64,000 nt of DNA from Micromonospora sp. C95 (GTDB taxonomy: Bacteria; Actinomycetota; Actinomycetes; Mycobacteriales; Micromonosporaceae): assembly GCF_018070465.1 (NCBI RefSeq), contig NZ_JAGPXT010000001.1, positions 62,001 to 126,000 of the forward strand, given 5' to 3'. Each line of letters opens with the position of its first letter. Positions within the stretch are counted from its first letter, which is position 1. Position numbers and translations under genes: made by a program. Below, piece after piece: positions 1-64,000 of the stretch. Under the pieces are notes generated by a model. That model was not told the origin of the DNA and did not search any database. It saw only the letters and a list, made by a program, of their open reading frames with translations.

Positions 1-22
1 GTCGGGCCGAGCGGTCTCCAGT

Positions 23-982
23 TCATGATGATTCCCTTCGGGGTTTCTGCCTGCTCGCCGCAGGCGCGGTGATGACGGTGTCTGGGGCGGCGAGGCCGCC
101 GGTGCGGGGCGGCCGGTATGGGTCGGCGCAGGCCGCGATCGCGGCGGTCGCGGCGTCGCCGTCCAGGGCTCGGGTGCTCACCCCGAGCCCGGACAGCGAC
201 CGGACGGTGTCGTCGGCGCGGCGGCGGGCGGCGTGCCCGCCCCGCCCGCCGGCGGGGGCGCGGGTGACGATGAGGACCTGCCGGCGCAGCGGATCACGTC
301 GGTGCGCGAGGTCGTCGAGGAATCGGGCGTGGTCGGCGCAGGCGGCCTCCAGCGCTGGGTGCGGCAGCCGGTGGGCGGTCGCCTCCAGGCCGGTGGCGTG
401 GCTGGCCAGGTCGACCGGCTGCGCGGAGACCACCACCTGCGTCGGCGTGGACAGGCTGTTGAGCCAGCGGCCGAACGTGTCCACGAGGGCCTGCTGCTCG
501 CCGGGGGTGCGCAGGGCGAGGTTGACGGTGGTGGCCGCGACGATCGCCGCCGACGCTCCCGGCAGGGCGATCTCACCGTCGTCGGCGATCGCGGTCGCCG
601 GCAGCCGCAGCGGGGCGGGCAGCGGCATCCGCCCCGCCGTGGCGTCCACCCAGTCGGGGAGGCGGCTGGTCGTGTCGGTGGTCGACAACGCCTTCGGCGC
701 CCGCTGGTGGCGGATCGAGGCGAGCAGCCACTGGTCCATCGGGAGCCCGTCGCGGCGCCCGACGGCCAGGCCGAACACCAGACCGCCGAGCACCACGCCG
801 GCACCGATCAGCAGCGCGACGGGCAGCAGGGTGTGCAGCGACCGCCAGCCGCCATAGAAGACCACGGCGGCGACGGCGAGGATCGCCAGCTGCCGGAAGG
901 TCAGGCCATACAAGACTTTGTCCGGTGCGTCCACGTCCGCGGGCATGCGGGCGCGGACCACCTCGTCGCGGGTGTCGGTCAT
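23..982 (-). CDS. PrgI family conjugation-associated membrane protein
   Basis: The product is 319 aa. The N-terminus has two close hydrophobic segments (about residues 24-44, LAILAVAAVVFYGG, and 48-75) followed by a long soluble C-terminal part. This is the PrgI layout, with a motif like PADVDAPDKVLYGLTFRQ just before the first membrane segment. PrgI proteins are small inner-membrane partners encoded beside VirB4/VirB6-like genes of Gram-positive type IV secretion systems. I start at ATG 980-982 because it forms an ATGA overlap with the upstream channel gene. The open frame continues further upstream, but that extension is only the shadow of the neighbour. The last gene of the three visible transfer genes; the VirB4/coupling ATPases would lie beyond the left edge. 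The C-terminal domain has no motif I recognise. Confidence 0.75.
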   Translation of the reverse strand: MTDTRDEVVRARMPADVDAPDKVLYGLTFRQLAILAVAAVVFYGGWRSLHTLLPVALLIGAGVVLGGLVFGLAVGRRDGLPMDQWLLASIRHQRAPKALSTTDTTSRLPDWVDATAGRMPLPAPLRLPATAIADDGEIALPGASAAIVAATTVNLALRTPGEQQALVDTFGRWLNSLSTPTQVVVSAQPVDLASHATGLEATAHRLPHPALEAACADHARFLDDLAHRRDPLRRQVLIVTRAPAGGRGGHAARRRADDTVRSLSGLGVSTRALDGDAATAAIAACADPYRPPRTGGLAAPDTVITAPAASRQKPRRESS

Positions 983-1917
983 CGGGCCATCACCCGCGCT
1001 CGGCCGAGGCCGGGAACGGCCCTGGACAGTTGCTGGACGACCACGACGCGCACGACCGCGCCGAGGAAGCTGGTGTTGCGCCCGGACTGGGACACGTACC
1101 GGCCGACCAGGCCGGGGATCTTGACCGTGTACCAGAGCAGCACCATGACCACGAACAGGTTCAGCACCGGTCCCGGTTCGGCGGGCAGCCCCAGCGCGGG
1201 CAGCATGTGCCGCGGGTCGAGCAGCATCCACTGCCCGGCCTGCAGCATCAGCGCCTGCAGCACCGGCGTGGCGAGGCAGCCGGTATAGCCGCGCCACCAC
1301 AACCGGGCCAGGCCGTCGGTCTGCGGCAGCGCGTGGCAGGCCAGGGCGAGCGGCGCCGCAGCGGTGAGGACCAGCAGGGTGGTCAGCCGCACGATCAGGC
1401 TGAACGCGGTCATGGCGAGCAGCACCGTGATGAGCAGCGCGATGACCGCGAACAGCAGCGCCGGCAGCCCCGATCCTTCCGCGGCGGCGGCGTGGACGTG
1501 CGTGTTGATCGCGGTGAACGCCCCGTCGGGGCTGTGGCCGGGTTCGGACAACGCCTCGGTCAGACCGTTCGCCACGCCGATGGCCATGCCGCACAGCAGC
1601 TGGGAGAAGTGGGCGCTGACGAACCCCACGACCAGGCGTGGGGCAAGGTCCTTGACCGTGTAGCGGGACCGCTCGTCGCCGCCGGAAACCATGACCAGGA
1701 TCCCGGCGGTGACGAACGCGAGGACGAAGACCGTGTCCACGATCCAGGTGGCACGGCCCGTGAGGGCCCGCACCTGCGGCAGGCCCGTCACGTCAGGTGT
1801 GATCAACAGGAATCTCGCGATCGCGCCGAGGACCGCGTCGAAGCACGCGAGGATCGCCGCGGCGACCCACCGCATGACCGCCTCGAGGATGTCGGCGACC
1901 GGGAACAGCCAGCCCAT
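979..1917 (-). CDS. VirB6/TrbL-like polytopic membrane protein of conjugative transfer
   Basis: The product is 312 aa with about six hydrophobic helices, including ATWIVDTVFVLAFVTAGILV, LPALLFAVIALLITVLLAMT and VLNLFVVMVLLWYTVKIPGL. A soluble loop lies near residues 100-150. The layout, size and position between a pilin-like gene and a PrgI gene fit the VirB6/TrbL channel component of a type IV secretion system. No motif alone proves this. The start ATG lies 3 nt after the pilin-like gene's stop, and the 3' end overlaps PrgI by ATGA, so the three genes are translationally coupled. Confidence 0.65.
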   Translation of the reverse strand: MGWLFPVADILEAVMRWVAAAILACFDAVLGAIARFLLITPDVTGLPQVRALTGRATWIVDTVFVLAFVTAGILVMVSGGDERSRYTVKDLAPRLVVGFVSAHFSQLLCGMAIGVANGLTEALSEPGHSPDGAFTAINTHVHAAAAEGSGLPALLFAVIALLITVLLAMTAFSLIVRLTTLLVLTAAAPLALACHALPQTDGLARLWWRGYTGCLATPVLQALMLQAGQWMLLDPRHMLPALGLPAEPGPVLNLFVVMVLLWYTVKIPGLVGRYVSQSGRNTSFLGAVVRVVVVQQLSRAVPGLGRARVMAR

Positions 1918-1920
1918 GCC

Positions 1921-2328
1921 TCAGCCCCCGACGATGCCTCTGACGATTTGCAGCAGCACCGGCGCGAGCACCGCCAGGCCGTAGCCCACCAGCGCGTTCT
2001 TCAAGGCGCCCTTGGCCTTGTCGACCTGGGCGGGGTCACCGCCCGCGGTGGCGTAGTAGACCCCGGCAAGGACCAGGAACAGCGTGGCCACCGCGCCCAG
2101 GATCCCCATGATCCAGGTCTGGATGTTCGCGATGACCTGCGGCAACGAGTTGGCCGCGAGATAGACCGGGGTGCCCGGGTCCGCCAACGCGGCGGAGGGC
2201 ACGGCGACCAGGATCGCGACGGTGACCACATGAACGGCGACGGCGCCGGCCCGGCGCGGAGTGCGGCGCCGCGTAACGGCGCGGCGGGACAGGAACGTGC
2301 GGGCGCGCGGAAGTCGCGTGCGTGACAT
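1921..2328 (-). CDS. Pilin-like (VirB2/TrbC-type) small membrane protein
   Basis: The product is 135 aa. A basic N-terminus precedes a signal-like hydrophobic stretch (about residues 28-48) ending in a signal-peptidase-like site AALADPG. Two further hydrophobic helices follow (WIMGILGAVATLFLVLAGVYY, here split by its small residues, and LVGYGLAVLAPVLLQIVRGI), separated by a short lysine-rich loop (DPAQVDKAKGALKN). This is the VirB2/TrbC pilin plan. I choose ATG 2326-2328 because GGGAGGTGA lies 8 nt upstream; the open frame runs back to 2481 but that part is unlike any protein. It is the first gene of the minus-strand transfer operon and is preceded by a 600-nt leader with TGACA-type repeats. 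Confidence 0.65.
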   Translation of the reverse strand: MSRTRLPRARTFLSRRAVTRRRTPRRAGAVAVHVVTVAILVAVPSAALADPGTPVYLAANSLPQVIANIQTWIMGILGAVATLFLVLAGVYYATAGGDPAQVDKAKGALKNALVGYGLAVLAPVLLQIVRGIVGG

Positions 2329-2953
2329 TGGGACTCTCACCTCCCGCCCCGCGCCGCACCTGCAAAGGGTGCGCGCTGGGGCGAATATCGGAAGACGGGT
2401 AGGAACCGCCGCCGGGCGTGGCGGGAGGTGAACGGGCGAACCGCGTGGGGAAATCCCCGGGAGGAGCTCGTCCTCCCTCATGGGTTTGGCGGTTTCGATG
2501 TGGTGTCAGCGCATCAAAAGGGGCGCGGCACCCGGGGCCACACGACACGCGCGTGCCTCCCACTAGCCCGACGGCGGGCAGCGTCCCCCGGGGCCCGGGC
2601 CATCGATGGCGCCGGCGGGAAACCACTGCACCCACCAACCGGGCTTTGTCAGACATGGCGAACACCCAGAGATCTGACAGGGCACCCGTGGATCTCACAG
2701 GGCAGGCGGACTGGCGTATCGAGGGCGATAGGTGTCTACCCGGTGCGGGCGTGAACCGGCGCTGTGCTCGTGCCTGTCGAATGCGTTGTCACTCTGGTCG
2801 GATCCCGCGTCCGGCGGCCCGCTCGGGCAGTCGGCCGCGTCCGCGGCGCCTGTCGCCCTGTAGCGGGTTTCGGGGTGGGAGCGGCGCCGGGTGGTGGGCA
2901 TGGTTCGGGCCCGGCGCGATGGTCACGCCGGGCCCGAGCAGGGGAATGCGTCG
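2329..2953. promoter_or_regulatory. Noncoding leader/promoter region of the transfer operon
   Basis: I find no convincing gene in these 625 nt, and all open frames here look like high-GC noise. It holds the divergence-free upstream region of the pilin-like gene. It includes a GTGTCAGCGCATCA 14-mer (about 2503-2516) that recurs at about 5098-5111, and a cluster of TGACA-type sites at 2631-2681. A long leader before the pilin-like start is therefore likely to be regulated. Confidence 0.5.
2631..2680 (-). promoter_or_regulatory. Operator-like site A (bipartite, inverted copy of site B)
   Basis: Read on the minus strand this is GTCAGA-N5-GGGTGTTCGCCA-N-GTCTGACAAA-N-CCCGGTTGGTGGG. The same string, with the same spacing, occurs on the plus strand at 5052-5099, upstream of the DNA-modification operon. 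Outside the 5-nt spacer only two positions differ. It points toward the pilin operon. The two copies suggest one regulator controls both operons; which protein binds is unknown. Confidence 0.6.
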
Positions 2954-4009
2954 TCAGGCCGCCGCAGCGGCGGAGCTCACACGGTGGCGCGGGCCGGCCT
3001 TACCGGCCCGGATCTTGGCGCGGATGTCGTGACGTCGGGCCAACTCGTCGCGCAGCCGCGGGGACAGCGGACCGGTTAGAAGGCCGACGTCGAGCGCCCA
3101 CGCCAGCCGGGTGTCGGCCCGGTTGAGGCGCATCCGCAGCACATCCACTTCGATACCCAGTCCCTCGGCGACCAAGGCGGGAGTGCGCCGGGCGAGGCGG
3201 ATCGCGATGTACGGCTCGACGTCCTCGCCGTCGATGACCCCGAGAGCCTCGGCCCGGTACACCAACAGGTCGACGTGCCCGTACGGGTGACGCGGCAGGC
3301 GGGACTCGGCGACGGCGTGCTCGATGTCGTCGACGAGCGGGTACTCCCGCTGGGCCAGGCGAAGGTCCCGCCCGGCGCGCCACGCGGCGAAGCACAGGCT
3401 GGCGTGCGGAGCGTCGCGGCCCGGGTCCACGCCGCCGCGCAAGCCCTCCAAGAATCCGGTGAGAATCTCCGCGTCGATGTCGGCCGGGTCGCCGTGGTAC
3501 CCGGCGGCGAGGCTGCCGGCCATGGCCACGAGCGCCGGCATGGCCATCCCGACGGCGGCGATCACCCACTCCGGTCGGCCCTGCCGGGCGCGGCGGATCA
3601 GCTCCCGCCACACAGCGTCACGGGCGGCGTAAGCGCTCGGATGCGCCATCAACCAGTCCCGCAGTACCGGCAACGGCACCTCACCGGGCGGCAAATCAAG
3701 ATCAGTGCCGGTAGGTGCCGCCGCGCCGAAATCACCGGCGGTGCTGCCGGCGCATCCGGCAGCGGCTGTGGCACCGCCGGCGAACACGGACGTGCCACAT
3801 TCGGCAGTGCCGGAATCGGCGGTGCCGCGAGTGCCGGACACGGTAGTGCCGGTGCCTGCCGAGCCGGTAGTGCCGGGCGGGCCGGCACCGGTGAGCACGG
3901 CACAGTCGAGGGTCAGTGGCGCCGGGTCGACGGTCAGCGCCGCGAACGCCTTGTCGGCGGCCCGCAGCGCGGACGCCGGCCAGTCGTCACGAAGGTCGGA
4001 CTCGCTCAT
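2954..4009 (-). CDS. Conserved hypothetical protein, possible DNA-binding C-terminus
   Basis: I do not recognise the family. The product is 351 aa from ATG 4007-4009 (MSESDLRDDWPASALRAADK). Residues about 45-110 are a low-complexity Gly/Thr/Ala/Ser stretch. The rest is helical and acidic-basic mixed. A segment near the C-terminus (TPALVAEGLGIEVDVLRMRL) has helix-turn-helix spacing, so it may bind DNA. It stands alone between the transfer operon and the modification operon, with repeat-rich noncoding DNA on both sides, which would suit a regulator or replication/transfer accessory protein; that role is inference. The open frame could start at 4150, but that extension runs over TCTGACA-type repeats and is unlikely. 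Confidence 0.5.
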   Translation of the reverse strand: MSESDLRDDWPASALRAADKAFAALTVDPAPLTLDCAVLTGAGPPGTTGSAGTGTTVSGTRGTADSGTAECGTSVFAGGATAAAGCAGSTAGDFGAAAPTGTDLDLPPGEVPLPVLRDWLMAHPSAYAARDAVWRELIRRARQGRPEWVIAAVGMAMPALVAMAGSLAAGYHGDPADIDAEILTGFLEGLRGGVDPGRDAPHASLCFAAWRAGRDLRLAQREYPLVDDIEHAVAESRLPRHPYGHVDLLVYRAEALGVIDGEDVEPYIAIRLARRTPALVAEGLGIEVDVLRMRLNRADTRLAWALDVGLLTGPLSPRLRDELARRHDIRAKIRAGKAGPRHRVSSAAAAA

Positions 4010-4628
4010 CGGATGGGGCTCCAAACCAAAGGCAGCAGGGATGTGCCGCAGGAACGGCGAACAGCACCCAGTGCGCCACAGCCCCCTCACAACGGTCTGA
4101 CGAAGCAGGTCAACGGGAATGCCCGCTGCCCACGCGAAACGCTCACCCAATCTGACAAGGCATTCACTGTCAGAATTGGAAATATGACAAGGAATCGATT
4201 GTCAGGAATCCTTTCAGAGTGGGGTGATGGTCGTGAGCTGCCTTGTCAGGCTCGCCGTAACCTGACCGTCCTCCACCGCCGATCCTGGAGGGCCGACCCG
4301 TTCAGTGGGCGTGGGAAAACTGACAACGCTGCGGGAAGCTCACCGTGATCCGAGACCGCGATCTGACAAGGCTCTGACAACCCTCTTCCCGAACGAAAGA
4401 ACAACGGTCCTGCCATCCGAGGTTCCGTCGCGGCGTAGTTGCTCCGGACGTAGTGGAGGTGGACGGCGGACAGGCGCCGAGCTGCTCGCCCGGCGCCTTC
4501 GCGCGGCCGGCGTTCACGTGCTGCTCGGGCGACCGGAGCGATGGACATAGCCCGGCCTCCAGCGCCGCGACCGACGCCAGCGGCGCGTCGCGGCCGGGTG
4601 GCCGAGCGCGCCGGCCGAGGATGTGAGG

Positions 4629-4765
4629 CGAACTGCCGAACTGCCGAACTGCGACACGGCACCGCCGGACAGCCGGGACTGCCGCGGTGCTGTCGAGTCG
4701 CCGGAAAGTGCCGACAGACTGCCAGGTGCCGAACTGCCGGAGGTGCCGCGGCAATACCGAACTGC
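4629..4765. repeat. Short GCCGAACTG repeat block
   Basis: AACTGCCG is repeated in tandem at about 4631-4650 and again, separated by 50-60 nt, in GTGCCGAACTGCCGG at about 4727-4740 and ATACCGAACTGCCG after 4754. The units are imperfect and have no constant spacer, so this is not a CRISPR. Similar GTGCCGG strings encode the low-complexity part of the neighbouring minus-strand gene. Confidence 0.5.
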
Positions 4766-5028
4766 CGCGCCCGCCACCCGGCGCCCGCCCATCGGCAGGT
4801 GCCAGCGTCGCCGCGACATCCGGCGGCCACACGGTGTCCGAGCCTGCCGACGCCTTCCGCCGCTCCGTCACCGCGATACAGAGCGTGACGACCGGTCCGG
4901 CGCCGCGAGAGAGACTCCGGCGGATCTGACAGTGCGGGTCGCTGAGATCCATGCCGTCGCCCGCCGTGCGCTCGGCACGTCAGCCAGGTATCAGGACACA
5001 AACCGAGCTGTCATGCCCTTGCGGGCGC

Positions 5029-5099
5029 CTTGTCAGACACCGAGGACGCTTGTCAGAGTCCGGGGTGTTCGCCAGGTCTGACAAACCCCGGTTGGTGGG
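5029..5099 (+). promoter_or_regulatory. Operator-like site B upstream of the DNA-modification operon
   Basis: Three TCTGACA cores lie here: inverted at 5029-5037 and 5049-5057, direct at 5077-5085. The right half (5052-5099) matches site A at 2631-2680 on the opposite strand, including GGTGTTCGCCA, GTCTGACAAA and CCCGGTTGGTGGG. It ends 38 nt before the ATG of the first modification gene, a position suited to a promoter/operator. Confidence 0.6.
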
Positions 5100-5137
5100 T
5101 GTCAGCGCATCACGGCGCGGCGCGGAGCCGACATCGC

Positions 5138-6082
5138 ATGAGTCGATCCACACCGCACACCCCGCAGCCCCACGGCGACCCGGCCCAGACCGGCAGCGCC
5201 GACCCGACTCTCCTGGTCGATCTGGTTGCCGGCGACCCGCCGGTGCCGATCACCGTGTGGCGCACCGCCCGCGGCGACGACCCCACCACCAGCGTTCCCG
5301 CCCGCCTGGCCTACCGACTGATATCCGCGTACAGCCGGCCCGGCGAGGCGGTCGTCGACCTCACCGACGGCCACACCCTGACCGCCGCCTGCCAGCGCGG
5401 ACAACGCCGGCACCACACAGCGTGGTTCACCGACACGGCCTCGCTGATCATCGGCCCGGCCACCCCGCGGGGCACCCAACCCGACGGCGAGACCGACACC
5501 GGCCTCGACGAGGCGACCGGGGCCGACCCGGACGGGCCGGAGCCGCCCGACCTGGCCGCCTGGTTCGGCGACGACCTCACCGACCCGACCATCCCGCCGG
5601 GTCGCCCGCCGGTCCCCGCCCCGCCCCCGAGCGCGGACGCGGACGCCAGCGTCGCCGGCGTCACCAGCCTGGTGGTCGCCTGCTGGCCCCTGGACCGCTC
5701 GGGTGACGCGGCCAACCGTGTCCGCCTGGCCTGGCTGCTCGCCGCGTGCGCGCGGCTGCTGCGCCCAGGCGGCTGCCTCGTCCTGGTGGTCGGCACCCGG
5801 GCCGGCACGCCTACCACTCCGGAGGACTTCCGACCCCTGGTCGCGGCGGCTTCCGCCGCCGGGCTCGGCTACCTGCAGCACATCGTCGCCGTCGCCGCCG
5901 AGGCCGACGGCGACCAGTTCACCTACTTCGCCAGCGACGAGGAACTGCTCGCTCTCACGGCTGGCGAGGACGGCCAGCGGTGGGCGGTCGCGCATCTGCG
6001 GGTGCACGCCGACTGTTTCGTGTTCAGCCAGACCCAGCCGCCCACGCCGCGGCGCCGACGGGGTGGTGACGCCCGTGCCTAG
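5138..6082 (+). CDS. SAM-methyltransferase-like protein, first gene of the modification operon
   Basis: The product is 314 aa from ATG 5138. The C-terminal half looks like the back end of a class I methyltransferase: a strand after a helix-rich block (RLLRPGGCLVLVVGTRAG, about residue 205) and then a region like the DNA methylase family member encoded just downstream. The usual N-terminal SAM loop is weak (PGEAVVDLTDGHTLTAACQRG, about residue 65), so it may be a degenerate or non-catalytic partner. It overlaps the next gene by 8 nt. Proteins of this kind sit beside the N4-type methylase in actinomycete conjugative elements; the exact function is unknown. Confidence 0.5.
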   Translation: MSRSTPHTPQPHGDPAQTGSADPTLLVDLVAGDPPVPITVWRTARGDDPTTSVPARLAYRLISAYSRPGEAVVDLTDGHTLTAACQRGQRRHHTAWFTDTASLIIGPATPRGTQPDGETDTGLDEATGADPDGPEPPDLAAWFGDDLTDPTIPPGRPPVPAPPPSADADASVAGVTSLVVACWPLDRSGDAANRVRLAWLLAACARLLRPGGCLVLVVGTRAGTPTTPEDFRPLVAAASAAGLGYLQHIVAVAAEADGDQFTYFASDEELLALTAGEDGQRWAVAHLRVHADCFVFSQTQPPTPRRRRGGDARA

Positions 6083-7064
6083 GCCCATCACCCCGATCGC
6101 CGCACCCGACCCGGACGACAACGACTCCACCAACCAGCCCACGATTGCCTCCGCCACGAGCGCCAGCCCCCACGGACACCGCCGGGCTGCTCCCGGCCCG
6201 CAGGGCCTGTCGGTGTGGGCGACCGCCCAGTTGACCGGGCCGGTGCAGCGCCGCGGCCGGTACGTGCCGGACTCGGTCCGGCACCCGGCGCGGATGCTGC
6301 CGGCGATCGCCGCGCACGCCATCGACTCCTACACCTCACCCGGCGACCTCGTGCTCGACCCGATGTGCGGCATCGGCACCACCCTGGTCGAGGCCGCGCA
6401 TCTCGGCCGGGACGCCATCGGCGTCGAGTACGAGAGCACGTGGAGCGACATCGCCGACGCCAACATCGCCCACGCCCATACCCAGGGCGCCACCGGGCGG
6501 GCGTCGGTGGTGCGTGGCGACGCCACCCGCATCACCAGCCTGTTGCCGGCCGCGCTGGCCGGACGGGTGTCCCTGGTGGTGACCTCACCGCCGTACGGGC
6601 CGACCGTGCACGGACTGGTCCGCCCGCAAGCCGGCGCCGGGGTGCACAAGTCCGACAACACCTACAACGACGGCACCGACAAGGGCAACCTCGCCTACCG
6701 CGACCTGCCCGGCCTCGCCGAGGGATTCGCCGAGATCCTCGCCGGCTGCGCCACCCTGCTCACCCCCGGCGGGATCGTCGTAGTCACCGCCCGGCCCTGG
6801 CGCAAACGCGGCGAACTGGTCGACCTGCCGTCCGCGGTCATCGGCGCCGGGACCGCCGCCGGCCTCGTCCCGATCGAGCGGTGCGTGGCGCTGCTCGCCG
6901 CCGTCCGCGGCGGACGGCTGATCGCCCGGCCGAGCTTCTTCCAACTCTCCGCCGTACGCAAGGCGAGGGCCGCCGGGGTGCCGATGCACCTGATCGCCCA
7001 CGAAGACGTCATCGTCCTGGCCAAGCCGCTCCCCCAGCCCCCGGGGGAGGGTGAGGCCCGATGA
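6075..7064 (+). CDS. DNA (cytosine-N4/adenine-N6) methyltransferase
   Basis: The product is 329 aa from GTG 6075, inside the last codons of the previous gene. Motif I (DPMCGIGTTLVEAA, about residue 95) binds SAM, and the catalytic motif IV is TSPPYG (about residue 171). The order I before IV and the SPPY tetrad are typical of the N4/N6 amino-methyltransferases of the DNA methylase N-4/N-6 family. The region after SPPYG (residues about 175-200) probably contacts the target. No restriction partner is visible, so it may be a self-protecting methylase that lets the mobile element evade host restriction. GTG codons at 6063 and 6066 are alternative starts. Confidence 0.85.
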   Translation: MPRPITPIAAPDPDDNDSTNQPTIASATSASPHGHRRAAPGPQGLSVWATAQLTGPVQRRGRYVPDSVRHPARMLPAIAAHAIDSYTSPGDLVLDPMCGIGTTLVEAAHLGRDAIGVEYESTWSDIADANIAHAHTQGATGRASVVRGDATRITSLLPAALAGRVSLVVTSPPYGPTVHGLVRPQAGAGVHKSDNTYNDGTDKGNLAYRDLPGLAEGFAEILAGCATLLTPGGIVVVTARPWRKRGELVDLPSAVIGAGTAAGLVPIERCVALLAAVRGGRLIARPSFFQLSAVRKARAAGVPMHLIAHEDVIVLAKPLPQPPGEGEAR

Positions 7065-7933
7065 CCGCACCGACGACTCGACTGCTGTCTCTCGGCGCCG
7101 GGGTGCAGAGCTCGACGCTTCTGCTGTTGGCAGCCCAGGGCGACATTACTGGGTTCGACGCGGCGATCTTCGCCGACACCTCGTGGGAGCCGGCCGCCGT
7201 CTACCGGCATCTGGACCGGCTGACGGAGATCGCCGACCAGGTCGGCATCGAGATCGTGCGCGTCCGTACCGGTGACATCCGGGCTGACGCTCTCGACCCG
7301 ACGCACCGCTTCGCCAGCATGCCCCTGTACACGCTCGGACCGAACGGCGAGCGTGGCATGGCCCGGCGACAGTGCACCGGCGAATACAAGATCAAACCCA
7401 TCAAGGTCGAGGTTCGGCGACGGCTCGGCTACCCACACCCGGCCCGGGTACCGGCCGGCGTACGGGCGGACATCGCGATCGGGATCAGCCTGGACGAGAT
7501 CGGCCGGGCCCGCGATGCCGATGTCGGCTACATGCGCAACGTCTTCCCTTTGCTCGATCTCGGTTGGCGACGCGAGGACTGCCTGCGTTACCTCCACCAG
7601 CAGGGTCTCGGGGACACCCCGCGCTCGTCGTGTGTGGGGTGCCCGTTCCACGACGACGGTTTCTGGCTCGCGCTTCGCGAGAACAGTCCGACCGAGTGGG
7701 CGGACGCCGTCGCGTTCGACCATGCGATCCGTAACGGCTCCGCGCGGGCCAACGCGGCCGGGCATCCGCTGCGCGGGCAGTTCTTCCTGCACCGGCAGCG
7801 GGTGCCTCTCGACGAGGTGGTGCTGCGCCCACGCACGCAGGCGGCGGACACGCCGGGGTGCGGGCCGTGGACGTGCCCGCACGACGTCCCGAACTCGGCT
7901 CCGGCCGACGCGGGACAGCGGGAGGTGGCGTGA
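7061..7933 (+). CDS. PP-loop ATPase, phosphoadenosine phosphosulfate reductase-like
   Basis: The product is 290 aa, coupled to the preceding methylase by ATGA. The N-terminal LSLGAGVQSSTLLLLAAQG matches the PP-loop (SGGxxS) in the variant form GAGVQSS. Four cysteines in the second half (RQCTGEYKIKP, SSCVGCPFHDDGFW) resemble the metal/cysteine sites of PAPS-reductase-like enzymes. Such proteins are common in phages and conjugative elements without a sulfate pathway. Some relatives act in DNA or tRNA sulfur chemistry, but no dnd partners are visible here. Its place between methylases suggests a nucleic-acid modification role, which I infer only from context. Confidence 0.75.
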   Translation: MTAPTTRLLSLGAGVQSSTLLLLAAQGDITGFDAAIFADTSWEPAAVYRHLDRLTEIADQVGIEIVRVRTGDIRADALDPTHRFASMPLYTLGPNGERGMARRQCTGEYKIKPIKVEVRRRLGYPHPARVPAGVRADIAIGISLDEIGRARDADVGYMRNVFPLLDLGWRREDCLRYLHQQGLGDTPRSSCVGCPFHDDGFWLALRENSPTEWADAVAFDHAIRNGSARANAAGHPLRGQFFLHRQRVPLDEVVLRPRTQAADTPGCGPWTCPHDVPNSAPADAGQREVA

Positions 7934-8475
7934 GCGGTGCGCATACCAACGGACCGCGGATCGGATCGGTCTGTTCGGGTTACGGAGGCCTCGACCTGGC
8001 CGTCGAACTGGTGCTCGGCGGCCGTCTCGCCTGGTACGCCGAGACCGACCGGCACGCCGTCACCGTATTGCGCCACCACTGGCCCGACGTCGCGAACCTC
8101 GGTGACATCCGCACCGTCGACTGGGCCAGAGTCGCACCGGTCGACATCGTCACCGCCGGATTCCCCTGTCAGGACATCAGCAACGCCGGCAAGAGGGCCG
8201 GCATCACCGGGGAGCACTCCAGCGTCTGGACACACGTCGCCGCAGCCGTTCGCGTTCTTCGACCGCGCCTGCTGTTCGTGGAGAACGTCGCCGCACTCCT
8301 GCGGCGCGGCTTCGACGTCGTCCACCGTGACCTGGCCGAGATCGGGTACGACACGAGCTGGCTATGCCTACGCGCATCCGACATCGGCGCCGCCCACCGA
8401 CGCGACCGGCTGTTCCTGCTGGCAACCCCCACCGAACGAGGGGATGCGGACGTTGCCGACTCCCTGCGCCCGTGA
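7930..8475 (+). CDS. C5-cytosine DNA methyltransferase, N-terminal (catalytic) half
   Basis: The product is 181 aa from GTG 7930, which overlaps the PP-loop gene's stop (GTGA) and has GGGAGGTG just upstream. It contains the catalytic part of a Dcm-type enzyme. Motif I is SVCSGYGGLDLAVE (about residue 15); motif IV is GFPCQDISNAGKRAG with the nucleophilic Cys (about residue 80); motif VI is LLFVENVAAL; motif VIII ends in HRRDRLFLLA. It stops soon after motif VIII. The target-recognition region and motifs IX-X are absent here but continue in the +1 frame (next entry). Either it is the alpha subunit of a split enzyme, as in M.AquI, or one extra base in CCCCC (8426-8430) or GGGG (8440-8443) has broken a single gene. 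Confidence 0.8.
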   Translation: MSGAHTNGPRIGSVCSGYGGLDLAVELVLGGRLAWYAETDRHAVTVLRHHWPDVANLGDIRTVDWARVAPVDIVTAGFPCQDISNAGKRAGITGEHSSVWTHVAAAVRVLRPRLLFVENVAALLRRGFDVVHRDLAEIGYDTSWLCLRASDIGAAHRRDRLFLLATPTERGDADVADSLRP

Positions 8476-9421
8476 CGGCAAAGGCCCCGGCCACCAGCAC
8501 GGCTTACCCGACGTCATCGAACCGGGCGGCACCCGCCACCACCTGCTCCCCACACCCACCGCACAGCCCTACGGGTCGAACCGGTCCCCGTCGGCGGGCG
8601 CGGCACGCCGGCCGAGCCTGGCCGGCGTCGCCGGGCAACTCCTGCCCACCCCGACCGCCGCAGGCGGCACCGGCTACATGAGCGGCACCCACCGCGACAC
8701 CTGGAGACCAACCCTCGAATCAGCGGTCCACGGCTACCGGCCCCACCACGGCGGGAAACCCCCGAAACCCCAGGCCCCACCGCCGTCGGCGGCGGCCAGC
8801 GGTCACTCGGCTGCGGGCGTGCCCGGCCCCCTGCTACCGACCCCGCGCGCCAGCGACACCGGCACCGCGGGGCGGCGGGCCGGCGCCGGGTTCCGCCCGC
8901 CACTGTCGCAGGTGCTGCTACCCACCCCGAAAGCCACCGACGGCACGAAAGGCTGCCCAGGACAACGCGGCTCACACGGGGACCTGACCCTGCCATCGGC
9001 GGCGGTGCGGGTACCCGGGCGTACCCTGCCGACCCCACGCGCGTCCGACGCGCGTGGTCCCGGACGGCACGGCGACGGTGGCGCCGACCTGCGCACCACC
9101 GTCGCCGACCTCACCGGCGGCCTGGGGCGCCTCGATGAGCGGCGGTGGGGCGTCTACGCCGCCGCCGTCGCCCGCTGGGAACTGCTCATCGGCCGGCCCG
9201 CACCGACGCCCACACAGGTCGGCACGCACGGCAAGCCGGTCCTCGCGCCACCGTTCGTCGAGTGGCTCATGGGTCTGAACGCCGGTCACGTCACCGACCC
9301 CACGCTCGGGTTACCGCGCACCGCCGCGTTACGGGTGCTCGGCAACGGCGTCCTCCCACAACAAGCCGCGACCGCGCTGCGGCTGCTGCTGTGCCCGAAC
9401 CGATGGCAGGTGCCCGCATGA
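8444..9421 (+). CDS. C5-cytosine DNA methyltransferase, C-terminal half with LPTP repeats
   Basis: The product is 325 aa from ATG 8444, which overlaps the previous frame by 32 nt and follows GAGGGG. It supplies what the first half lacks. Residues 3-229 contain six units each opening with (L/T)LPTP followed by xAxD and a Gly-rich tail; residues about 255-320 hold the conserved Dcm end (PPFVEWLMGLNAGHV, then ALRVLGNGVLPQQAATALRL, motif X). The repeated part occupies the place of the target-recognition domain. The start at ATG is natural if the enzyme is two-subunit; otherwise this is the rest of a frameshifted gene. The 3' end overlaps the next methylase by ATGA. Confidence 0.7.
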   Translation: MRTLPTPCARDGKGPGHQHGLPDVIEPGGTRHHLLPTPTAQPYGSNRSPSAGAARRPSLAGVAGQLLPTPTAAGGTGYMSGTHRDTWRPTLESAVHGYRPHHGGKPPKPQAPPPSAAASGHSAAGVPGPLLPTPRASDTGTAGRRAGAGFRPPLSQVLLPTPKATDGTKGCPGQRGSHGDLTLPSAAVRVPGRTLPTPRASDARGPGRHGDGGADLRTTVADLTGGLGRLDERRWGVYAAAVARWELLIGRPAPTPTQVGTHGKPVLAPPFVEWLMGLNAGHVTDPTLGLPRTAALRVLGNGVLPQQAATALRLLLCPNRWQVPA

Positions 9422-10458
9422 GCGACACGATGCCCGCCGGCCGACTGTCCGGCTACGAGTACCACCGGTCCGGTCCCGTCACCCTGTATCTCGGCGACGC
9501 CGCCCGGGTGATGTCAGCAATGCCGGACTCCAGCGTCGACTGCATCGTCACCAGCCCACCGTTCTGGGGTCTGCGCGACTACGGCACCGGCGCCTGGGCT
9601 GGCGGTGATCCCGCCTGTCCGCACCGGACCGGGCGCGTTCGCCGCGTCAACGGCAGCACCTGCCCCGCCTGCCGGGCCCGATGGATCGACCCGCAGTACG
9701 GGCTGGAAGCGACCCTGGACGACTACCTCGACCACCTCGTCGCGGTCTTCGACCAGGCCAGACGGATCCTCACACCAGCGGGCACCTGCTGGGTGAACCT
9801 CGGCGACTGCTACAGCAGCGCCTCCGGTGGGGCGCCGATGGCCGGCCGCCCACAGCCGGGAGGGCTCCGACCACCACGCCCGCGGGCGCAAGACGCCCTC
9901 CCAGCGAAGAACCTCGTCGGGGTGCCCTGGCGGGTCGCGTTCACCCCGCAGTCACGCCAATGGTGGCTACGCAACGCGATCATCTGGTCCAAGACCAACC
10001 CGATGCCAGAGTCCGTGCGCGACCGCCTATCCACCACCTACGAACTGCTGTTTCTCCTCACCAAATCCCACTCCTACTACTTCAACCTGGACCCGATCCG
10101 GGTACCACTGGCTCGGCCGGAAGCCGCCGACGGCACCCGCGTCTTCGGCGGCGCGCGTAAAGGCCACAGCGGCGGAGTCGACGCCACCGCCCGTCGCCGG
10201 GGCAACACCACCTACGGCGCCGGCAAGTACCGCGCCGGCGACGTCGGCGTCGAGCCACGGGCCGGGCGAGGCAACCTCGTCCCGCTCGGTCACGCCCACA
10301 CCGCGACCCACCCGAGCGGGCGCAATCCCGGAGACGTGTGGCGGATCGCGACACGCCCCTACCGCGGGTCACACGTAGCGCCGTTTCCCGTCGACCTGCC
10401 GCTACGGGCCATCGCGGCCGGCTGCCCGCGACAGGGACTGGTCCTGGATCCGTTCTCC
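9418..10458 (+). pseudogene. Site-specific amino-methyltransferase, N-terminal part, interrupted by insertion
   Basis: 347 codons from ATG 9418 encode a DNA methylase of the N4/N6 family: VTSPPFWGLRDYG (about residues 43-56) is motif IV, and a zinc-like pair (DPACPHRT and STCPACRARW) follows. The sequence runs normally to RQGLVLDPFS, the start of the SAM-binding DPFSGAGTTG motif, and then changes to unrelated sequence. The missing GAGTTGVAALQLG... resumes in the same frame at 17200. So the open frame past 10458 (to 10554) is not native, and the enzyme lacks most of its SAM site as it stands. Motif IV precedes motif I, the opposite order to the operon's first methylase. Confidence 0.85.
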
Positions 10459-10461
10459 AAA

Positions 10462-10475
10462 ACGCACACATTCCA
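10462..10475 (+). repeat. Left terminal inverted repeat of the insertion
   Basis: The sequence ACGCACACATTCCA lies 3 nt inside the junction with the methylase gene. Its inverted partner at 17177-17190 differs at one base. Confidence 0.75.
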
Positions 10476-10556
10476 CCCAAGGTGTGCGAGTTGCTGCCTT
10501 CCGTCCACAGGTGGTGCAGCCTTCTGCTCCACGTACGGCGATTTCCACATCTGAAA

Positions 10557-10990
10557 GTGTTGTGGGATCAGGATTTGGTGTCGGCGTTGCTCGACCGGGA
10601 TCGCCTTCGCATCCGGGCGGTAGGGCTGGAGTTGGCCCGCTCCGCGGCGCTGCTGTTCGGTTACGGCGACGAGCGAGGACTGGGACCACGCCCGCGTCAC
10701 GGATTCGAGTACGGCTACCGCGACATCGACTCGTTGCTGGAGCCGATGCGGCTGATGCCGTCCACCGCCTGTGGTGGGAGCGCGTCAGCAACGACCTGTG
10801 GCCGCTGCCGCTGCACTACGACAACGCCGACACGTCTTGCATCGCTCGTTCGCGTCGGCATCGGCGTTGTTGGCCTGGTTGCCTGTAGAGCGCGATGCGG
10901 TCACCGCGGGCCAAGACCGAGCCACCGGGCGCGGCCTGCGCGGCCTCACGCCCGACGTGTCGGACCCGTGGAGAGGGGCAGGCGGGATGT
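10557..10990 (+). pseudogene. Decayed gene fragment in the left arm of the insertion
   Basis: Three plus-strand frames in succession give protein-like sequence: first VLWDQDLVSALLDRDRLRIR and onward to about 10750, then AVHRLWWERVSNDLWPLPLH in a second frame, then RSFASASALLAWLPVERDAV in a third. Nothing in one frame is long enough to be a gene, so this looks like one small gene hit by at least two frameshifts. I do not recognise the family. The following 500 nt (to 11517) contain no gene I can support. Confidence 0.4.
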
Positions 10991-11517
10991 CGCCATGCTA
11001 AGGCCGCACATGCCGCCACGGCGTGTGTCGTGCGGTACCGGTGCCCCGTGAAATCGGACAGCCCGACTGCCGACGTGCAGTCCGTGGCAGCGGCGAGCGC
11101 CGCGACGATGCCACGGCCAGCGCCGGGAGGAGCGCGTCGCCCGCCCCGCTGGCATCGACCACGAACCACTGGGGCCGGACTCTTCGCTACTGCAGTACCC
11201 GGCATCGTGCGGCCTCGCCGCACGACCAGGTGCGAGGACTGAGGCGACGCAGCCGCCGCGGCATCACCAGCGGCTTTACTCGATCGAGGTGGAGAAAGGC
11301 GGCAGCTCCAGCCTGGTTCATCAGGAAGGCGCCGAACTCCCAGCCACCGGTCGACGTCAGGATGCGGCAGGAGATTGCCGATCGAAACCTCGGAGCGCCG
11401 ACGTCGGCAACCGGCGCTGCCCCTGCTGGCCGCCCAGGCAGGCGCTATCGGGTGATTCGTTCGTTGCTGGGTGTGACGTTGTGGCTGGTGCCGGACATAA
11501 ACACGGTAGGAGGTGCC

Positions 11518-12066
11518 ATGGACGTCGCGGAGAAGCAGTTCACCGAGCTGTACGAGCGTCATTACGGGGACGTGTGGCGGTACGTCGCTCGGCGGGTCGG
11601 CGGGTCGGACGTCGGTGATGTTGTTGCCGAGGTCTTCCTCGTCGCGTGGCGACGTCTGCGTGACGTTCCGGCAGGGTCGGCGTTGCCGTGGCTGTACGGG
11701 GTGGCTCGTCTGGTGCTGTCGAACGAGGCCAGGGGCCAGCGGCGGTGGCAGGAACTGGCGCTGAGGGTCGCGGCGGAGCCGGGCCGGTCGGTGAGTGTGG
11801 ATCATGCGGACGAGGTGGTCAGCCAGCGTGACGTCGCGGTGGCGTTCGGCCGGCTGTCCGCCGCGGATCAAGAGATCTTGCGGCTGGTGGCTTGGGAACG
11901 GCTGAGTGTCGCTGAGGCTGCGGTCGCTCTCGGCCAGTCCCGAGCGACGTGTGCGATGCGGCTGATGCGGGCTCGCCGCCGGCTTCGAATGCAACTGGAC
12001 GTGGTGGGTGACGGGGTGCAGCGGGCAACGCGGGCGACGCCGTCGATGTCGAATTGGGGTACATGA
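11518..12066 (+). CDS. ECF RNA polymerase sigma factor
   Basis: The product is 182 aa from ATG 11518 with TAGGAGGTG just upstream. Region 2 (FTELYERHYGDVWRYVARRV and EVFLVAWRRLRDVP) and region 4 (LSAADQEILRLVAWERLSVAEAA, then ATCAMRLMRARRRLR) are clear. The ECF size, with no region 3, and the DVxxxVFLVAWR motif fit the SigE-like actinomycete ECF group. It is followed 1 nt later by a membrane-anchored CU044_5270 protein, the usual partner. That partner may act as a co-regulator or anti-sigma-like protein, which is not proven. It is cargo of the insertion. Confidence 0.9.
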   Translation: MDVAEKQFTELYERHYGDVWRYVARRVGGSDVGDVVAEVFLVAWRRLRDVPAGSALPWLYGVARLVLSNEARGQRRWQELALRVAAEPGRSVSVDHADEVVSQRDVAVAFGRLSAADQEILRLVAWERLSVAEAAVALGQSRATCAMRLMRARRRLRMQLDVVGDGVQRATRATPSMSNWGT

Positions 12067-12067
12067 G

Positions 12068-13105
12068 ATGAAGGCCGTCAATGAGGTGCGCCAGCTGCTG
12101 GGCGGACTGGATCCAGCACGACACGTCCGTCCAGCCGACGAGAACAGCCGCGTGCGGGATCTGGGCCGCATCCTTGCCTCTGATCGCGCTGTGGGCAGCG
12201 TCAGGCTAGGGCATCCGCGGCGCCGTTTCGTGTTGGCGGCGGCCGGCGCGGTGGTCCTGGCGGTGGCGGCTGGCGGGGTGGCGCTGGAGACGTTCCGGCA
12301 GCCGCAGCCAGCGTTCGCGGCTACGCCGGCGATCCTGAACTACGGGCCGCCCGTGAGCGAGGAGCCGGCCAGCGCCCGGTTGCGACGCCTGGCCGCGCTG
12401 GCGGCGGCACAGCCGGCAGCCCAGCAGCCGGCGGGGACGGTGGAGTACCTGGAGTCGACGAACTGGTTCCTGAACTCGTCGATCTCCGGCGGCCGGACGA
12501 CGTCTGCTGTGGTGCCGCAGCAGTGGCGGTCCTGGCGAACCGATGACGACGCCGGGCGGATGGTCAAGAAGGAACTGCCGCCGACGTTCCGGACTGACGC
12601 CGACCGGCGGGAGTGGCAGCGGGGAGGTGGCCGTATCGACTCCTCAGAGGAGGTGCGCGACTTCACCACCGGTGGCTTCTACAGCCGCTTCCAGGGTTCG
12701 GTACCGACGGACGCCGGGGTACTGCGGCAGTGGCTGACGGCGGGTGCCTCGGCGCACGAAGCGCCGGTGCAGTATCTGGAGGACGTCGCCGAGCTCGCCG
12801 GTGTGCGGTTGCTGAACCCGGCGCAGCGCGCTGCGGTACTCCGGCTGCTCGCTGACCTTCCGGGCGTCACGGTGAGCGGGAGCGTCACGGACCGGGCTGG
12901 GCGTCCCGGGGAGGCGTTCTCGATCGTGTCAGACGCTCACGGCCTGCCTGCCCAGTACACCGTGATCGTCGATTCCGGCACCGGCGCGCTGCTGGGGTAT
13001 GAGGAGATGTTGACCACGACGGCGGGAAAGCTGAACGTGACCATACCTGCGGTAATCAGTTACCGGTCCTACCTGGTCGCCGAGTACGCCGCAATGCCGC
13101 GTTGA
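12068..13105 (+). CDS. CU044_5270 family membrane-anchored protein
   Basis: The product is 345 aa. A cytoplasmic N-terminus of about 55 residues precedes one membrane segment (RRRFVLAAAGAVVLAVAAGG). The rest is extracytoplasmic and ends in the family's conserved part, where YRG/SG-type strands (LADLPGVTVSGSVTDRAGRP) and a final ALLGYEEM stretch are recognisable. The gene begins 1 nt after the sigma factor stop, the standard pairing for this family in actinomycetes. Function is unknown; by analogy with sigma/anti-sigma pairs it may sense something outside the membrane. A second family member, a lipoprotein, is encoded at 22932-23837. Confidence 0.85.
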   Translation: MKAVNEVRQLLGGLDPARHVRPADENSRVRDLGRILASDRAVGSVRLGHPRRRFVLAAAGAVVLAVAAGGVALETFRQPQPAFAATPAILNYGPPVSEEPASARLRRLAALAAAQPAAQQPAGTVEYLESTNWFLNSSISGGRTTSAVVPQQWRSWRTDDDAGRMVKKELPPTFRTDADRREWQRGGGRIDSSEEVRDFTTGGFYSRFQGSVPTDAGVLRQWLTAGASAHEAPVQYLEDVAELAGVRLLNPAQRAAVLRLLADLPGVTVSGSVTDRAGRPGEAFSIVSDAHGLPAQYTVIVDSGTGALLGYEEMLTTTAGKLNVTIPAVISYRSYLVAEYAAMPR

Positions 13106-13112
13106 CAGCGTT

Positions 13113-13145
13113 CGGGTGGGTGGCGCCGAAGACGCCACCCACCCG
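13113..13145. terminator. Strong bidirectional hairpin terminator
   Basis: A perfect 13-bp stem, CGGGTGGGTGGCG against CGCCACCCACCCG, encloses a 7-nt loop (CCGAAGA). It lies between the ends of two converging genes, so it can terminate both. There is no T-run, as is common in high-GC actinomycetes. Confidence 0.75.
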
Positions 13146-13177
13146 AGGGTCGAGGCGGTGCCGCTCAGGTCAGCACG

Positions 13178-13753
13178 TCAGCCGTGGATGTGCTCGGCCC
13201 TGTCGTTGTAGCTGCCGAGGTTCGCCGACGCGGTGCAGGCACCCATATTGCGGTTGTCGCCCGCCCCGTCGCCAAGGGTGCCGTTGTCGCTGCCCGAGCA
13301 CCCGGTCCAACTGCCGCCCTGGTTGTTGGTCCACGAGGAGGTCTGGTCCTTGAAGCCCCACTCGTCCAGGTCGTGCCAGTACTCGTCGTTGAACTGGAGC
13401 TTGCGACCCTGGAAGCTCGCATGCTCCCAGATGCAGATCCAGCTGTTGTCGCAACCATTCCACGCGAAGGTGCCGATGGGACCGGCGGACCGTGTCGTGC
13501 CGGTCGAGCTGATGCGAGGGGCCAAGTCGGCGGTTGCCTGCTCGTTCGTGGCGTAGCAGCGCACCTCGCTGCGGGACAGGACGGCGCAGACCTGGGCACC
13601 TTGCCAGCTCTTGGACAGGTCGATGGTGCGCCCCTGGAACGAGGCGAGCGACGGGTCACGCAGCGACGGGCTGGCGCTCGCCGGGTTCGCCAATGCGGTC
13701 ACGACGAGAATGGCGACCGCTGTGCTGGCGAGTAGTCTGGTTCGTGTCCTCAT
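13178..13753 (-). CDS. Secreted peptidase inhibitor family I36 protein
   Basis: The product is 191 aa from ATG 13751-13753, with GAGGAG 6 nt upstream. The N-terminus is a clear signal peptide (RTRLLASTAVAILVVTALAN, cleavage near ASAS). The mature part contains the crystallin-like I36 features: WNGCDNSWICIWEHASFQGR with Cys pairs, then a WGFKDQTSSWTNNQGGSW stretch. I36 proteins include the SMPI metalloprotease inhibitor of Streptomyces. It probably acts outside the cell. It is cargo of the insertion and unrelated to transposition. Confidence 0.8.
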   Translation of the reverse strand: MRTRTRLLASTAVAILVVTALANPASASPSLRDPSLASFQGRTIDLSKSWQGAQVCAVLSRSEVRCYATNEQATADLAPRISSTGTTRSAGPIGTFAWNGCDNSWICIWEHASFQGRKLQFNDEYWHDLDEWGFKDQTSSWTNNQGGSWTGCSGSDNGTLGDGAGDNRNMGACTASANLGSYNDRAEHIHG

Positions 13754-13820
13754 GGATTCTCCTCTGGATAGGAATGAGGGCGATTGCGGCCGGGGTGTTG
13801 GCGCACCCGGGCTGCGAACT

Positions 13821-13860
13821 GTCCGTCTCTCCGACGGCTCGTTCCGTCGGAGAGACGGAC
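13821..13860. terminator. Perfect 17-bp palindromic hairpin
   Basis: GTCCGTCTCTCCGACGG pairs fully with CCGTCGGAGAGACGGAC around a 6-nt loop. It lies 360 nt past the end of the minus-strand recombinase operon and about 70 nt before the I36 gene start, so it may end recombinase transcription. It could instead be a protein-binding site. The rest of 13754-14219 contains no gene I can support. Confidence 0.55.
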
Positions 13861-14219
13861 AACCTGCCGCCGAAGCTAGACCGTGGCGGTGTTTGGCGCG
13901 ACCCCGTAGGGCGGGTAGGCGAGGTTTGCTCCGAAGGTCGCAACTTGCGCTTTTGCGTGTTCGGATCATCACAGTAAGGTGATGGCGATTCGTGTCGGGC
14001 GCTACGGTCGCCATCAACTGAGCGCTCCCGGTTTCCGTTGCTGGCAGCGCGCAGATGCGATTAGCGACGGTGCGAACCTCGGGCTTCGTGATCGCCGTCC
14101 GTTCAGTGCCGGGTCACGATGTCGCTGCGGGGCCCTGTGGCGTTCTCCTGCCGTCTTTTGCGTGCGCGTGCCAGGCGGGCTATCGCGGTGGGCTGCAGAT
14201 CGTCGTGTCAAAGCACGCT

Positions 14220-15641
14220 TTACTGGGCTCGGCGGTCCGACGGATGCTGTCGTTCTTGGTCGAGATCGTGCGGCCGTGTCTGATCGCCGGCTTCTGGAAA
14301 GGCGAGTTCGGCACGATGGACGTTGCCGATCGTGTAGTGCAGGGCTGCCTTTCTGGTGATTCCGATGGCTGCGGCCAGCATGCGCGGGTCGGCGCGCTGG
14401 GCGAGATCGGACAGCCTGGTCTGACGCAGGACCTGAGGCGTGAGGGAGACCGTCGTCAGGATCCGCACGGGAAAGCCGATGGAGCAGGGCTTGTTGTGCT
14501 GCCGGCTCTGGTGTGTCACGAGCAGAAACCGGTTGTCGGGCGCTGTGGTCGAGCGCTGCTGCAGGCAGGAGCGGATCGCGTCGATGGTCAGCGGGTCGAG
14601 CGGCACCGGATGGCGGCGATTGCGCAGTCGAACAGTTGCCTGGTCGAGGTCGATGTCGTCGAGGGTGAGCATGCGAAGGTCGCTGTTGGTGGCCGCGTGG
14701 AGCAGGCACAACAGGCCGACCACGCGTTCGCGTGGGTCGGTGTCCTCTCGCCGCCACCGGTTTAGTAGTTGCCGCTGGCGGGCAGGTTCGATCAGCAAAC
14801 CGGCGTACCCCTTGCGCTGGCTGCGGCGCAGGTCGGCGGCCGGGTTGATCAGAGTGATCTTCCGACGTCGGGCGAAGGCGAAGAAGGCGCGCAGCGCCGG
14901 AATGCGCTGGGCGGCGTTGGCGGTGAGGAACCCCTCCAGATCCTCGGCGGTCACGGCAGCCCAGTCGTCGATGACCCGGGCATCGAGGTAATCGGCGAGC
15001 TGGAGCAGGACGTTGATGCGGTGGGCGATCGTGGTGTCGCTGAGGCTGGCCCCGCCGTAGAGCCGGGCGCGGCGCTGTTGAACGACCAGGTAGTCGACGA
15101 ACTGCCGGCCGGCGGGTCTGAGTCTGGGCGGCAAGCGGTCAAGCCGCCCTTGTCTCCATGACTGCACTTCGGTGTCGGTGCTGTCGGCGCGTACGCGGTG
15201 GCGGGTGAAAAAGTCACCGAGCATCGCGGCGGTGCGTCGGCTTCCGGGCTCGACACGCAAGGTCGTGATCAGGTCGTCTGGGCGGCAGATGCCGGTAAGG
15301 ATCAGTCGTTCGATGAGCAACAGGTGCCTGATCACCGTTTTGGCGTGCGCCATTGCCACCCATTCCGTCGCGGCGGTGAAGAACCACGTCGGCAGCTGTC
15401 CGTTGCGGACCGACACGCGGTTGCCCAGCCATCCCCACAGCCGCTGCGGTTCGTGATCGTGGCAATCGGTGCACAGCCGCAGCCTTCCCGGGACGGTGCG
15501 AGTCTCGACGCCGCAACGCGAACAGGTGATGGTGACGTCGGCCGCGTCGTAGCATCTGCGGCACCGTTGCACGGCGAAGATGCCGGCCGCGCTGCAGCCG
15601 CTGCACACACCCTCACGCCGGACGTCGCTGGGTCTGGTCAT
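14220..15641 (-). CDS. Zinc-finger tyrosine recombinase-like protein, active site altered
   Basis: The product is 473 aa. The N-terminus has four CxxC-type pairs (VCSGCSAAG, QRCRRCYD, ITCSRCGVE, RLCTDCHDH), probably zinc fingers. The C-terminal half has the integrase fold: LLHAATNSDLRMLTLDDIDL at the box I position, TPQVLRQTRLSD at the HxxRH position and ALHYTIGNV for the tyrosine. The box I Arg is displaced or missing, and the two His of HxxRH are Gln, so only the second Arg and the Tyr look intact. It follows the XRE gene by 2 nt. It is the last gene of a three-gene operon and may serve as structural partner of the complete recombinase. Confidence 0.75.
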   Translation of the reverse strand: MTRPSDVRREGVCSGCSAAGIFAVQRCRRCYDAADVTITCSRCGVETRTVPGRLRLCTDCHDHEPQRLWGWLGNRVSVRNGQLPTWFFTAATEWVAMAHAKTVIRHLLLIERLILTGICRPDDLITTLRVEPGSRRTAAMLGDFFTRHRVRADSTDTEVQSWRQGRLDRLPPRLRPAGRQFVDYLVVQQRRARLYGGASLSDTTIAHRINVLLQLADYLDARVIDDWAAVTAEDLEGFLTANAAQRIPALRAFFAFARRRKITLINPAADLRRSQRKGYAGLLIEPARQRQLLNRWRREDTDPRERVVGLLCLLHAATNSDLRMLTLDDIDLDQATVRLRNRRHPVPLDPLTIDAIRSCLQQRSTTAPDNRFLLVTHQSRQHNKPCSIGFPVRILTTVSLTPQVLRQTRLSDLAQRADPRMLAAAIGITRKAALHYTIGNVHRAELAFPEAGDQTRPHDLDQERQHPSDRRAQ

Positions 15642-15643
15642 GG

Positions 15644-15967
15644 TCAGAACGGCGGCGGGGTTCGGCCGGCCGGGTTGACCTGCTCACCGACTGCTCGGGC
15701 GACCGGCTGCGTCTGCGCCGACATAACCGGTTGGGTCGCGGGCGTGGTGTCGATCTCGATGAGATCGTTCGGCGTGCATTGCAGCGCGGTGCACAGGGCG
15801 GCGAGAGTCTCCAGCTTCACCTGGTTGGGCTGTTTGGTCATCAACGCGGAGATCGACGCAGAAGACAATTCGTGGCCGGCCCTGTCGATCAGCAGCCGGC
15901 GTAGCTGGGCTCCTGTCCACACCTCTCGCTGGGCGGCTGCCATACGCAGTCTCCACCGAATTCGCAT
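15644..15967 (-). CDS. XRE-family helix-turn-helix protein of the transposition trio
   Basis: The product is 107 aa from ATG 15965-15967, with AAGGAG 7 nt upstream. Residues about 18-75 form a Cro/CI HTH (GAQLRRLLIDRAGHELSSAS, then LETLAALCTALQCTPNDLIE). The tail is Pro/Thr-rich. It sits between the two recombinases with gaps of 4 and 2 nt. TnpC of Tn554 is an accessory DNA-binding protein in a comparable position; this one is a different fold by sequence. It could set recombination direction or repress the operon. Confidence 0.85.
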   Translation of the reverse strand: MRIRWRLRMAAAQREVWTGAQLRRLLIDRAGHELSSASISALMTKQPNQVKLETLAALCTALQCTPNDLIEIDTTPATQPVMSAQTQPVARAVGEQVNPAGRTPPPF

Positions 15968-15971
15968 GGCA

Positions 15972-17060
15972 CTACTCCTTGCTCGTGCCGAGATCGCCGG
16001 TCAAGTCGTTCAACGCGGCGCCGACCGCGCTGCGGTAGGCGTCCTCGATGAACGTCGAGGACGGCGTCACGTAACCCATCGTCGTTCCGACATGCCAATG
16101 ACCGAGCATCTGCTGGATGGCCACCAGGTCGACGCCACGCTCGTAGTTGCGGGTGGCGCAGGCATGGCGGAGTGCGTGCGGGCTGAACCCCACCTCGTGT
16201 TCGCGTCCTTCCACCTTCAGCAGGTACTTCAACCGATTGCGAACGGTTCCGCTGCTGAGCAGGCCGCCACCTTCGTCGCAGAACAGCATCGGCTCGTTCC
16301 TGCGGAAGCGGGGCCGCACATCGGACAAGTACCAGCGCAGGATCAGATGCAGGTCGTCGAGCATCGGCACCCAGCGCGGGCGTGGCCCCGATCCCTTGGC
16401 TGCCTTACCGAACCGCACGTGCAGCTTCCCGAAGGGGCCGCGGTCGAAGTGCACGTCGCGGATCTCGAGTTTGGTGGCCTCGGACGCCCGCAGACCGGCG
16501 TGGTACAAGGTCCGGTATAGCGCATAGTCCCGCGCCCACGGCGCCCACTTGCGGACCACGCCCATCTGCGTACGGATGAACGCGAAGAAGTCGTCCATAC
16601 GCTCGGGCGTCGGCGGCACGATCTCGGTCGCGTCGTCCACATGCCGGCCGGCGTGGAACTCGTCGATCGGATCCTGCAGCCGCACCCCGAACCGTTGCTC
16701 GATCTCAGCAGCATGCCGGGCCAGCAGGTAGCGGAAGAACTGTCGAAACGTTCCAACATAGTCACGACGTGTCACCGCCCCGGTGCCCCGGGCGACCAAC
16801 GCCTCCACCACCCGATCCACGTCGGCAGGGGTCAACTCCCACGCCGGCCGACCCGCCAATCCCAGAAACCGGTCCAGAGCGGCATTGTCCTTCTCGATCG
16901 TGAGCGCGCTGAAGTTGCGCGCCACCATGCTGGACACCCAGCCACCGACACACCGTGCCTGAAACGCCAACGGCTCCTCGGTCTCGCAAGCCGTCACCGC
17001 GACCGCCGCAGTTCCCTGGACCAGTCGCAGTCCCGGACGTCCGTTCATCACCGCGTGCAT
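15972..17060 (-). CDS. Tyrosine recombinase, catalytically complete
   Basis: The product is 362 aa from ATG 17058-17060, chosen because AAAGGGGTG lies about 9 nt upstream; the open frame runs on to 17159. The core-binding domain is residues about 40-140. The catalytic domain has box I Arg (YRTLYHAGLRASEAT, about residue 190), the HxxRH motif (SPHALRHACATRN, about 296), GHWHVG and the nucleophilic Tyr in TTMGYV (about 330). This is the only member of the trio with the full active site, so it probably does the strand exchange. It is the first gene of the operon, next to the right inverted repeat. Confidence 0.85.
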   Translation of the reverse strand: MHAVMNGRPGLRLVQGTAAVAVTACETEEPLAFQARCVGGWVSSMVARNFSALTIEKDNAALDRFLGLAGRPAWELTPADVDRVVEALVARGTGAVTRRDYVGTFRQFFRYLLARHAAEIEQRFGVRLQDPIDEFHAGRHVDDATEIVPPTPERMDDFFAFIRTQMGVVRKWAPWARDYALYRTLYHAGLRASEATKLEIRDVHFDRGPFGKLHVRFGKAAKGSGPRPRWVPMLDDLHLILRWYLSDVRPRFRRNEPMLFCDEGGGLLSSGTVRNRLKYLLKVEGREHEVGFSPHALRHACATRNYERGVDLVAIQQMLGHWHVGTTMGYVTPSSTFIEDAYRSAVGAALNDLTGDLGTSKE

Positions 17061-17176
17061 CCCTTCGACACCCCTTTGAACTTCCAGGTGCCGCCTAAAG
17101 ATGCGGGCCAGAACCGAAAGAGTCGCGGAACCAAGGTCTCGCGCATTCCTGCAGGCCAAATGGCGTCAGGGCTGTC

Positions 17177-17190
17177 TGGAACGTGTGCGT
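17177..17190 (-). repeat. Right terminal inverted repeat of the insertion
   Basis: On the minus strand this reads ACGCACACGTTCCA, 13 of 14 identical to the left repeat. Nine bases (ACCACGGGT) separate it from the resumed methylase sequence at 17200. Confidence 0.75.
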
Positions 17191-17199
17191 ACCACGGGT

Positions 17200-17340
17200 G
17201 GCGCCGGCACCACCGGGGTCGCCGCGCTCCAGCTCGGCCGCCGCTACGTCGGTGTCGACATCAACGCCTCGTTCCACGACCAGGCGCTGAAACGGCTCCA
17301 TCCGCACCTGCCCGACTCGTCGAGCGAGGAGAGCGGATGA
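17200..17340 (+). pseudogene. C-terminal part of the interrupted amino-methyltransferase
   Basis: 47 codons including the stop encode GAGTTGVAALQLGRRYVGVD and a final helix ending LPDSSSEESG. These residues complete the DPFSGAGTTG motif that stops at 10458. Joining 10458 to 17200 keeps the frame and gives a 393-aa enzyme of normal length. The stop overlaps the ATG of the XF1762 gene (ATGA), the same coupling used by every upstream gene, which confirms this is the original operon. No start codon belongs to this fragment itself. Confidence 0.85.
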
Positions 17341-17789
17341 GCCTACGGACCGTGCCCGTCACCTTCGCCCAAGCGTGCGCGTTCGTGCACGACTGGCACC
17401 GGCACCACCGACCGCCGCGCGGACACAAATTCAGCATCGGAGCCGCCAACGAGGACGGCGTCCTGGTCGGCGTCGCCGTCGTCGGGCGTCCGGTCGCCCG
17501 GATGCTCGACGACGGCCTGACCTTGGAGGTGACCAGGGTCGCCACCGACGGCAGCCGCAACGCGAACTCGCTGCTGTACGCGGCGGCGTGGCGGGCCGCA
17601 CGAGCACTCGGCTACCGACGCCTGCTCACCTACACCCAGCAGGGCGAGTCCGGAGCCAGCCTGCGGGCGGCCGGATGGCGCATCGTCGCCACCCGCCCGC
17701 CAGCACCAGGCTGGTCCCGACCGAGCCGGCCTCGTACCGATCACGGCACAGGGCACATCGGCCGCCAGCGGTGGCACGCCCCAAGCTAA
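17337..17789 (+). CDS. XF1762 family protein
   Basis: The product is 150 aa. It matches the XF1762 family by the series FVHDWHRHHRPPRGHKFSIG, VGVAVVGRPVARMLDDG, LEVTRVATDGSRNANSLLYA and GYRRLLTYT. The fold resembles a GNAT acyltransferase, but the family's reaction is unknown. Such genes travel with DNA methylases in phages and conjugative elements. It was originally the gene after the second amino-methyltransferase, whose stop overlaps this ATG, and now heads what remains of the operon. Confidence 0.8.
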   Translation: MSLRTVPVTFAQACAFVHDWHRHHRPPRGHKFSIGAANEDGVLVGVAVVGRPVARMLDDGLTLEVTRVATDGSRNANSLLYAAAWRAARALGYRRLLTYTQQGESGASLRAAGWRIVATRPPAPGWSRPSRPRTDHGTGHIGRQRWHAPS

Positions 17790-17880
17790 GCCGTTCCCCA
17801 ACATCCCCGATGACCATTTCCGGCCGGGAGCGGCGGCGCAATCCGCCGCCCCGGCACCCGCTCGTGCAAAGGAGAAGCCT

Positions 17881-17908
17881 GTCCGGCATCCATAACCACA
17901 GGCCGGAC
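17881..17908 (+). terminator. Hairpin after the modification operon
   Basis: GTCCGGC and GCCGGAC pair around 14 nt, about 90 nt after the XF1762 stop. No T-run follows. The remaining noncoding sequence 17790-18028 shows nothing else. Confidence 0.4.
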
Positions 17909-18028
17909 ACCCTGCTCTCCGTTGCAGGCCGGCGCCTCGGTGCGTGTGGTGGCTGACAGGAGTAAGGGCTCGCAGAGCCATCGCAGCATTTTGTTGCGCC
18001 GCCTCTGAGGGCCACGCCATTCGGCGAT

Positions 18029-19482
18029 CTAGTACGGCAGCCGCCGTTCGGGATCATGGCTGAAGTTCGAGGTTGAGGCGGCGTGTGTAGTGGGATCGTC
18101 GGGCTCGGGCTTGATGCCGGCGCCGCCACTGTGACCAGCGCAAACGGTGGGCGAGGTTGCTGATCGGGCGGATGATGCTGGCGTTGATCAGACGGCGGAC
18201 TTCGTTGACCGTCAGCTTGATCAGTCCGGTGTCGGCAGGGTCGTGGCGGGCCGCGTCGGCTGCGCAGATCGCCAGGACGGCGAGGGCGGCTAACGCGAGG
18301 GTGGTGAACCGGTGCCAGGAGTCCCAGCGGCGGACCTGGTGCTGGTCCAGGCCGACCTGGCCTTTGGCGGCTTGAAAGCTCTCTTCGACGGTCCAGCGGA
18401 TCCCGGCGACGCGGACGAGTTGGGCGAGGGTGGCCGGCTTCGGAGTCCAGCAGCGGTAGAAGGCCAGCTCGCCGGTGGTGGTGTTGCGGCGGATCAGGAG
18501 GCTGTGCCGGCCTGCGTCGTCGGGGTCGGCGTCGGTGCACACGTCGTCGAGCCAGGCCCAGTCGTAGTAGCGGGGGCCCTTGGATCCGGAGCCGGCGCTG
18601 CGGCGCTGCCACGCCGTCTTGGGCAGGTTGACGGCGATGCGGTCGGCGCGGACTCTGGTCCTGCCGCCGTCGAGGGGCACCAGGTGACTGCGCGACACGG
18701 CCAGGACGTAGCCCAGCTGGTGGTGGCGCAGGTGGGCGCGGAACGCGGCGCTGTTGCCGTATGCCTCGTCCGCGGCGACCCACCCCGCGGGCACGCCGGC
18801 GTCGAGGGCGGCGGTGATCATGTCGGCGGCCAGCTCCGAACGGGTGGCGAATCCGACCTCGTCGGGCACGCCGGCGGCCTGGCACCGCGTACGGTCGTCG
18901 GTCCATGACGCCGGCAGATACACCCGTCGGTCGATCAGGGTATGCCCGTCGGAGCCGGCGTAGCCCAGGAACACCCCCACCTGGCTGTTCTCGATCCGCC
19001 CCGCCGTGCCGGTGTACTGGCGCTGCACCCCGACCGAATGCACGCCCTTCTTCAGGTCACCGGTCTCGTCCACGACCAGGACCGCATCCGGGCCACCGAA
19101 CCGGCCGACGATCAGCTGCCGCAGGTCATCACGCACGGCATCGGCGTCCCACACTGCCCGGTACAGCAGCCGCTGCATCCCGTCGGGCCGGGCGTGTCCG
19201 GCCTGCTCGGCCAACTGCCAGCACGTCTTGACCTCAAGCTCAGTCAGCAGCCCCGTCACGAACGCCGCCGCGCACCGACGCGGCTCCACCCGCCCGAACC
19301 GCCCCGCGAAACACCCGAGCACCCCGGCCATGACCCGCTCCCACAAAGCAGGGTCTACGCTGTCGCCTGCGGCCACCGCCAGATCTGATGTTGTGTCCAC
19401 AACGCACAGACGATCACGCGGTGGCCGCCTCGCGTCCACCCCACCTCACCAGCAACATCTCAAACGGCGGCTGCCGTACTAG
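18029..19482 (-). mobile_element. IS701-family insertion sequence
   Basis: Perfect 20-bp inverted repeats CTAGTACGGCAGCCGCCGTT bound one transposase gene (18029-18048 and 19463-19482). IS701 elements duplicate a 4-bp YTAR target, so the outer CTAG at each end may be the target duplication; the element proper would then be 18033-19478. The copy looks complete and lies in noncoding DNA between the XF1762 gene and the excisionase gene, so it disrupts no visible gene. Confidence 0.9.
18054..19439 (-). CDS. IS701 family transposase
   Basis: The product is 461 aa, starting at GTG 19437-19439. IS701 features are clear: DAVLVVDETGDLKKGVHSVG contains the first catalytic Asp and the DExxDxKKG signature, VGVFLGYAGSDGHTLIDRRVY follows, then ADEAYGNS, and GIRWTVEESFQAAKGQVGLD carries the final Glu of the DDE site. 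The length is normal and I see no frameshift, so it is probably active. The stop lies 21 nt inside the inner edge of the left-hand inverted repeat. Confidence 0.93.
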   Translation of the reverse strand: MDARRPPRDRLCVVDTTSDLAVAAGDSVDPALWERVMAGVLGCFAGRFGRVEPRRCAAAFVTGLLTELEVKTCWQLAEQAGHARPDGMQRLLYRAVWDADAVRDDLRQLIVGRFGGPDAVLVVDETGDLKKGVHSVGVQRQYTGTAGRIENSQVGVFLGYAGSDGHTLIDRRVYLPASWTDDRTRCQAAGVPDEVGFATRSELAADMITAALDAGVPAGWVAADEAYGNSAAFRAHLRHHQLGYVLAVSRSHLVPLDGGRTRVRADRIAVNLPKTAWQRRSAGSGSKGPRYYDWAWLDDVCTDADPDDAGRHSLLIRRNTTTGELAFYRCWTPKPATLAQLVRVAGIRWTVEESFQAAKGQVGLDQHQVRRWDSWHRFTTLALAALAVLAICAADAARHDPADTGLIKLTVNEVRRLINASIIRPISNLAHRLRWSQWRRRHQARARRSHYTRRLNLELQP

Positions 19483-19703
19483 CCGGCGGGGCGCGCGAAC
19501 AACCTCGCCTCGTCACCACTACCTCGGCCCCACCAGAACGGGACAGCCATCACCTCCGACGTCGACTCACACCGTGCCGGTACGCGATCGCGCCAATGGA
19601 CGCCAGCACAGCCCGCTACCGATGACACGACGCCTGTGAACCGAGCAGCAGTTCGTCTCAGTTGCTCAACGCCCCTCTACAACCCATGTCAGGAGTAATC
19701 ACC

Positions 19704-20066
19704 GTGACCAGCCACAACAGCGACCCTCGCAGGGCTTTCCCTACGACCGGCAGCGGTAGGCAGGTGTGGACCGAGGAACGAATCCGTGCTCTCGGCGCGA
19801 TCACCGACCTACCCACCGCCGGCCGCATCTTCGGCCTCGGCCGGGCCCTGTCCTACGAACTCGCCCGCACCGGCGACTTCCCCGTTGCCGTCATCCGCGC
19901 CGGCACCCGATACAAGGTGCCCGTGGCCGGCATCCTCACCGCCCTCGGCCTACAGCCGTCCCTGGGCGACTTGACGCCGGGCGGCATGCCAAGCGTCGAT
20001 CACCAGCGGGAAATCAGCAGCATCGACCCGCCGCACAGCGGCGGCGACGGAAAGGCCGAACCGTGA
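19704..20066 (+). CDS. Excisionase-like helix-turn-helix protein
   Basis: The product is 120 aa from GTG 19704, with AGGAG 9 nt upstream; an in-frame ATG at 19686 is the alternative. Residues about 20-80 look like a winged helix of the excisionase/MerR-like type (TAGRIFGLGRALSYELARTG, then VIRAGTRYKVPVAGILTALG). It overlaps the integrase start by 4 nt, so the two are made together. It probably sets the direction of recombination of the large element. Confidence 0.8.
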   Translation: MTSHNSDPRRAFPTTGSGRQVWTEERIRALGAITDLPTAGRIFGLGRALSYELARTGDFPVAVIRAGTRYKVPVAGILTALGLQPSLGDLTPGGMPSVDHQREISSIDPPHSGGDGKAEP

Positions 20067-21538
20067 CCCGCGCCCGCAGCCCCGAAGGGGCACTCACCAA
20101 ACGCTGCACCTGCACCGACCCCGACACCGGCAAGCGGCTCGGCAGCCGGTGCCCGAAACTCCGCCGCCCCGGCGGCGGCTGGCACCCCACCCACGGCGTG
20201 TGGGGCTACCAGGTCGAACTACCCATCCGGCCCGCGCAGCCCCGCCGACAGCTACGCCGCTCCGGCTTCGACAGCCGCGACGCCGCCACCACCGAACTGC
20301 GTCACGCCCGCGCGCTACTCGACCTCGCCGACGGCGACCACCACCTCGCCGTGCAGGTCGGAGATCTGCTCCACGCCTGCCGGCCCGGCACACCGCTGCC
20401 CGACCGCGACACGATCGCCGCCCGCATCCGCGCCGGTGTGCCCGCATCCGTACCCACCACCACCGGCGAATACCTCACCGGATGGCTGCAGGGACGGCGT
20501 GGACTCGCGGAAAAGACCACTCGCGGCTACTCCGACCACATCCGCCAGTACCTGATTCCCCACCTCGGGAAGGTTCCCATCCAGAGCCTGCGCACCGGCC
20601 ACATCGAGGCCATGTTCACCGCGATCGGCCGCCAGCAGGACGACATCCGCGCCGCCCGCGGCAGCACCGACCCCGCGACACGGGCGAAGGTCAGGGGCGT
20701 GCGGCCGATGAAAGCGGCCAGCATCCAACGCCTCTACGCCACCCTGCGCAAGGCCCTCAACGACGCGGTCGTCCGAGCCAAGCTGATCCCCACCAACCCC
20801 GCCCTCGGCGTTGAACTACCCGCCGCCCGCCGCCCCAAGGCACGGGTATGGACCACCAAAGCGGTCGAGCACTGGCAGGCCACAGGGCAGCGCCCCAGCC
20901 CGGTGATGGTGTGGATGCCCGCACAGGCCGGACGCTTCCTCGACCGCGCGGAGCGCCACGACATCGTCCTCTACGCCATGTTTCTGCTGATCCTGCATCG
21001 AGGTCTGCGCCGTGGGGAGGCGTGCGGGCTACGCGACCACGACGTCGACCTCGACGCCGGGTACCTCACCGTCGTCCAACAGATCACCACCGTCGGCTAC
21101 ACACCCGTCACCCGTCACGTCAAAAGCGACGCCGGGGATCGCGTGATCCCCCTCGGTCCGAAAACCATCGCCGTTCTACGCGACTACCTCGAGATGCGCC
21201 AACGCTGGCAGGCCGTCAGCGGCGACGAGTGGCCCGACAGCGGCTTGTTCTTCGTCCGCCCCGATGGCCAGCCGTGGCATCCCCAAACCATCAGCGACCG
21301 CTTCGACCACCTCATCGCCAAAGCCGGGCTACCGCCCGTACGGCTACACGACCTACGCCACTGCGCCGCCACCTACCTGCGCCACGGCGGCGCCGACATG
21401 AAAGAAGTCCAGGAAACCCTCGGCCACTCCACCATCAGCCTCACCTCCGACACCTACACCAGCGTCATCATCGAACTCGAACGCGGCACCGCCGACGCCG
21501 CCGCCGACCTCATCCCCCGCAACGACAGCGCGGCATAG
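20063..21538 (+). CDS. Tyrosine integrase of the conjugative element
   Basis: The product is 491 aa from GTG 20063, overlapping the excisionase stop. An arm-binding region with a Cys-rich start (RCTCTDPDTGKRLGSRCPKL) and a SAM-like core-binding domain (residues about 135-250) precede the catalytic domain. The active site is complete: HRGLRRGEACGL (about residue 311), a central Lys in HVKSDAGDRVIPL, VRLHDLRHCAATYL (about 427), LGHSTISLTSDTYTSV with the Tyr near 463. It is the last gene before an unrelated chromosomal-type operon, so the element's right attachment site should lie just downstream. I see no tRNA sequence there. Confidence 0.92.
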   Translation: MTRARSPEGALTKRCTCTDPDTGKRLGSRCPKLRRPGGGWHPTHGVWGYQVELPIRPAQPRRQLRRSGFDSRDAATTELRHARALLDLADGDHHLAVQVGDLLHACRPGTPLPDRDTIAARIRAGVPASVPTTTGEYLTGWLQGRRGLAEKTTRGYSDHIRQYLIPHLGKVPIQSLRTGHIEAMFTAIGRQQDDIRAARGSTDPATRAKVRGVRPMKAASIQRLYATLRKALNDAVVRAKLIPTNPALGVELPAARRPKARVWTTKAVEHWQATGQRPSPVMVWMPAQAGRFLDRAERHDIVLYAMFLLILHRGLRRGEACGLRDHDVDLDAGYLTVVQQITTVGYTPVTRHVKSDAGDRVIPLGPKTIAVLRDYLEMRQRWQAVSGDEWPDSGLFFVRPDGQPWHPQTISDRFDHLIAKAGLPPVRLHDLRHCAATYLRHGGADMKEVQETLGHSTISLTSDTYTSVIIELERGTADAAADLIPRNDSAA

Positions 21539-21555
21539 CCCACAAGGCACAGCGC

Positions 21556-21574
21556 ACCCCCCGTCGGGGGAGCC
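21556..21574 (+). terminator. Small hairpin after the integrase gene
   Basis: CCCCC and GGGGG pair closely about 20 nt after the integrase stop, followed by GC-rich sequence to 21721 with no gene. This interval (21539-21721) must contain or adjoin the element's right end, but I could not identify an attachment core. Confidence 0.3.
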
Positions 21575-21721
21575 GGAAGCCGGGCGCCGTCGTGGCGGCA
21601 GGTGCCGACCGGGCCGGCGGCGCAGCCACGGTGGTGGCGGTGGCCAGCACAACACCCGCCACCACCGCAGTGCCGAGCGCGGGTGGCCTTGCGACGAAGT
21701 AGGGCATAGACGGGCTTCGGG

Positions 21722-22474
21722 TCACTGTTCTCGCTCCGCATATCCGTCGCCGGGCTCAGTGAGTGTGAGGCGACGGCACAGCGCATGGCTGGCAGTGGCG
21801 GCTCGGGTGTAGCCGAGGAGTTGTCCGGCGGCGAGGACGTGCAGGGTGTCGGCGATCTTCGCGGCGACGCCGGCGTGCGGGAGCGCGGCGAGGACAGTCA
21901 CGCCTCGGGCTGGAAGGTCTCGCAGCACGGTGATGATTTGATCGGCCGCGGTGGGGGCGAGACCTTCGATCGGCTCGTCCGCCAGCAGCAGTCGCGGTGC
22001 GGTGCGTAGCGCGCATGCGGTGGTAAGCATCTGCTGCTCACCATTGGATAGCTGCGCCGCACGGTGGCTCATGCGCGCGGTCAATGGTGGGAACAGTTCC
22101 AGAACGTCTTCCACTGTCCACGCCCGGCCGCGTTGCGGTCGGATCGAGGCGAGATGCTCGGCTACGGTCAGGGACTGCGTCAGCCGGTGTCGCTGTGGGG
22201 CGAGCGCGACGCCGGCGCGGGCGGCAGCATCTGATGGCCAGCCGGTCACCGGTCGACCGTCGAGATAGATGGCACCGGCGGTGGGCTGCAGGTGGCCGGC
22301 GATGGTGCGCAGCAGGGTCGTCTTACCGGCCCCTGGGGAGCCGATGACCGCATGCACTGCGGGGCTGGGCAGGTGGAGGGTGACGCCGTGCAGGGCTGGA
22401 GCGCCCCCCGCGTAGCTGACGGTGAGGTCACGCACAAGCAGCACGCTGCTCGTCGGGCCATCCAAGCGCGGCAT
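21722..22474 (-). CDS. ABC transporter ATPase, LivF-like
   Basis: The product is 250 aa. The Walker A motif is GSPGAGKTT, the Q-loop LAPQRHRL, the signature AQLSNGEQQML and Walker B RLLLADEP. The signature NGEQQ and overall order match LivF-type ATPases of branched-chain amino acid importers. It is the last gene of the long minus-strand operon; its ATG overlaps the stop of the regulator before it by 1 nt. The operon already encodes a fused LivG-LivF ATPase, so this is a third ATPase domain and may replace one half of the pair. Ligand unknown. Confidence 0.88.
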   Translation of the reverse strand: MPRLDGPTSSVLLVRDLTVSYAGGAPALHGVTLHLPSPAVHAVIGSPGAGKTTLLRTIAGHLQPTAGAIYLDGRPVTGWPSDAAARAGVALAPQRHRLTQSLTVAEHLASIRPQRGRAWTVEDVLELFPPLTARMSHRAAQLSNGEQQMLTTACALRTAPRLLLADEPIEGLAPTAADQIITVLRDLPARGVTVLAALPHAGVAAKIADTLHVLAAGQLLGYTRAATASHALCRRLTLTEPGDGYAEREQ

Positions 22475-22935
22475 TACTGCGCCTTACCGGGTGGCAATCG
22501 TGCTGCTCTGCCACTGCGTGTTACTGCCGTCAGGGTCTGCTCGCCCTGCTCGGTGAGCGCGACGGTGAGTGCGCGCTGATGCGGGATCTGTTCCAGAATT
22601 CCTTCGGCCAGGAGCAGGTTCAGGTTGTCACGCACGGTGCTTGTGGTCAGGGCGGGGACAGCTTCCGCGAGGCTTCGGACGGTCCAGTGGCGTCGTGTGT
22701 CGGCGAGCAGGGTGTCGTAGATGAGGCGGCGGGCGCGGGTCAGGCGACGTACGAGTTGCCCGGCCCTCGTCTGTCCCCTCTGCGCTGCGCCGCTGGTCGC
22801 CGGACTCCTTCTGCCGGAGGTGCCGCCGGTGACGTGTCCCGGCGCGCGGACGGCGGCCGGGACCACCCTGTCTGCCTCTCTAGCACTGGTGTGTGGCTCC
22901 GTCCGGCTGACGCGGGCTGCCTGCGGCGTGCTCAT
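22474..22935 (-). CDS. Winged-helix DNA-binding protein
   Basis: The product is 153 aa from ATG 22933-22935. Residues about 65-140 form a winged helix (RRLIYDTLLADTRRHWTVRS, ALTTSTVRDNLNLLLAEGIL, ALTVALTEQGEQTL). The first 60 residues are polar and probably disordered. It overlaps the lipoprotein gene upstream by 4 nt and the ATPase downstream by 1 nt. As a cotranscribed regulator it may control the operon itself. Confidence 0.65.
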   Translation of the reverse strand: MSTPQAARVSRTEPHTSAREADRVVPAAVRAPGHVTGGTSGRRSPATSGAAQRGQTRAGQLVRRLTRARRLIYDTLLADTRRHWTVRSLAEAVPALTTSTVRDNLNLLLAEGILEQIPHQRALTVALTEQGEQTLTAVTRSGRAARLPPGKAQ

Positions 22936-23837
22936 CGAACCTTCGATCCTGTTGTGGAGGGCAGGTCGTGGTCCGTGGCGGTGCGGCCTCGGGTGAGGAC
23001 GAGCACGAACTTGAACAGTCCGGGCCGGGGACCCTCGACCTGCTCTGCCGCGGACAGCAGTTCGCCCGTGACCGGGTCGATGATCAGCGTTGACGTGGAG
23101 CGGTCGGCGACCGCTTGGAAGGACATGCCTGTGCGGCCGGCGAGGTCGGTCGTCGTTCCCCGGTAGGTGATGCCGGGTACCGCGGCGAGGACTTTCAGGG
23201 TGGCGGCGCGCTGCTGCTGGTCGAGGTAGGAGTCGGTCGCGAGTCTGACGACGCTGTCGACGAGCAGTCTCGGGTAGGCGGGTTCGGCGGCCAGCTCGGG
23301 TGGCACCAGATGTGCGATCAGGGTGTCCGCGTCGGTGGGGAACGTCTCGGGTAGGGGTGGGTGCAGTTCTCCTGGCCGGTAGCGGATGGTTCTCGGCTCG
23401 GCGTTGTCGAACAGACTCCGTTCGTCGCGGGTGGGCTGGCGGTTGACGCCTCGCAGGTCGGGTGCGGTGCGGATGACGTCTCGACCGGAGTGGTTCCCGG
23501 TGTGCCGCCACCGCCGCAGGTCGGTGCGGACGATGGTGTTGGTCGCACGGTTCCAGGTCTGGGTGTGCAGGTGTTCGTAGGGCAGCCTGGTGATGCTGTC
23601 GCCCTGTGTACCGCGGAGGGTTTCGGCGAGGACCGTGAGTCGCCGCGGCGCGGTGAGCTCGGCACCGGTGACGGTCTGGGCCTGTGGGTGGGCTGGCGGC
23701 GTCGCGGTGGCCGCAGTGCCGGTCGCGTCTGGTCGTGTGGCGGCGGCGTCAGGTCCGGACTGGCACGCGGCGAGCAGGACGACCGCGCCGCCGACCAGCG
23801 TGGTGAGCAGATTGCGGGCCATGGGAGTCAGGTTCAT
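22932..23837 (-). CDS. CU044_5270-like lipoprotein
   Basis: The product is 301 aa from ATG 23835-23837; an in-frame ATG at 23820-23822 is the alternative. The signal ends in a lipobox VVLLAAC, so the protein should be lipid-anchored outside the membrane. The C-terminal half matches the CU044_5270 family: LKVLAAVPGITYRGTTTDLA, SFQAVADRSTSTLIIDPVTG and ELLSAAEQ. The same family is carried by the insertion at 12068 beside a sigma factor; here no sigma factor is adjacent. It may be an extracellular sensor or ligand-binding accessory of the transporter; that is inference. Confidence 0.75.
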   Translation of the reverse strand: MNLTPMARNLLTTLVGGAVVLLAACQSGPDAAATRPDATGTAATATPPAHPQAQTVTGAELTAPRRLTVLAETLRGTQGDSITRLPYEHLHTQTWNRATNTIVRTDLRRWRHTGNHSGRDVIRTAPDLRGVNRQPTRDERSLFDNAEPRTIRYRPGELHPPLPETFPTDADTLIAHLVPPELAAEPAYPRLLVDSVVRLATDSYLDQQQRAATLKVLAAVPGITYRGTTTDLAGRTGMSFQAVADRSTSTLIIDPVTGELLSAAEQVEGPRPGLFKFVLVLTRGRTATDHDLPSTTGSKVR

Positions 23838-23850
23838 GGTGGCCGGCGGT

Positions 23851-24609
23851 TCAGGCGGCCTTGTGGGCGTGGATGAACTGGCGCTCGTAGGACGCCAGGA
23901 GCACGCCGGGGTCGGCCATGAGCGTGCCAAACCGGTCGATGTCGCTGTCGGTGAGTCCGGTCAGGGTGGGGCGTAGGTGCGTGACGATGTCCGCGAGGAG
24001 ACGGCATCCGGGACCGCCCCCGGTCCAGGTCTCGATGCCGGTGTGCACGCAGTGCCCCGCCATACCGGATTCCAGCAGCAGCGTCTCGATGTCGCTGGTC
24101 CAGGTCCCCGCGCCGTCTGAGCCCACAAGAGCCCTGCGCACGTGGTGCATGACGTCGCTGATCAGGTCGGCGTCCTCGGCGCCGGGTGCCCGGTAGATCC
24201 GAGGCGGGGTGGGCGTGATGGTGGCCAGGGCGAGCGTGCCGCCGGGCCGGAGCCGGGCGATCATCTGCTGGACCACGTCGACCGGATCGCGGAGAGGACC
24301 GTGCCAGCGGGCCACGATGTGGTCGTAGCTGTCGGTCGTGCCGGGCAGCAAGTCGCGGTTCGGGTCTCGCCGATAGATGTCGATGATGTGGGTGGGGGCG
24401 AGGTGGCTGGTGTCGGCGTCGACGGCGGTGACCGACCCGTCCGGGCCGACGAGCGTGGCGAGGTGGGCGGTGATCTCACCGGGGCCGGCGCCGACCTCCA
24501 GCACAGCCTGGCCGGGTGTGATGTCGAGCCGGTCCAGGTTGGTGCGGATGGTCGAGTCGAGAAGCTGGTGCGTCGGCCCCAGGCGTGCGGGCAGTGATGT
24601 TGGGGTCAT
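23851..24609 (-). CDS. Class I SAM-dependent methyltransferase
   Basis: The product is 252 aa. The SAM-binding motif is VLEVGAGPGEITAHLATLVG (about residues 36-55), followed by VTAVDADTSHLAP, with LRPGGTLALATITPTPPRIY as motif III. It resembles small-molecule methyltransferases rather than DNA enzymes. It is paired in the operon with a second SAM methyltransferase (28631-29443) of similar plan; both end in a DPG/DPE-ML/VLLxxY-type segment (GTLMADPGVLLASYERQFIH here). Substrate unknown. Confidence 0.85.
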   Translation of the reverse strand: MTPTSLPARLGPTHQLLDSTIRTNLDRLDITPGQAVLEVGAGPGEITAHLATLVGPDGSVTAVDADTSHLAPTHIIDIYRRDPNRDLLPGTTDSYDHIVARWHGPLRDPVDVVQQMIARLRPGGTLALATITPTPPRIYRAPGAEDADLISDVMHHVRRALVGSDGAGTWTSDIETLLLESGMAGHCVHTGIETWTGGGPGCRLLADIVTHLRPTLTGLTDSDIDRFGTLMADPGVLLASYERQFIHAHKAA

Positions 24610-24660
24610 GGGTTCCCTCCGGGCGTGCGTCGCGGGTCAGGACTGATAGGCGTGGCAGTG

Positions 24661-25197
24661 TCAGCGAAGCTCGACGGTGTCGGGGTGATGGACGAGGACG
24701 TGGTCGATGAGGCGGATCAGGTGCTGGCGGATGTCGGCGCGGGTGGATCGGTGCCAGCGTTGGTAGGTGATCAGTGGTCGGGCCGCCGAGGTGCGGCGGT
24801 CGTGGGCGGCGGCCGAGCCGACGACGAGGGCTTCCAGGTACTCGGCGTCGTGGCGGGTGAGGCAGAAGCAGACGTAGAAGCGACGCCTGGTGGTGGCGGG
24901 GTAGGGCTGGAGGAGTTGCCAGCAGGTGGTGCAGCGGGCCAGGTCGGTGAGCAGCCACAGGCTGGTGTCGTCGTCGGGGAAGCCACCGCCGGTACGCGCG
25001 TAATCGTGGTGGGTGGGGTGGTTGGCGACGATGTTCGGGTTCTCGTCGCCAACCACCCGCTGCCGTCCGCCCTGCCGGAGGCTGCTGGGCGGGCGGCGGT
25101 GTCCACCCGACACGGCCGGGCCGGCGGGCCGGGTGAACCACGGCGCAGGCACGCAGGTCGCCTCGCCGCTTCGGTGGGAATCAGGGGTCGGGTTCAT
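24661..25197 (-). CDS. Cys-rich hypothetical protein
   Basis: The product is 178 aa, coupled to the fused ATPase gene by ATGA. I do not recognise the family. The central part has a Cys pair (RCTTCWQLL) followed 18 residues later by FYVCFCLTRH, which could bind zinc. The last third is helical (RADIRQHLIRLIDHVLVHHP). The first 70 residues are low-complexity and basic. Nothing shows an enzymatic motif. Its place between a transporter ATPase and a methyltransferase suggests a role in the same process. Confidence 0.5.
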   Translation of the reverse strand: MNPTPDSHRSGEATCVPAPWFTRPAGPAVSGGHRRPPSSLRQGGRQRVVGDENPNIVANHPTHHDYARTGGGFPDDDTSLWLLTDLARCTTCWQLLQPYPATTRRRFYVCFCLTRHDAEYLEALVVGSAAAHDRRTSAARPLITYQRWHRSTRADIRQHLIRLIDHVLVHHPDTVELR

Positions 25198-26729
25198 GCT
25201 GTGGCGGTGGCCGGGATGGTGAGCAGGTCGTGGAGCTGATCGGGGCAGTCGCGCAGGTCGGCGGTGGCGACGTGGCGGGCGATGCGGGCACGGTCGAGCA
25301 CCGCGATGTCGTGCGCGACGTGGAGGGCGAGGGGCAGGTTCTGCTCGGCGAGCAGGACGGCGGTGCCGCGGTTGGCGAGGCTGGTGATGATCGCCGCGAG
25401 GTGGCTGATGACGGCGGGAGCGAGTCCTTCGGAGGGTTCGTCCAGCAGCAGCACGTCGGGTGCGGCGACGAGCGCGCGGGCGAGGGCGAGCATCTGCTGC
25501 TCGCCGCCGGAGAGTTGGTCGGGTCGGTGGTGGCGCCGCTCGGCCAGGGCCGGGAACAGGTCGAGAACCTGCCGCGGGGTGACGGTGCGGGCACGGGTGG
25601 GATGTGGTGTGGGTAGGGCGAGGTGTTCGTCGACGGTGAGTCCGGCGAACAGACGGCGGCCCTGGGGGACGAGACCGAGACCGGCGCGGGCCCGGGCGCG
25701 GGTGTCGAGCCCCGCGACGGATCGACCGTGCAGGTGGATGTCGCTGCCGGGCCCGGCCGGGTGCAGGCCGGCGATGGTGTTGATCAGGGTGGTTTTCCCG
25801 GCGCCGTTGCGGCCGACGACCGCGGTCACTCGCCCGGCACGCACGTCGAGGGTGATGTCGGTGAGCACGGCAGCGCCGGTGTAGCCGGCACGCAGGTCGC
25901 GTACCCGCAGGACAGGCGCCCCGGTCGGGTGCGGGCAGGCGCTGGCGGCATTGGTGGGGGCTGGTGGGCTGGTGGGGGTGGCGCCGAGGTAGACGCGGCG
26001 TACGTCGGGGTGGTCGCGGATGTCGGTGGGTGTGCCGGTGGTGATGTGTCGGCCGTGGTGCAGGACGGTGACGGTGTCGGCGACGGCGGCGACCATGTCG
26101 AGGTTGTGGTCGACCAGCAGCACGCTGATGTCGGCTGGCAGGGCACGGATCAGCTGGGTGAGTCCGGTGATCTCGCCGGTGGTGAGGCCGGCGGACGGTT
26201 CGTCGAGCAGCAGCAGCCGGGGCCGGCCCGCGAGGGCGACGGCGATCTCCAGTCGGCGTTGGTCGCCGTAGGCGAGCCGCGCGGCGGGCAGGTCGGCGTG
26301 GTCGGTGAGGCCGACCTGCGTCAACGCCTGATACGCGGCGGCCACCGCCCGAGGATCGGTACGCAGGGCGGCCAGGCGTTGCCCGGGCACGGCGAGCAGC
26401 ACGTTCTGCGCGGCGGTGAGCGGGCGGGTCAGGGCGGGGTGTTGCCAGGTGCGGGCGATGCCGGCGCGGGCGCGGCGGTGTGGCGGCCAGCGGCGGATGT
26501 CGTGTCCGGCGTAGCGGATGCGGCCCGCGGTCGGGCGCAGGGTGCCGGCGATGAGGTGCAGCAGGGTGGATTTCCCGGCGCCGTTGGGTCCGATGATCGC
26601 GTGCCGGGCACCGGCGTGCAGGTCGAGGCTGACCTCGTCGACAGCGTGGCGGACACCGTAGCTGCGGCTGACACCCTCTAGCCGCAGCAGGGGGCTATTC
26701 GTGTTCGGGTGCGGTGATGGTGTGGTCAT
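25194..26729 (-). CDS. Fused LivG-LivF ABC transporter ATPase
   Basis: The product is 511 aa from ATG 26727-26729. Two complete ATPase domains are joined. The first has IIGPNGAGKST, ARLAYGDQRRLEIA and RLLLLDEPSAGL (LivG type). The second has VVGRNGAGKTT, DQLSGGEQQMLALA and VLLLDEPSEGL (LivF type). The two are separated by about 30 residues near position 250. LivG and LivF are usually two genes; the fusion keeps them in fixed ratio. The gene overlaps LivM upstream and the Cys-rich gene downstream, both by ATGA. Confidence 0.93.
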   Translation of the reverse strand: MTTPSPHPNTNSPLLRLEGVSRSYGVRHAVDEVSLDLHAGARHAIIGPNGAGKSTLLHLIAGTLRPTAGRIRYAGHDIRRWPPHRRARAGIARTWQHPALTRPLTAAQNVLLAVPGQRLAALRTDPRAVAAAYQALTQVGLTDHADLPAARLAYGDQRRLEIAVALAGRPRLLLLDEPSAGLTTGEITGLTQLIRALPADISVLLVDHNLDMVAAVADTVTVLHHGRHITTGTPTDIRDHPDVRRVYLGATPTSPPAPTNAASACPHPTGAPVLRVRDLRAGYTGAAVLTDITLDVRAGRVTAVVGRNGAGKTTLINTIAGLHPAGPGSDIHLHGRSVAGLDTRARARAGLGLVPQGRRLFAGLTVDEHLALPTPHPTRARTVTPRQVLDLFPALAERRHHRPDQLSGGEQQMLALARALVAAPDVLLLDEPSEGLAPAVISHLAAIITSLANRGTAVLLAEQNLPLALHVAHDIAVLDRARIARHVATADLRDCPDQLHDLLTIPATATA

Positions 26730-27724
26730 GGCCGCCTCCACGGGAATCGGCAGGTGAGGTCGGCGAGGCGGTGCCGGGGCAGGTAGGCCAGGAGGAGGAA
26801 GCACAGGCCGAGCAGGGTGGTGCCGTGGCCGGCGAGGAGTCCACCGGCCCAGTCGCGGGCGGCGACGAGCAGGATCGCGCCGGCGCAGGCGCCGGTCATG
26901 CTGCCCGAGCCGATGAGCGCGGCGGCCAGGGCGAGGGCGGAGATGCCCATGGCGGCGTCGGCGGGTGAGACGTACCGGGTGACCGCGATCGACAGGGCAC
27001 CCGCCGCGCCGGCGATGCCACCGGCGAGAACGTAGGCGGCGAGGAGCAGCCGCCCGGGATGGTGTCCGGTGGCCTGGACCCGGGGTTCGTGGGCGGCGAT
27101 GCCCCGCAGCAGCAGGGCGAAGCGGCTGCGGACGAGCAACGCGACGGCGACGCCGATGAGCAGGGTGCAGGCGAGCACGTACAGGTACACCCAGCCCGGT
27201 CGCACCATCGCCGGCAGGCCGGGCAGCGCGATCACGGGCGGGGTGTGGACGCCTTCGCTGCCGCCCGGTGCCCACGCGTTGGCGGCGGCGTGCACGAGTT
27301 CACCGAGGCCGAAGGTGACCATGAGGAAGGTGGTGCCCCGCGCCCGCACCGCCAGCAGACCGGTCACGGCGGCGGCGACCGCCCCGCCAGCGGTGGCCGC
27401 GAGCAACTGGATCGGGCCGAGGCTGGTCACAGTGGCGATCGTGGCGGCGGTGTACGCGCCGACGGCAAGGTAGGCGGCCTGGCCCAACGGCGGCAGTCCG
27501 GCCAGCCCGACCAACACCTGGGCGCTCATGGCGAGCACAGCCATAACCAGGCCGGTGGCGGCGAGGGAGATGACGTACCCGTTGACCAGCCACGGCAGTC
27601 CCACCGCTCCTGCCAGAGCAACGGCTCCCGCGACAGCCGGCAACCACACCGGTATGGAGCGGCGTCGACTGTTCGGCGTAGGGGTGGTGGCTGCACCGGG
27701 GCTGGGGGTGAGGGTGGTGGTCAT
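26726..27724 (-). CDS. Branched-chain amino acid-type ABC permease, LivM-like
   Basis: The product is 332 aa with eight to ten hydrophobic helices. The LivM hallmark region QVLVGLAGLPPLGQAAYLAVGA (here AQVLVGLAGLPPLG and QAAYLAVGAYTAATI) lies near residue 70. The EAA-like loop near residue 215 reads LLLRGIAAHEPRVQATGHHP. It is coupled to the fused ATPase gene and to the LivH-like gene by ATGA overlaps. The ligand may be any LIV-family substrate (amino acid, urea, short amide). Confidence 0.92.
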   Translation of the reverse strand: MTTTLTPSPGAATTPTPNSRRRSIPVWLPAVAGAVALAGAVGLPWLVNGYVISLAATGLVMAVLAMSAQVLVGLAGLPPLGQAAYLAVGAYTAATIATVTSLGPIQLLAATAGGAVAAAVTGLLAVRARGTTFLMVTFGLGELVHAAANAWAPGGSEGVHTPPVIALPGLPAMVRPGWVYLYVLACTLLIGVAVALLVRSRFALLLRGIAAHEPRVQATGHHPGRLLLAAYVLAGGIAGAAGALSIAVTRYVSPADAAMGISALALAAALIGSGSMTGACAGAILLVAARDWAGGLLAGHGTTLLGLCFLLLAYLPRHRLADLTCRFPWRRP

Positions 27725-28599
27725 GCGGGCCGTCCGGGGAGTGTGGTGCGCTGCCGGAGGGTGAGCGCGGCGAGCATGGCGGCGGCGAGAACGAACGCGG
27801 CGGCGCCGGGGGCGAGGGCGACGCCGAGGGTGAGGGTCTGTCCGACGCCGAGTGCGGCGAGCAGGGCGCCGCGGATGCTGCCGAGTCCCCCGACGACGCA
27901 GACGATCAGCGAGTACACCAGGATCGTGGTGTCCGCCCCCGGTGCCGGCCCGATGACCGGGGCGCCGAGCACCCCGGCGGTCACCGCGAGGACTCCCCCA
28001 CCGACCAACACCCCGGTCCGGACGATGCCGGTGCGCAGGCCGATGGCGGCGGCCATCCCCGCGTCGGCGACCACCGCACGCACGACCGCCCCGGTACGGG
28101 AACGTTCGACAAGCCAGAACAGCGCCACGGCCAGCACGGCGGCGACCGCGATGAACCCCAGCCGGTAGACCGGATACTGAAAGGCGCCCAGGCTGACCGA
28201 CCCGGCCACGGCCTGGGGTGGGTCGACCGAGCGCGGCTCGGCGCCGAACACCGTGCTGAACTGGTCGGCGGCGATGTAGGCGACGCCGAGGGTGGCCAGC
28301 ACCTGATCCAACGGCCGATCGGTGAGAGGGCGCACGGCGGCGGCGAGCCCCGCACCGCCGAGAGCGCCCACCGCCACGGCGGCGGCGAGGGCGAGGGTGA
28401 GGCCGGTGAAGCCGCCGTCGGCGAGGTGCCAGGCGAGGTAGGCGCCGGCGAGGTAGAGGGTGCCGTGGGCCATGGAGAACACCCCGGCCACGCCGACGAT
28501 CAGCGTCAGGCCGGCCGCGATGACGAACAGCAGCAGCCCGTGGGCGACCCCGTCCAGCGCGGTGATCGTGTAGGCGTTGACGAGCCCGTCCAGGCCCAC
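27721..28599 (-). CDS. Branched-chain amino acid-type ABC permease, LivH-like
   Basis: The product is 292 aa, starting at GTG 28597-28599 with GGAAGGGAGGG just upstream. Eight hydrophobic helices are visible. LivH features include VAGVFSMAHGTLYLAGAYLA (about residues 35-55), RTGAVVRAVVADAGMAAAIG in the coupling loop, and VVGGLGSIRGALLAAL. The proline-rich or His-rich loops seen in some relatives are absent. It pairs with the LivM-like protein encoded next. Confidence 0.92.
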   Translation of the reverse strand: MGLDGLVNAYTITALDGVAHGLLLFVIAAGLTLIVGVAGVFSMAHGTLYLAGAYLAWHLADGGFTGLTLALAAAVAVGALGGAGLAAAVRPLTDRPLDQVLATLGVAYIAADQFSTVFGAEPRSVDPPQAVAGSVSLGAFQYPVYRLGFIAVAAVLAVALFWLVERSRTGAVVRAVVADAGMAAAIGLRTGIVRTGVLVGGGVLAVTAGVLGAPVIGPAPGADTTILVYSLIVCVVGGLGSIRGALLAALGVGQTLTLGVALAPGAAAFVLAAAMLAALTLRQRTTLPGRPA

Positions 28600-28630
28600 G
28601 ACACCCTCCCTTCCTTTTCTCGGGGGTTTG

Positions 28631-29443
28631 TCAGGCGGGGATGGGGCGTCGGCCGGTGGTGGTGTGCATCAGGTAGCCCGACAGCATCAGCTCCGGGTCC
28701 ATCAGCACCTCCCGCAACTCGGCTAGGTCCTCAGCCGTCATGCCGGCGGCCAGCAGTTCCCGCTCGCGTTGGATGGAGTTGGAGCGGTGCAGCAGGCAGA
28801 TGCCGGTGCCGCCGCGCCAGGACCGGGATTCGATGCGGCTGGTCACGTTGATCAGGCCGGCGCGCAGCATCGCCTCGGGTGCCCGTGTGGCCCAGCCCAT
28901 GTCCGCGCCCCGCGACTCGCCGAAGGACAGCAGGGCGTCCTGGAAGCGTTCGATCAGCTGGGTGGCGCGAGGGCTGGGGCTGGCGCGGATCATGTCCCGC
29001 CAGGTGCAGTCCCAGTCCGCCACCACCAGCACCCCGCCAGGGGCGAGGGCTCGCGCCAGCTGGGTGAGGACCTGTTCGCGTTCGGGTAGGTGCATCAGGA
29101 CCAGCCGGGCCACGATGACCTGCTGCGACCCCTCCAGCTCCATGTTCCGGATGTCGCCGGCTCGGACGGTGACGGTGGGGCCGGCGGTGATGTGGCGGGG
29201 GTCGAGGTCCACGGCGGTGACGTGCCCGTCCGGGGCGACCTGGTCGGCGAGCCAGGCGGTCAGGGTGCCCGCCCCGGCGCCGATGTCGGTGACCCTGCAT
29301 CCCGGTCCCACACCAATCTCCCGCAGGGTCTGTCGGGTGCCCGGGTCGAGGATCTCGCCCAGGTGGCGAAGCTGGTGGGCGGCCTCGTCGGTGGCGTTGT
29401 CGAACATGTACCCGGTCTGTCCGTCAGTGGTGGTCGTGCTCAT
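28631..29443 (-). CDS. Class I SAM-dependent methyltransferase
   Basis: The product is 270 aa from ATG 29441-29443. The SAM motif is VTDIGAGAGTLTAWLADQV (about residues 50-68), then VTAVDLDPRHI and APGGVLVVADWDCTW. The residues after motif III (RDMIRASPSPRATQ) and the Trp-rich end look like small-molecule methyltransferases. It sits between the binding-protein gene and the LivH-like gene, 31 nt before the latter. With the second methyltransferase of the operon it suggests that the transported compound is methylated or is made by methylation; inference only. Confidence 0.87.
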   Translation of the reverse strand: MSTTTTDGQTGYMFDNATDEAAHQLRHLGEILDPGTRQTLREIGVGPGCRVTDIGAGAGTLTAWLADQVAPDGHVTAVDLDPRHITAGPTVTVRAGDIRNMELEGSQQVIVARLVLMHLPEREQVLTQLARALAPGGVLVVADWDCTWRDMIRASPSPRATQLIERFQDALLSFGESRGADMGWATRAPEAMLRAGLINVTSRIESRSWRGGTGICLLHRSNSIQRERELLAAGMTAEDLAELREVLMDPELMLSGYLMHTTTGRRPIPA

Positions 29444-29463
29444 CGCAGGTGCCTCTCTGTTGG

Positions 29464-30786
29464 TCAGGAGCCGAGGGTGGTCAGGGTCTGCACGGTGCGG
29501 TTGACCCACACCTGCCCGTCCTGGGCGACCTCGCGCAGGTAGTACGCCTGCACCGGGGTGTGGTTCTTGGGTCCGAACTGCCAACTTCCGCGGGGCGAGT
29601 CGATGGCTCCGACCCGTGACAGCGCCGCCGTCACCGACTGCGACGTCAACCCGCCCGCCGCCGCGTCCGGTGCGGTCGACGGTGTCGCCTCCGCGCTGGC
29701 CGTCGGGCTGCCCTCGCCGGCTGGTGCCGTGGGGGCGGGTGCGGCGTCGGGTCGGGCGGTCGCTTCGGCGATGGCCCGGTCCAGCACGAGAGCGGCGTCC
29801 CAGGCGCAGACGTGGTAGGTGTTCGGCAGTTTCCCGTCGTTGGCCGAGGTGTAGCGGCGCACGAAGTCCCGGTTGGCCGCGTTGTCGAGGGTGGTGGAGT
29901 AGTTCAGGGCGGTGTAGATGCCCTTGGCCTTCTCCCCCAAGGCCGCCAGTGGTGCGCCTTCGGTGAGGAACCCCGAGGCGTACAGCGGGATGTCGACGCC
30001 GTACTGCCGGTACTGCTTGACGAACTCGATCGCGCTGGCACCGGCGTAGAAGGTGTAGACCGCCGCCGGGGCGGCCTGCTTGATCTGCGTGAGGTAGGGG
30101 GAGAACTCGGTGGTCGGGGCCGGCGCCCACGGCGTCCACGTCGGTTTCCCGTCGGGGTTGGCGAGCTGACCGCCGGCCTCACGGAACGCGTCAACGAAGC
30201 CCGCGATCTGGTCGTGGCCGCCGATGTAGTCCGGGCCGATCACCCACACCCGCCCCTGCCCCACCTTGTCGCGTAGGTAGCCGGCGATCGACGCGCCGGT
30301 CTCCTGGCTCAACCACGACGTCGACCACAGGTAAGTCGGATCATCGACGGTGGAGGGCCGACCGCCGATACCGATCAGCGGCACCTTCGCTTCGTTCAAC
30401 AGCGGATACAGGGTTTGCACCGTGTCGGCGGTCGTCCCACCGACCAGCGCGAGGACCTTGTCCTGCTCGATGAGCTTGCGCGCCGCCGCCAACGCGGTGG
30501 CCTTGCCGTCACCCTCGTCGGCCTCGATCACCTTCACGGGCCGGCCCCCGAGCCGCCCGCCGAGCTTGTCCAGAGCCAGCCGCCAGCCGGCGGCCTGGTC
30601 ATCGCCGATCGCCTTGTAGGGGCCGGACTTCGGCACGATCAACCCGATACGGATCTCATCACCGCCGCTGGTCGAATCACCGAGGCTCGACCCGGTGCAT
30701 CCGGAGACGGCGAGCAACACGGCGGCCACGATGGCGGCGATCGACAGTCGCCGCCGACACCGGCGGGTAGCTGGTGGAGAAGTCAC
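29464..30786 (-). CDS. ABC transporter substrate-binding lipoprotein, LIV family
   Basis: The product is 440 aa, starting at GTG 30784-30786, which overlaps the GTPase stop. The signal peptide ends in lipobox AVSGC. The periplasmic-binding fold of the LIV/amide family is clear: IRIGLIVPKSGPYKAIGDDQ, then VLALVGGTTADTVQTLYPLL, and AKVPLIGIGG. Residues about 330-390 carry an Ala/Pro/Thr-rich insert (DAAPAPTAPAGEGSPTASAE) not usual in the family. It delivers the ligand to the LivH/LivM-like permeases. Confidence 0.92.
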   Translation of the reverse strand: MTSPPATRRCRRRLSIAAIVAAVLLAVSGCTGSSLGDSTSGGDEIRIGLIVPKSGPYKAIGDDQAAGWRLALDKLGGRLGGRPVKVIEADEGDGKATALAAARKLIEQDKVLALVGGTTADTVQTLYPLLNEAKVPLIGIGGRPSTVDDPTYLWSTSWLSQETGASIAGYLRDKVGQGRVWVIGPDYIGGHDQIAGFVDAFREAGGQLANPDGKPTWTPWAPAPTTEFSPYLTQIKQAAPAAVYTFYAGASAIEFVKQYRQYGVDIPLYASGFLTEGAPLAALGEKAKGIYTALNYSTTLDNAANRDFVRRYTSANDGKLPNTYHVCAWDAALVLDRAIAEATARPDAAPAPTAPAGEGSPTASAEATPSTAPDAAAGGLTSQSVTAALSRVGAIDSPRGSWQFGPKNHTPVQAYYLREVAQDGQVWVNRTVQTLTTLGS

Positions 30787-31349
30787 GGAAGTCCTTTCGT
30801 CCGAACGCTGTGATCAGGAAGGGGAAGAGGCCTGCGGTGCCGCTGGTGGGCGGCAGGCTCGGCAGTGATGAGGTGGTGCAGGACAGCCAGGACAGAGGCA
30901 GGTTCCGCCGCGTCGCAGGTCAGCACCGGAACCCGCGACGGAACGCGCAGCGCCTCTCGGATCTCACGGCGGTTACGGGCACCCACGGTCGGCCGATTGA
31001 CCGCCACCAGATACGGCACCTGGCGGGCGTCGAGGAAGTCCAGCGCCGGATACGACGCCGGTAGACAGGTCGTGTCGACCAACACCACCGCCCCGCACGC
31101 GCCGGCAGCGAGGCGGTCCCACAACCACCACCAGCGCCGCTGGTCCGGAGTGGTGCGCAAGGCGACGGTGACACCGCCCGGCAGCGTGGCGTAGCCGATC
31201 TCCCACACACTGCCCGGATAGCCCGCCAACACCGCGTGGCCGCGGCTGGCGGCCCGTAGGAAGCAGGTCTTGCCCACTCCCGGGCCGCCGGCCACCAGCA
31301 CTGTGAGCACGGACGGGCGACCGCCCATCACGCTGACGTCCGTGGACAT
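30783..31349 (-). CDS. CvnD-like small GTPase/ATP-GTP-binding protein
   Basis: The product is 188 aa from ATG 31347-31349 (a GTG at 31361 is possible). The P-loop is VLVAGGPGVGKTCFLRAAS (about residue 18). GAVVLVDTT and VPYLVAVNRP give the G3/G4-like positions, the latter with N but not NKxD. This is the divergent small GTPase (CvnD) of actinomycete conservons. It follows the roadblock gene directly. No DUF742 gene lies between them, unlike a standard cvnABCD order. Its 3' end overlaps the binding-protein gene, which ties the signalling unit to the transporter. Confidence 0.82.
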   Translation of the reverse strand: MSTDVSVMGGRPSVLTVLVAGGPGVGKTCFLRAASRGHAVLAGYPGSVWEIGYATLPGGVTVALRTTPDQRRWWWLWDRLAAGACGAVVLVDTTCLPASYPALDFLDARQVPYLVAVNRPTVGARNRREIREALRVPSRVPVLTCDAAEPASVLAVLHHLITAEPAAHQRHRRPLPLPDHSVRTKGLP

Positions 31350-31372
31350 ACTCACCACCACCGGGCCACGGG

Positions 31373-31780
31373 TCAGTCGGCCGTACGCGGTCCTGGCTTG
31401 ACCGCCTCACCGATGCGCGCGGCCAGCGCCGCCAGCTCGTACGCCACCGCGGCCGGGTCGCAGTCGGCGCGCGCCAACGCCGCCAGCGACGATCCGTCGG
31501 GCACCTGCTGCACGACCAAGATGCCGTCGTGCATCACCAACATCTGGAACTGCACACCGCCGGTCTGCAGCAGGTCCGTGGCACCACGCGCCAGGCTGAC
31601 CAGACCGGACACGATCGCGGCGAGCTGGTCACCCCGGTCGGCGTCCAGCGCGGCGGTGCTGGCCAGCAGCAGCCCATCACCGGACACCGCGACGACGTGC
31701 GCCACGGCCGGCATCTGCCGGGCCAAGCCATCCAACACGACCGAGAGTTGAGGGTGGCGGGAAACGGTACTGACGCTCAT
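31373..31780 (-). CDS. CvnB-like roadblock/LC7 protein
   Basis: The product is 135 aa. The roadblock/LC7 fold is recognised by LDGLARQMPAVAHVVAVSGD, GLLLASTAALDADRGDQLAA and QFQMLVMHDGILVVQQVPDG. In conservons this protein partners the kinase and GTPase and may regulate nucleotide exchange. Its ATG overlaps the kinase stop by 1 nt. The spacing and order (kinase, roadblock, GTPase) identify the unit. Confidence 0.9.
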   Translation of the reverse strand: MSVSTVSRHPQLSVVLDGLARQMPAVAHVVAVSGDGLLLASTAALDADRGDQLAAIVSGLVSLARGATDLLQTGGVQFQMLVMHDGILVVQQVPDGSSLAALARADCDPAAVAYELAALAARIGEAVKPGPRTAD

Positions 31781-34296
31781 CAGCGTTCTCCTGTCGAAAG
31801 GGGAGGAGTAGAAGACGCGGCCCGCAGGCCACGCACCGTGCCGGCGACCTGCGCCCGAATCGCCGCCGGGTCGATTCGCCTCGACGGTTCGGGCAACGGC
31901 CGCGTTGTCGGCAGCCCGCCCGGCACCACATGCGCCTGCGGGCGTCGTCGAGGAAGACCAGACGCGGTACGCCCATCGGTGGACGGTTCAACGGCCGACG
32001 TCGCCGCCTGCCAGCCCGCGTCCGCGGCCGTGCGGAAACCGCCGCCGTCGTCGGTTCCCGGCCACAGCCACGGCGACTGGGCCGCCATCTCCTGAAACAT
32101 GGGCGGCTCCCCCGGCTCCGCCGAACCTGGCGGCAGCGGTCGTCGCTGGCGAGGCACCGCCGGCAGCTCCACCGTCGCGTCCACCGGTGTCGGTGGTGGC
32201 GGCTGTGGTGACGCCACCGGCGCCGGGGCGGTGGGTCCCGCCCACCCGACACCAGCCCAGGGCATCGATGGAGAGGCAGGCGACTCCGCTACGGGGGCAG
32301 GCCGCGGTGTGTGCTGGACCTGGCCCGGCACGACGATCTCCCGCACCCGTACCCGCGTCACGTACACCGCAGGCACCACCACCTCAGCGGTCAGACCAGT
32401 GGGCCGGGTGGCATTCAGCCGTACCCGCACCCCGAACTCGCGCGCCAGGCGGGATACAACGACCAAACCCATCTGGTCGGTGACAGCGACCTCCACCTCC
32501 GGACTCGCCAACAAGCTGTTGGCGCGCGCGAACTGCTCAGGAAGCAACCCAAGACCGGAATCGACCACGAGGACCTGCACATCGTGTCCGGACCACACCC
32601 CGAACACCTGCACCTCACCGGCGGAGAACCGGGTCGCGTTGTCCAACAACTCCGCCAGAATCGACTTCACCGCGTCCACGGCACGAGCGTCGATCTCCAC
32701 CTCGACCAGCCGCCGAACGCTGATCCGCGCGAACCCCTCAGTCTCCGACAACGCCGCGTTGACCAGATCACTGAGCACGACAGGCTCACGCTGCGACTGG
32801 CCAGGCCCCCCGCCAGCCACGATCAACAGGTTCGCCCCATAACGGCGCAGCCGAGTCGCCTGCTGATCCGCGGTAAACACCTTCGCCAGCCGGTCCGGAT
32901 CCTCCTCGTCCAGCTCCAGCAAATCGATGCTGCCCAACAACTGATCGGTCAACGTCTGCACCCGGCGACCAACAGAAGTGATCATGGCGCTCACCACGGC
33001 ACGACTCCGCGCCTGACCGACCGCCGCGTCCACTGCGGCCTTCAACACCAGGTTGAAGGCCTCCGCGACCCGACCCACCTCGTCGCGGCCAACCACGGGA
33101 ACCGCCACCCCACCGGCACCGCCGGCCAGGTTCTGCGCCGCCGTCGGATCCGACGTCGCCCGCAACCGCCGCACCAACGCGGGCAACTCCACATCCGTCA
33201 CCCGCCGGGCACCCTGCTCAAGCGACGACAACTGAGCCACCAGCGACCCGGCCACCCGCACTGCCGTCACCACCGCCACCAGCAACATCACCAGCAGCAC
33301 CACGGCCTGGACCACCGCCACGCGGACCTGCGCCAACCACAGGTCATCAGCCGCAGCCGCGACATCGGCGTTCACCGCCGCCTGCACCTGCGCCAGCAGA
33401 TCCGCCCGGGCGGTCATCACCCGGCTCCACTGCTCAGCACCACCCGGCAACCGCACCGGCTCGTACACGCCGGTGCCCGACACCGCCCCGTCCAAGCGCA
33501 CGGCGGCCAACACGTCAGGGCCGGTCAACGTCCGACCCAAGAACGCCTGCCACGACGACCGAGCAAGTCCATCAAACTCGCGCAACGCCTCGTCCTGCAC
33601 CGACCGCGCGGCCACAATCTCGGCATGCAGCGCCGGAGTCAACCGCCGCGCCGCCACCGCCTGCAACACCGCCACTTCCTGCTGACCCACCGACTCCCGA
33701 GCACGCGACAACGCCGCCGACGCCCGCATCTCATCGGCGAGCTGCGGAGAAACCCCGCTCTGAGCCACGGCGGGCAGCACGTCGTCAAGATCAGCGATGA
33801 CGCCTCGATAGGCGAAGGCCACCGCCGACAACGACACCCGACCATCACCACGCACCCGCTGCCGCTGCGCTCCCAACTCCGCCAAACCGGCGTGGACCCT
33901 GGCCAACACCACTCGCACGGACTCCGGAGGCCCATCAAGCCGGTCACGCTGCTCGCGGAACCGCGAAACTGCCCGATCCGTGCCCTGGACCGCGCGCTCG
34001 AAATCCGCAGGAGTAACCGTCGAGCCAGGCAGCAGCAGACCCACCGCAGCGTTCCGCTCGACCTGTAACCGCTGCGTCACCTCCGCGGCGGCCCCACTCG
34101 CGATGAACATGTCACCGGCGCGCTGGGCTGCGTCAGCCTCTCTAGCTGACGCCCAAAGGCCGAACCCCGTCGACAGCACCGCAGCCAGCACGGTCGGCAC
34201 TACGATCAGCGCCGCCTTGAGCCGAACAGGAAGGTCCGCCAACGGACGCACCCTGGCGGCGATGCCTCGTCTCGCAGCGCTTTTCAACCCCGTCAC
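31780..34296 (-). CDS. CvnA-like sensor histidine kinase with NIT and HAMP domains
   Basis: The product is 838 aa. A first membrane segment (LKAALIVVPTVLAAVLSTGF, about residues 27-46) and a second (AVVQAVVLLVMLLVAVVTAV, about 325-345) bound a large extracellular nitrate-sensor-like (NIT) domain. HAMP follows, then a GHKL ATPase region (ILAELLDNATRFSAGEVQVF with the N-box, then VDSGLGLLPEQF and QMGLVVVSRLAREFG for the G-boxes). No typical H-box is visible, usual in CvnA proteins. The last 200 residues are Pro-rich. It is the first gene of the 12.6 kb operon. Confidence 0.87.
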   Translation of the reverse strand: MTGLKSAARRGIAARVRPLADLPVRLKAALIVVPTVLAAVLSTGFGLWASAREADAAQRAGDMFIASGAAAEVTQRLQVERNAAVGLLLPGSTVTPADFERAVQGTDRAVSRFREQRDRLDGPPESVRVVLARVHAGLAELGAQRQRVRGDGRVSLSAVAFAYRGVIADLDDVLPAVAQSGVSPQLADEMRASAALSRARESVGQQEVAVLQAVAARRLTPALHAEIVAARSVQDEALREFDGLARSSWQAFLGRTLTGPDVLAAVRLDGAVSGTGVYEPVRLPGGAEQWSRVMTARADLLAQVQAAVNADVAAAADDLWLAQVRVAVVQAVVLLVMLLVAVVTAVRVAGSLVAQLSSLEQGARRVTDVELPALVRRLRATSDPTAAQNLAGGAGGVAVPVVGRDEVGRVAEAFNLVLKAAVDAAVGQARSRAVVSAMITSVGRRVQTLTDQLLGSIDLLELDEEDPDRLAKVFTADQQATRLRRYGANLLIVAGGGPGQSQREPVVLSDLVNAALSETEGFARISVRRLVEVEIDARAVDAVKSILAELLDNATRFSAGEVQVFGVWSGHDVQVLVVDSGLGLLPEQFARANSLLASPEVEVAVTDQMGLVVVSRLAREFGVRVRLNATRPTGLTAEVVVPAVYVTRVRVREIVVPGQVQHTPRPAPVAESPASPSMPWAGVGWAGPTAPAPVASPQPPPPTPVDATVELPAVPRQRRPLPPGSAEPGEPPMFQEMAAQSPWLWPGTDDGGGFRTAADAGWQAATSAVEPSTDGRTASGLPRRRPQAHVVPGGLPTTRPLPEPSRRIDPAAIRAQVAGTVRGLRAASSTPPLSTGER

Positions 34297-34774
34297 CTTC
34301 GCCCTGGGATCTGCTGGTGGTCAAACGTGCCGCCGCACCTCATGAATCAGCTGATCGTCGTCAAGCCGGTTCGCAGGCAGCGCAGCGAAGAAAGCCCCCC
34401 GCGCCGGCCACACCACCTTCGGAGGACCGATAGGTGACCGTCCCGGCCAACCAGCCGATAAAAACTGCAATCGCCAGTAGCAACACTGGGAGCACCGCCT
34501 GTCTGAGTGACCGTCAATCCCGATCGCCAGCCGAACGCTCAAGCTCAGCCATTAGTCATTCACGGAGATCATGCCGACCGGAGGTTCACGCTGGGAATAC
34601 CGACCTTCGGTCCGACCTCGCACACCGACTTGCGGTCCGACTAGCGTCTGGCCTGCCAAAAAAGCGGCGGATCCTCAGGGCGCGTCAGAATCACCCAACG
34701 AATTGGGGGTTACAGTGACATCACCCGGCCGACCGCACCGTCGACCGGGCTTGTGTGGTCCGTGGAGGCTGCCG
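34297..34774. promoter_or_regulatory. Divergent intergenic region between the conservon operon and the XRE/DUF397 pair
   Basis: 478 nt without a gene. It must hold the promoter of the conservon/transporter operon (leftward) and of the XRE gene (rightward). Its centre holds the operator-like repeats described separately. Confidence 0.55.
34593..34642 (+). promoter_or_regulatory. Operator-like direct repeat, ACCGACTTGCGGTCCGAC type
   Basis: Two copies lie in tandem: GGGAATACCGACCTTCGGTC and on through CGACCTCGC (34593-34621), then ACCGACTTGCGGTCCGACT (34624-34642). A third copy, on the minus strand at 44297-44325, also starts GGGAATACCGACTTGCGGTC. Each contains (A/T)CCGAC twice, 11 nt apart. 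Two of the three contexts are next to XRE-type regulator genes, so one of those proteins is a likely binder. Confidence 0.6.
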
Positions 34775-35662
34775 GTGAACCGTCCCAGTCCGTACGTCCG
34801 CCGACGCTGGCTCGGACACGAAATCCGTCGCCTACGGGAGGAGCATGGCGTGACGGGCGAGTCCATTGCCCGTGCGTTGCAATTTCCGCGACAGCAGATT
34901 AGTGCTTTGGAGAACGGACATCTCGGCCCTGACATCGATCTCGTCAGCGGAATTTGTGACTACCTATCGGTAGGCGTGAAACGGCGGACCGCGATCATGG
35001 ATGCGGCGGCCGACGGATGGGCGCGTGGATGGTGGGTGGCCGAGGCCCAACGGATGGGCGTCCGACAGGCCATCTACGCCGACCTCGAAAGCGGCACCAA
35101 AACCATCACCGAGTACGCCATTTCGCTAATCCCCGGCCTCCTCCAGACACCAGCGTTCGCCGACGCCCGGCTGCGCAGCGAACCCGCCCGTCACGGTGAC
35201 AAATTCGATCCCGCCGCCGCAGTCACCGCCCGCGCTCGCCGCCAGGGCCTGGTGCTCGCCGCTGGCGGGCCGCGGTACGAAGCCGTCATCGACGAGATCG
35301 CGATCCGACGTTGCGCCGCCGACCCCGTCGTCGTCGCCGAGCAGCTTCGACACATCGTCGATGTGTGCGCGCACCATCCATCCGTGACCGTCCAGGTGCT
35401 GCCCGTAGATGCATCGATCAGGGGTCACAGCGCTCCCCGGTCCGCGTACTCGATCTACCGTTATCGCGACCCGCAGAGCTCACAGGCCATCGCGGTCGAC
35501 ACCCTCACCCACGACGTGATCCACACCGACCCAGATGAGCTGGACCCCTATTTGAGCCTGCACAGCCGGCTCAAGACCGCCGCGCTCTCACCTGAATCGA
35601 GTATTCGTCTCCTCCGCGCCGCGGCGGAGCGCCTGGCACCCACTGAAGGAGTCTCGGTATGA
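34775..35662 (+). CDS. XRE-family regulator with DUF5753 domain
   Basis: The product is 295 aa from GTG 34775, with GGAGG 7 nt upstream. Residues about 10-65 are a Cro/CI HTH (RRLREEHGVTGESIARALQF, then QQISALENGHLGPDIDLVSG). The rest is DUF5753 (ESGTKTITEYAISLIPGLLQ, then RRQGLVLAAGGPRYEAVIDE). This type is always paired with a small DUF397 protein in streptomycetes and relatives, here encoded next with an ATGA overlap; in such pairs (BldB/WhiJ-like) the small protein antagonises the regulator. Repeats upstream suggest autoregulation. Confidence 0.92.
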   Translation: MNRPSPYVRRRWLGHEIRRLREEHGVTGESIARALQFPRQQISALENGHLGPDIDLVSGICDYLSVGVKRRTAIMDAAADGWARGWWVAEAQRMGVRQAIYADLESGTKTITEYAISLIPGLLQTPAFADARLRSEPARHGDKFDPAAAVTARARRQGLVLAAGGPRYEAVIDEIAIRRCAADPVVVAEQLRHIVDVCAHHPSVTVQVLPVDASIRGHSAPRSAYSIYRYRDPQSSQAIAVDTLTHDVIHTDPDELDPYLSLHSRLKTAALSPESSIRLLRAAAERLAPTEGVSV

Positions 35663-35853
35663 CACACCAGCACATCTGGCGCAAGTCCAGCTACAGCGAC
35701 GACGGCAACTGCGTCGAGGTTGCCAACACCACCAAACCGGTCCTGGTACGGGACTCGAAGAACATCGCCGGACCGGTGCTGCGGTTCCAGCCGGAACAAT
35801 GGCACGCCTTCACCGAAGCCGTTCGTGATGGTGGATTCGCATCCCCATCGTGA
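35659..35853 (+). CDS. DUF397 domain protein
   Basis: The product is 64 aa. It is recognised by WRKSSYSDDGNCVEVANTT and VLVRDSKNIAGPVLRFQPEQW, the complete DUF397 pattern. It overlaps the XRE regulator gene and presumably modulates it, as in WhiJ/DUF397 pairs. There is no catalytic motif. Confidence 0.93.
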   Translation: MTHQHIWRKSSYSDDGNCVEVANTTKPVLVRDSKNIAGPVLRFQPEQWHAFTEAVRDGGFASPS

Positions 35854-36119
35854 CAGAGAGGCACAAGCACCTCTCGCGTCACGACCCGGGCAAGACGCGC
35901 CCGGCTTCAGGGGGCTCGCGATACCGCGTCCATAAGTAGCGTTACCGAGACGGGCTCCCGTCTCGGTGACGCCGCCCGGGACTTCCTTGACTCTGAGTGT
36001 GCTCGCCACCACGATGGCGACAGCCAGAAACCGCACGCCACGCGGCAGCGTCTCCCGGCGTCCGGCGAGCCCGCTCGCCTATCTGTACCGGTCCGGTCGG
36101 TTCTCGAAAGGAGGTGTTG

Positions 36120-37427
36120 GTGCCTCGTCATCCGGAGACGATGATCACGCCGAACAGGCTCATGTCCGAGCGACGTGCCAGTTTGTCATCGCCGCGGCGG
36201 CCTGGGCAGCGCATGTCCCGGGCCGAACTTGCCGATGTGGTCAACGCCGCTCTGGATCAGCTCTACCCGGGCAGGGACCTCGTCGCTCACTACGTCGACC
36301 ACCGATGGGTGGGCAAGCTGGAACGCGGGGAGCACCGCTGGCCCAGCGAGCAACGCCGCGCCGCTCTCCGACGTGCTCTCGGCGCCACCACTGACGCTGA
36401 TCTCGGCCTCTACAGCCCACGACGAACGCCACCCGGTGACCCCGGTCCAGATGCCGTGAGCCGCCTCGTTCCTGCTCCGACGCGCATCGATTTCACCGGG
36501 CTCCGTGCCTGCCTCGACGCATTCGACGTTCCCCCCGACGGCCCGGTCCGGCCTGCGGATGACCTTCGCGCCGCCGTGAACCAGGTCGTGCGTCTGCGCC
36601 TTACCTCGAACTACCACCAGCTCGCGACCGTTGTCCCCGCCCTACTCGATGAGCTGCACCGCGCGCGACTCACCTGCACCGGCGCACGACACGAGAGCAT
36701 CGCCGCCCTGTTGACTCAGGCGTACCGGGCGGCGGACGCTCTTGCGGACAAGTTCGGTCACCACGACCTGTCAGCCCGCATCATCACCATGATGACCAGT
36801 ACAGCTCAAGACACATCGGACCCAGCAATCATGGCGACGGCCCAGTACGTACGCGGGGAGCTGTTTTTCCACAACGGCCGGCCGGACCTGGGACGGGCGC
36901 TGCTGGAGCGGGCCGCAGCCAACATCAGCTCCTGCACGAGCCAAACCGGCCGGGCGGCATATGGTGCCCTGCACATGCGCGCCGCAGTACTCGCTGGCCT
37001 CGCCCAGCGACCATCGCGAGCCTGGGACCATCTACAAGAGGCCGAGGTTCACGCACGGGCGGTGCCTGAGGGCGAATATCACGGCACCGCCTTCGGCCCC
37101 TCCTCGGTCCGCATACACAGAATGACCTTCGCCCTCGACTCCGGCGACCCTGACGCCGCCCTGCGCGCGGCTGAGGGCTGGGCCCCACCGACAACCGTTC
37201 CCAGCGAACGTCGCTCCCACTTCTACATCGACCTGGCCCGCGCCCACGCTCAGACGGGCACTCCTGCGCAAGCCGTCGATGCGCTGCTGCACGCAAGGAC
37301 AGCAGCGCCCGAACACACCCGCATCCACCCTCACGTGCGTCAGGTCCTCGCCCTGCTGCGCTCACGAGCATCGACGGACGACCGCCTCTCCGAGTACGCG
37401 CGATGGGCAACGGCAGCGGTCGGCTAA
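36120..37427 (+). CDS. XRE-TPR-type regulator, paralogue 1
   Basis: The product is 435 aa from GTG 36120, with AAAGGAGGTG just upstream. The N-terminus has the signature shared by three genes here: VPRHPETMITPNRLMSERRA, then RMSRAELADVVNAALDQLY and DHRWVGKLERGEHRWPSEQR, an XRE-like HTH with the recognition helix near residue 60. Residues 150-430 are helical repeats of TPR type, which probably bind a peptide or small ligand. It converges with and overlaps by 4 nt the HAD gene. Confidence 0.82.
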   Translation: MPRHPETMITPNRLMSERRASLSSPRRPGQRMSRAELADVVNAALDQLYPGRDLVAHYVDHRWVGKLERGEHRWPSEQRRAALRRALGATTDADLGLYSPRRTPPGDPGPDAVSRLVPAPTRIDFTGLRACLDAFDVPPDGPVRPADDLRAAVNQVVRLRLTSNYHQLATVVPALLDELHRARLTCTGARHESIAALLTQAYRAADALADKFGHHDLSARIITMMTSTAQDTSDPAIMATAQYVRGELFFHNGRPDLGRALLERAAANISSCTSQTGRAAYGALHMRAAVLAGLAQRPSRAWDHLQEAEVHARAVPEGEYHGTAFGPSSVRIHRMTFALDSGDPDAALRAAEGWAPPTTVPSERRSHFYIDLARAHAQTGTPAQAVDALLHARTAAPEHTRIHPHVRQVLALLRSRASTDDRLSEYARWATAAVG

Positions 37428-38068
37428 CCCGGCCGAACCAGACCGGGCAACTGCTCCAACGACTCCAGCACCCAGACACCGTGCTCGGCCATCACAGGGT
37501 CGCCAGCCCACAGATGCCCCCAAGGGCCACGCTTGATCAACGCCGACCGCAGCCCAGCAGCCTGAGCAGCTCTCACGTCATAGTCACGGTGGTCACCGAC
37601 GTACAGGATCTCGTCCGCGCTGCCGCAGGCGAACTCGACAACCCGTGTGAAGAACCGTGGATCCGGTTTGGCAACCCCCCACTCGCCGGACGTCGCGACA
37701 GCATCGACCGGCAGCGCCAATTGCCGCAGCAGCTCCGCGGCCCGGCTGGTCTGGTTGCCAGCCACACCAACCCACAACCCGACTCTCCGCAACTCAGCGA
37801 GGGCGGGACGAACGTCCGGATACAGATCATCCTCGCTGATCATCTCACCGTGACCAGCACGCTCACGGCGCTCACGTTCGACCGAGAGATCGATGCCGGG
37901 ACGCAGGTACTGAAACGCTTCGGCGTTGTTGCGGCCCTGCGCCACAACGATCCCCACCAAAGCCGACAAGGTATGCCTTGGCACGCGCAGCCAGTCAGCC
38001 CACGCCTGGAACTCCCGAGTGTCATCCAGCAGCGTCTCACCGACATCGAACACAACAGACCTGATCAC
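37424..38068 (-). CDS. HAD family hydrolase
   Basis: The product is 214 aa from GTG 38066-38068, with GGAGGTG 7 nt upstream; the open frame extends to 38182 without protein-like content. Motif I is VVFDVGETLLDD, with Gly where many HAD phosphatases have the second Asp, so the chemistry could be dehalogenase-like. Motif II is GVAGNQTS, the Lys is in GVAKPDPRFF, and motif III-IV is ILYVGDHRDYDVRAAQAAGL. Substrate unknown. Convergent with the XRE-TPR gene. Confidence 0.87.
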   Translation of the reverse strand: MIRSVVFDVGETLLDDTREFQAWADWLRVPRHTLSALVGIVVAQGRNNAEAFQYLRPGIDLSVERERRERAGHGEMISEDDLYPDVRPALAELRRVGLWVGVAGNQTSRAAELLRQLALPVDAVATSGEWGVAKPDPRFFTRVVEFACGSADEILYVGDHRDYDVRAAQAAGLRSALIKRGPWGHLWAGDPVMAEHGVWVLESLEQLPGLVRPG

Positions 38069-38244
38069 GTACGACACCTCCGGGAAGGGCCAGCGTTCTA
38101 CTCTAAAGGGCTGCCTCCGGGCGGCACTCCCATCTATGGGAGAGCCATCCGGTGCGGCACCGGCAGGGTGTTTACTTTCCATCGGGGGTATCGACTACCC
38201 ATGCGGCTCGATCGGCACTTGCCTGCCCCACGAGGGAGGTGTAG

Positions 38245-39507
38245 ATGCCGCGCCACCCCGACACCGTCATCACGCCCAACAGGCTGCTCGTCCAGGCCCG
38301 CCAACGCCTGACGTCACCGCACCGGCCCGGCCAGCGCATGTCCCGAGCCGAGCTGGCCGACGCCATCAACACCGCCCTCGACCTCCTCTACCCCGGGCGA
38401 AGCCTCACCGCCCACTACGTCGACCACAGATGGGTCGGCAAACTCGAACGCGGAGAACATCGCTGGCCCAGCCGCGAACGCCGCACTGCCCTCCGCCACG
38501 TGCTCGGCGCCACCACCGACACCGAACTCGGCCTCTACAGTCCGCGGCGTACCCCGGACGCCATCCGATCCGGCCATGTCCCGGACCAACCGGCTACGCG
38601 CCGGCCACTCCACGTCCGCGTCGGTGGCAAACTTCTCGACGGCGATCCAGAGGCATGGCTACATGCACTCGACGAGTTCACGAACCAACCCATGCGAACC
38701 TGGCCTCAACTCAGAGGCCGTGTGCAGGAGTACCTCGAAGTTCTCGATGATCTCCAGGGCGGCCACGGTCGTCCGCACCTTGCACGGGTCGATGCCCGCT
38801 GGTCGGAGTTCATGAGTTGGATCGCCGACAACACCGCCGCGCCCGAAGGTTGGGCGTGGCTTGACCGGTCGCACCGTCGCGCGATTGAGGCTGATGACGC
38901 ATCGCTTGCCGCCTACACGCTCATGCGGCAGAGTCAACGTGCCCTCGACAACGGCGACGTTCGGGCGGCGATTGTCTTCTCACGCCGCTCCCTGGCACCC
39001 CGTTCGGTACCAGCCCGAACCCGCGCGCTGTGCCTTACCCGCATGGCCGAGGCATTAGCTGCCAGCGGCGACGACGAGGCACGTACCGCAATCATGGCGG
39101 CCCAACATGAGCTGCCCGGCGTGGATGCCAACGCGGTCGATGAGGACGACTTCGCCCGACACTGCGACCCGCGCTACGTTGCCGCAGTTGACGCCCGCTG
39201 CCGGCACTTGCTCGGTGATCCGGCATCCGCCACCACGATCTTCGAGGAGCTCCTCAGCGACCTAGCCGCCATCGCACCGATCGACGCCGGACTCTGGCAC
39301 GCACACCTCGCCGAGTGCTACCTGCACTACGACCCGGAACGCGCTGCCGACCACGGAATGAGCGCGCTGCGGCTGGCGGACGAGGCCGCCTCCTACCGTG
39401 TCATACGCGCTACCCAGCCTCTCGCGATAGCGCTGCGCCGGCACAGCGCACTGCCCTCAGCCCGGACCTTCATCGACAGGCACCGCACCGCAGTGACAAC
39501 CCAGTGA
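38245..39507 (+). CDS. XRE-TPR-type regulator, paralogue 2
   Basis: The product is 420 aa from ATG 38245, with GGGAGGTG 6 nt upstream. The first 100 residues are nearly the same as in paralogue 1 (MPRHPDTVITPNRLLVQARQ, MSRAELADAINTALDLLYPG, DHRWVGKLERGEHRWPSRER). The helical C-terminal part has diverged, so it probably responds to a different ligand. It is followed 12 nt later by a creatininase-family gene, most likely in the same transcript. Confidence 0.82.
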   Translation: MPRHPDTVITPNRLLVQARQRLTSPHRPGQRMSRAELADAINTALDLLYPGRSLTAHYVDHRWVGKLERGEHRWPSRERRTALRHVLGATTDTELGLYSPRRTPDAIRSGHVPDQPATRRPLHVRVGGKLLDGDPEAWLHALDEFTNQPMRTWPQLRGRVQEYLEVLDDLQGGHGRPHLARVDARWSEFMSWIADNTAAPEGWAWLDRSHRRAIEADDASLAAYTLMRQSQRALDNGDVRAAIVFSRRSLAPRSVPARTRALCLTRMAEALAASGDDEARTAIMAAQHELPGVDANAVDEDDFARHCDPRYVAAVDARCRHLLGDPASATTIFEELLSDLAAIAPIDAGLWHAHLAECYLHYDPERAADHGMSALRLADEAASYRVIRATQPLAIALRRHSALPSARTFIDRHRTAVTTQ

Positions 39508-39519
39508 CAAGATGACCCT

Positions 39520-40236
39520 ATGGACCTGCTGCCGCTTATCACCAGCACCGACGTCGCCGCGAGCGCACCTGAGGTAGCCGTTCTACCCGTCGGCAGCTTC
39601 GAGCAGCACGGTTCGTTTCTACCGCTGACCACCGACACGATCGTCGCCACCGCAATCGCTGCGGCCATCGCGCGACAGCACAACGTCCTGGTCCTGCCGC
39701 CGATCACGCTGTCGTGCTCGCACGAGCACGCCGGCTGGGCCGGTACCGTCAGCATCAGCCACCAAACCCTCTCAGCGGTCATCGAGGACATCCGGTCCTC
39801 GCTCGCCGCGAGCGGAATCACCCGGCTGGCCATCGTCAACGGCCACGGCGGCAACTACGTGCTGTCCAACATCGTGCAGACCGCCAATACCGTGACGCCC
39901 GGCTCGATGACGCTGTTCCCAACCCGCACCGACTGGGCAAAAGCCCGGCAAGAAGCGCGCTTGGACAGCGACGCCCACCACGATATGCACGCCGGTGAGC
40001 TGGAAGTTTCCATCCTGCTACACGTACAGCCCCACGCGGTCGGCGAGGACTTCAGCGCTGGAGACCACGCCGCAGACGACCGACCGATGCTGCTACTCCA
40101 CGGGATGAGCGCGTACACGAAGACGGGCGTCATCGGCCGCCCCTCAGCAGGCACCGCAGCCAAGGGCAAAGCCCTGCTGGCAAGCCTCGCGCAGTCGTTC
40201 GACGATCATCTCGCCGCCCTGCTGAGCCAGGGGTGA
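39520..40236 (+). CDS. Creatininase family amidohydrolase
   Basis: The product is 238 aa. The metal site motifs are present: VLPVGSFEQHGSFLPLTTDT (about residues 20-40), SCSHEHAGWAGTVSISH, VNGHGGNYV and DAHHDMHAGELEVSIL. The family includes creatinine amidohydrolase and MftE, the peptidase of mycofactocin maturation. It shares a transcript with XRE-TPR paralogue 2. Because a RiPP cluster lies 4 kb away, a peptidase-like role is possible but unproven. Confidence 0.9.
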   Translation: MDLLPLITSTDVAASAPEVAVLPVGSFEQHGSFLPLTTDTIVATAIAAAIARQHNVLVLPPITLSCSHEHAGWAGTVSISHQTLSAVIEDIRSSLAASGITRLAIVNGHGGNYVLSNIVQTANTVTPGSMTLFPTRTDWAKARQEARLDSDAHHDMHAGELEVSILLHVQPHAVGEDFSAGDHAADDRPMLLLHGMSAYTKTGVIGRPSAGTAAKGKALLASLAQSFDDHLAALLSQG

Positions 40237-40635
40237 CGGGAACAGTCCGACCGATCCTGTGAAGGGAGGCGAGAACCGCGCCGTCCCGCCACCTGTCGGT
40301 GTATAGATCCGAGTGCAGAGATACGTACGGCTGCAAGTGCAACCTGATGCCTAGTTCGGTATGCGTCCGGCGAGTCGCTGCCTACTCTGACGACGGTCCA
40401 AGTCGGTGACGTTGCGTTACGGGATGTTGCTGAGCCGTCCGTTCTCTCGGCGTGCGGATCTGCCGAGATCAGTGCGCGTCACCATACCCGTGAGAGGCAT
40501 CCACGCGCGCGATGCCTTAAGCTGGTCGATTTGGAGATCGTCAGCTAATGGGCTTGGCTCAACCGGCGGGTGAATCTGCGGAGGCTAGGACCACTGGCGG
40601 AGGATCGATACAGGCGCTCCAGACGGGGACCGGAA
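40237..40635. other. Noncoding interval, no feature recognised
   Basis: About 400 nt with no supported gene. A short hairpin-like GCGTGCG/CGCACGC-type element may be present, but I see no clear terminator or promoter motif. Confidence 0.3.
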
Positions 40636-41634
40636 ATGACCGCTGAACGAAAATTCGCCGACGCCGAAACCCTGACCCCAGTGATGCGGGAGGTCTTCGG
40701 CACTGACCGCCGCATCGCCGCCGTCGAACGCCTACTCAATGGCACCAAGAAGGGTGTCTACCGCATCATGCTGGACGACGCCACGAGCGTGATCGTCTAC
40801 GTCTGGAACGCCGACGAGGACTACTGGGACGGGCTTCTCCCGGATGGCCACGACGACCCGTCGAACCCGTTCGCTCACGCCTCGGGTATCGACTTCTTCG
40901 AGGGTGCCACCCGTCGACTGGAATCGGTCGGAGTTCGGTCGCCGCGGCTGTTGCTAGCCGACCGCAGCAAGGACTTCTACCCGGCCGACATCGCCGTCGC
41001 TGAGGACGTCCGCGGCGGAACGCTGGAGGCGCTGCTGGAACGCGACCCGGACGCAGGCCGGCAAACGCTCGCGCAGCTCTCGGACATGCTTCGGCGCATG
41101 CATGCCTACCGCGCGCCGGCGTTCGGACGGGTCGCGTGGATCGACAGCGGAGGAGCAGCGCCGGACAAGACCTGCGAGCAGGCCTACCTGGAACGCGCGC
41201 TGGTGAACATTGCCACCGCCGTGCCCCGCGATGCCCGCGCGGCTGAAGGTGAGGCAATGCTGGAGGGGAAACTCCGCACCCTGCACGCCGCACTCGGCCC
41301 GCGCGCAGAACACGGCGTGGTCCACGGCGAACTCTGCGCGGAACACACGCTCGTCGGGCCGGACGGGGAGCCCGTCATCATCGACATCGAGGGCCTGATG
41401 TACACCGACATCGAAGTAGAGCACTGCTGGATGCGGATGCGCTTCGGCCCGCACTACGAGGCGCTCCGCAACCCAGACCTCGACCCGCAGCGTGTCAAGT
41501 ACTACCAGTACGTCATGCATCTAGATCTGGTCGGCGGCCCGCTCCGTATCGCCGAGGGTGACTTCCCGAACCGGGAGTGGATGCTCGACGTTGCGGACTT
41601 CCACCTCCAGAAGGCGCTCGCCTACGAGACATGA
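40636..41634 (+). CDS. APH/phosphotransferase family kinase-like protein
   Basis: The product is 332 aa from ATG 40636. The C-terminal lobe has the catalytic loop GVVHGELCAEHTLV (about residue 230) and the metal motif PVIIDIEGL. The usual HGDxxxxN is HGExxxxH here, so it belongs to a variant subgroup of the aminoglycoside phosphotransferase-like fold whose substrate may not be an antibiotic. A nucleotide-binding N-lobe (TKKGVYRIMLDDATSVIVYV) is present. Nearby regulators give no clue to substrate. Confidence 0.82.
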   Translation: MTAERKFADAETLTPVMREVFGTDRRIAAVERLLNGTKKGVYRIMLDDATSVIVYVWNADEDYWDGLLPDGHDDPSNPFAHASGIDFFEGATRRLESVGVRSPRLLLADRSKDFYPADIAVAEDVRGGTLEALLERDPDAGRQTLAQLSDMLRRMHAYRAPAFGRVAWIDSGGAAPDKTCEQAYLERALVNIATAVPRDARAAEGEAMLEGKLRTLHAALGPRAEHGVVHGELCAEHTLVGPDGEPVIIDIEGLMYTDIEVEHCWMRMRFGPHYEALRNPDLDPQRVKYYQYVMHLDLVGGPLRIAEGDFPNREWMLDVADFHLQKALAYET

Positions 41635-41906
41635 GTCGGCCGTGGGTCTTCCAGCGTGGTGCGGAGGTCGCCATCAGGCCCGACGGCATCCTCATCTGCC
41701 GCCATCCGGTACGAGCGCGACTAACCCCGGCAGTGACAGAGTGTAATCGGCCAGTGGGTCGGCCGTTGTGGCGTGGAGGTTGCTCGACAAGGCGTCGTCG
41801 GCTCTTCAGGGACGTGGATCTCTGTACGCTCTGGCGTACCTGCCTGTACACCCGGCCCTGTACGCCGACACCACTGTCATCACGCCCGTCAGCGGCGTGC
41901 CCGTGA
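41631..41906 (+). CDS. Possible small protein coupled to the phosphotransferase
   Basis: The ATG overlaps the phosphotransferase stop as ATGA. The first 26 residues (MSRPWVFQRGAEVAIRPDGI and on) look like protein, but the rest is Arg/Cys-rich and overlaps a decayed regulator fragment. It may be a real short gene truncated by decay, or nothing. The 91-aa length is as read. Confidence 0.25.
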   Translation: MSRPWVFQRGAEVAIRPDGILICRHPVRARLTPAVTECNRPVGRPLWRGGCSTRRRRLFRDVDLCTLWRTCLYTRPCTPTPLSSRPSAACP

Positions 41907-41972
41907 CAGCCCGGCCAGCACTTGTCCCAAGCCGAGCTGGCCGGCGCCATCAACTCGGCGTGCTTGTTCTAG
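41858..41972 (+). pseudogene. Remnant of a fourth XRE-TPR-type regulator
   Basis: The segment reads PGQHLSQAELAGAINSACLF and a stop, matching the start of the three intact paralogues (PGQRMSRAELADAINTALDL). Just before it CCGACACC and GTCATCACGCCC align with the MPRHPDTVITP codons, but in a different frame. So only the first 35 or so codons of a fourth gene survive, with a frameshift. Nothing of its TPR part remains. Confidence 0.6.
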
Positions 41973-42033
41973 GCTCACGCATTCTAGGTATGGCAGGCAG
42001 TGATCGCTCGATTTCAGCTGCGGCAGCAGCGCA

Positions 42034-42951
42034 TCAGCGCATGCCCGGCTGTGCGATGTCGGCTCTTTCAGGAGACGGCTTGGGCCGGCGGAGGTGAACA
42101 CGCACTCCCGTGCTGTCGGGCGAGATATCAGCCAACTCGAAACCCGCCGGCGTGAGGTCCGCGGTGGCTGCCGCGAGGGCCCCCGTCGGTGGGGTTTTTT
42201 TGATGGCGACCACGATCTCATCGACGCAGTCAAGGTTGTCGTGGAATGCGCCGGAATGATGGGCTCCGACGGCCAGGATGGTTCGCGAGCCGGTGGCGTA
42301 GCAGGCTGACAGCCACGGTCGGAGATCACCGCTCAGGTCGTCGGGCAGCGTGAAGTGTTCGGGCGCGTGACCGCCGGAAACGCCCTCCTCAAGGGTCTTG
42401 TCGCTGAGCACGAGGTCTGTCCCACTTCGCAGATCCGCGGTTAGTTGCTCGTTGACAGGCTGGCTGTCCTGCGTGTCGAAGGCGTAGGTCCAGATCAGGT
42501 AGGGACGGCGGCGGCGGGTGGCGACAAGCCAGGGGCCGAGGACGGTGAGGGTCTCGTCGGGCAGCACGTTGGTCTCGACCTCAATGCCGTGGGCGGTGAG
42601 CATCGCGGCGCCGCCGTCGCCTCGGGAGGTCGGGTCGAGGACGCTGATGACGACTCTGGTGACGCCGGCGTTGATGAGTTCCTGGCGGCAGGCCGGGGTG
42701 ACGCCGATGTGGTTGCAGGGTTCGAGCGTGACGACGGCGGTGCCGCCTCGCGCTGCGGCTCCCGCCGTGCTGAGCGCGTTCACTTCGGCGTGGGCTTCTC
42801 CTTTGCGCCGGTGATAGCCGGCGCCGACAACGTCACCACGGCGATCGAGGATGACGCAGCCGACGGGCGGGTTTGGGCTCGTGGTGCCCAAGCCGAACGA
42901 GGACAACGTGATCGCTTGCCGCATCGCGGTCAACTCGACGTCGGATGCCAT
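42034..42951 (-). CDS. RibD-like deaminase/reductase family protein
   Basis: The product is 305 aa. The N-terminal cytidine-deaminase-like zinc site is complete: GEAHAEVNAL and TLEPCNHIGVTPAC (about residues 52-92). The family name is riboflavin-specific deaminase. The C-terminal half (residues 150-300) is weak compared with the usual RibD reductase domain. No rib operon is near. It overlaps the XRE-TPR paralogue 3 stop (TGATG), so it is cotranscribed with that regulator. It may act on a pyrimidine-like precursor of a secondary metabolite. Confidence 0.82.
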   Translation of the reverse strand: MASDVELTAMRQAITLSSFGLGTTSPNPPVGCVILDRRGDVVGAGYHRRKGEAHAEVNALSTAGAAARGGTAVVTLEPCNHIGVTPACRQELINAGVTRVVISVLDPTSRGDGGAAMLTAHGIEVETNVLPDETLTVLGPWLVATRRRRPYLIWTYAFDTQDSQPVNEQLTADLRSGTDLVLSDKTLEEGVSGGHAPEHFTLPDDLSGDLRPWLSACYATGSRTILAVGAHHSGAFHDNLDCVDEIVVAIKKTPPTGALAAATADLTPAGFELADISPDSTGVRVHLRRPKPSPERADIAQPGMR

Positions 42952-44192
42952 CAGGTGACCTCCCGGAGGTCATCTAGAAAGACGCGGACCTCTGGTAGTT
43001 GCTGGTGCACGTTAACTGCGGCGCCGAGGTACGCGAGTTGATGCAGGATTCGTCGTGATCCCGCCCGACGCGCGATCGGCAAGGCGTGGTGTGCCGTCAC
43101 CGCAGCCTGGTCGGGCTGGTTCGCTGCGGCATGGGCCATTGCCTTGTTCAGCAGGGCGGAGGCGAAGTCCTGGCGATGCTGCCGTGGAATCGCAGGAAGA
43201 GCTTCGTCGATGACGCCGATGGCCTCTTGTGGCCGCTGCGCCAGCCGAAGACAGGCCCCGCGGTGCACTTCGATGTAGCCGCTGGTGCAGTAGGAGCCGT
43301 GCTCGCCCTCTGGCTTTCCCGGGTGGCGGTCCGCCGCCCAGCGATGCGCGGCGTCCAGCAGGCGCAGCGCCGCGCGGTGCTCGCCTGTGGCGGCGAGGGA
43401 GTGCGCGTGCTGGACACGCAGCGCCGCCCGCATCGGTCCGGGGAGCTTCTGGTCGTAAAGCAGCGCCGCTTCGGCCTGCTCAACGGCCTGGGCGGGGTGT
43501 CCGCTGGTCAACCACTGTTGGCTGCTGCGGTAGGCAGCCCAGGCGGTCATGGTCGGGTCGGCGATCTGGCCTGCCCAGGCGAGAGCCTGTCGTGTCCGGC
43601 GGTGGCCTGCGGCGTGGTCGTCGAGGGATTGGTGCAGCCAGGCCGCGGATTCGGCGTATTGCGCGGCGAGGCGGATGACGGCAGGGCGAAGCGCCTGGGG
43701 CACCTCGCTGGGAAGATCCTCGATCGTCGTCAGTTGTCTGGTGACGCCCATCAGCGCGTACTCGGGGCCGAACATCTTGTCGTTCTCGACCAAGAGATGC
43801 CACTGTTCACGCAACAGGTGGATGGTCTCGTCCCAGCTGCCTGGTCGTGGCTCGGGCGTCTCGTCGACGACGCCTGTTCCATCGCTTCGTCGAGGGCTGT
43901 AGAGGTCGAGATCAGCATCGGTGGCGGCGTCGAGTACCCGACGCAGCGCTGCTCGCCGCGCTTCGCTGGGCCAGCGATGCTCGCCACGCTCCAGCTTGCC
44001 GACCCAACGGAAGTCGACGTACTGGGCGGTGACGTCACGGCCCGAGCAAATGCGGTCGAGCGCCGCGTTGACCGCATCGGCCAGCTCGCTGCGGGACATG
44101 CACTGGCCAGGACGCATCGGCGAGGACAGACGACGCCGGGCCTCACTGAGCGCGGTGTTCGGCCTGATCATGGTGTCCGGATGACGAGGCAC
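42951..44192 (-). CDS. XRE-TPR-type regulator, paralogue 3
   Basis: The product is 413 aa. It begins MPRHPDTMIRPNTALSEARR and continues CMSRSELADAVNAALDRICS and FRWVGKLERGEHRWPSEARR, as in the other two. The TPR-like part (residues 130-405) differs from both. It is transcribed divergently from the lanthipeptide cluster. An operator-like copy of the 34.6 kb repeat lies 105 nt upstream of its ATG, so it is the best candidate for a cluster regulator. Confidence 0.82.
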   Translation of the reverse strand: MPRHPDTMIRPNTALSEARRRLSSPMRPGQCMSRSELADAVNAALDRICSGRDVTAQYVDFRWVGKLERGEHRWPSEARRAALRRVLDAATDADLDLYSPRRSDGTGVVDETPEPRPGSWDETIHLLREQWHLLVENDKMFGPEYALMGVTRQLTTIEDLPSEVPQALRPAVIRLAAQYAESAAWLHQSLDDHAAGHRRTRQALAWAGQIADPTMTAWAAYRSSQQWLTSGHPAQAVEQAEAALLYDQKLPGPMRAALRVQHAHSLAATGEHRAALRLLDAAHRWAADRHPGKPEGEHGSYCTSGYIEVHRGACLRLAQRPQEAIGVIDEALPAIPRQHRQDFASALLNKAMAHAAANQPDQAAVTAHHALPIARRAGSRRILHQLAYLGAAVNVHQQLPEVRVFLDDLREVT

Positions 44193-44557
44193 CGATTTCC
44201 CCTCTACCCAGCATGCCGACCTCCGCCGACTATGCCACCGGTTGTCTAGATCATCCAGCTCTCACGCTGTCACGCCGCGAAGCGACACGGGCCACCGCGA
44301 AGTCGGACCGCAAGTCGGTATTCCCGCACCATTCACTATGAGTGATCGTGTAAGGCGTAGCCGGTGAGGCTTTAGGCGGCAGCCGGCCGCTTCAGGCCTG
44401 CTTGCCGAGGTCAGGGAAGGCGTGCGTCGCTGTTCGGCCGGCAGCGGCAGCTCCCGTTTCTCGACGCTGGCTACAGAGGAACGTGAAGTAGCCGACGGGT
44501 CGGTAGCCGCTGGGGCTGCCTGCCCACCCATCGCAAGTCTCGTTGGAGGGACCAGTC
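44193..44557. promoter_or_regulatory. Divergent promoter region of regulator and lanthipeptide genes
   Basis: 365 nt without a supported gene, except the operator copy. It must hold the leftward promoter of the XRE-TPR gene and the rightward promoter of the lanthipeptide cluster. Confidence 0.55.
44297..44325 (-). promoter_or_regulatory. Operator-like repeat, third copy
   Basis: On the minus strand the sequence reads GGGAATACCGACTTGCGGTC and CGACTTCGC, almost the same as the two copies at 34593-34642. It lies 105 nt upstream of XRE-TPR paralogue 3 and 233 nt upstream of the lanthipeptide precursor. Confidence 0.6.
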
Positions 44558-44692
44558 ATGGACAACCTGCTCGCCGTCAGCGGTGACCCGTTCCAGCTCG
44601 ACGTGGAGATCGTCACGGAGGGTCCGGTCGCCGCGGCGTTGTTGGCGGACACGGACGACGGCTGCGACACCGTGAAGGGCAGCGACTGCTAG
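44558..44692 (+). CDS. FxLD family lanthipeptide precursor
   Basis: The product is 44 aa from ATG 44558, with GGAGGGACC just upstream. The leader has the FxLD box (PFQLDVEIV, Phe12-Asp15), the class I docking element. Residues about 31-44 are the probable core, with Thr32, Cys36, Thr38, Ser42 and Cys44 available for two lanthionine-type rings, and Asp33, Asp34, Asp37 and Asp43 for O-methylation and isoaspartate formation. Ring topology is inference. The gene is followed by a hairpin and then the LanB gene. It is short and easily missed. Confidence 0.88.
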   Translation: MDNLLAVSGDPFQLDVEIVTEGPVAAALLADTDDGCDTVKGSDC

Positions 44693-44707
44693 TCGCCGCA
44701 CTTCAGT

Positions 44708-44747
44708 CGGTTCCGGCGGGCGGTCCCCCGTGCGCCCGCCGGAACCG
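44708..44747 (+). terminator. Attenuator hairpin between precursor and LanB genes
   Basis: A perfect 15-bp stem, CGGTTCCGGCGGGCG with CGCCCGCCGGAACCG, encloses a 10-nt loop. It lies 15 nt after the precursor stop and 54 nt before the LanB start. Partial termination here would make more precursor than enzyme. Confidence 0.7.
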
Positions 44748-44800
44748 GCGTCCCACGAAGGCAGGGCCTCGCAGGGAAGTGTTGACGGCAGGAAGGTGTC

Positions 44801-47800
44801 ATGTTTCGCACTGTTGATGCCGCCACCGTCCGCATCGCAGCTCATGTGTGGCCGGATCATGGGGTGCCCTGGTCGCACCGACACGATCCTGCCGGTGTCG
44901 AAGCCTGGCTGCGGGCGACCTGGCGTCAGGTCGGGATGGCGGAAGCGGTCTGGGTGGCGAGTCCCGGATTCGCCGACCGTGTAGAGGCGGCTCTCGCTGG
45001 CGGAAGGTTCGACGCTGGCCAAGGGTGGCGGTTGGCGTTGGCGTTGGCGCGGTACCTGGTCCGCGCTCGGCGACGGGCGACGCCCTTCGGGTTGTTCTCG
45101 GGAGTGGCGACGTTGCGTTTCGACACGGTAGCCGCAGTGACGTCGTCAGAGCGGTCGGCGGTGCGTGTACGCCCGGACGCGGAGTGGCTGGCGTCGCTGG
45201 TCGCGCAGCTTGAGGCCGATCCGAAGGTACGCCGTGGCCTGTACGTCCAGGCGAACAACCTGGCGCGGGTGTCTGGGCTTCGGATCGTCGTGGAGTGCCG
45301 GCCCCATGCCTGCGCAGTCACCGGGGGCGCGTTCTCGGTGAGGCGTACCGAGGCGGTGCGGCTGGCGATGTCGCTGGCCTGCGGGCCGGTGCTGTGGGCT
45401 GACCTGGTCGACAAGGTCGCCGCCAGCTACCCGGACTTCCCGCGTACGTCGGCTGAGGCGCTGGTGGTCGACCTGGTCGATCAGGGCGTGTTGATATCTG
45501 CCCTGCGGCCGCCGTCTACCTGCGCCGACCCGATCAAGCACGTCTTGGACCAGCTTGACGCCATCCCTCATACCGACCCCGGCGGGCAGATGGTTCAGGA
45601 GCTTCGGGCGCTGCACGGTCGCCTCGGTGCCACCGCAGGCCGGGCGGCAGACGTGCGTGGGCTGGCCGCTCGGATGCGGGAGTTGGCGGTGGCTCGGCAG
45701 CCGTTGGCGGTGGATGTCCGGCTCGCGGATCAGGTTGTGGTGCCGCATCAGGTCGCCGCGGAGGTCATCGCGTCGGTGGAGGTGCTGCGTCGGTTGACGC
45801 CGCATCCGACGGGGCGGCCGGAGTGGCGCGCTTACCAGGCCCGGTTTGTCGATCGGTACGGGATGGCGGCGGTGGTGCCGCTTGCCGAGGTGGTCGATCC
45901 GGTGGCCGGTCTGGGCTACCCGGAGCACTTCGGCAGCATCGATTCCCCGGCGGTGCCACTGTCCGGTCGGGATGAGCGCTTGATGGCGTTGGCGCAGCAG
46001 GCGCTGATCGACGGTGTCCGTGAGGTGGTCCTCGATGATGCCGCCGTGCGGGCCCTCGCCGGCCCAGCCCACGGCGAGAGACTTGTCAGTCCGCATGTTG
46101 ACGTGTCGGCGGAGGTGCGCGCGGTGTCGTTACGCGCGCTGGAGGAAGGCCGGTTCCTGGTCGCGGTGACGGGTATAGGCCGCTCGGCGATGGCGACGAG
46201 TGGCCGCTTCCTCGACGTGCTGCCGTATGCCGAGCGCGAGTGGATGCGTCGGGAGTTCGCGCGCCTGCCGGCCGCGGTGGAAGGGGCCATGCCGGCGCAG
46301 GTGAGCTTCCCGCCGCGCAAGCTGCATGCCCAGAACGTGCTCAGGTCCCCGCAGGTACTCCCGTGGCTGGTCAGCATTGCCGAGCACCGCCCTGCTGCCG
46401 ACAACGTGATCGGCCTCGACGACCTCGGCATGGCAGCCGGCGGCGATCGGTTGGTTCTGGTGTCGATGTCGCGGCGTCGGGTGGTCGAGCCCACCGTGGC
46501 GCACGCCGCCGCCGTACACACCATGCCGCTGCTCGCCCGATTCCTCGTCGAGCTACCGCGAGCCTCGGACGCTCGACTCAAGCCGTTCGACTGGGGCGCG
46601 GCGTCCTGTCTGCCGTTTCGACCCGCCCTGCGGTACGGCCGGGTTCTCCTGTCCGCGGCGCGGTGGCGGATCGACCCGGCGCGGCTGCCCGCCCCAGCTG
46701 TCAGCGACGGCGAATGGTCGGCGGCATGGGAAGCGCTGCGCGAGAGGCTACGGCTGCCGAGATGGGTGCAGGTCGGCAGCGGCGACCAGCGACTGCGGCT
46801 CGACCTCGATCAGGCCATGGACCGGTCGCTGTTGCGCGCCCACCTGGACGCCAACAGCGACGCGGCGGTCACCATCGTCGAGGCGGCGGGGCTGGAGGAC
46901 TTCGGATGGCTGTCCGGCCGCGCGCACGAAATCGTCGTACCGGTCGCCTCCACAGCCGCTCCGGCCACAGCTCCCGCCGCGGTCGCTGCCCGAGGCTCGT
47001 GGCCGCCTCCTGCACCAGCGGACCCGGTTGCGCCGGGCGAGAGCGGGTTGCTGTCTGGATCGCTCACCGTCGAGCCGTCGATGATGGAGTTGGTGCTGCG
47101 GCGAGGGCTGCCGGCGCTGTTCGCTGACTGGCCCGAGCCGCCGATGTGGTGGTTCATCCGCATGCGCCGCCCATACCCGCACCTGCGGCTCCGGCTACAC
47201 ACGTACGACTACGGTCAGGCGGCAGTCAGAGTCGGCCGGTGGGCTGCCGCGCTTCGGCAGCAGGGACTCGCGGGTGATCTGCGCCTGGACACCTACCGTC
47301 CCGAGACCGGCCGGTACGGCGACGGCCCAGCCATGTCTGCCGCCGAGGAGCTGTTCGCCGCGGACTCCCGCGCCGCCGTGACCCAGATGGCGACGAAGGA
47401 CGAATCCCGGCTCGACCCGCAGGCACTGACCGCCGCGAGCATGATCGACCTGGCCGCCGCGATGCTCGGCAGCCGCGACGACGGGTGCCAGTGGTTTGTC
47501 GCCCGGCCGGAACACCCCGGCCGGGCGCCGATCGACCGAGGCGTCCTGCGCCAGGCGGTCACCCTCGATCCGACGTCGTTACCGGAGCCGGTTCAGCACG
47601 CGTGGCGGGAACGTTCCCGGGCCGCCGCCCGGTACACCGACGCGTTGTCGGCCTCCGCCGGTGCTCTGACTCCCGCAGGGGTGCTCACGTCGCTGATGCA
47701 TCTGCATTTCGTTCGCACGCACGGCCCGGACGAGGCTGCCGAGCAGGTCACGTATCGGCTCGCCCGCCACATCGCGCTGGCGGCGGTACGTCGCCGTGAT

Positions 47801-47824
47801 CGCATTACAGGAGCTGGCCGATGA
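44801..47824 (+). CDS. lanB: Class I lantibiotic dehydratase (LanB), full length
   Basis: The product is 1007 aa from ATG 44801, with AGGAAGG upstream. The N-terminal glutamyl-transfer domain (residues about 20-650) carries ARYLVRARRRATPFGLFSGV, the LanB hallmark, and QVSFPPRKLHAQNVLRSPQV. The C-terminal part (from about 740: LSGSLTVEPSMMELVLRRGL, then PPMWWFIRMRRPYPHLRLRL) is the elimination domain of SpaB_C type. It uses Glu-tRNA to dehydrate Ser/Thr of the precursor. The 3' end overlaps LanC by ATGA. Confidence 0.93.
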   Translation: MFRTVDAATVRIAAHVWPDHGVPWSHRHDPAGVEAWLRATWRQVGMAEAVWVASPGFADRVEAALAGGRFDAGQGWRLALALARYLVRARRRATPFGLFSGVATLRFDTVAAVTSSERSAVRVRPDAEWLASLVAQLEADPKVRRGLYVQANNLARVSGLRIVVECRPHACAVTGGAFSVRRTEAVRLAMSLACGPVLWADLVDKVAASYPDFPRTSAEALVVDLVDQGVLISALRPPSTCADPIKHVLDQLDAIPHTDPGGQMVQELRALHGRLGATAGRAADVRGLAARMRELAVARQPLAVDVRLADQVVVPHQVAAEVIASVEVLRRLTPHPTGRPEWRAYQARFVDRYGMAAVVPLAEVVDPVAGLGYPEHFGSIDSPAVPLSGRDERLMALAQQALIDGVREVVLDDAAVRALAGPAHGERLVSPHVDVSAEVRAVSLRALEEGRFLVAVTGIGRSAMATSGRFLDVLPYAEREWMRREFARLPAAVEGAMPAQVSFPPRKLHAQNVLRSPQVLPWLVSIAEHRPAADNVIGLDDLGMAAGGDRLVLVSMSRRRVVEPTVAHAAAVHTMPLLARFLVELPRASDARLKPFDWGAASCLPFRPALRYGRVLLSAARWRIDPARLPAPAVSDGEWSAAWEALRERLRLPRWVQVGSGDQRLRLDLDQAMDRSLLRAHLDANSDAAVTIVEAAGLEDFGWLSGRAHEIVVPVASTAAPATAPAAVAARGSWPPPAPADPVAPGESGLLSGSLTVEPSMMELVLRRGLPALFADWPEPPMWWFIRMRRPYPHLRLRLHTYDYGQAAVRVGRWAAALRQQGLAGDLRLDTYRPETGRYGDGPAMSAAEELFAADSRAAVTQMATKDESRLDPQALTAASMIDLAAAMLGSRDDGCQWFVARPEHPGRAPIDRGVLRQAVTLDPTSLPEPVQHAWRERSRAAARYTDALSASAGALTPAGVLTSLMHLHFVRTHGPDEAAEQVTYRLARHIALAAVRRRDRITGAGR

Positions 47825-49080
47825 CCGTCACCCTGCGTGCCACGCCACTGCGACGAGCGGCCGAGACGACGGCCTCGTGCATCACCGACACCCTGACCGA
47901 GCCGCCTGCCCAACCCACCGGTGTCGACTACGGGCCGCGAAGCACGCGCTGGTATGGCCAATCGCTGTCCAAAGGGGCCGCCGGCGTGGCGATCCTGCAC
48001 GGGGTACGCGCGCAGACGGGGCACGGTGGATGGGAGCCGGTCCGTGCGTGGCTGCGCCGCGCGAGCGCGGAGACGCTGAACAACGGCACCGGGGCGGGGC
48101 TGTGGTTCGGTGTACCCGCTGTCACCCATGCCCTGACCACGGCCATGCCACACGCCCGACCAGCTGCCCTGGACGCCCTGGACCACGCCGTCGCGGACCT
48201 TGCCGAGCGTCGGCTGGCCGACTCCGAGGCGCGCCTCGGAGTCGGCGCCCGGCCCGCGCTGTCGGAGTTCGACCTCGTCCGCGGGCTGACCGGCCTGGGA
48301 GCCCACCTGCTGCGCCGTCACCCTGGCGGCGACCTGCTGCGCCGGGTACTGGCATACCTGGTGCGGCTCACCGAGCCGGTCGACGCCGACGACGAGGCAG
48401 GCCGGCTCGCGCCGGGCTGGTGGAGCACAGACCCACCCAATGCCGAGGGCCCTGAGCGGGGCGGGCATGCCAACGTCGGCATGGCGCACGGCATCACCGG
48501 TCCCCTGGCCCTGCTGGCTCTGGCACTGCGTCAGGACATCCGGGTGCCGGGCCAGATCGAGGCGATCGGCCGGATCTGCTCGTGGCTGGACAGGTGGCAG
48601 CAGGTGAGCCCGGCGGGCCCATGGTGGCCCGAAAAGATCACGGTTGCGGAGTTGCATGCCGGGCAGCCCGCGGTGAACGGCCCGGCGCGGCCGTCCTGGT
48701 GCTACGGCACCCCCGGTATCGCCCGGGCCCAGCAGCTCGCCGGGATCGCCCTCGGCGACCCTGCCCGGCGGCAGGCGGCAGAAGACGCGCTGGCCCGCTG
48801 CCTGGCCGACCCCGTCCAGCTCAGCCGGATCATCGACCCGGCGCTGTGCCACGGCTGGGCAGGACTCGCCGCGACACTCTGGTACGCCGCCGCCGATGCC
48901 CGCGACACCAGCCTGTCCGCCGCCGTGCCCCAGCTGATGCGCCTGCTGATCCAGCACGCCACCAACCCCACCCCCGCGCCGTCCGGCTTGATCTCAGGTC
49001 CCGCCGGCATCGCCCTGACCCTGCACACCTTCGCTACGGGCACCGACATCCACTGGTCCACGAGCCTGCTGATCAACTAG
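47821..49080 (+). CDS. lanC: Lanthionine synthetase C family cyclase (LanC)
   Basis: The product is 419 aa. The zinc ligands are present in RPSWCYGTPGIARAQQLAG (about residue 294) and ALCHGWAGLAATLWYA (Cys-His about 343-344), as in NisC. The repeated GxxG helices of the alpha/alpha barrel are seen, for example GAAGVAILHGV and HANVGMAHGITGPLALLALA. It adds Cys thiols to the dehydrated residues. It directly follows LanB. Confidence 0.93.
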   Translation: MTVTLRATPLRRAAETTASCITDTLTEPPAQPTGVDYGPRSTRWYGQSLSKGAAGVAILHGVRAQTGHGGWEPVRAWLRRASAETLNNGTGAGLWFGVPAVTHALTTAMPHARPAALDALDHAVADLAERRLADSEARLGVGARPALSEFDLVRGLTGLGAHLLRRHPGGDLLRRVLAYLVRLTEPVDADDEAGRLAPGWWSTDPPNAEGPERGGHANVGMAHGITGPLALLALALRQDIRVPGQIEAIGRICSWLDRWQQVSPAGPWWPEKITVAELHAGQPAVNGPARPSWCYGTPGIARAQQLAGIALGDPARRQAAEDALARCLADPVQLSRIIDPALCHGWAGLAATLWYAAADARDTSLSAAVPQLMRLLIQHATNPTPAPSGLISGPAGIALTLHTFATGTDIHWSTSLLIN

Positions 49081-49094
49081 ACGAGGAGAGCGTC

Positions 49095-51170
49095 ATGGAC
49101 CTCGATCCCGACACCGAGGCACCAACGGACACAGGGCCGGTCAGCCGGTGGCGCCAGGTGAATCTGACCTTCACGAACTGGCGGACTGCTGAGAAGTACG
49201 CCGCGGACCGGCTCGCCCCCGCGCTCGTCGCCGCCGAAGACGACGGCGTGATCCGTGCGTTCTGGTTCGTCCGCAAGTCCGAGACGTGGCGGCTGCGGCT
49301 GCTGCCCGGCGGTCGGCTCCCCCCGGTCTACGCCCTGCTCGCCGGCATCACCGCCGACGACCGGATCCGCGATGTCGCCGAGCCCGTCTACCGGGCGGAG
49401 GCGTACGCCTTCGGCGGCGAGGACGCGATGACGATCGCCCACACCCTCTTCCACGCCGACAGCCGCCACATCCTCGGCCACCTCGCCGGCGGCGGCGACC
49501 ACCGACGAGAGCTGGGCGTGCTGCTCGCCACCCGCCTCATGCGCGCCGCCGGCCTCGAATTCTCCGAACAGGGCGATGTCTGGCGGCATATCACCACCCG
49601 CCGGCACCAACCTCACACACCCGCGCCGAGCCCCACGCTGATCGCCGCCGTGCAGCGTCTGGTCACCGCCAGCGACGACACGCCACGCAGCCCGTTGAGC
49701 ACCACTCCTGCATGGCCGAGGGCACACGAGCAGGCGGGCCGAGACCTCAAGTTCCTCGACCGGAACGGCGTACTGACCCGCGACCTGCGCGGCGTGCTGA
49801 CCCACCACGTCCTGTTCCTGTTCAACCGGCTCGGCATCTCGGCCACCGATACCTGGCTGCTGGCCACAGCCGCCATACACGTCGCCTTCCACACGTCCGA
49901 CATCCCACCCGGCGACCGCTCCGCCGGGACAACCGACAGTAGGGTAAAAGCAGTGAACTCCTCCCAAACCGAAGTTGACGGCCCCAACGCAGCCGCGCTA
50001 CGCGAACAGCTCGTCACCACCCTCAAACAGCGCGGCCACATCCGCTCCGCCCCTGTCGAGCAGGCATTCCGGACGGTGCCCCGGGAGCAGTTCCTTCCCG
50101 GCGTCGATCTGGAAACCGTCTACACCCGCCGTCAGATCGTCACCAAACGCGACCCCCACGGCGCGGCGCTGTCGTCGGCATCGAGCCCCAGCCTCGTCGC
50201 GGACATGCTCGAACAACTCGACCCGCAACCCGGAGACCACGTCCTGGAGATCGGCGCGGCCACCGGCATCAACGCCGCCCTCCTCGCCGAGCTGACCAAC
50301 CCCGGCGGCACAGTCACGACGATCGAACTCGACCAGGACCTCGCCGACGGTGCCCGCGCCAGCCTCGACCGCGCCGGCTACGAGGCCGTCGAGGTGATCT
50401 GCGGCGACGGAGCCTTCGGTCACCCCGAATCCGCCCCGTACGACCGGGCCATCATCACCGCCGGAGCGTGGGACATCCAGGCAGCCTGGTGGAGTCAACT
50501 CGCCGACCACGGCCGGATCGTCCTACCCCTGCGCCTGCACGAGAGCGGCCTGACCCGGTGCTTCGCCTTCGACCGCACCGGCCCTACGACCCTGGTCAGC
50601 ACCACGACACCGCTGGTCTGCGGGTTCGTACCCATGCGCGGTACGGCCGAGCACACCGACCAGCACACCCGCCTGGCCTCCGACGTGGTCCTCAAACTCG
50701 ACGCCGGCGACCAACCCGACCGCGCCGCCCTCGCCCACACCCTGAACCACCCCCGGTACGAACGCTGGACCGGCATCCAGGTCACCGACGACGACCCCGT
50801 CGGCCACCTCGACCTGTGGCTCCTCGTGAACGCCAACAAGCCGTTCGGCCGTCTCCGCGCAGGCGACACCGCCCACACCAGCGCACTTGTCACCCCCGCC
50901 TACCGATGGGCCGGAGCCGCCATCTACCACGGCGGCACCATCGCCTACCTCGCCTTCCAAGACACCGGCGACGGCCAGCACGAACTCGGCGCCATCGCCA
51001 ACGGGCCCGAGGCCGACAAGCTCGCCGCGGAACTGACCGACCTGCTCGACCAGTGGGACGAGGCAGGCCGCCCCAACAAGCCCACCGTCACCGCCCACCG
51101 CGCGGGAACCGAACCGGTCCAGACCGGCGACATCAGCCGACCCGACACGGTCCTCACCATCTCTTTCTGA
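49095..51170 (+). CDS. SpaB_C-like domain fused to FxLD-system O-methyltransferase
   Basis: The product is 691 aa from ATG 49095, with GAGGAG 6 nt upstream. Residues about 15-285 resemble the thiopeptide-type/lantibiotic dehydratase C-terminal domain (WRQVNLTFTNWRTAEKYAAD, VIRAFWFVRKSETWRLRLL). From about 300, a protein-isoaspartate (PCMT) type methyltransferase follows (SAPVEQAFRTVPREQFLPGV, then DHVLEIGAATGINAALLAEL). This fusion is known as the FxLD-system methyltransferase (LanS type). In characterised systems it methylates an Asp in the ring, giving isoaspartate. Confidence 0.9.
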   Translation: MDLDPDTEAPTDTGPVSRWRQVNLTFTNWRTAEKYAADRLAPALVAAEDDGVIRAFWFVRKSETWRLRLLPGGRLPPVYALLAGITADDRIRDVAEPVYRAEAYAFGGEDAMTIAHTLFHADSRHILGHLAGGGDHRRELGVLLATRLMRAAGLEFSEQGDVWRHITTRRHQPHTPAPSPTLIAAVQRLVTASDDTPRSPLSTTPAWPRAHEQAGRDLKFLDRNGVLTRDLRGVLTHHVLFLFNRLGISATDTWLLATAAIHVAFHTSDIPPGDRSAGTTDSRVKAVNSSQTEVDGPNAAALREQLVTTLKQRGHIRSAPVEQAFRTVPREQFLPGVDLETVYTRRQIVTKRDPHGAALSSASSPSLVADMLEQLDPQPGDHVLEIGAATGINAALLAELTNPGGTVTTIELDQDLADGARASLDRAGYEAVEVICGDGAFGHPESAPYDRAIITAGAWDIQAAWWSQLADHGRIVLPLRLHESGLTRCFAFDRTGPTTLVSTTTPLVCGFVPMRGTAEHTDQHTRLASDVVLKLDAGDQPDRAALAHTLNHPRYERWTGIQVTDDDPVGHLDLWLLVNANKPFGRLRAGDTAHTSALVTPAYRWAGAAIYHGGTIAYLAFQDTGDGQHELGAIANGPEADKLAAELTDLLDQWDEAGRPNKPTVTAHRAGTEPVQTGDISRPDTVLTISF

Positions 51171-51304
51171 CCGCGCGCCGCCGGGGTCGCAGCCCCCGCC
51201 CCGGCGACCCGATGCGAGCGCGGCCGGCCTGCAGTGCACCACGGCAGGCCACCGCACCTCCTCGCGCCCCGAGGCACGGCCCTTCCGCAGCAGATGAGGA
51301 CACC

Positions 51305-52381
51305 ATGCCCGTCGTCCCTACAATCGCCGCCCGATTCCCCCTCGTCGCCCGCAAACGCCCACCAGCAAAACCGCTCGACGCACGGGTAACGCGACTCGCC
51401 GGGCTCGCCGGGCTCGCACACCGCGAACACGACCCGGAGAAGGCGTCGATGGTGTTCAACGGAGCCGCTCTCGTCGCCTCCGACTGCGCCGCCGCAGAAC
51501 TCGCCGAACTCTGGTGCCACCGCCACGCGAACCTCTACCTCAGCCGCGCCCCTCTCAACGGGTACACCGCCCGGTTCGCTCTCGAACCAGTCGTCAATCT
51601 CGCCCGCCTCCGCATCCGCGCCGGCGACGGAGAAAGTGCGCACCGCCTGCTCACCGATCTCTACCAGGCGGTCGTCGACAGCGACCCCGTTGTCATCAGC
51701 GGGTTGGAGATACATCCCCGGCAGCTCCCTGCGGAGGCCGAAGAACGCGCACAGATCACCCACTGGCTCCGCAACGTTCTACTCTCCGACGGAACCCGCG
51801 CCCTCACCATCACCGGCCGATGGACCGACGCCATGACGCATATTCAACGCTTCGACGGAATCGGGGACACTTTGCGCGACGGGCGACAGGTCGCCGTCGT
51901 GGCCCAGCTCATCCAGGGAAACACCCCCGCAGCTACCGCCATCCTCAACCGCACCACGATCGAGCACCCGTGGGAGGAACTGGTACGCGATCTCCTACAT
52001 ACCTGGAGCGCAGCCACCGCCGGCGATCAAAGCCGAGCCGACCGAGAACTGATCGACCGAGCCTCAACCATGGCGCCAGGCTCCGGACTCTCGGTATTTC
52101 GCACCCGCCTCGTCCTCACCGCCCTCGACCTTTCCACAACCGTTGCAGCCGAACTGATCGATCGTCTGGCCACAGAGGTAATCCAGCAGCAGGACGCCAA
52201 CCCGGCGCGCGATCTCCTCAACCACCCAGCCATCGGTCCCGAACACCACGGCCCGCTACAGCAGATGATCAACGCAAGCGGCCTCGGCCTTGGACACCTT
52301 CCGGAACCGGCCCACCGCACTCTCTCGTCGGCACTCGACCTGGCCGCAACCGTGTTACGCAACAGCCAAACCAAACGTTGA
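51305..52381 (+). CDS. Hypothetical protein of the lanthipeptide cluster
   Basis: The product is 358 aa from ATG 51305. I do not recognise the family. Helical repeat-like segments (LAELWCHRHANLYLSRAPLN, FALEPVVNLARLRIRAGDGE) suggest a TPR-like scaffold. The N-terminal 25 residues are basic. It lies in the cluster after the fused methyltransferase with a 134-nt gap. There is no signal peptide or catalytic motif. It could bind the leader peptide or regulate the cluster. Confidence 0.6.
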   Translation: MPVVPTIAARFPLVARKRPPAKPLDARVTRLAGLAGLAHREHDPEKASMVFNGAALVASDCAAAELAELWCHRHANLYLSRAPLNGYTARFALEPVVNLARLRIRAGDGESAHRLLTDLYQAVVDSDPVVISGLEIHPRQLPAEAEERAQITHWLRNVLLSDGTRALTITGRWTDAMTHIQRFDGIGDTLRDGRQVAVVAQLIQGNTPAATAILNRTTIEHPWEELVRDLLHTWSAATAGDQSRADRELIDRASTMAPGSGLSVFRTRLVLTALDLSTTVAAELIDRLATEVIQQQDANPARDLLNHPAIGPEHHGPLQQMINASGLGLGHLPEPAHRTLSSALDLAATVLRNSQTKR

Positions 52382-52660
52382 ATCCCGCTTCCGAGAAGAC
52401 CGCCGAGATGATGCATGTATCGCTAGGGGCGCTACTGAAGTTCAGGTCAGTCACGGAATGCCGAAGTTCCCTGTCGACTTCACGCCCTGCCCGGTAAGGC
52501 TGGTGGCGGCAGCCAGGCGCTCACGCCTCCGCTGGTAGGGCGGCGGGTGCGTTGACCTCCCCACAGGGCGACTCCAAGCCAGGAGCGTTTTGTCACATGC
52601 GCCCGATATTGTCGCCGCGCATCCGCATCCCACCGACGTCCCGCTCACGGAGGTCAACCC

Positions 52661-53902
52661 ATGGCTGGTTCCGCGCTCGACACCGTCTCCGCCGATGAGG
52701 CCCGCGCCCGGCTCGCCGACCAGCTCCTCGCCGGCCGGTGGATCACCTCTCCGGCGGTGGAGGCGGCGTTTCGTCGGGTGCCGCGACATCTGTTCGCGAC
52801 CGGCGTCGGCATCGACGCCGCGTACGCCGACGACGTTGTCATCACCAGACGCGGCCCGGACGGACGCGCGACGAGTTCGATCTCCGCGCCGTGGCTGCAG
52901 GCCTACATGCTGGAGCAAGCCAGGCCGGCGCCCGGCGCCCGGGTCCTTGAAGTGGGTTCCGGCGGCTACAACGCCGCGCTGATCGCCGACGTCGTCGGCA
53001 CCGACGGCACAGTCGTCACCGTCGACATCGACGCCGACGTCACCGACCGCGCCCGCACCGGCTTGGACCGGGCCGGCTACCGGCAGGTCACGGTGGTACA
53101 CGGCGACGGCGAGTACGCACACCCGCCCGCCGCCCCGTATGACGCCATCATCGTCTCCGTGGAGACACCGGACCTGCCACCGGCCTGGCTCGACCAACTC
53201 ACCCCGGCCGGTGTTCTCATCGTGCCGCTGCGGATACGCGGCATGACCCGGTGCCTCACCCTGCGACGCCACGAGGACCATCTCCTCGCCACCGCCGCAC
53301 TGCAATGCGGGTTCGTACCGATGCAGGGCGACGGACGCCAACCCACCCGCCGCCTGGCCCTACGCGGCGACGACATCGTCGTGACCCTGGACGACACCAC
53401 CACCACCGGAGTGAACCCGGACGCACTCGCCTCCGCCCTGCACTCGCCGCGGCGGGAAGCATGGTCGCCGGTCACCATCACCATGCACGAAGGCTCGTCT
53501 TTCGAGTCGCTGCACCTGTGGCTGGCCAGCCAGCAACGACCCTTCGGCACTCTCGCCGTAGACCGCGAACGCGCCGCCGGCCTGGTCGACCCGCAAGACC
53601 GGTTCGTCTGCCCGACCCTGCTCACCGCCCACAGCTTCGCCTACCTCGCGATCCGCAAGCTCGACGACACCACCTGGCAGTTCGGCACCCACGGCTTCGG
53701 ACCCGATGCCGACACCCTCACCACCGACATGCTCAACCTCATCACGGTCTGGGACGACCACCACCGGCACGGCCCCGGGCCGACAATCACCGTGCACCCC
53801 ACCGGCACACACCCGCCCACACCCGACGGACCCCAGCTACTCGTAACCCGCCGCCACACCACGATCACCGTCACCTGGCCCAACTCCGGGGAGCCGCGAT
53901 GA
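52661..53902 (+). CDS. Second, free-standing FxLD-system methyltransferase
   Basis: The product is 413 aa from ATG 52661, with GGAGG 8 nt upstream. It matches the C-terminal half of the fusion protein: SPAVEAAFRRVPRHLFATGV, then RVLEVGSGGYNAALIADVVG (about residues 93-112) and QCGFVPMQGDG, where the fusion has VCGFVPMRG. So the cluster has two isoaspartate-type methyltransferases with different SAM loops. They may act on different Asp residues, or one may act on another peptide. It overlaps the kinase gene by ATGA. Confidence 0.88.
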   Translation: MAGSALDTVSADEARARLADQLLAGRWITSPAVEAAFRRVPRHLFATGVGIDAAYADDVVITRRGPDGRATSSISAPWLQAYMLEQARPAPGARVLEVGSGGYNAALIADVVGTDGTVVTVDIDADVTDRARTGLDRAGYRQVTVVHGDGEYAHPPAAPYDAIIVSVETPDLPPAWLDQLTPAGVLIVPLRIRGMTRCLTLRRHEDHLLATAALQCGFVPMQGDGRQPTRRLALRGDDIVVTLDDTTTTGVNPDALASALHSPRREAWSPVTITMHEGSSFESLHLWLASQQRPFGTLAVDRERAAGLVDPQDRFVCPTLLTAHSFAYLAIRKLDDTTWQFGTHGFGPDADTLTTDMLNLITVWDDHHRHGPGPTITVHPTGTHPPTPDGPQLLVTRRHTTITVTWPNSGEPR

Positions 53903-54531
53903 CCTCCGACCCGTCGCGCATTGAACGCAATTCCCCGGGCTCGCCTACGCTGGTGATCATTCGGGGAAACTCCGGCAGCGGGAAGACCACGACCGCCCGC
54001 GAGGTACGCCGCCGCTTCGGACGCGGTGCGGCCCTGCTCGAACAGGACTACCTGCGCAGAACCGTGCTCCGGGAACACGACAGCGCCCACATCGACCCGG
54101 CCGCCCCGACGTTCATCACCGCGACCGCCCGCACCGCTCTCGACCTCGGCTACCACGCCATCCTCGAAGGCATCCTGCACACCGAACGCTACGCCACCGT
54201 CCTACACCAGCTCATCGACAGTCATCCCGGACCGGTCGCCGTGTTCTACCTCGACGTGACCTTCGACGAAACCGTCCGCCGACACCTCGGCCGCGACGAA
54301 GCCATGTCCTTCACCCCCGAACACATGCGCAGCTGGTACACCCACCGCGACCTGCTCGACATTCCCGGGGAGACCGTCATCGGCGAGACCAGCACCTTCG
54401 AGCAAACAGTCACCACCATCCTGCACACCAGCGGCCTCAACGCCGCGGCACCGCAGACGCCCTGCCCACAGCGTTGCCCGCACTGCGCCCGCAAAGCCGA
54501 CCAGGACGCTACCGCCACAGCAACGGCCTGA
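53899..54531 (+). CDS. P-loop kinase-like protein
   Basis: The product is 210 aa. The Walker A is VIIRGNSGSGKTTTAREVRR (about residue 22). DYLRR and FDETVRRHLGRDEAM resemble the lid and base-binding parts of zeta toxin-like or AAA kinases. The last 30 residues contain four Cys (PCPQRCPHCARK), possibly a zinc knuckle. Substrate unknown; a nucleotide or small-molecule kinase is likely. It is coupled to the methyltransferase gene. Confidence 0.78.
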   Translation: MTSDPSRIERNSPGSPTLVIIRGNSGSGKTTTAREVRRRFGRGAALLEQDYLRRTVLREHDSAHIDPAAPTFITATARTALDLGYHAILEGILHTERYATVLHQLIDSHPGPVAVFYLDVTFDETVRRHLGRDEAMSFTPEHMRSWYTHRDLLDIPGETVIGETSTFEQTVTTILHTSGLNAAAPQTPCPQRCPHCARKADQDATATATA

Positions 54532-54791
54532 TGACACATCGTTCGGACTCACGCCCTCCGGAACCCGCGCAGGCCACGGAGCCGGCGCGGTCTACGACCG
54601 ATGGCCGGGTCATGTCCCTCCGACCACGATCCCCACCCACCACCTGAAGCCGCATCCGGCACGCCATCCTGAACAGCACCTACTCGCATCAACGAGCACG
54701 GCAGCCCTGAGCACGCTTCGATGAGTGGACCAGAGTTGGTTCGCCCACGATCTGCCGCCCTCGACGGGGCGGGATGTCTACCGTCGGAGGA

Positions 54792-54989
54792 ATGAAGCTG
54801 CTGCTGCGCGGCGGGCCCGGCGACGGGCAGGTCGTCACCGGCGGCGGGGAGACCGTCGTCTGGCGAGCCTGCCTGTACGAGATCACCACTGAGTTGGCTC
54901 ACCGGCAGGGAGACGACCTGCGGGTCTACCGGCACCGCTCCGACTGCTGCGAACTGTACGGCAGGGGCGCCGAGGACCGCTGCGAGTGA
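54792..54989 (+). CDS. Small hypothetical protein
   Basis: The product is 65 aa from ATG 54792 (an in-frame ATG at 54774 is possible). It starts MKLLLRGGPGDGQVVTGGGE, a pattern found in small actinomycete and phage proteins of unknown function. The C-terminal part has three Cys near SDCCELYGRGAEDRC. It lies in the accessory margin and may be cotranscribed with the next small gene. Confidence 0.45.
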   Translation: MKLLLRGGPGDGQVVTGGGETVVWRACLYEITTELAHRQGDDLRVYRHRSDCCELYGRGAEDRCE

Positions 54990-55043
54990 CCTCCGTCCCG
55001 CCGACCACCCACAACATGATCGAACATGCGTACGATTCGGGTC

Positions 55044-55277
55044 ATGGATCAGGTGGTCAGGAGGTGGTGGAACGGCGCATGGGGGCGGCTCGCGCGCCGC
55101 GACGTGTGGCTCGTCCGCCACACCCGATGGACAGTCGTCGCCCGCGCCGGGGACAGCGAGACCGGCAAGACCCTGCGGTGGGAGTTCGACAGTCATGCCG
55201 ACGCCCAGGACATGGTCGACCGCCTCCTACGCGCGCCCTCGCCTGGCTCGTGGCGCGAGCACATCAGGCAAGACTGA
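55044..55277 (+). CDS. Small hypothetical protein
   Basis: The product is 77 aa from ATG 55044 (ATG 55026 is an alternative). It is Trp-rich and basic (MDQVVRRWWNGAWGRLARRD), with a polar amphipathic end (WEFDSHADAQDMVDRLLRA). I do not recognise it. The end resembles a DUF-type domain of small actinomycete proteins. No membrane segment. Confidence 0.45.
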   Translation: MDQVVRRWWNGAWGRLARRDVWLVRHTRWTVVARAGDSETGKTLRWEFDSHADAQDMVDRLLRAPSPGSWREHIRQD

Positions 55278-55855
55278 CCCGCCCGTTGTCTACGGTCCCG
55301 ACACACCGTCGCAGACCAGCACGACGAGGACTTTGCCCAGTCGAGCACTTCACGTTCATCGGCCCCTGCTGAGCACGCCGCCCGCAGCACTTGATGCATC
55401 GTCACTCGTCACAGCGCTGGGGCGGCGTGCGGTTGTTGACTCAGCGGCTGGTCACCGCCGCCTAGGGACGGCGGCGGCGGGGGCGCCGTGTCCACGGGCC
55501 TGGACGACGGTGCTTGGGCCGGTGGCGGGCCGGGCGGGCGGGACGACTGGGGCGACGGGCTGAGTGTGGCCTCAGGCACGCCCGCACAACGTGTGCGCTC
55601 AGTGTTGCCGTCACGCGCCAGATTCTGGTCGAGTGCACTGTGTCACCGCTTTCTCGCATGGTGTATAGATGGCGGGTGCTCCGCGCAACCGGGCGGCCAA
55701 CCAAGCGGCACGGAGCACCCTGACCGACCAGGCAGTCAGCACCGATCGGCGCGAATGACTTTCCACGACGCCCCTAATGTCGGGAAAGAGGTCCCGACGA
55801 ACTCCCGACAACACCGACCGCTGTCGGGCAACCCTCGTGCATCAAGGACGACCGC
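55278..55855. promoter_or_regulatory. Noncoding region before the HTH coiled-coil gene
   Basis: 578 nt with no supported gene. It has a GCCGCC/GGCGGC hairpin near 55457-55480. TATAGAT (55664-55670) could be a -10 box. The inverted-repeat operator is at 55778-55828. Confidence 0.45.
55778..55828 (+). promoter_or_regulatory. CCCGACA operator repeats
   Basis: Four half-sites in alternating orientation: TGTCGGG (55778-55784), CCCGACG (55793-55799), CCCGACA (55804-55810) and TGTCGGG (55822-55828). They end 27 nt before the ATG of the HTH gene. The same half-site appears as a perfect palindrome inside that gene (56952-56973). Confidence 0.6.
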
Positions 55856-57124
55856 ATGAGCACCTACCCCGCGCCGCGCCGCAACACCCGCCCGTACGCC
55901 GTCGACGAGGCCACCATCCGCAACCGGTGCGCCAACCCCGACGCCGCCGAATACACCCTCTACGTGCGCAGCCTCATCCACGACTACCTGGGCATCGGCG
56001 GCCAGGCGAAGATCCTCGAACACGCCCGCGCCCGGGGCCTGCACTACCCCGGCCTCAACCGGCAGAAGCTCTCCGAGCAACTCAGCCGGTACCGCCTCGG
56101 CCCCACCTGGGAGATGACCGAGCTGATCATCGCCTGCCTGCCGGACAGCTGCGACACCGCCAGCATCCGGGCACTCGCCGCCGGCTGGTACCAGTGCGCC
56201 CGCGGCCAACTACCCCACGGCTACAAAGGCCCCGTCAGCCGTCCTCCCGGTAAACCCGGCCAACGCAACGTCCCGGAAAGCGAACCCAGCGTCCCGGTCC
56301 TGCAGCGCCGACTCGCCCGCCTGCAGGAGCGCCTCTACGCGGAGAACCTCCGCCACATCGACAACCTGCGGACCTCGGAGAAAGCCCGCAACCAGGCGGT
56401 ACGCCACGCCAACCAACTCGAATCCCAGTTCCACCAGACCAGGGAGGAACTGCTACGGCTGCGCACCATCGCCGCGGAGATCGCGACGATCCGGGAGGAG
56501 TACGCGCGCCAGTGCGTCGCCCTCGAACTCATCGCCACACCCGAGCTACGCGCGAAGCCGATCGTTGACCTGCCGGACCTGCCCGCCACCCGCCGCCGGA
56601 TCCGCTTCGGCGTCCTGGTCGCCACCATCGACGCCACCGCACCACCCGCCCGCCGGGCACTGGCCCGCTACCTGTGCGTCTACGCCGAACTCGCCGGCAT
56701 CTCCCCCACCGAACTGGCCACCAGGGCCGACATCGCCACCACCGTGACAACAGACATCCTCGCCGGCCGCCGGATACCCACCACCGCCCACGCCACCCGC
56801 CTAGCGGCCGTCCTGAACTGCGAACCGGACACCCTGCGTCACCTCACCGACGCCGCTAGCAGCGCCACCGCCGTCGATGAGGACTTCTGGACCATCGCCA
56901 ACACCGTCACGACCACGTCGTCGCCGGACGCGACGCCCTCCCCCAGCAACCTTGTCGGGTCGGATCCCGACAACCGTGGCACGCACCCACACACCAACCC
57001 GACAACTCCGCCGCCCCACACCATCGCCGACCGGCTCCGCCATGCGGCTGCCCTGCACCAGGAAGGACTGATCAGCGACCACGAGCACGCCGAGCAACGC
57101 GCTCGCATCCTCGCCGAGCTATGA
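55856..57124 (+). CDS. HTH and coiled-coil regulator-like protein
   Basis: The product is 422 aa from ATG 55856. The N-terminal 110 residues are helical. A coiled coil lies at residues about 145-220 (VLQRRLARLQERLYAENLRH, then LESQFHQTREELLRLRT). An HTH of XRE type (ISPTELATRADIATTVTTDI, then AHATRLAAVLNCEPDTLRHL) follows near 285-325. The last 33 residues (IADRLRHAAALHQEGLISDH and on) form a SHOCT-like short helical motif. The gene probably regulates itself through the CCCGACA repeats. Confidence 0.7.
   Translation: MSTYPAPRRNTRPYAVDEATIRNRCANPDAAEYTLYVRSLIHDYLGIGGQAKILEHARARGLHYPGLNRQKLSEQLSRYRLGPTWEMTELIIACLPDSCDTASIRALAAGWYQCARGQLPHGYKGPVSRPPGKPGQRNVPESEPSVPVLQRRLARLQERLYAENLRHIDNLRTSEKARNQAVRHANQLESQFHQTREELLRLRTIAAEIATIREEYARQCVALELIATPELRAKPIVDLPDLPATRRRIRFGVLVATIDATAPPARRALARYLCVYAELAGISPTELATRADIATTVTTDILAGRRIPTTAHATRLAAVLNCEPDTLRHLTDAASSATAVDEDFWTIANTVTTTSSPDATPSPSNLVGSDPDNRGTHPHTNPTTPPPHTIADRLRHAAALHQEGLISDHEHAEQRARILAEL
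56952..56973. promoter_or_regulatory. Internal palindrome TTGTCGGG-N6-CCCGACAA
   Basis: A perfect 8-bp inverted repeat with a 6-nt spacer lies inside the HTH gene and uses the same half-site as its promoter. Its position in a low-complexity Ser/Pro/Thr stretch means the codons are free to carry a DNA site. Confidence 0.5.
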
Positions 57125-57204
57125 CCGGCCGAAATCCGACGGCCCAGACCACGAGCCGCGCCTGGTGTGCATCGTCGTAGGAGGCGAACCGCTGGGGGCC
57201 GATG

Positions 57205-60200
57205 TCAGCGACGCATGTTGACCCGGATGCCCCCGACCTTCGATGGACGGTACGAGCTGACCTGGCCGCGGCGCTTTAGTTCCTCGAGTAGCTCTTCGGT
57301 CCCGTCCCGTTCCTTCAACCTGGGACGATGGTGACCGCGCCTGGTGAGCTGTTCGTAGTCGTCGCCGAGCGCTAGAAGGATCCGGTTCAACACCGATAGG
57401 TCGATGTAACGGAGGCGGGGTTGCAGCAGACGCAGGATGTGTTCGGCGGGTGCTCCGGCTTCGCTGAGCTTGACCAGCAGCTCGATCGAGATGTTGTTGC
57501 CCTTGGCCGCCCACTCGCAGATCGCGATGGCACCTTGCTGGGATAGCCGGCCGTGTACGTACTCTGGGTCATCGGTGATGGTCCGCTTGACGTCCGGTGT
57601 CACCCGGGTGCTCCGCATGATCTTGGGTAGGTCGTCGCTCGACAGCGGAAGGTCGCGCACGTAGGACGCCAGGTGTTTCGACGCCGCGAAGTACTCCTCG
57701 CGGATCTCGAACGGGCTACCGCTCAGGCGCGCATACGTCGCGGCAGTATCGGGCACCAGTTTGGCGGCCAGCAGCGCCGGAAGCAGCTTGAGCCCGACGG
57801 TCAAGCGTTCGGGATCCAACGCGCCGGGAAGCTTGAGTTGCTTCACCAGCCGGACCCTCGCCGCCGGGTTCAGATTCTCGGCATGGGCCAGCGCGTACCC
57901 GAGGTTGTACCTGGACTCTACCTCCACCTCCTCGGCATCGGTAAGGTCGACGCTGTTGAGGGCGTTCGCCAATGCCTCACTGACACCGAGCTTGTCGACG
58001 AACTGGCTGACGTTCCGGACGGTCGGCGCGAGCCGGCTCGCCGTCACCACTGCGGTCCATGCCGTAGCGTCGAGTTCCTCCAGGTCGGCCACCTGGCACG
58101 CCTGCGACGCTCCCTCAGCAATCGCCAGCACCGCCGGTTCGGCGGCACCGGCGACGTCATTCAGCACCGCGACGAACTCCTCCGAAGCATCGACGGTCAC
58201 GTCGTCTTCCTCGCGAGCGTGGAGGTAGCTGTCCAGGTTGTCGAGGACGTGGCGGTAGACGGTCAGGTTGGTTGCCTTTAGCACGTCGAGAGCCAGCGGG
58301 GTGCCTTCACCGAGTGCCGCGAACAGGTTCGCCCTCGTGACCGGATAAAGGCAGGCCGCCACCACCGCCTCACGCTGCGCGTCCCCCAGCACCGTCAGGT
58401 CTCTGACCTGGGTGCCGAAACGAGAAACCAGGGCGACCACATCAGCCGCCGTCGAGGTCTCCACGATGCCGGCAAACGCCCGCATCTCGGCGTAATGCTC
58501 CGCGAAGAACTCTGCCACCCGGTCCGAGGAGACGTAGGCGACATCCAGATCCGCATTCTGGACAGTGGCATCGATGAGCGCGACGGCCGCCGCGAGGTCG
58601 ATCGGAGCGTTCTCGACCAGATGGACGAACACGCCCTTCCAGCGAGGAGCCAGTTGGCCTACGAAGACGTCTCGGAACGCGCCGTCCGTCAGGTACGCGT
58701 CGATGAACGAGGTGTCGGTGCCGGCGCGCGTGACGAGCTTGTCCAGTGCGGTGTCGAGCCGCTCGGAGTGCGTGGACAGGTAGTGGTCGAAGACCTCGAT
58801 GTTGAAGACGCTCTCGCCGCCGAGGAAGCGGGCACCCATCTCCGTCTCGACCGAGTCGATGGAGGCAGGCTCGTCGAACCGGAAGCGGTGGTCTGCGCGA
58901 TCGGGCTGAACGCAATGGAGGATGAAGTTCATCGCGCTGACGCTGATGGCGATGCCGTGGTAGTCCGAGCAGTACAACGTGAAGTTCTCGTCGATGTAGC
59001 CCCTCGCGAGCAAGTCGCGAGCTACGGGCGACACGAGGCCGGCGACGATGTCGTCCAGGCTGCGGTAGTCATCGTCGCCGCTGGGCATGACCAGGTCCGG
59101 ACGAGCCATGAGCTGCGCCATCGTAGCCTTCGCCACGAAGTCCTTCGTCTCCAGCGCGGACCGCCAGGTGCGCCGGAGACCTTCGACATCGACTTCGACG
59201 GCGTCATCCAGCGCAGCGGCTCCATCCCCAACCAGCGCGATCACATCATCGAACGACAGGTCCACGCTTGGGTATCCAGGATGAGCGAAACGTACCCCTT
59301 GACGGGTCGTGTGCAGCGACCTCCAGAAGTCGCCGGACGTAAGGTCTGAAAGCGCGTACTCCTGCGACTGGAAGTACAGGACAGTCCTACGACTCACACG
59401 CCCCGTCACTCGATAAAGAACGGGCAGCACCTTTTGGAGCCGTTCGCCAGCGACCTTCGCGTGCTTGTCCCACAGCGCGTTTGACGCCATCCGGTCCCGT
59501 GCCTCCTTGCTGACCGCCGCCTGGCGCACCGTCTGATACGTGACCATGTCGCGGAAAGCCCGGTAAGCGTCGTCGATCTTGCTCGCGCCAAGCCGGATGG
59601 CCTCGAAGTCTTCCAGATGCAGGTTCTTGTAGACCATCATCGCGAACAGTCGGTCCGCGGTGAGACCCTTGAGGCCCCTATCTCCCAGGATCGAGACGCG
59701 GTAGACCTCGAACTCGTTGCGGATGTTGCGGATCAGACGCATGTCGGTCAGATGCCCACCGACCAGGTTCATCAGCGCGGCCGAAGGTCGCTCGTCCGAT
59801 TCGGCGAACTCCGCCGCCAACAGATCCCGCGACGATCGGTGCGTGATGAACGGAACCATGGGAACGACAAGATCGAAGAATTTCGTCCTGTTGGCCGACG
59901 GGGCGGTCTCTCGAGCTGACGCGTGAAGCCCCGGCGCACCGACATCGGCGTCCGCGTCACCGCTCGGGGCGGCATCGACTTTGAGTTGTTCGAAGATGCT
60001 GTCACGGACCGCGTACACGAACCGAACCGGCCGCGACCCGATCTGCTCGGAGTTGTTCAGGACCGTGTTCAGCTCACGTAACGTCTCGAAGATGTGCGGA
60101 TCCCGGAAACGGTCCAGATCTTCAAAGATCGCGACCTGAGTTTTCGTCCGCTGGAAGAAGTAGACGATCTCGTCGAGGTACTCATCGAAGTAGGAGTTCT

Positions 60201-60885
60201 CCTTCGCACTCAGCGTGACCGCCGCTCCGCCCGCAGAGACGCTCTCCACCCGCACCCGGCTCCGCAAACCACGCCAACCCCAGAAACAGACCACACCCAG
60301 GAACACGCCGAGCCCACCGACGATCGCCCACGGCACCCAGCCACGACTACCGACCAGAGCCTGAGGTGCCACCTTCTCTACGCGATTCACCAGCCCGAAC
60401 AGGACCGCGATCACGAAGAACACCACCGCGACCACAGCACCCCCGAACGCCGCCGGCCAAGGCCTGAACGGGTCGATGCGGAAGTACCTCGACCCCGGCA
60501 TGTCCGCGGGCGCCTTCCGGTAGAGCAGCTGCTTGACGATCTCCTTCTGAATGAGGTTCGTCAGTGGCGGGAGCGTGCCGTCCTCCTGGATGCGCGCCCG
60601 CTTCGTATCGTCGATGCCCAGGCTCGACAACGACAGGTTGACACAGTTGATCTTCCGCTGAGCCAGACCCGCCTGGACGCCGAGGATGACACTGCTCTTT
60701 CCGCTGCCGTAGTGCCCCGCGAGCGCAATGTTCGTCGCGGCGTTCGCTGACTTGTCATCCAGAACCTCAAGGAGGACCGCTGCGTGCCGCCCATGCAGAT
60801 CCTCCTCAAACCGGGGTCCGAGACTCCGAAGGACCGGCACGTCGGGCCGTGATGCGGACTGCCGGACCGGCCACACACGCAACAT
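57205..60885 (-). CDS. YobI-like membrane P-loop NTPase
   Basis: The product is 1226 aa from ATG 60883-60885; the open frame extends to 61413 but that part is not protein-like. Walker A is IALAGHYGSGKSSVILGVQA (about residue 57). Two membrane helices follow (AAFGGAVVAVVFFVIAVLFG about 143-163, and WAIVGGLGVFLGVVCFWGWR about 187-207). Walker B is TQVAIFEDLDRFRD (about 252). The C-terminal 700 residues are helical. This is the YobI/KAP-like NTPase plan. Related membrane NTPases are suspected of defence roles, but this one is uncharacterised. Confidence 0.75.
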   Translation of the reverse strand: MLRVWPVRQSASRPDVPVLRSLGPRFEEDLHGRHAAVLLEVLDDKSANAATNIALAGHYGSGKSSVILGVQAGLAQRKINCVNLSLSSLGIDDTKRARIQEDGTLPPLTNLIQKEIVKQLLYRKAPADMPGSRYFRIDPFRPWPAAFGGAVVAVVFFVIAVLFGLVNRVEKVAPQALVGSRGWVPWAIVGGLGVFLGVVCFWGWRGLRSRVRVESVSAGGAAVTLSAKENSYFDEYLDEIVYFFQRTKTQVAIFEDLDRFRDPHIFETLRELNTVLNNSEQIGSRPVRFVYAVRDSIFEQLKVDAAPSGDADADVGAPGLHASARETAPSANRTKFFDLVVPMVPFITHRSSRDLLAAEFAESDERPSAALMNLVGGHLTDMRLIRNIRNEFEVYRVSILGDRGLKGLTADRLFAMMVYKNLHLEDFEAIRLGASKIDDAYRAFRDMVTYQTVRQAAVSKEARDRMASNALWDKHAKVAGERLQKVLPVLYRVTGRVSRRTVLYFQSQEYALSDLTSGDFWRSLHTTRQGVRFAHPGYPSVDLSFDDVIALVGDGAAALDDAVEVDVEGLRRTWRSALETKDFVAKATMAQLMARPDLVMPSGDDDYRSLDDIVAGLVSPVARDLLARGYIDENFTLYCSDYHGIAISVSAMNFILHCVQPDRADHRFRFDEPASIDSVETEMGARFLGGESVFNIEVFDHYLSTHSERLDTALDKLVTRAGTDTSFIDAYLTDGAFRDVFVGQLAPRWKGVFVHLVENAPIDLAAAVALIDATVQNADLDVAYVSSDRVAEFFAEHYAEMRAFAGIVETSTAADVVALVSRFGTQVRDLTVLGDAQREAVVAACLYPVTRANLFAALGEGTPLALDVLKATNLTVYRHVLDNLDSYLHAREEDDVTVDASEEFVAVLNDVAGAAEPAVLAIAEGASQACQVADLEELDATAWTAVVTASRLAPTVRNVSQFVDKLGVSEALANALNSVDLTDAEEVEVESRYNLGYALAHAENLNPAARVRLVKQLKLPGALDPERLTVGLKLLPALLAAKLVPDTAATYARLSGSPFEIREEYFAASKHLASYVRDLPLSSDDLPKIMRSTRVTPDVKRTITDDPEYVHGRLSQQGAIAICEWAAKGNNISIELLVKLSEAGAPAEHILRLLQPRLRYIDLSVLNRILLALGDDYEQLTRRGHHRPRLKERDGTEELLEELKRRGQVSSYRPSKVGGIRVNMRR

Positions 60886-61490
60886 GAGCGAGATCCTACG
60901 AACATGCTCCGACTTGTTCGCGGCACGACACTGCAGTCGGCCGCATCTCCAGGACACCGTCGGGATTGCGGTCGATCGGCCGCGCCGAAGCCTCTGCGAG
61001 GCCGACGACGAACACCAAACGGACGGCCAACGCCCGACCAGTGTGTGCCGGGGCGAGTAGCGCGCGACCCGATCGGCGGCTGAACCTGATCTCGTCTGTC
61101 CTGCCGCAAGGACAGTGGGCCGATGCCCGAACGCCAGGAGCATCACCACCCGCAACCGCCCCCACCGATGCTGCCGCACGAGCCTGACCTGCAGGTCACG
61201 TCCGCGCACTACCCGAAACACCCTTGGGACAGGGAAGATCAAGATCCACACCATCGACCACAGTGGACGAACACGGAAGCTCACAGGCCGGCATTCCACC
61301 CAGGATCCGGACTGCGCAACCAGGAACGACAGCGACCGACACGAGCAGGGCACAACCCCCACCCGGACAGCACTCAGACATCGGAGCACCAACGGAGCAC
61401 CAAGCTCCCGCATAGTGGAAGATCACGGCATACGCTGGGAAACAGTCAAGGCCGCAACCGGCGTTTTCGCTGGTCACGGCCTTGATCGTG
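60886..61490. other. Noncoding interval between the NTPase and the attachment site
   Basis: 600 nt with no supported gene. Its right end carries two CGGAGCACCA repeats that belong to the attachment region. The NTPase promoter should lie in its left part. Confidence 0.35.
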
Positions 61491-61535
61491 TGGCGCGCCC
61501 GAAGGGACTCGAACCCCTAACCTTCTGATCCGTAG
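61491..61535 (-). other. tRNA-Arg(ACG) 3'-end remnant, attachment core
   Basis: Read on the minus strand, the 45 nt contain an anticodon loop CTACGGA (anticodon ACG), ATCAGAAGGTT, the T arm GGGGTTCGAGTCCC, an acceptor 3' strand CGGGCGC, then G and CCA. This is the 3' half of a tRNA-Arg. The 5' half is absent: the sequence before CTACGG is GGTTACCCTTCCTC. Such a 3' fragment is what integrative elements carry as their attachment site. Confidence 0.8.
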
Positions 61536-61596
61536 GAGGAAGGGTAACCCACCTTCCCCACCAAATACAAAGTCTCATAGCTCGTACTGTTTTGCA

Positions 61597-61624
61597 AGCC
61601 CTTCGTCCACGCGGAGGGCTTTTT
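61597..61624 (+). terminator. Rho-independent terminator
   Basis: AGCCCT pairs with AGGGCT around 12 nt and is followed by TTTT. This T-run is rare in this GC-rich window and supports a real terminator, perhaps of foreign origin. Confidence 0.6.
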
Positions 61625-61954
61625 GTTTCGGCTGGTCCAGGCGCTGCAGGCGACGGACAGGGTGATGGACTCGCCGCTGCCGGTCTCACCGTGCTGATTT
61701 CGACCCGCCCGTGCTCGACCGGTGCCGAACATCCGAGCACCATCGGAGCACCATGCGGGCCGCGATATCCCTCGGATCTGAGCGCCGAGGGTTCTGGCGA
61801 TGTCGACAATTAGGTAGCACGCACGCTCCCCAATGACCGCCTTCATCTCCCGCTTCACCCGGACCGAGGCGGGACCGCTGGCGCCACCCACAGACCTTGG
61901 CGCGGTGATCCGCGCTTCGATGACAGCGGGAGCGGGCGGCCGAGTGCGGCGATG
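61625..61954. other. Noncoding interval, no gene recognised
   Basis: 330 nt between the terminator and the PLD-like gene. Apart from the right pair of arm-like repeats, it shows nothing I can name. Confidence 0.3.
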
Positions 61955-62818
61955 TTAGTCGTCTTCGGGGTCGGCGAACCGTAGTTCGGCCGCCGCCTCC
62001 GCCATGGCGGAGCCGTCGAAGTCCGGTAGCGCCCGTTCCGGCAGGTGCAGGTCGGCGTCCGGGTCGATGCCCTCTGAGCTGCCGATCAGGTCCAGTAGGA
62101 ATTCCTCGGCACCGCGCAGCAGTACGGGGTCCTCCGTCCAGAAGCCGAACTCGAGGCTGCGTCGTGACGACGCCGTGAAGTTCGCTGACCCGATCCAGAG
62201 TCGCTTCGGGGTGAAGGCGGTGACGTCGGCCGGCCCGAAGTCGTTCTCGTCGTGTTCCCAGAGGCGGCCGAGTAGCGCCAGCTTGGCGTGGAGGATCGGT
62301 GGCATGGACCCGTTGGCGCCCACGCCCTTGCGGAAGCCGATCGTCCGCACGGTCGGGATCATCTCGTCGCCGGGCGGCAGCGACCACCCGGGTCCGATCA
62401 TCGAGGGCTCACCGTCGACCAGTGAGGTCAGTTGCTCCAGCGGGGGGAAATAGCACACCGGGAGACCGGGCGCGCGGGTGTTGAGGTCGGCCAGGCGGCG
62501 AAGCTTGTAGGGCAGATCCGGCGGCTGCACCTTCTTGTCCCGGGCCTGCTTGCTGACCACCACGCAGGCAGCCTGCAGCCTGGCGAGTTCGTCGAGCAGT
62601 TCCGGGTCGTCCATCCACATCGCGCAGCCCAGCAACGTCGCCCCAGGCCCATGGTGTTGGTCCCACCGCTGCTGCCGGTGCTCTCGGAAGTCCCGGATTC
62701 CCTGTACCAGGCCAGCCAGCACGTCCCGACCGAAGAAGGCCTGATTTCCGGCCGGGCCGACGTCGAGCGCACGGTCGTACCACTGCCTGAATTCCGGCTG
62801 CGCTTCCTCGTCCCCCAT
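61955..62818 (-). CDS. PLD-like domain protein
   Basis: The product is 287 aa. The second half has the phospholipase D-like pattern PPILHAKLALLGRLWEHDEN, then KRLWIGSANFTASSRRSLEF, the HxK with the GSANFT strand. The first half is helical and lacks a clear second HxK motif, so two chains may form one active site, as in small PLD nucleases. It could be a nuclease of a defence system; no partner is visible. Confidence 0.7.
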   Translation of the reverse strand: MGDEEAQPEFRQWYDRALDVGPAGNQAFFGRDVLAGLVQGIRDFREHRQQRWDQHHGPGATLLGCAMWMDDPELLDELARLQAACVVVSKQARDKKVQPPDLPYKLRRLADLNTRAPGLPVCYFPPLEQLTSLVDGEPSMIGPGWSLPPGDEMIPTVRTIGFRKGVGANGSMPPILHAKLALLGRLWEHDENDFGPADVTAFTPKRLWIGSANFTASSRRSLEFGFWTEDPVLLRGAEEFLLDLIGSSEGIDPDADLHLPERALPDFDGSAMAEAAAELRFADPEDD

Positions 62819-62900
62819 GACAGCAGGTTAGAACCTTCGCGCCTGCGGCCCGAGCGCCGCCGGGTTAGGAGGCGTTGGCGGCGGTCTTCCGTGGCGTCGG

Positions 62901-63272
62901 TCAGCGGGTCTTCTTCGTCGCTCGCTTGCGAGGCGGGGTCAGCAGGTCGGCGATCGTGGCGATGGCGGACGGCACGAGGCGGTAGTAGGCCCAGACGCCG
63001 CGCTTGTCACGCTCGAGCAGGCCGGCCTCGGTGAGGATCCGCAGGTGGTGGCTGACGGTCGGCTGGGAGAGTCCGAGGGGCGCGGTGAGGTCACTGACCG
63101 ACGCCTCTCCCTGAGGGGCCGACTGGATCAGGCTGAGCAGTCGCAGCCGGGCCGGGTCGGCGAACGCCTTGAGCACTCCCGCGAGCCGTTCGGCATCGGC
63201 GCGGTCGATCGGCTCGCCGGCGAGGGGCGAGATGGCGGGCGTCGCACTCTTCACAGTTCCCACGTCGTGCAT
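62901..63272 (-). CDS. ArsR-family transcriptional regulator
   Basis: The product is 123 aa from ATG 63270-63272. The ArsR/SmtB winged helix is clear: LAGVLKAFADPARLRLLSLI, SVSDLTAPLGLSQPTVSHHL and LTEAGLLERDKRGVWAYYRL. Cys residues of the classic metal site are absent from the alpha-3 helix, so its ligand may not be arsenite. It is divergent from the broken ArsO-type gene, the usual layout of an arsenic operon. Confidence 0.88.
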   Translation of the reverse strand: MHDVGTVKSATPAISPLAGEPIDRADAERLAGVLKAFADPARLRLLSLIQSAPQGEASVSDLTAPLGLSQPTVSHHLRILTEAGLLERDKRGVWAYYRLVPSAIATIADLLTPPRKRATKKTR

Positions 63273-63395
63273 CGTTGCAGCTGACACCGTCGATCGGCTG
63301 GTGAACGAGGGCAGGATCACCGTGAGTTCGTTGTACGGGCCCACCGCTTCTGCCGTCTCGGCATGATGATCTATGGATCGAGGGAGGTGTCGTGC

Positions 63396-63862
63396 GTGCC
63401 CGGGTCGTGTGATGTGGTGGTCGTCGGGGGTGGGCAGGCGGGCCTGGCTGCCGGTTACTACCTGCGCCGCGCCGATCTGAATTTCGACATCCTCGACGCC
63501 CAGCCGCAGCCGGGTAGCGCGTGGCCGCATGGCTGAGAGTCGTTGCGGTTGTTCTCCCCTGCGGAGGGCGGGGCATGCCGCGGCAGGAAAGTGCGGAGTT
63601 CCCGACCGCCGGGCACGTCGTGGACTATCTGCGGGCCTACGAGCAGCGCTACGACCTTCCGGTGGTCCGGCCGGTCCGGGCTCAGGAGGTGCGGCGAGCC
63701 GGGGAGCGCCTGGCGGTGCAGACCGGCGTCGCGGAGCGGCTAGCCCGGCACGTCATGTCGGCCACCGGCACGTGGGATTGCCCTCCGTGCCCGACATCCC
63801 GGGGCCGTGCGGAGTTCGCCGGCCGGCAGCTGCACACGGTGCACCACCCGTCCGCTGGATGA
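63396..63862 (+). pseudogene. ArsO-type flavoprotein monooxygenase, broken
   Basis: From GTG 63396, with GGGAGGTG 6 nt upstream, the frame reads VVVVGGGQAGLAAGYYLRRA, the FAD site. After 46 codons a TGA (63534-63536) interrupts GSAWPHG and ESLRLFSPAE, where a Trp codon is expected. About 20 codons later a deletion shifts the frame; the rest (MPRQESAEFPTAGHVVDYLR and on) continues in another frame. It ends early at HTVHHPSAG. At least three lesions, so it is dead. Confidence 0.85.
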
Positions 63863-63864
63863 GT

Positions 63865-63896
63865 GGCCCGGACCTCGTTTGCGCAGGGTCCGGGCC
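63865..63896. terminator. Hairpin terminator between convergent genes
   Basis: GGCCCGGACC and GGTCCGGGCC form a perfect 10-bp stem with a 12-nt loop. It lies just after the broken flavoprotein gene and before the end of a minus-strand gene. Confidence 0.65.
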
Positions 63897-63916
63897 GCTC
63901 CACATCCTCGCTGTGG

Positions 63917-64000
63917 TCAGGCTTCGACTGTGGTGTTGTTGTGGGCAGCGCGGGATGCGGCGACCAGTGACGCGCCGAGGTTCGCCGCTTTCTGAGGGGT
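63917..64000 (-). CDS. Partial protein, C-terminal end only
   Basis: A minus-strand frame enters from the right edge and ends KAANLGASLVAASRAAHNNT and TVEA. I cannot name the family from 27 residues. It is placed as a gene because the terminator hairpin and frame end together. Confidence 0.4.
   Translation of the reverse strand, partial: TPQKAANLGASLVAASRAAHNNTTVEA

Follow-up and report, generated by a model that had tools for sequence, protein, structure and literature searches.

In the 64,000-nt stretch of Micromonospora sp. C95 DNA analysed here (the window), the two parts of a DNA methyltransferase gene stand apart, which raises the question of what lies between them and how it came to be placed there. 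The following sections consider the gene, the inserted DNA, its ends and targets and, finally, its mode of movement.

The split methyltransferase gene

The 5′ part of the N6/N4 DNA methyltransferase gene (9418-10458, plus strand; codons 1-347) ends at DPFS and covers positions 1-190 of the 221 in the Pfam N6_N4_Mtase profile (3.4e-30), and the 3′ part (17200-17340, plus strand; 46 codons and a stop, beginning GAGTTG) covers positions 191-220 (1.9e-6). By direct reading, the split falls after codon 347 (DPFS^GAGTTG), at active-site codons, the landmarks being the ATG at 9418, TCC for the S of DPFS at 10456-10458, GGC for the first G of GAGTTG at 17200-17202 and the stop codon at 17338-17340. 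The 5′ frame continues into the intervening DNA as far as a stop at 10552-10554. When the 347 and 46 codons were joined, a 393-aa protein lacking internal stops was obtained, in which the N6_N4_Mtase domain and the SPPF and DPFxGxGTT motifs were present (Pfam, translation). A previous sequence-only reading had described a gene cut in frame and rejoining with no base lost or gained, and this was borne out by a relative in which the two flanks are adjacent. In this locus (L045, a longer stretch of the contig of L010), window positions 5065-10458 correspond to bases 961-6300 and positions 17200-17900 to bases 6301-7019, so that the flanks map to the neighbouring bases 6300 and 6301, an exact empty site.

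The uninterrupted gene that this reading suggested seeking in relatives was indeed found; for example, the joined sequence aligned over its full 1,182 nt to L010, from the same genus, with 90.4% identity. Since L010 matches the whole joined gene and the flanks abut in L045, the join is not due to chance. Among the 29 non-own loci fetched, the nucleotide alignment crossed the insertion point in 24, three further loci (L036-L038) were continuous across it at the protein level, and the alignments of two (L021 and L034) stopped short of it; uninterrupted homologues of the joined gene exist. The dN/dS ratio of the joined gene against L010 was 0.24 (0.21 for the left piece and 0.50 for the short right piece). 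The proposal of a recent 6.7 kb insertion held as regards a mobile element in the methyltransferase gene with both halves open and in frame, and its recency is plausible, although undated by this ratio.

Because GAGTTG and everything downstream have been severed, the enzyme is probably inactive, and the insertion would probably have cost the host one DNA modification enzyme at a stroke. The gene is followed by that of an XF1762 family protein, Mom-like (17337-17789, plus strand; NCBIfam NF045478, 2.8e-62), the ATGA overlap between them being located, as anticipated, at 17337-17340. This protein reaches the Pfam Mom cut-off, if barely (2.5e-6; 27.7 vs 27.1 bits), which makes it plausible that the two genes form a DNA-modification operon.

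The inserted element and its relatives

The inserted element (10459-17199; 6,741 bp) produced no target duplication, and its ends were compared with those of 58 other copies. Three genes on the minus strand occupy its right part. The tnpA-like tyrosine recombinase (15972-17060; 362 aa; Pfam Phage_integrase 2.2e-22, alignment A1) has a start assigned by eye in a frame open to 17159; a Cro/C1-type HTH protein (15644-15967; Pfam HTH_26, 1.7e-10) lies between both recombinases; and the second, degenerate and tnpB-like tyrosine recombinase (14220-15641; 473 aa) has a Cys-rich N-terminus and a Phage_integrase match (1.6e-4) whose 21.9 bits fall below the cut-off of 27.1. Box II of tyrosine recombinases usually contains a His residue. 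This His was not seen in the tnpB-like protein in an alignment of seven members, and Arg406 and Tyr436, both in invariant columns of that alignment, are retained.

The order tyrosine recombinase, HTH, second recombinase was found in the window, in L046 and in six of six plasmid relatives opened, all six with an HTH regulator annotated between the recombinases. On this gene order and on its ends, the insert is a member of an actinobacterial transposon family in which two tyrosine recombinases surround an HTH protein. The core consists of three genes in L046, and the window has the same three plus cargo. Its copy is divergent, with a best TnpA identity of 67-68% and a TnpB identity of 30-41% to the six members aligned. 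In the host family, tnpA relatives were found in two of 354 genomes at E ≤ 1e-60, the own genome included, too few to be usable for mapping ends; a search of viral_contigs yielded a single distant relative (37%), which was left out of the analysis. A description of the family was not found among the matches listed from the open-licence literature, to which most subscription journals do not belong.

Mapping succeeded at both ends for 59 of 87 family copies, the other 28 having no mapped end or insufficient flank; L110 and L111 stand outside the 59, since the first pattern gave no tnpB end for them. Family members are bounded by imperfect inverted repeats about 16 nt long. In the window, the tnpB-side repeat (10459-10474, minus strand; AAAACGCACACATTCC read on the plus strand) directly abuts the target and was detected only at the loosest limit, with three mismatches to the family form GAACATGTGCGCTTT, and the tnpA-side repeat (17178-17193, minus strand) reads GGTACGCACACGTTCC on that strand, the family form being GGCTGGCACATGTTCG. 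The arms are of the GCACAYGTTC type, the window having at most two mismatches to the 11-nt consensus at the tnpA end and 3/15 at the tnpB end, and six extra nucleotides are present at the tnpA end. These ends were not evident among the 20 of 42 direct and 25 of 44 inverted repeat families listed in a general repeat search, and became clear because relatives were compared.

The cargo, about 3.3 kb of DNA known from the same genus, distinguishes the window copy together with its new target. The segment common to other genomes of the genus (10727-13996) is covered whole by none of them alone, positions 10727-13321 matching G236 at 95.8% and positions 11436-13996 matching G276 at 89.9%. It encodes an ECF-type sigma factor (11518-12066, plus strand; Pfam Sigma70_r2 and Sigma70_r4_2, scanned from codon 2, start by eye), a CU044_5270 family protein (12068-13105, plus strand; NCBIfam NF038083, 1.4e-41) and a peptidase inhibitor I36-type protein (13178-13753, minus strand; Pfam Inhibitor_I36, 1.9e-7). 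These matches, and the size of the other copies measured (about 3.0-4.2 kb), would suit two nested or adjacent insertions, in which a core element of about 3.4 kb was joined by an independent element bringing the sigma factor and other cargo. Such a history is unlikely, as the cargo is enclosed by tnpB on one side and the family's tnpB-side end on the other, the cargo genes scanned included no second transposase, and no bounding repeats were noticed among the repeat families listed.

Tag, hairpin and targets

Outside the tnpA-side repeat, comparison of copies delimited a 6-nt tag (17194-17199, minus strand), which reads ACCCGT on that strand in the window, ACCCGA in L110 and ACCTGT in L111. 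Among 32 pairs of copies with at least 90% nucleotide identity, the target hexamers differed in 28, and in 27 of these 28 the tag was identical, the remaining pair differing by one base. In none of the close pairs did the tag equal the partner's target hexamer, and among the family copies compared no tag equalled any target hexamer on either strand. As judged from these comparisons, the tag is a segment that stays with the element and is inherited across targets, a family result to which the window contributes a single copy. The inheritance of the tags also led us to discard a Tn916-like coupling of donor bases.

The tag bears equally on a strict mechanism of SE (strand-biased circularizing element) or Tn554 type, in which each jump transfers the six bases beside one end of the donor to the opposite end of the new copy. 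The layout is indeed like that of SE, which, in the available part of its description, has two tyrosine recombinases with helpers, lies between imperfect inverted repeats with an offset of 6 nt at one end and uses few selected targets (PMC10214605). According to that same text, the hexamer of SE and Tn554 elements is replaced at each move; the retention of the tag at different targets and its mismatch with every target hexamer make this mechanism improbable here.

A second asymmetry concerns an inner inverted copy forming a hairpin: all 59 copies have it at their tnpB end, compared with 7 of the 59 at the tnpA end, the control rate being 0.115. In the window, it spans 10463-10488 (CGCACAC at 10463-10469 and GTGTGCG at 10482-10488), with 8/10 matches. 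Its presence at one end only suggests what could set the polarity of the exchange.

Automatic calls assigned the targets of the 59 copies to IS21 istB (50), IS256 transposase (4), PLD-like genes (2), this methyltransferase (1) and no class (2), by iterated tblastn seeding, which can drift. By eye, an IstB motif was recognized in one unclassified copy (L008) and was absent from the other (L056), and the target of L110 is a helicase-type gene, as is that of L111, seen by eye from its flanks. Most often, the family inserts into a conserved codon stretch of istB; the target in the window is the methyltransferase. Since the targets vary (50 IstB, 6 IS256 or PLD-like, the window and 2 unclassified), the target does not define family membership; the preference for IS genes makes the family a parasite of transposons. 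In Rhodococcus, one copy (L097) occupies istB and near-identical ones (L082, L100) a PLD-like gene, offering a handle on target change by site-specific recombinases.

The PF dipeptide codons CCGTTC are common, in the same codon phase, to the IstB gene of L046 (HWPFE^) and the methyltransferase (DPFS^), and GGAGAACGG on the tnpB side is common to L068 and the window. The shared PF codons may explain the new target, but this is suggestive only, because position -4 is C in the window and A in 98% of the 58 other sites. A weight matrix built from the other targets did not single out the methyltransferase site (rank within the gene 57 of 2,298 with the full matrix; over five sub-windows, best 15 of 2,336 and worst 350 of 2,350).

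An uninterrupted target spanning the junction was available for 41 of the 59 copies, and no target bases were duplicated at any of the 41; L077 and L076, for instance, are identical over 300 nt. The exact, in-frame junction and the frames open on both sides could also be read as a regulated insertion, whose excision would restore the methyltransferase as an on/off switch. This seems improbable, given that insertion is exact at all 41 checkable sites, also inside transposase genes, so that exactness needs no switching function; moreover, the host assembly, which represents the majority state only, contains a single tnpA copy of the window type and no empty-site 32-mer. No result points to the phase-variable gene that had been proposed. 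That unrelated contigs were joined inside the methyltransferase gene is scarcely credible even for a draft assembly of 68 contigs, with family-type sequences at both ends and both gene halves retaining the neighbours found in L045.

Proposed mechanism and known systems

We consider it likely that the insert is a site-specific actinobacterial tnpA-HTH-tnpB transposon, with an inherited tag and a one-ended hairpin, which inserted exactly into the methyltransferase gene. In the mechanism that we propose, the two recombinases would join the element ends into a circle, giving a junction of arm, 6-nt tag and arm. The circle would then cross into a target in a single strand polarity; the element would thereby keep its tag on the tnpA side, leaving the six bases of the target on the tnpB side. 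A more tentative proposal, possible but short of probable, is that of a distinct class of tyrosine-recombinase transposons preying mainly on mobile genes and landing in conserved-motif codons (IstB, IS256, PLD-like, helicase-type, methyltransferase), whose private 6-nt crossover tag and polarity-fixing one-ended hairpin would lead to a single-stranded exchange independent of tag and target homology. The family offers a natural way to test how strand and crossover bases are chosen by tyrosine recombinases.

As far as the consulted portions of the sources describe them, several known systems resemble this transposon in part. Clustered tyrosine recombinases between terminal repeats are shared with RIT elements, which differ in having three recombinases and 34-bp repeats (PMC10214605). 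GInts also carry a recombinase operon at one end with cargo after it, and a 6-nt staggered exchange was proposed for them, but they need ginABCD, with three integrase-type genes among them (PMC5385486). Tn554 likewise pairs an ordinary tyrosine recombinase with a further one (PMC3414803) and, like the window copy, is cited as lacking target duplication, with a 6-bp footprint (PMC10214605). In actinobacterial Tn554-related pairs, the long partner has 611-828 aa and is often accompanied by TnpC (PMC3414803), whereas here the second recombinase has 334-547 aa (seven members, annotated or read) and an HTH gene lies between the two; TnpA/TnpB/TnpC and the window's recombinases and HTH_26 protein were compared by description only. 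Beside L040, a recombinase of 643 aa and an adjoining DUF6262 gene form a separate unit that we infer to be Tn554-like.

The SE core, intA-tfp-intB-srap in the part of the report available (PMC10214605), has four genes, in contrast to the three of recombinase-HTH-recombinase in L046, as judged by gene count and domains. The conserved one-ended hairpin is a feature of the tnpA-HTH-tnpB family, and its inherited 6-nt tag is the opposite of the hexamer replacement reported there for SE and Tn554.

The split methyltransferase gene and its empty site

The sequence-only reading held that an amino-methyltransferase gene had been cut exactly in frame by an inserted element, and this split of an N6/N4 DNA methyltransferase gene is real and exact. 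The 5′ part of the gene (9418-10458, + strand) starts at 9418 and remains open to TCC at 10456-10458, and the 3′ part (17200-17340, + strand) resumes with GGC at 17200-17202 and stops at 17338-17340. Joined, they give a frame of 393 aa, with the Pfam N6_N4_Mtase match divided over both pieces at profile position 190/191. All 1,182 joined nucleotides align at 90.4% with a locus of the same genus (L010). On a longer stretch of that sister contig (L045), positions 5065-10458 of the window correspond to 961-6300 (82.7% identity) and 17200-17900 to 6301-7019 (89.0% identity), and the flanks therefore meet exactly, at the adjacent bases 6300 and 6301. Methyltransferase matches at E ≤ 1e-40 were present in 32 of 354 Micromonosporaceae genomes, host included, from which 29 non-own loci were fetched. 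The uninterrupted gene that the earlier reading had proposed to seek in relatives was continuous across the insertion point in 27 of them (24 by nucleotide and 3 by protein alignment); in the other two, the alignments stop short of this point. The XF1762-family gene (17337-17789, + strand) likewise retains the claimed ATGA overlap, read at 17337.

The left methyltransferase piece ends with 31 foreign residues behind DPFS and the right piece is without a start of its own, and methyltransferase activity was likely lost through the insertion. Since the XF1762-family protein barely attains the Pfam cut-off for Mom (phage Mu-type DNA modification), the operon, whose gene order is identical in L045 by eye, may make a modified DNA base. 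Upstream, the protein encoded at 7061-7933 matches PADLOC SspD (9.5e-10). Downstream, most of 17901-19640 has no counterpart in L045, the exception being 18025-18155, which matches the end of that contig; a 461-aa frame at 18054-19439 within this stretch is transposase-like by eye. The excisionase-like and integrase-like frames at 19641-21538, also read by eye and common to L045 over 19641-20898, suggest that the operon is the cargo of an actinomycete integrative element.

Gene content and cargo of the element

The element comprises 6,741 bp (10459-17199). The first gene from its right end is the tyrosine recombinase tnpA (17060-15972, − strand), followed by an HTH_26 protein gene (15967-15644, − strand) and by a second recombinase, tnpB (15641-14220, − strand), with a weak Phage_integrase match under the curated cut-off. 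In the seven aligned members of this second recombinase, Arg406 and Tyr436 are invariant, and the usual His of box II was not seen. An I36-type inhibitor gene lies after tnpB on the same strand, and an ECF-type sigma factor and a CU044_5270 protein are encoded on the strand opposite to the recombinases. The host assembly contains a single element copy, further tnpA relatives there being 28-35% identical.

The cargo matched stretches of two genomes of the same genus, at 95.8% identity over 10727-13321 (G236) and at 89.9% over 11436-13996 (G276); the latter stretch sits on a 7.0-Mb contig and is therefore chromosomal in G276. The whole cargo was covered by no single genome among the four fetched, and matches to the CU044_5270 protein (E ≤ 1e-20) occurred in 57 of 354 Micromonosporaceae genomes, own included. 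Judged from these alignments, about 3.3 kb of same-genus DNA appears to have been taken up by the element between tnpB and its end. The ~490 bp beside the cargo (10459-10726 and 13997-14219) had no match in the four genome stretches compared.

A widespread family and its targets

The recombinase-HTH-recombinase order is also found in plasmid relatives, whose tnpA is 57-60% identical to that of the window (six aligned). A pattern scan of an 84,980-species genome collection gave 93 relatives, of which 80 loci were kept; together with six plasmid loci and the window, 87 copies were examined. Both ends and sufficient flank were mappable in 59, which are not independent, some being the same or near-identical elements (57 distinct site strings among the 58 copies other than the window). 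The typical tnpA end is (6 nt)GGCTGGCACATGTTCG and the typical tnpB end GAACATGTGCGCTTT; those of the window are ACCCGT-GGTACGCACACGTTCC and GAATGTGTGCGTTTT. Other measured copies are ~3.0-4.2 kb in size. The inserted element belongs, as a divergent member, to a transposon family that is widespread and of which no description was found in the open-licence literature searched. Near family copies, separate large tyrosine recombinases were observed in two loci (L040:2255-4186 and L044:706-3393), which may represent Tn554-like units.

Target genes were classed automatically by iterated tblastn seeded with five reference genes, themselves checked against Pfam (the PLD match lying under its cut-off), giving 50 IstB (the IS21 istB product), 4 IS256/Mutator transposase, 2 PLD-like, 1 methyltransferase (the window) and 2 unclassified targets among the 59 copies. 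For 41 of these, an uninterrupted target copy spanning the junction was found among the loci, in Pseudonocardia dioxanivorans identical over 300 nt; at the 41 sites, therefore, target bases were neither duplicated nor lost, save for small gaps in the alignments with more distant copies. In Rhodococcus, near-identical element copies occupy istB (L097) and a PLD-like gene (L082, L100). A phylogeny of 79 TnpA proteins groups the window with L046 as its sister (support 100/98), the window branch being long (0.52). L110 and L111, both inserted in helicase-type genes, make up the next clade, joined at support 97/79, which falls short of the mark set for the tree. Because the sister L046 sits in istB, the window lineage seems to have switched its target away from an istB habit, and the methyltransferase site agrees only partly with the family target matrix.

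One-ended hairpin and inherited hexamer

The terminal arm is repeated in inverted orientation on its inner side (at least 7/10 matches, within 36 nt) at the tnpB end of 59/59 copies and at the tnpA end of 7/59; control stretches lying 100-300 nt away gave a rate of 0.115. In the window this hairpin is CGCACAC-12 nt-GTGTGCG (10463-10488). The tag, namely the six nucleotides outside the repeat at the tnpA end, was compared in 32 copy pairs with at least 90% identity over ~1.4 kb from the tnpA start. In 28 of the 32 pairs, the two copies have different target hexamers next to the tnpB end; in 27 of these 28 the tag is identical, with a one-base difference in the remaining pair. The 28 pairs share members and thus are not 28 independent events, and in three of them both copies come from one and the same genome (L064/L066, L077/L083, L082/L097). 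The tag equalled the partner's target hexamer in 0/28 pairs, and none of the 59 copies has a tag that matches any target hexamer of the set on either strand. Since it is kept across differing targets and never equals a target hexamer, the tag is element-borne in the family.

The simplest reading would be a fixed strand polarity of exchange, in excision and insertion alike. This polarity could be set by a folded single strand, as in integron attC sites, where such folding sets polarity. Besides tag inheritance, the family is marked by this hairpin at one end only. For SE, a strand-biased circularizing element, it is described that six bases beside one donor end enter the circle and end at the opposite end of the new copy, and that Tn554-related elements are similar in this hexamer transfer (PMC10214605). 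In SE and Tn554, as reported there, the hexamer is thus moved from the donor flank, whereas here the tag is inherited, which sets this family apart.
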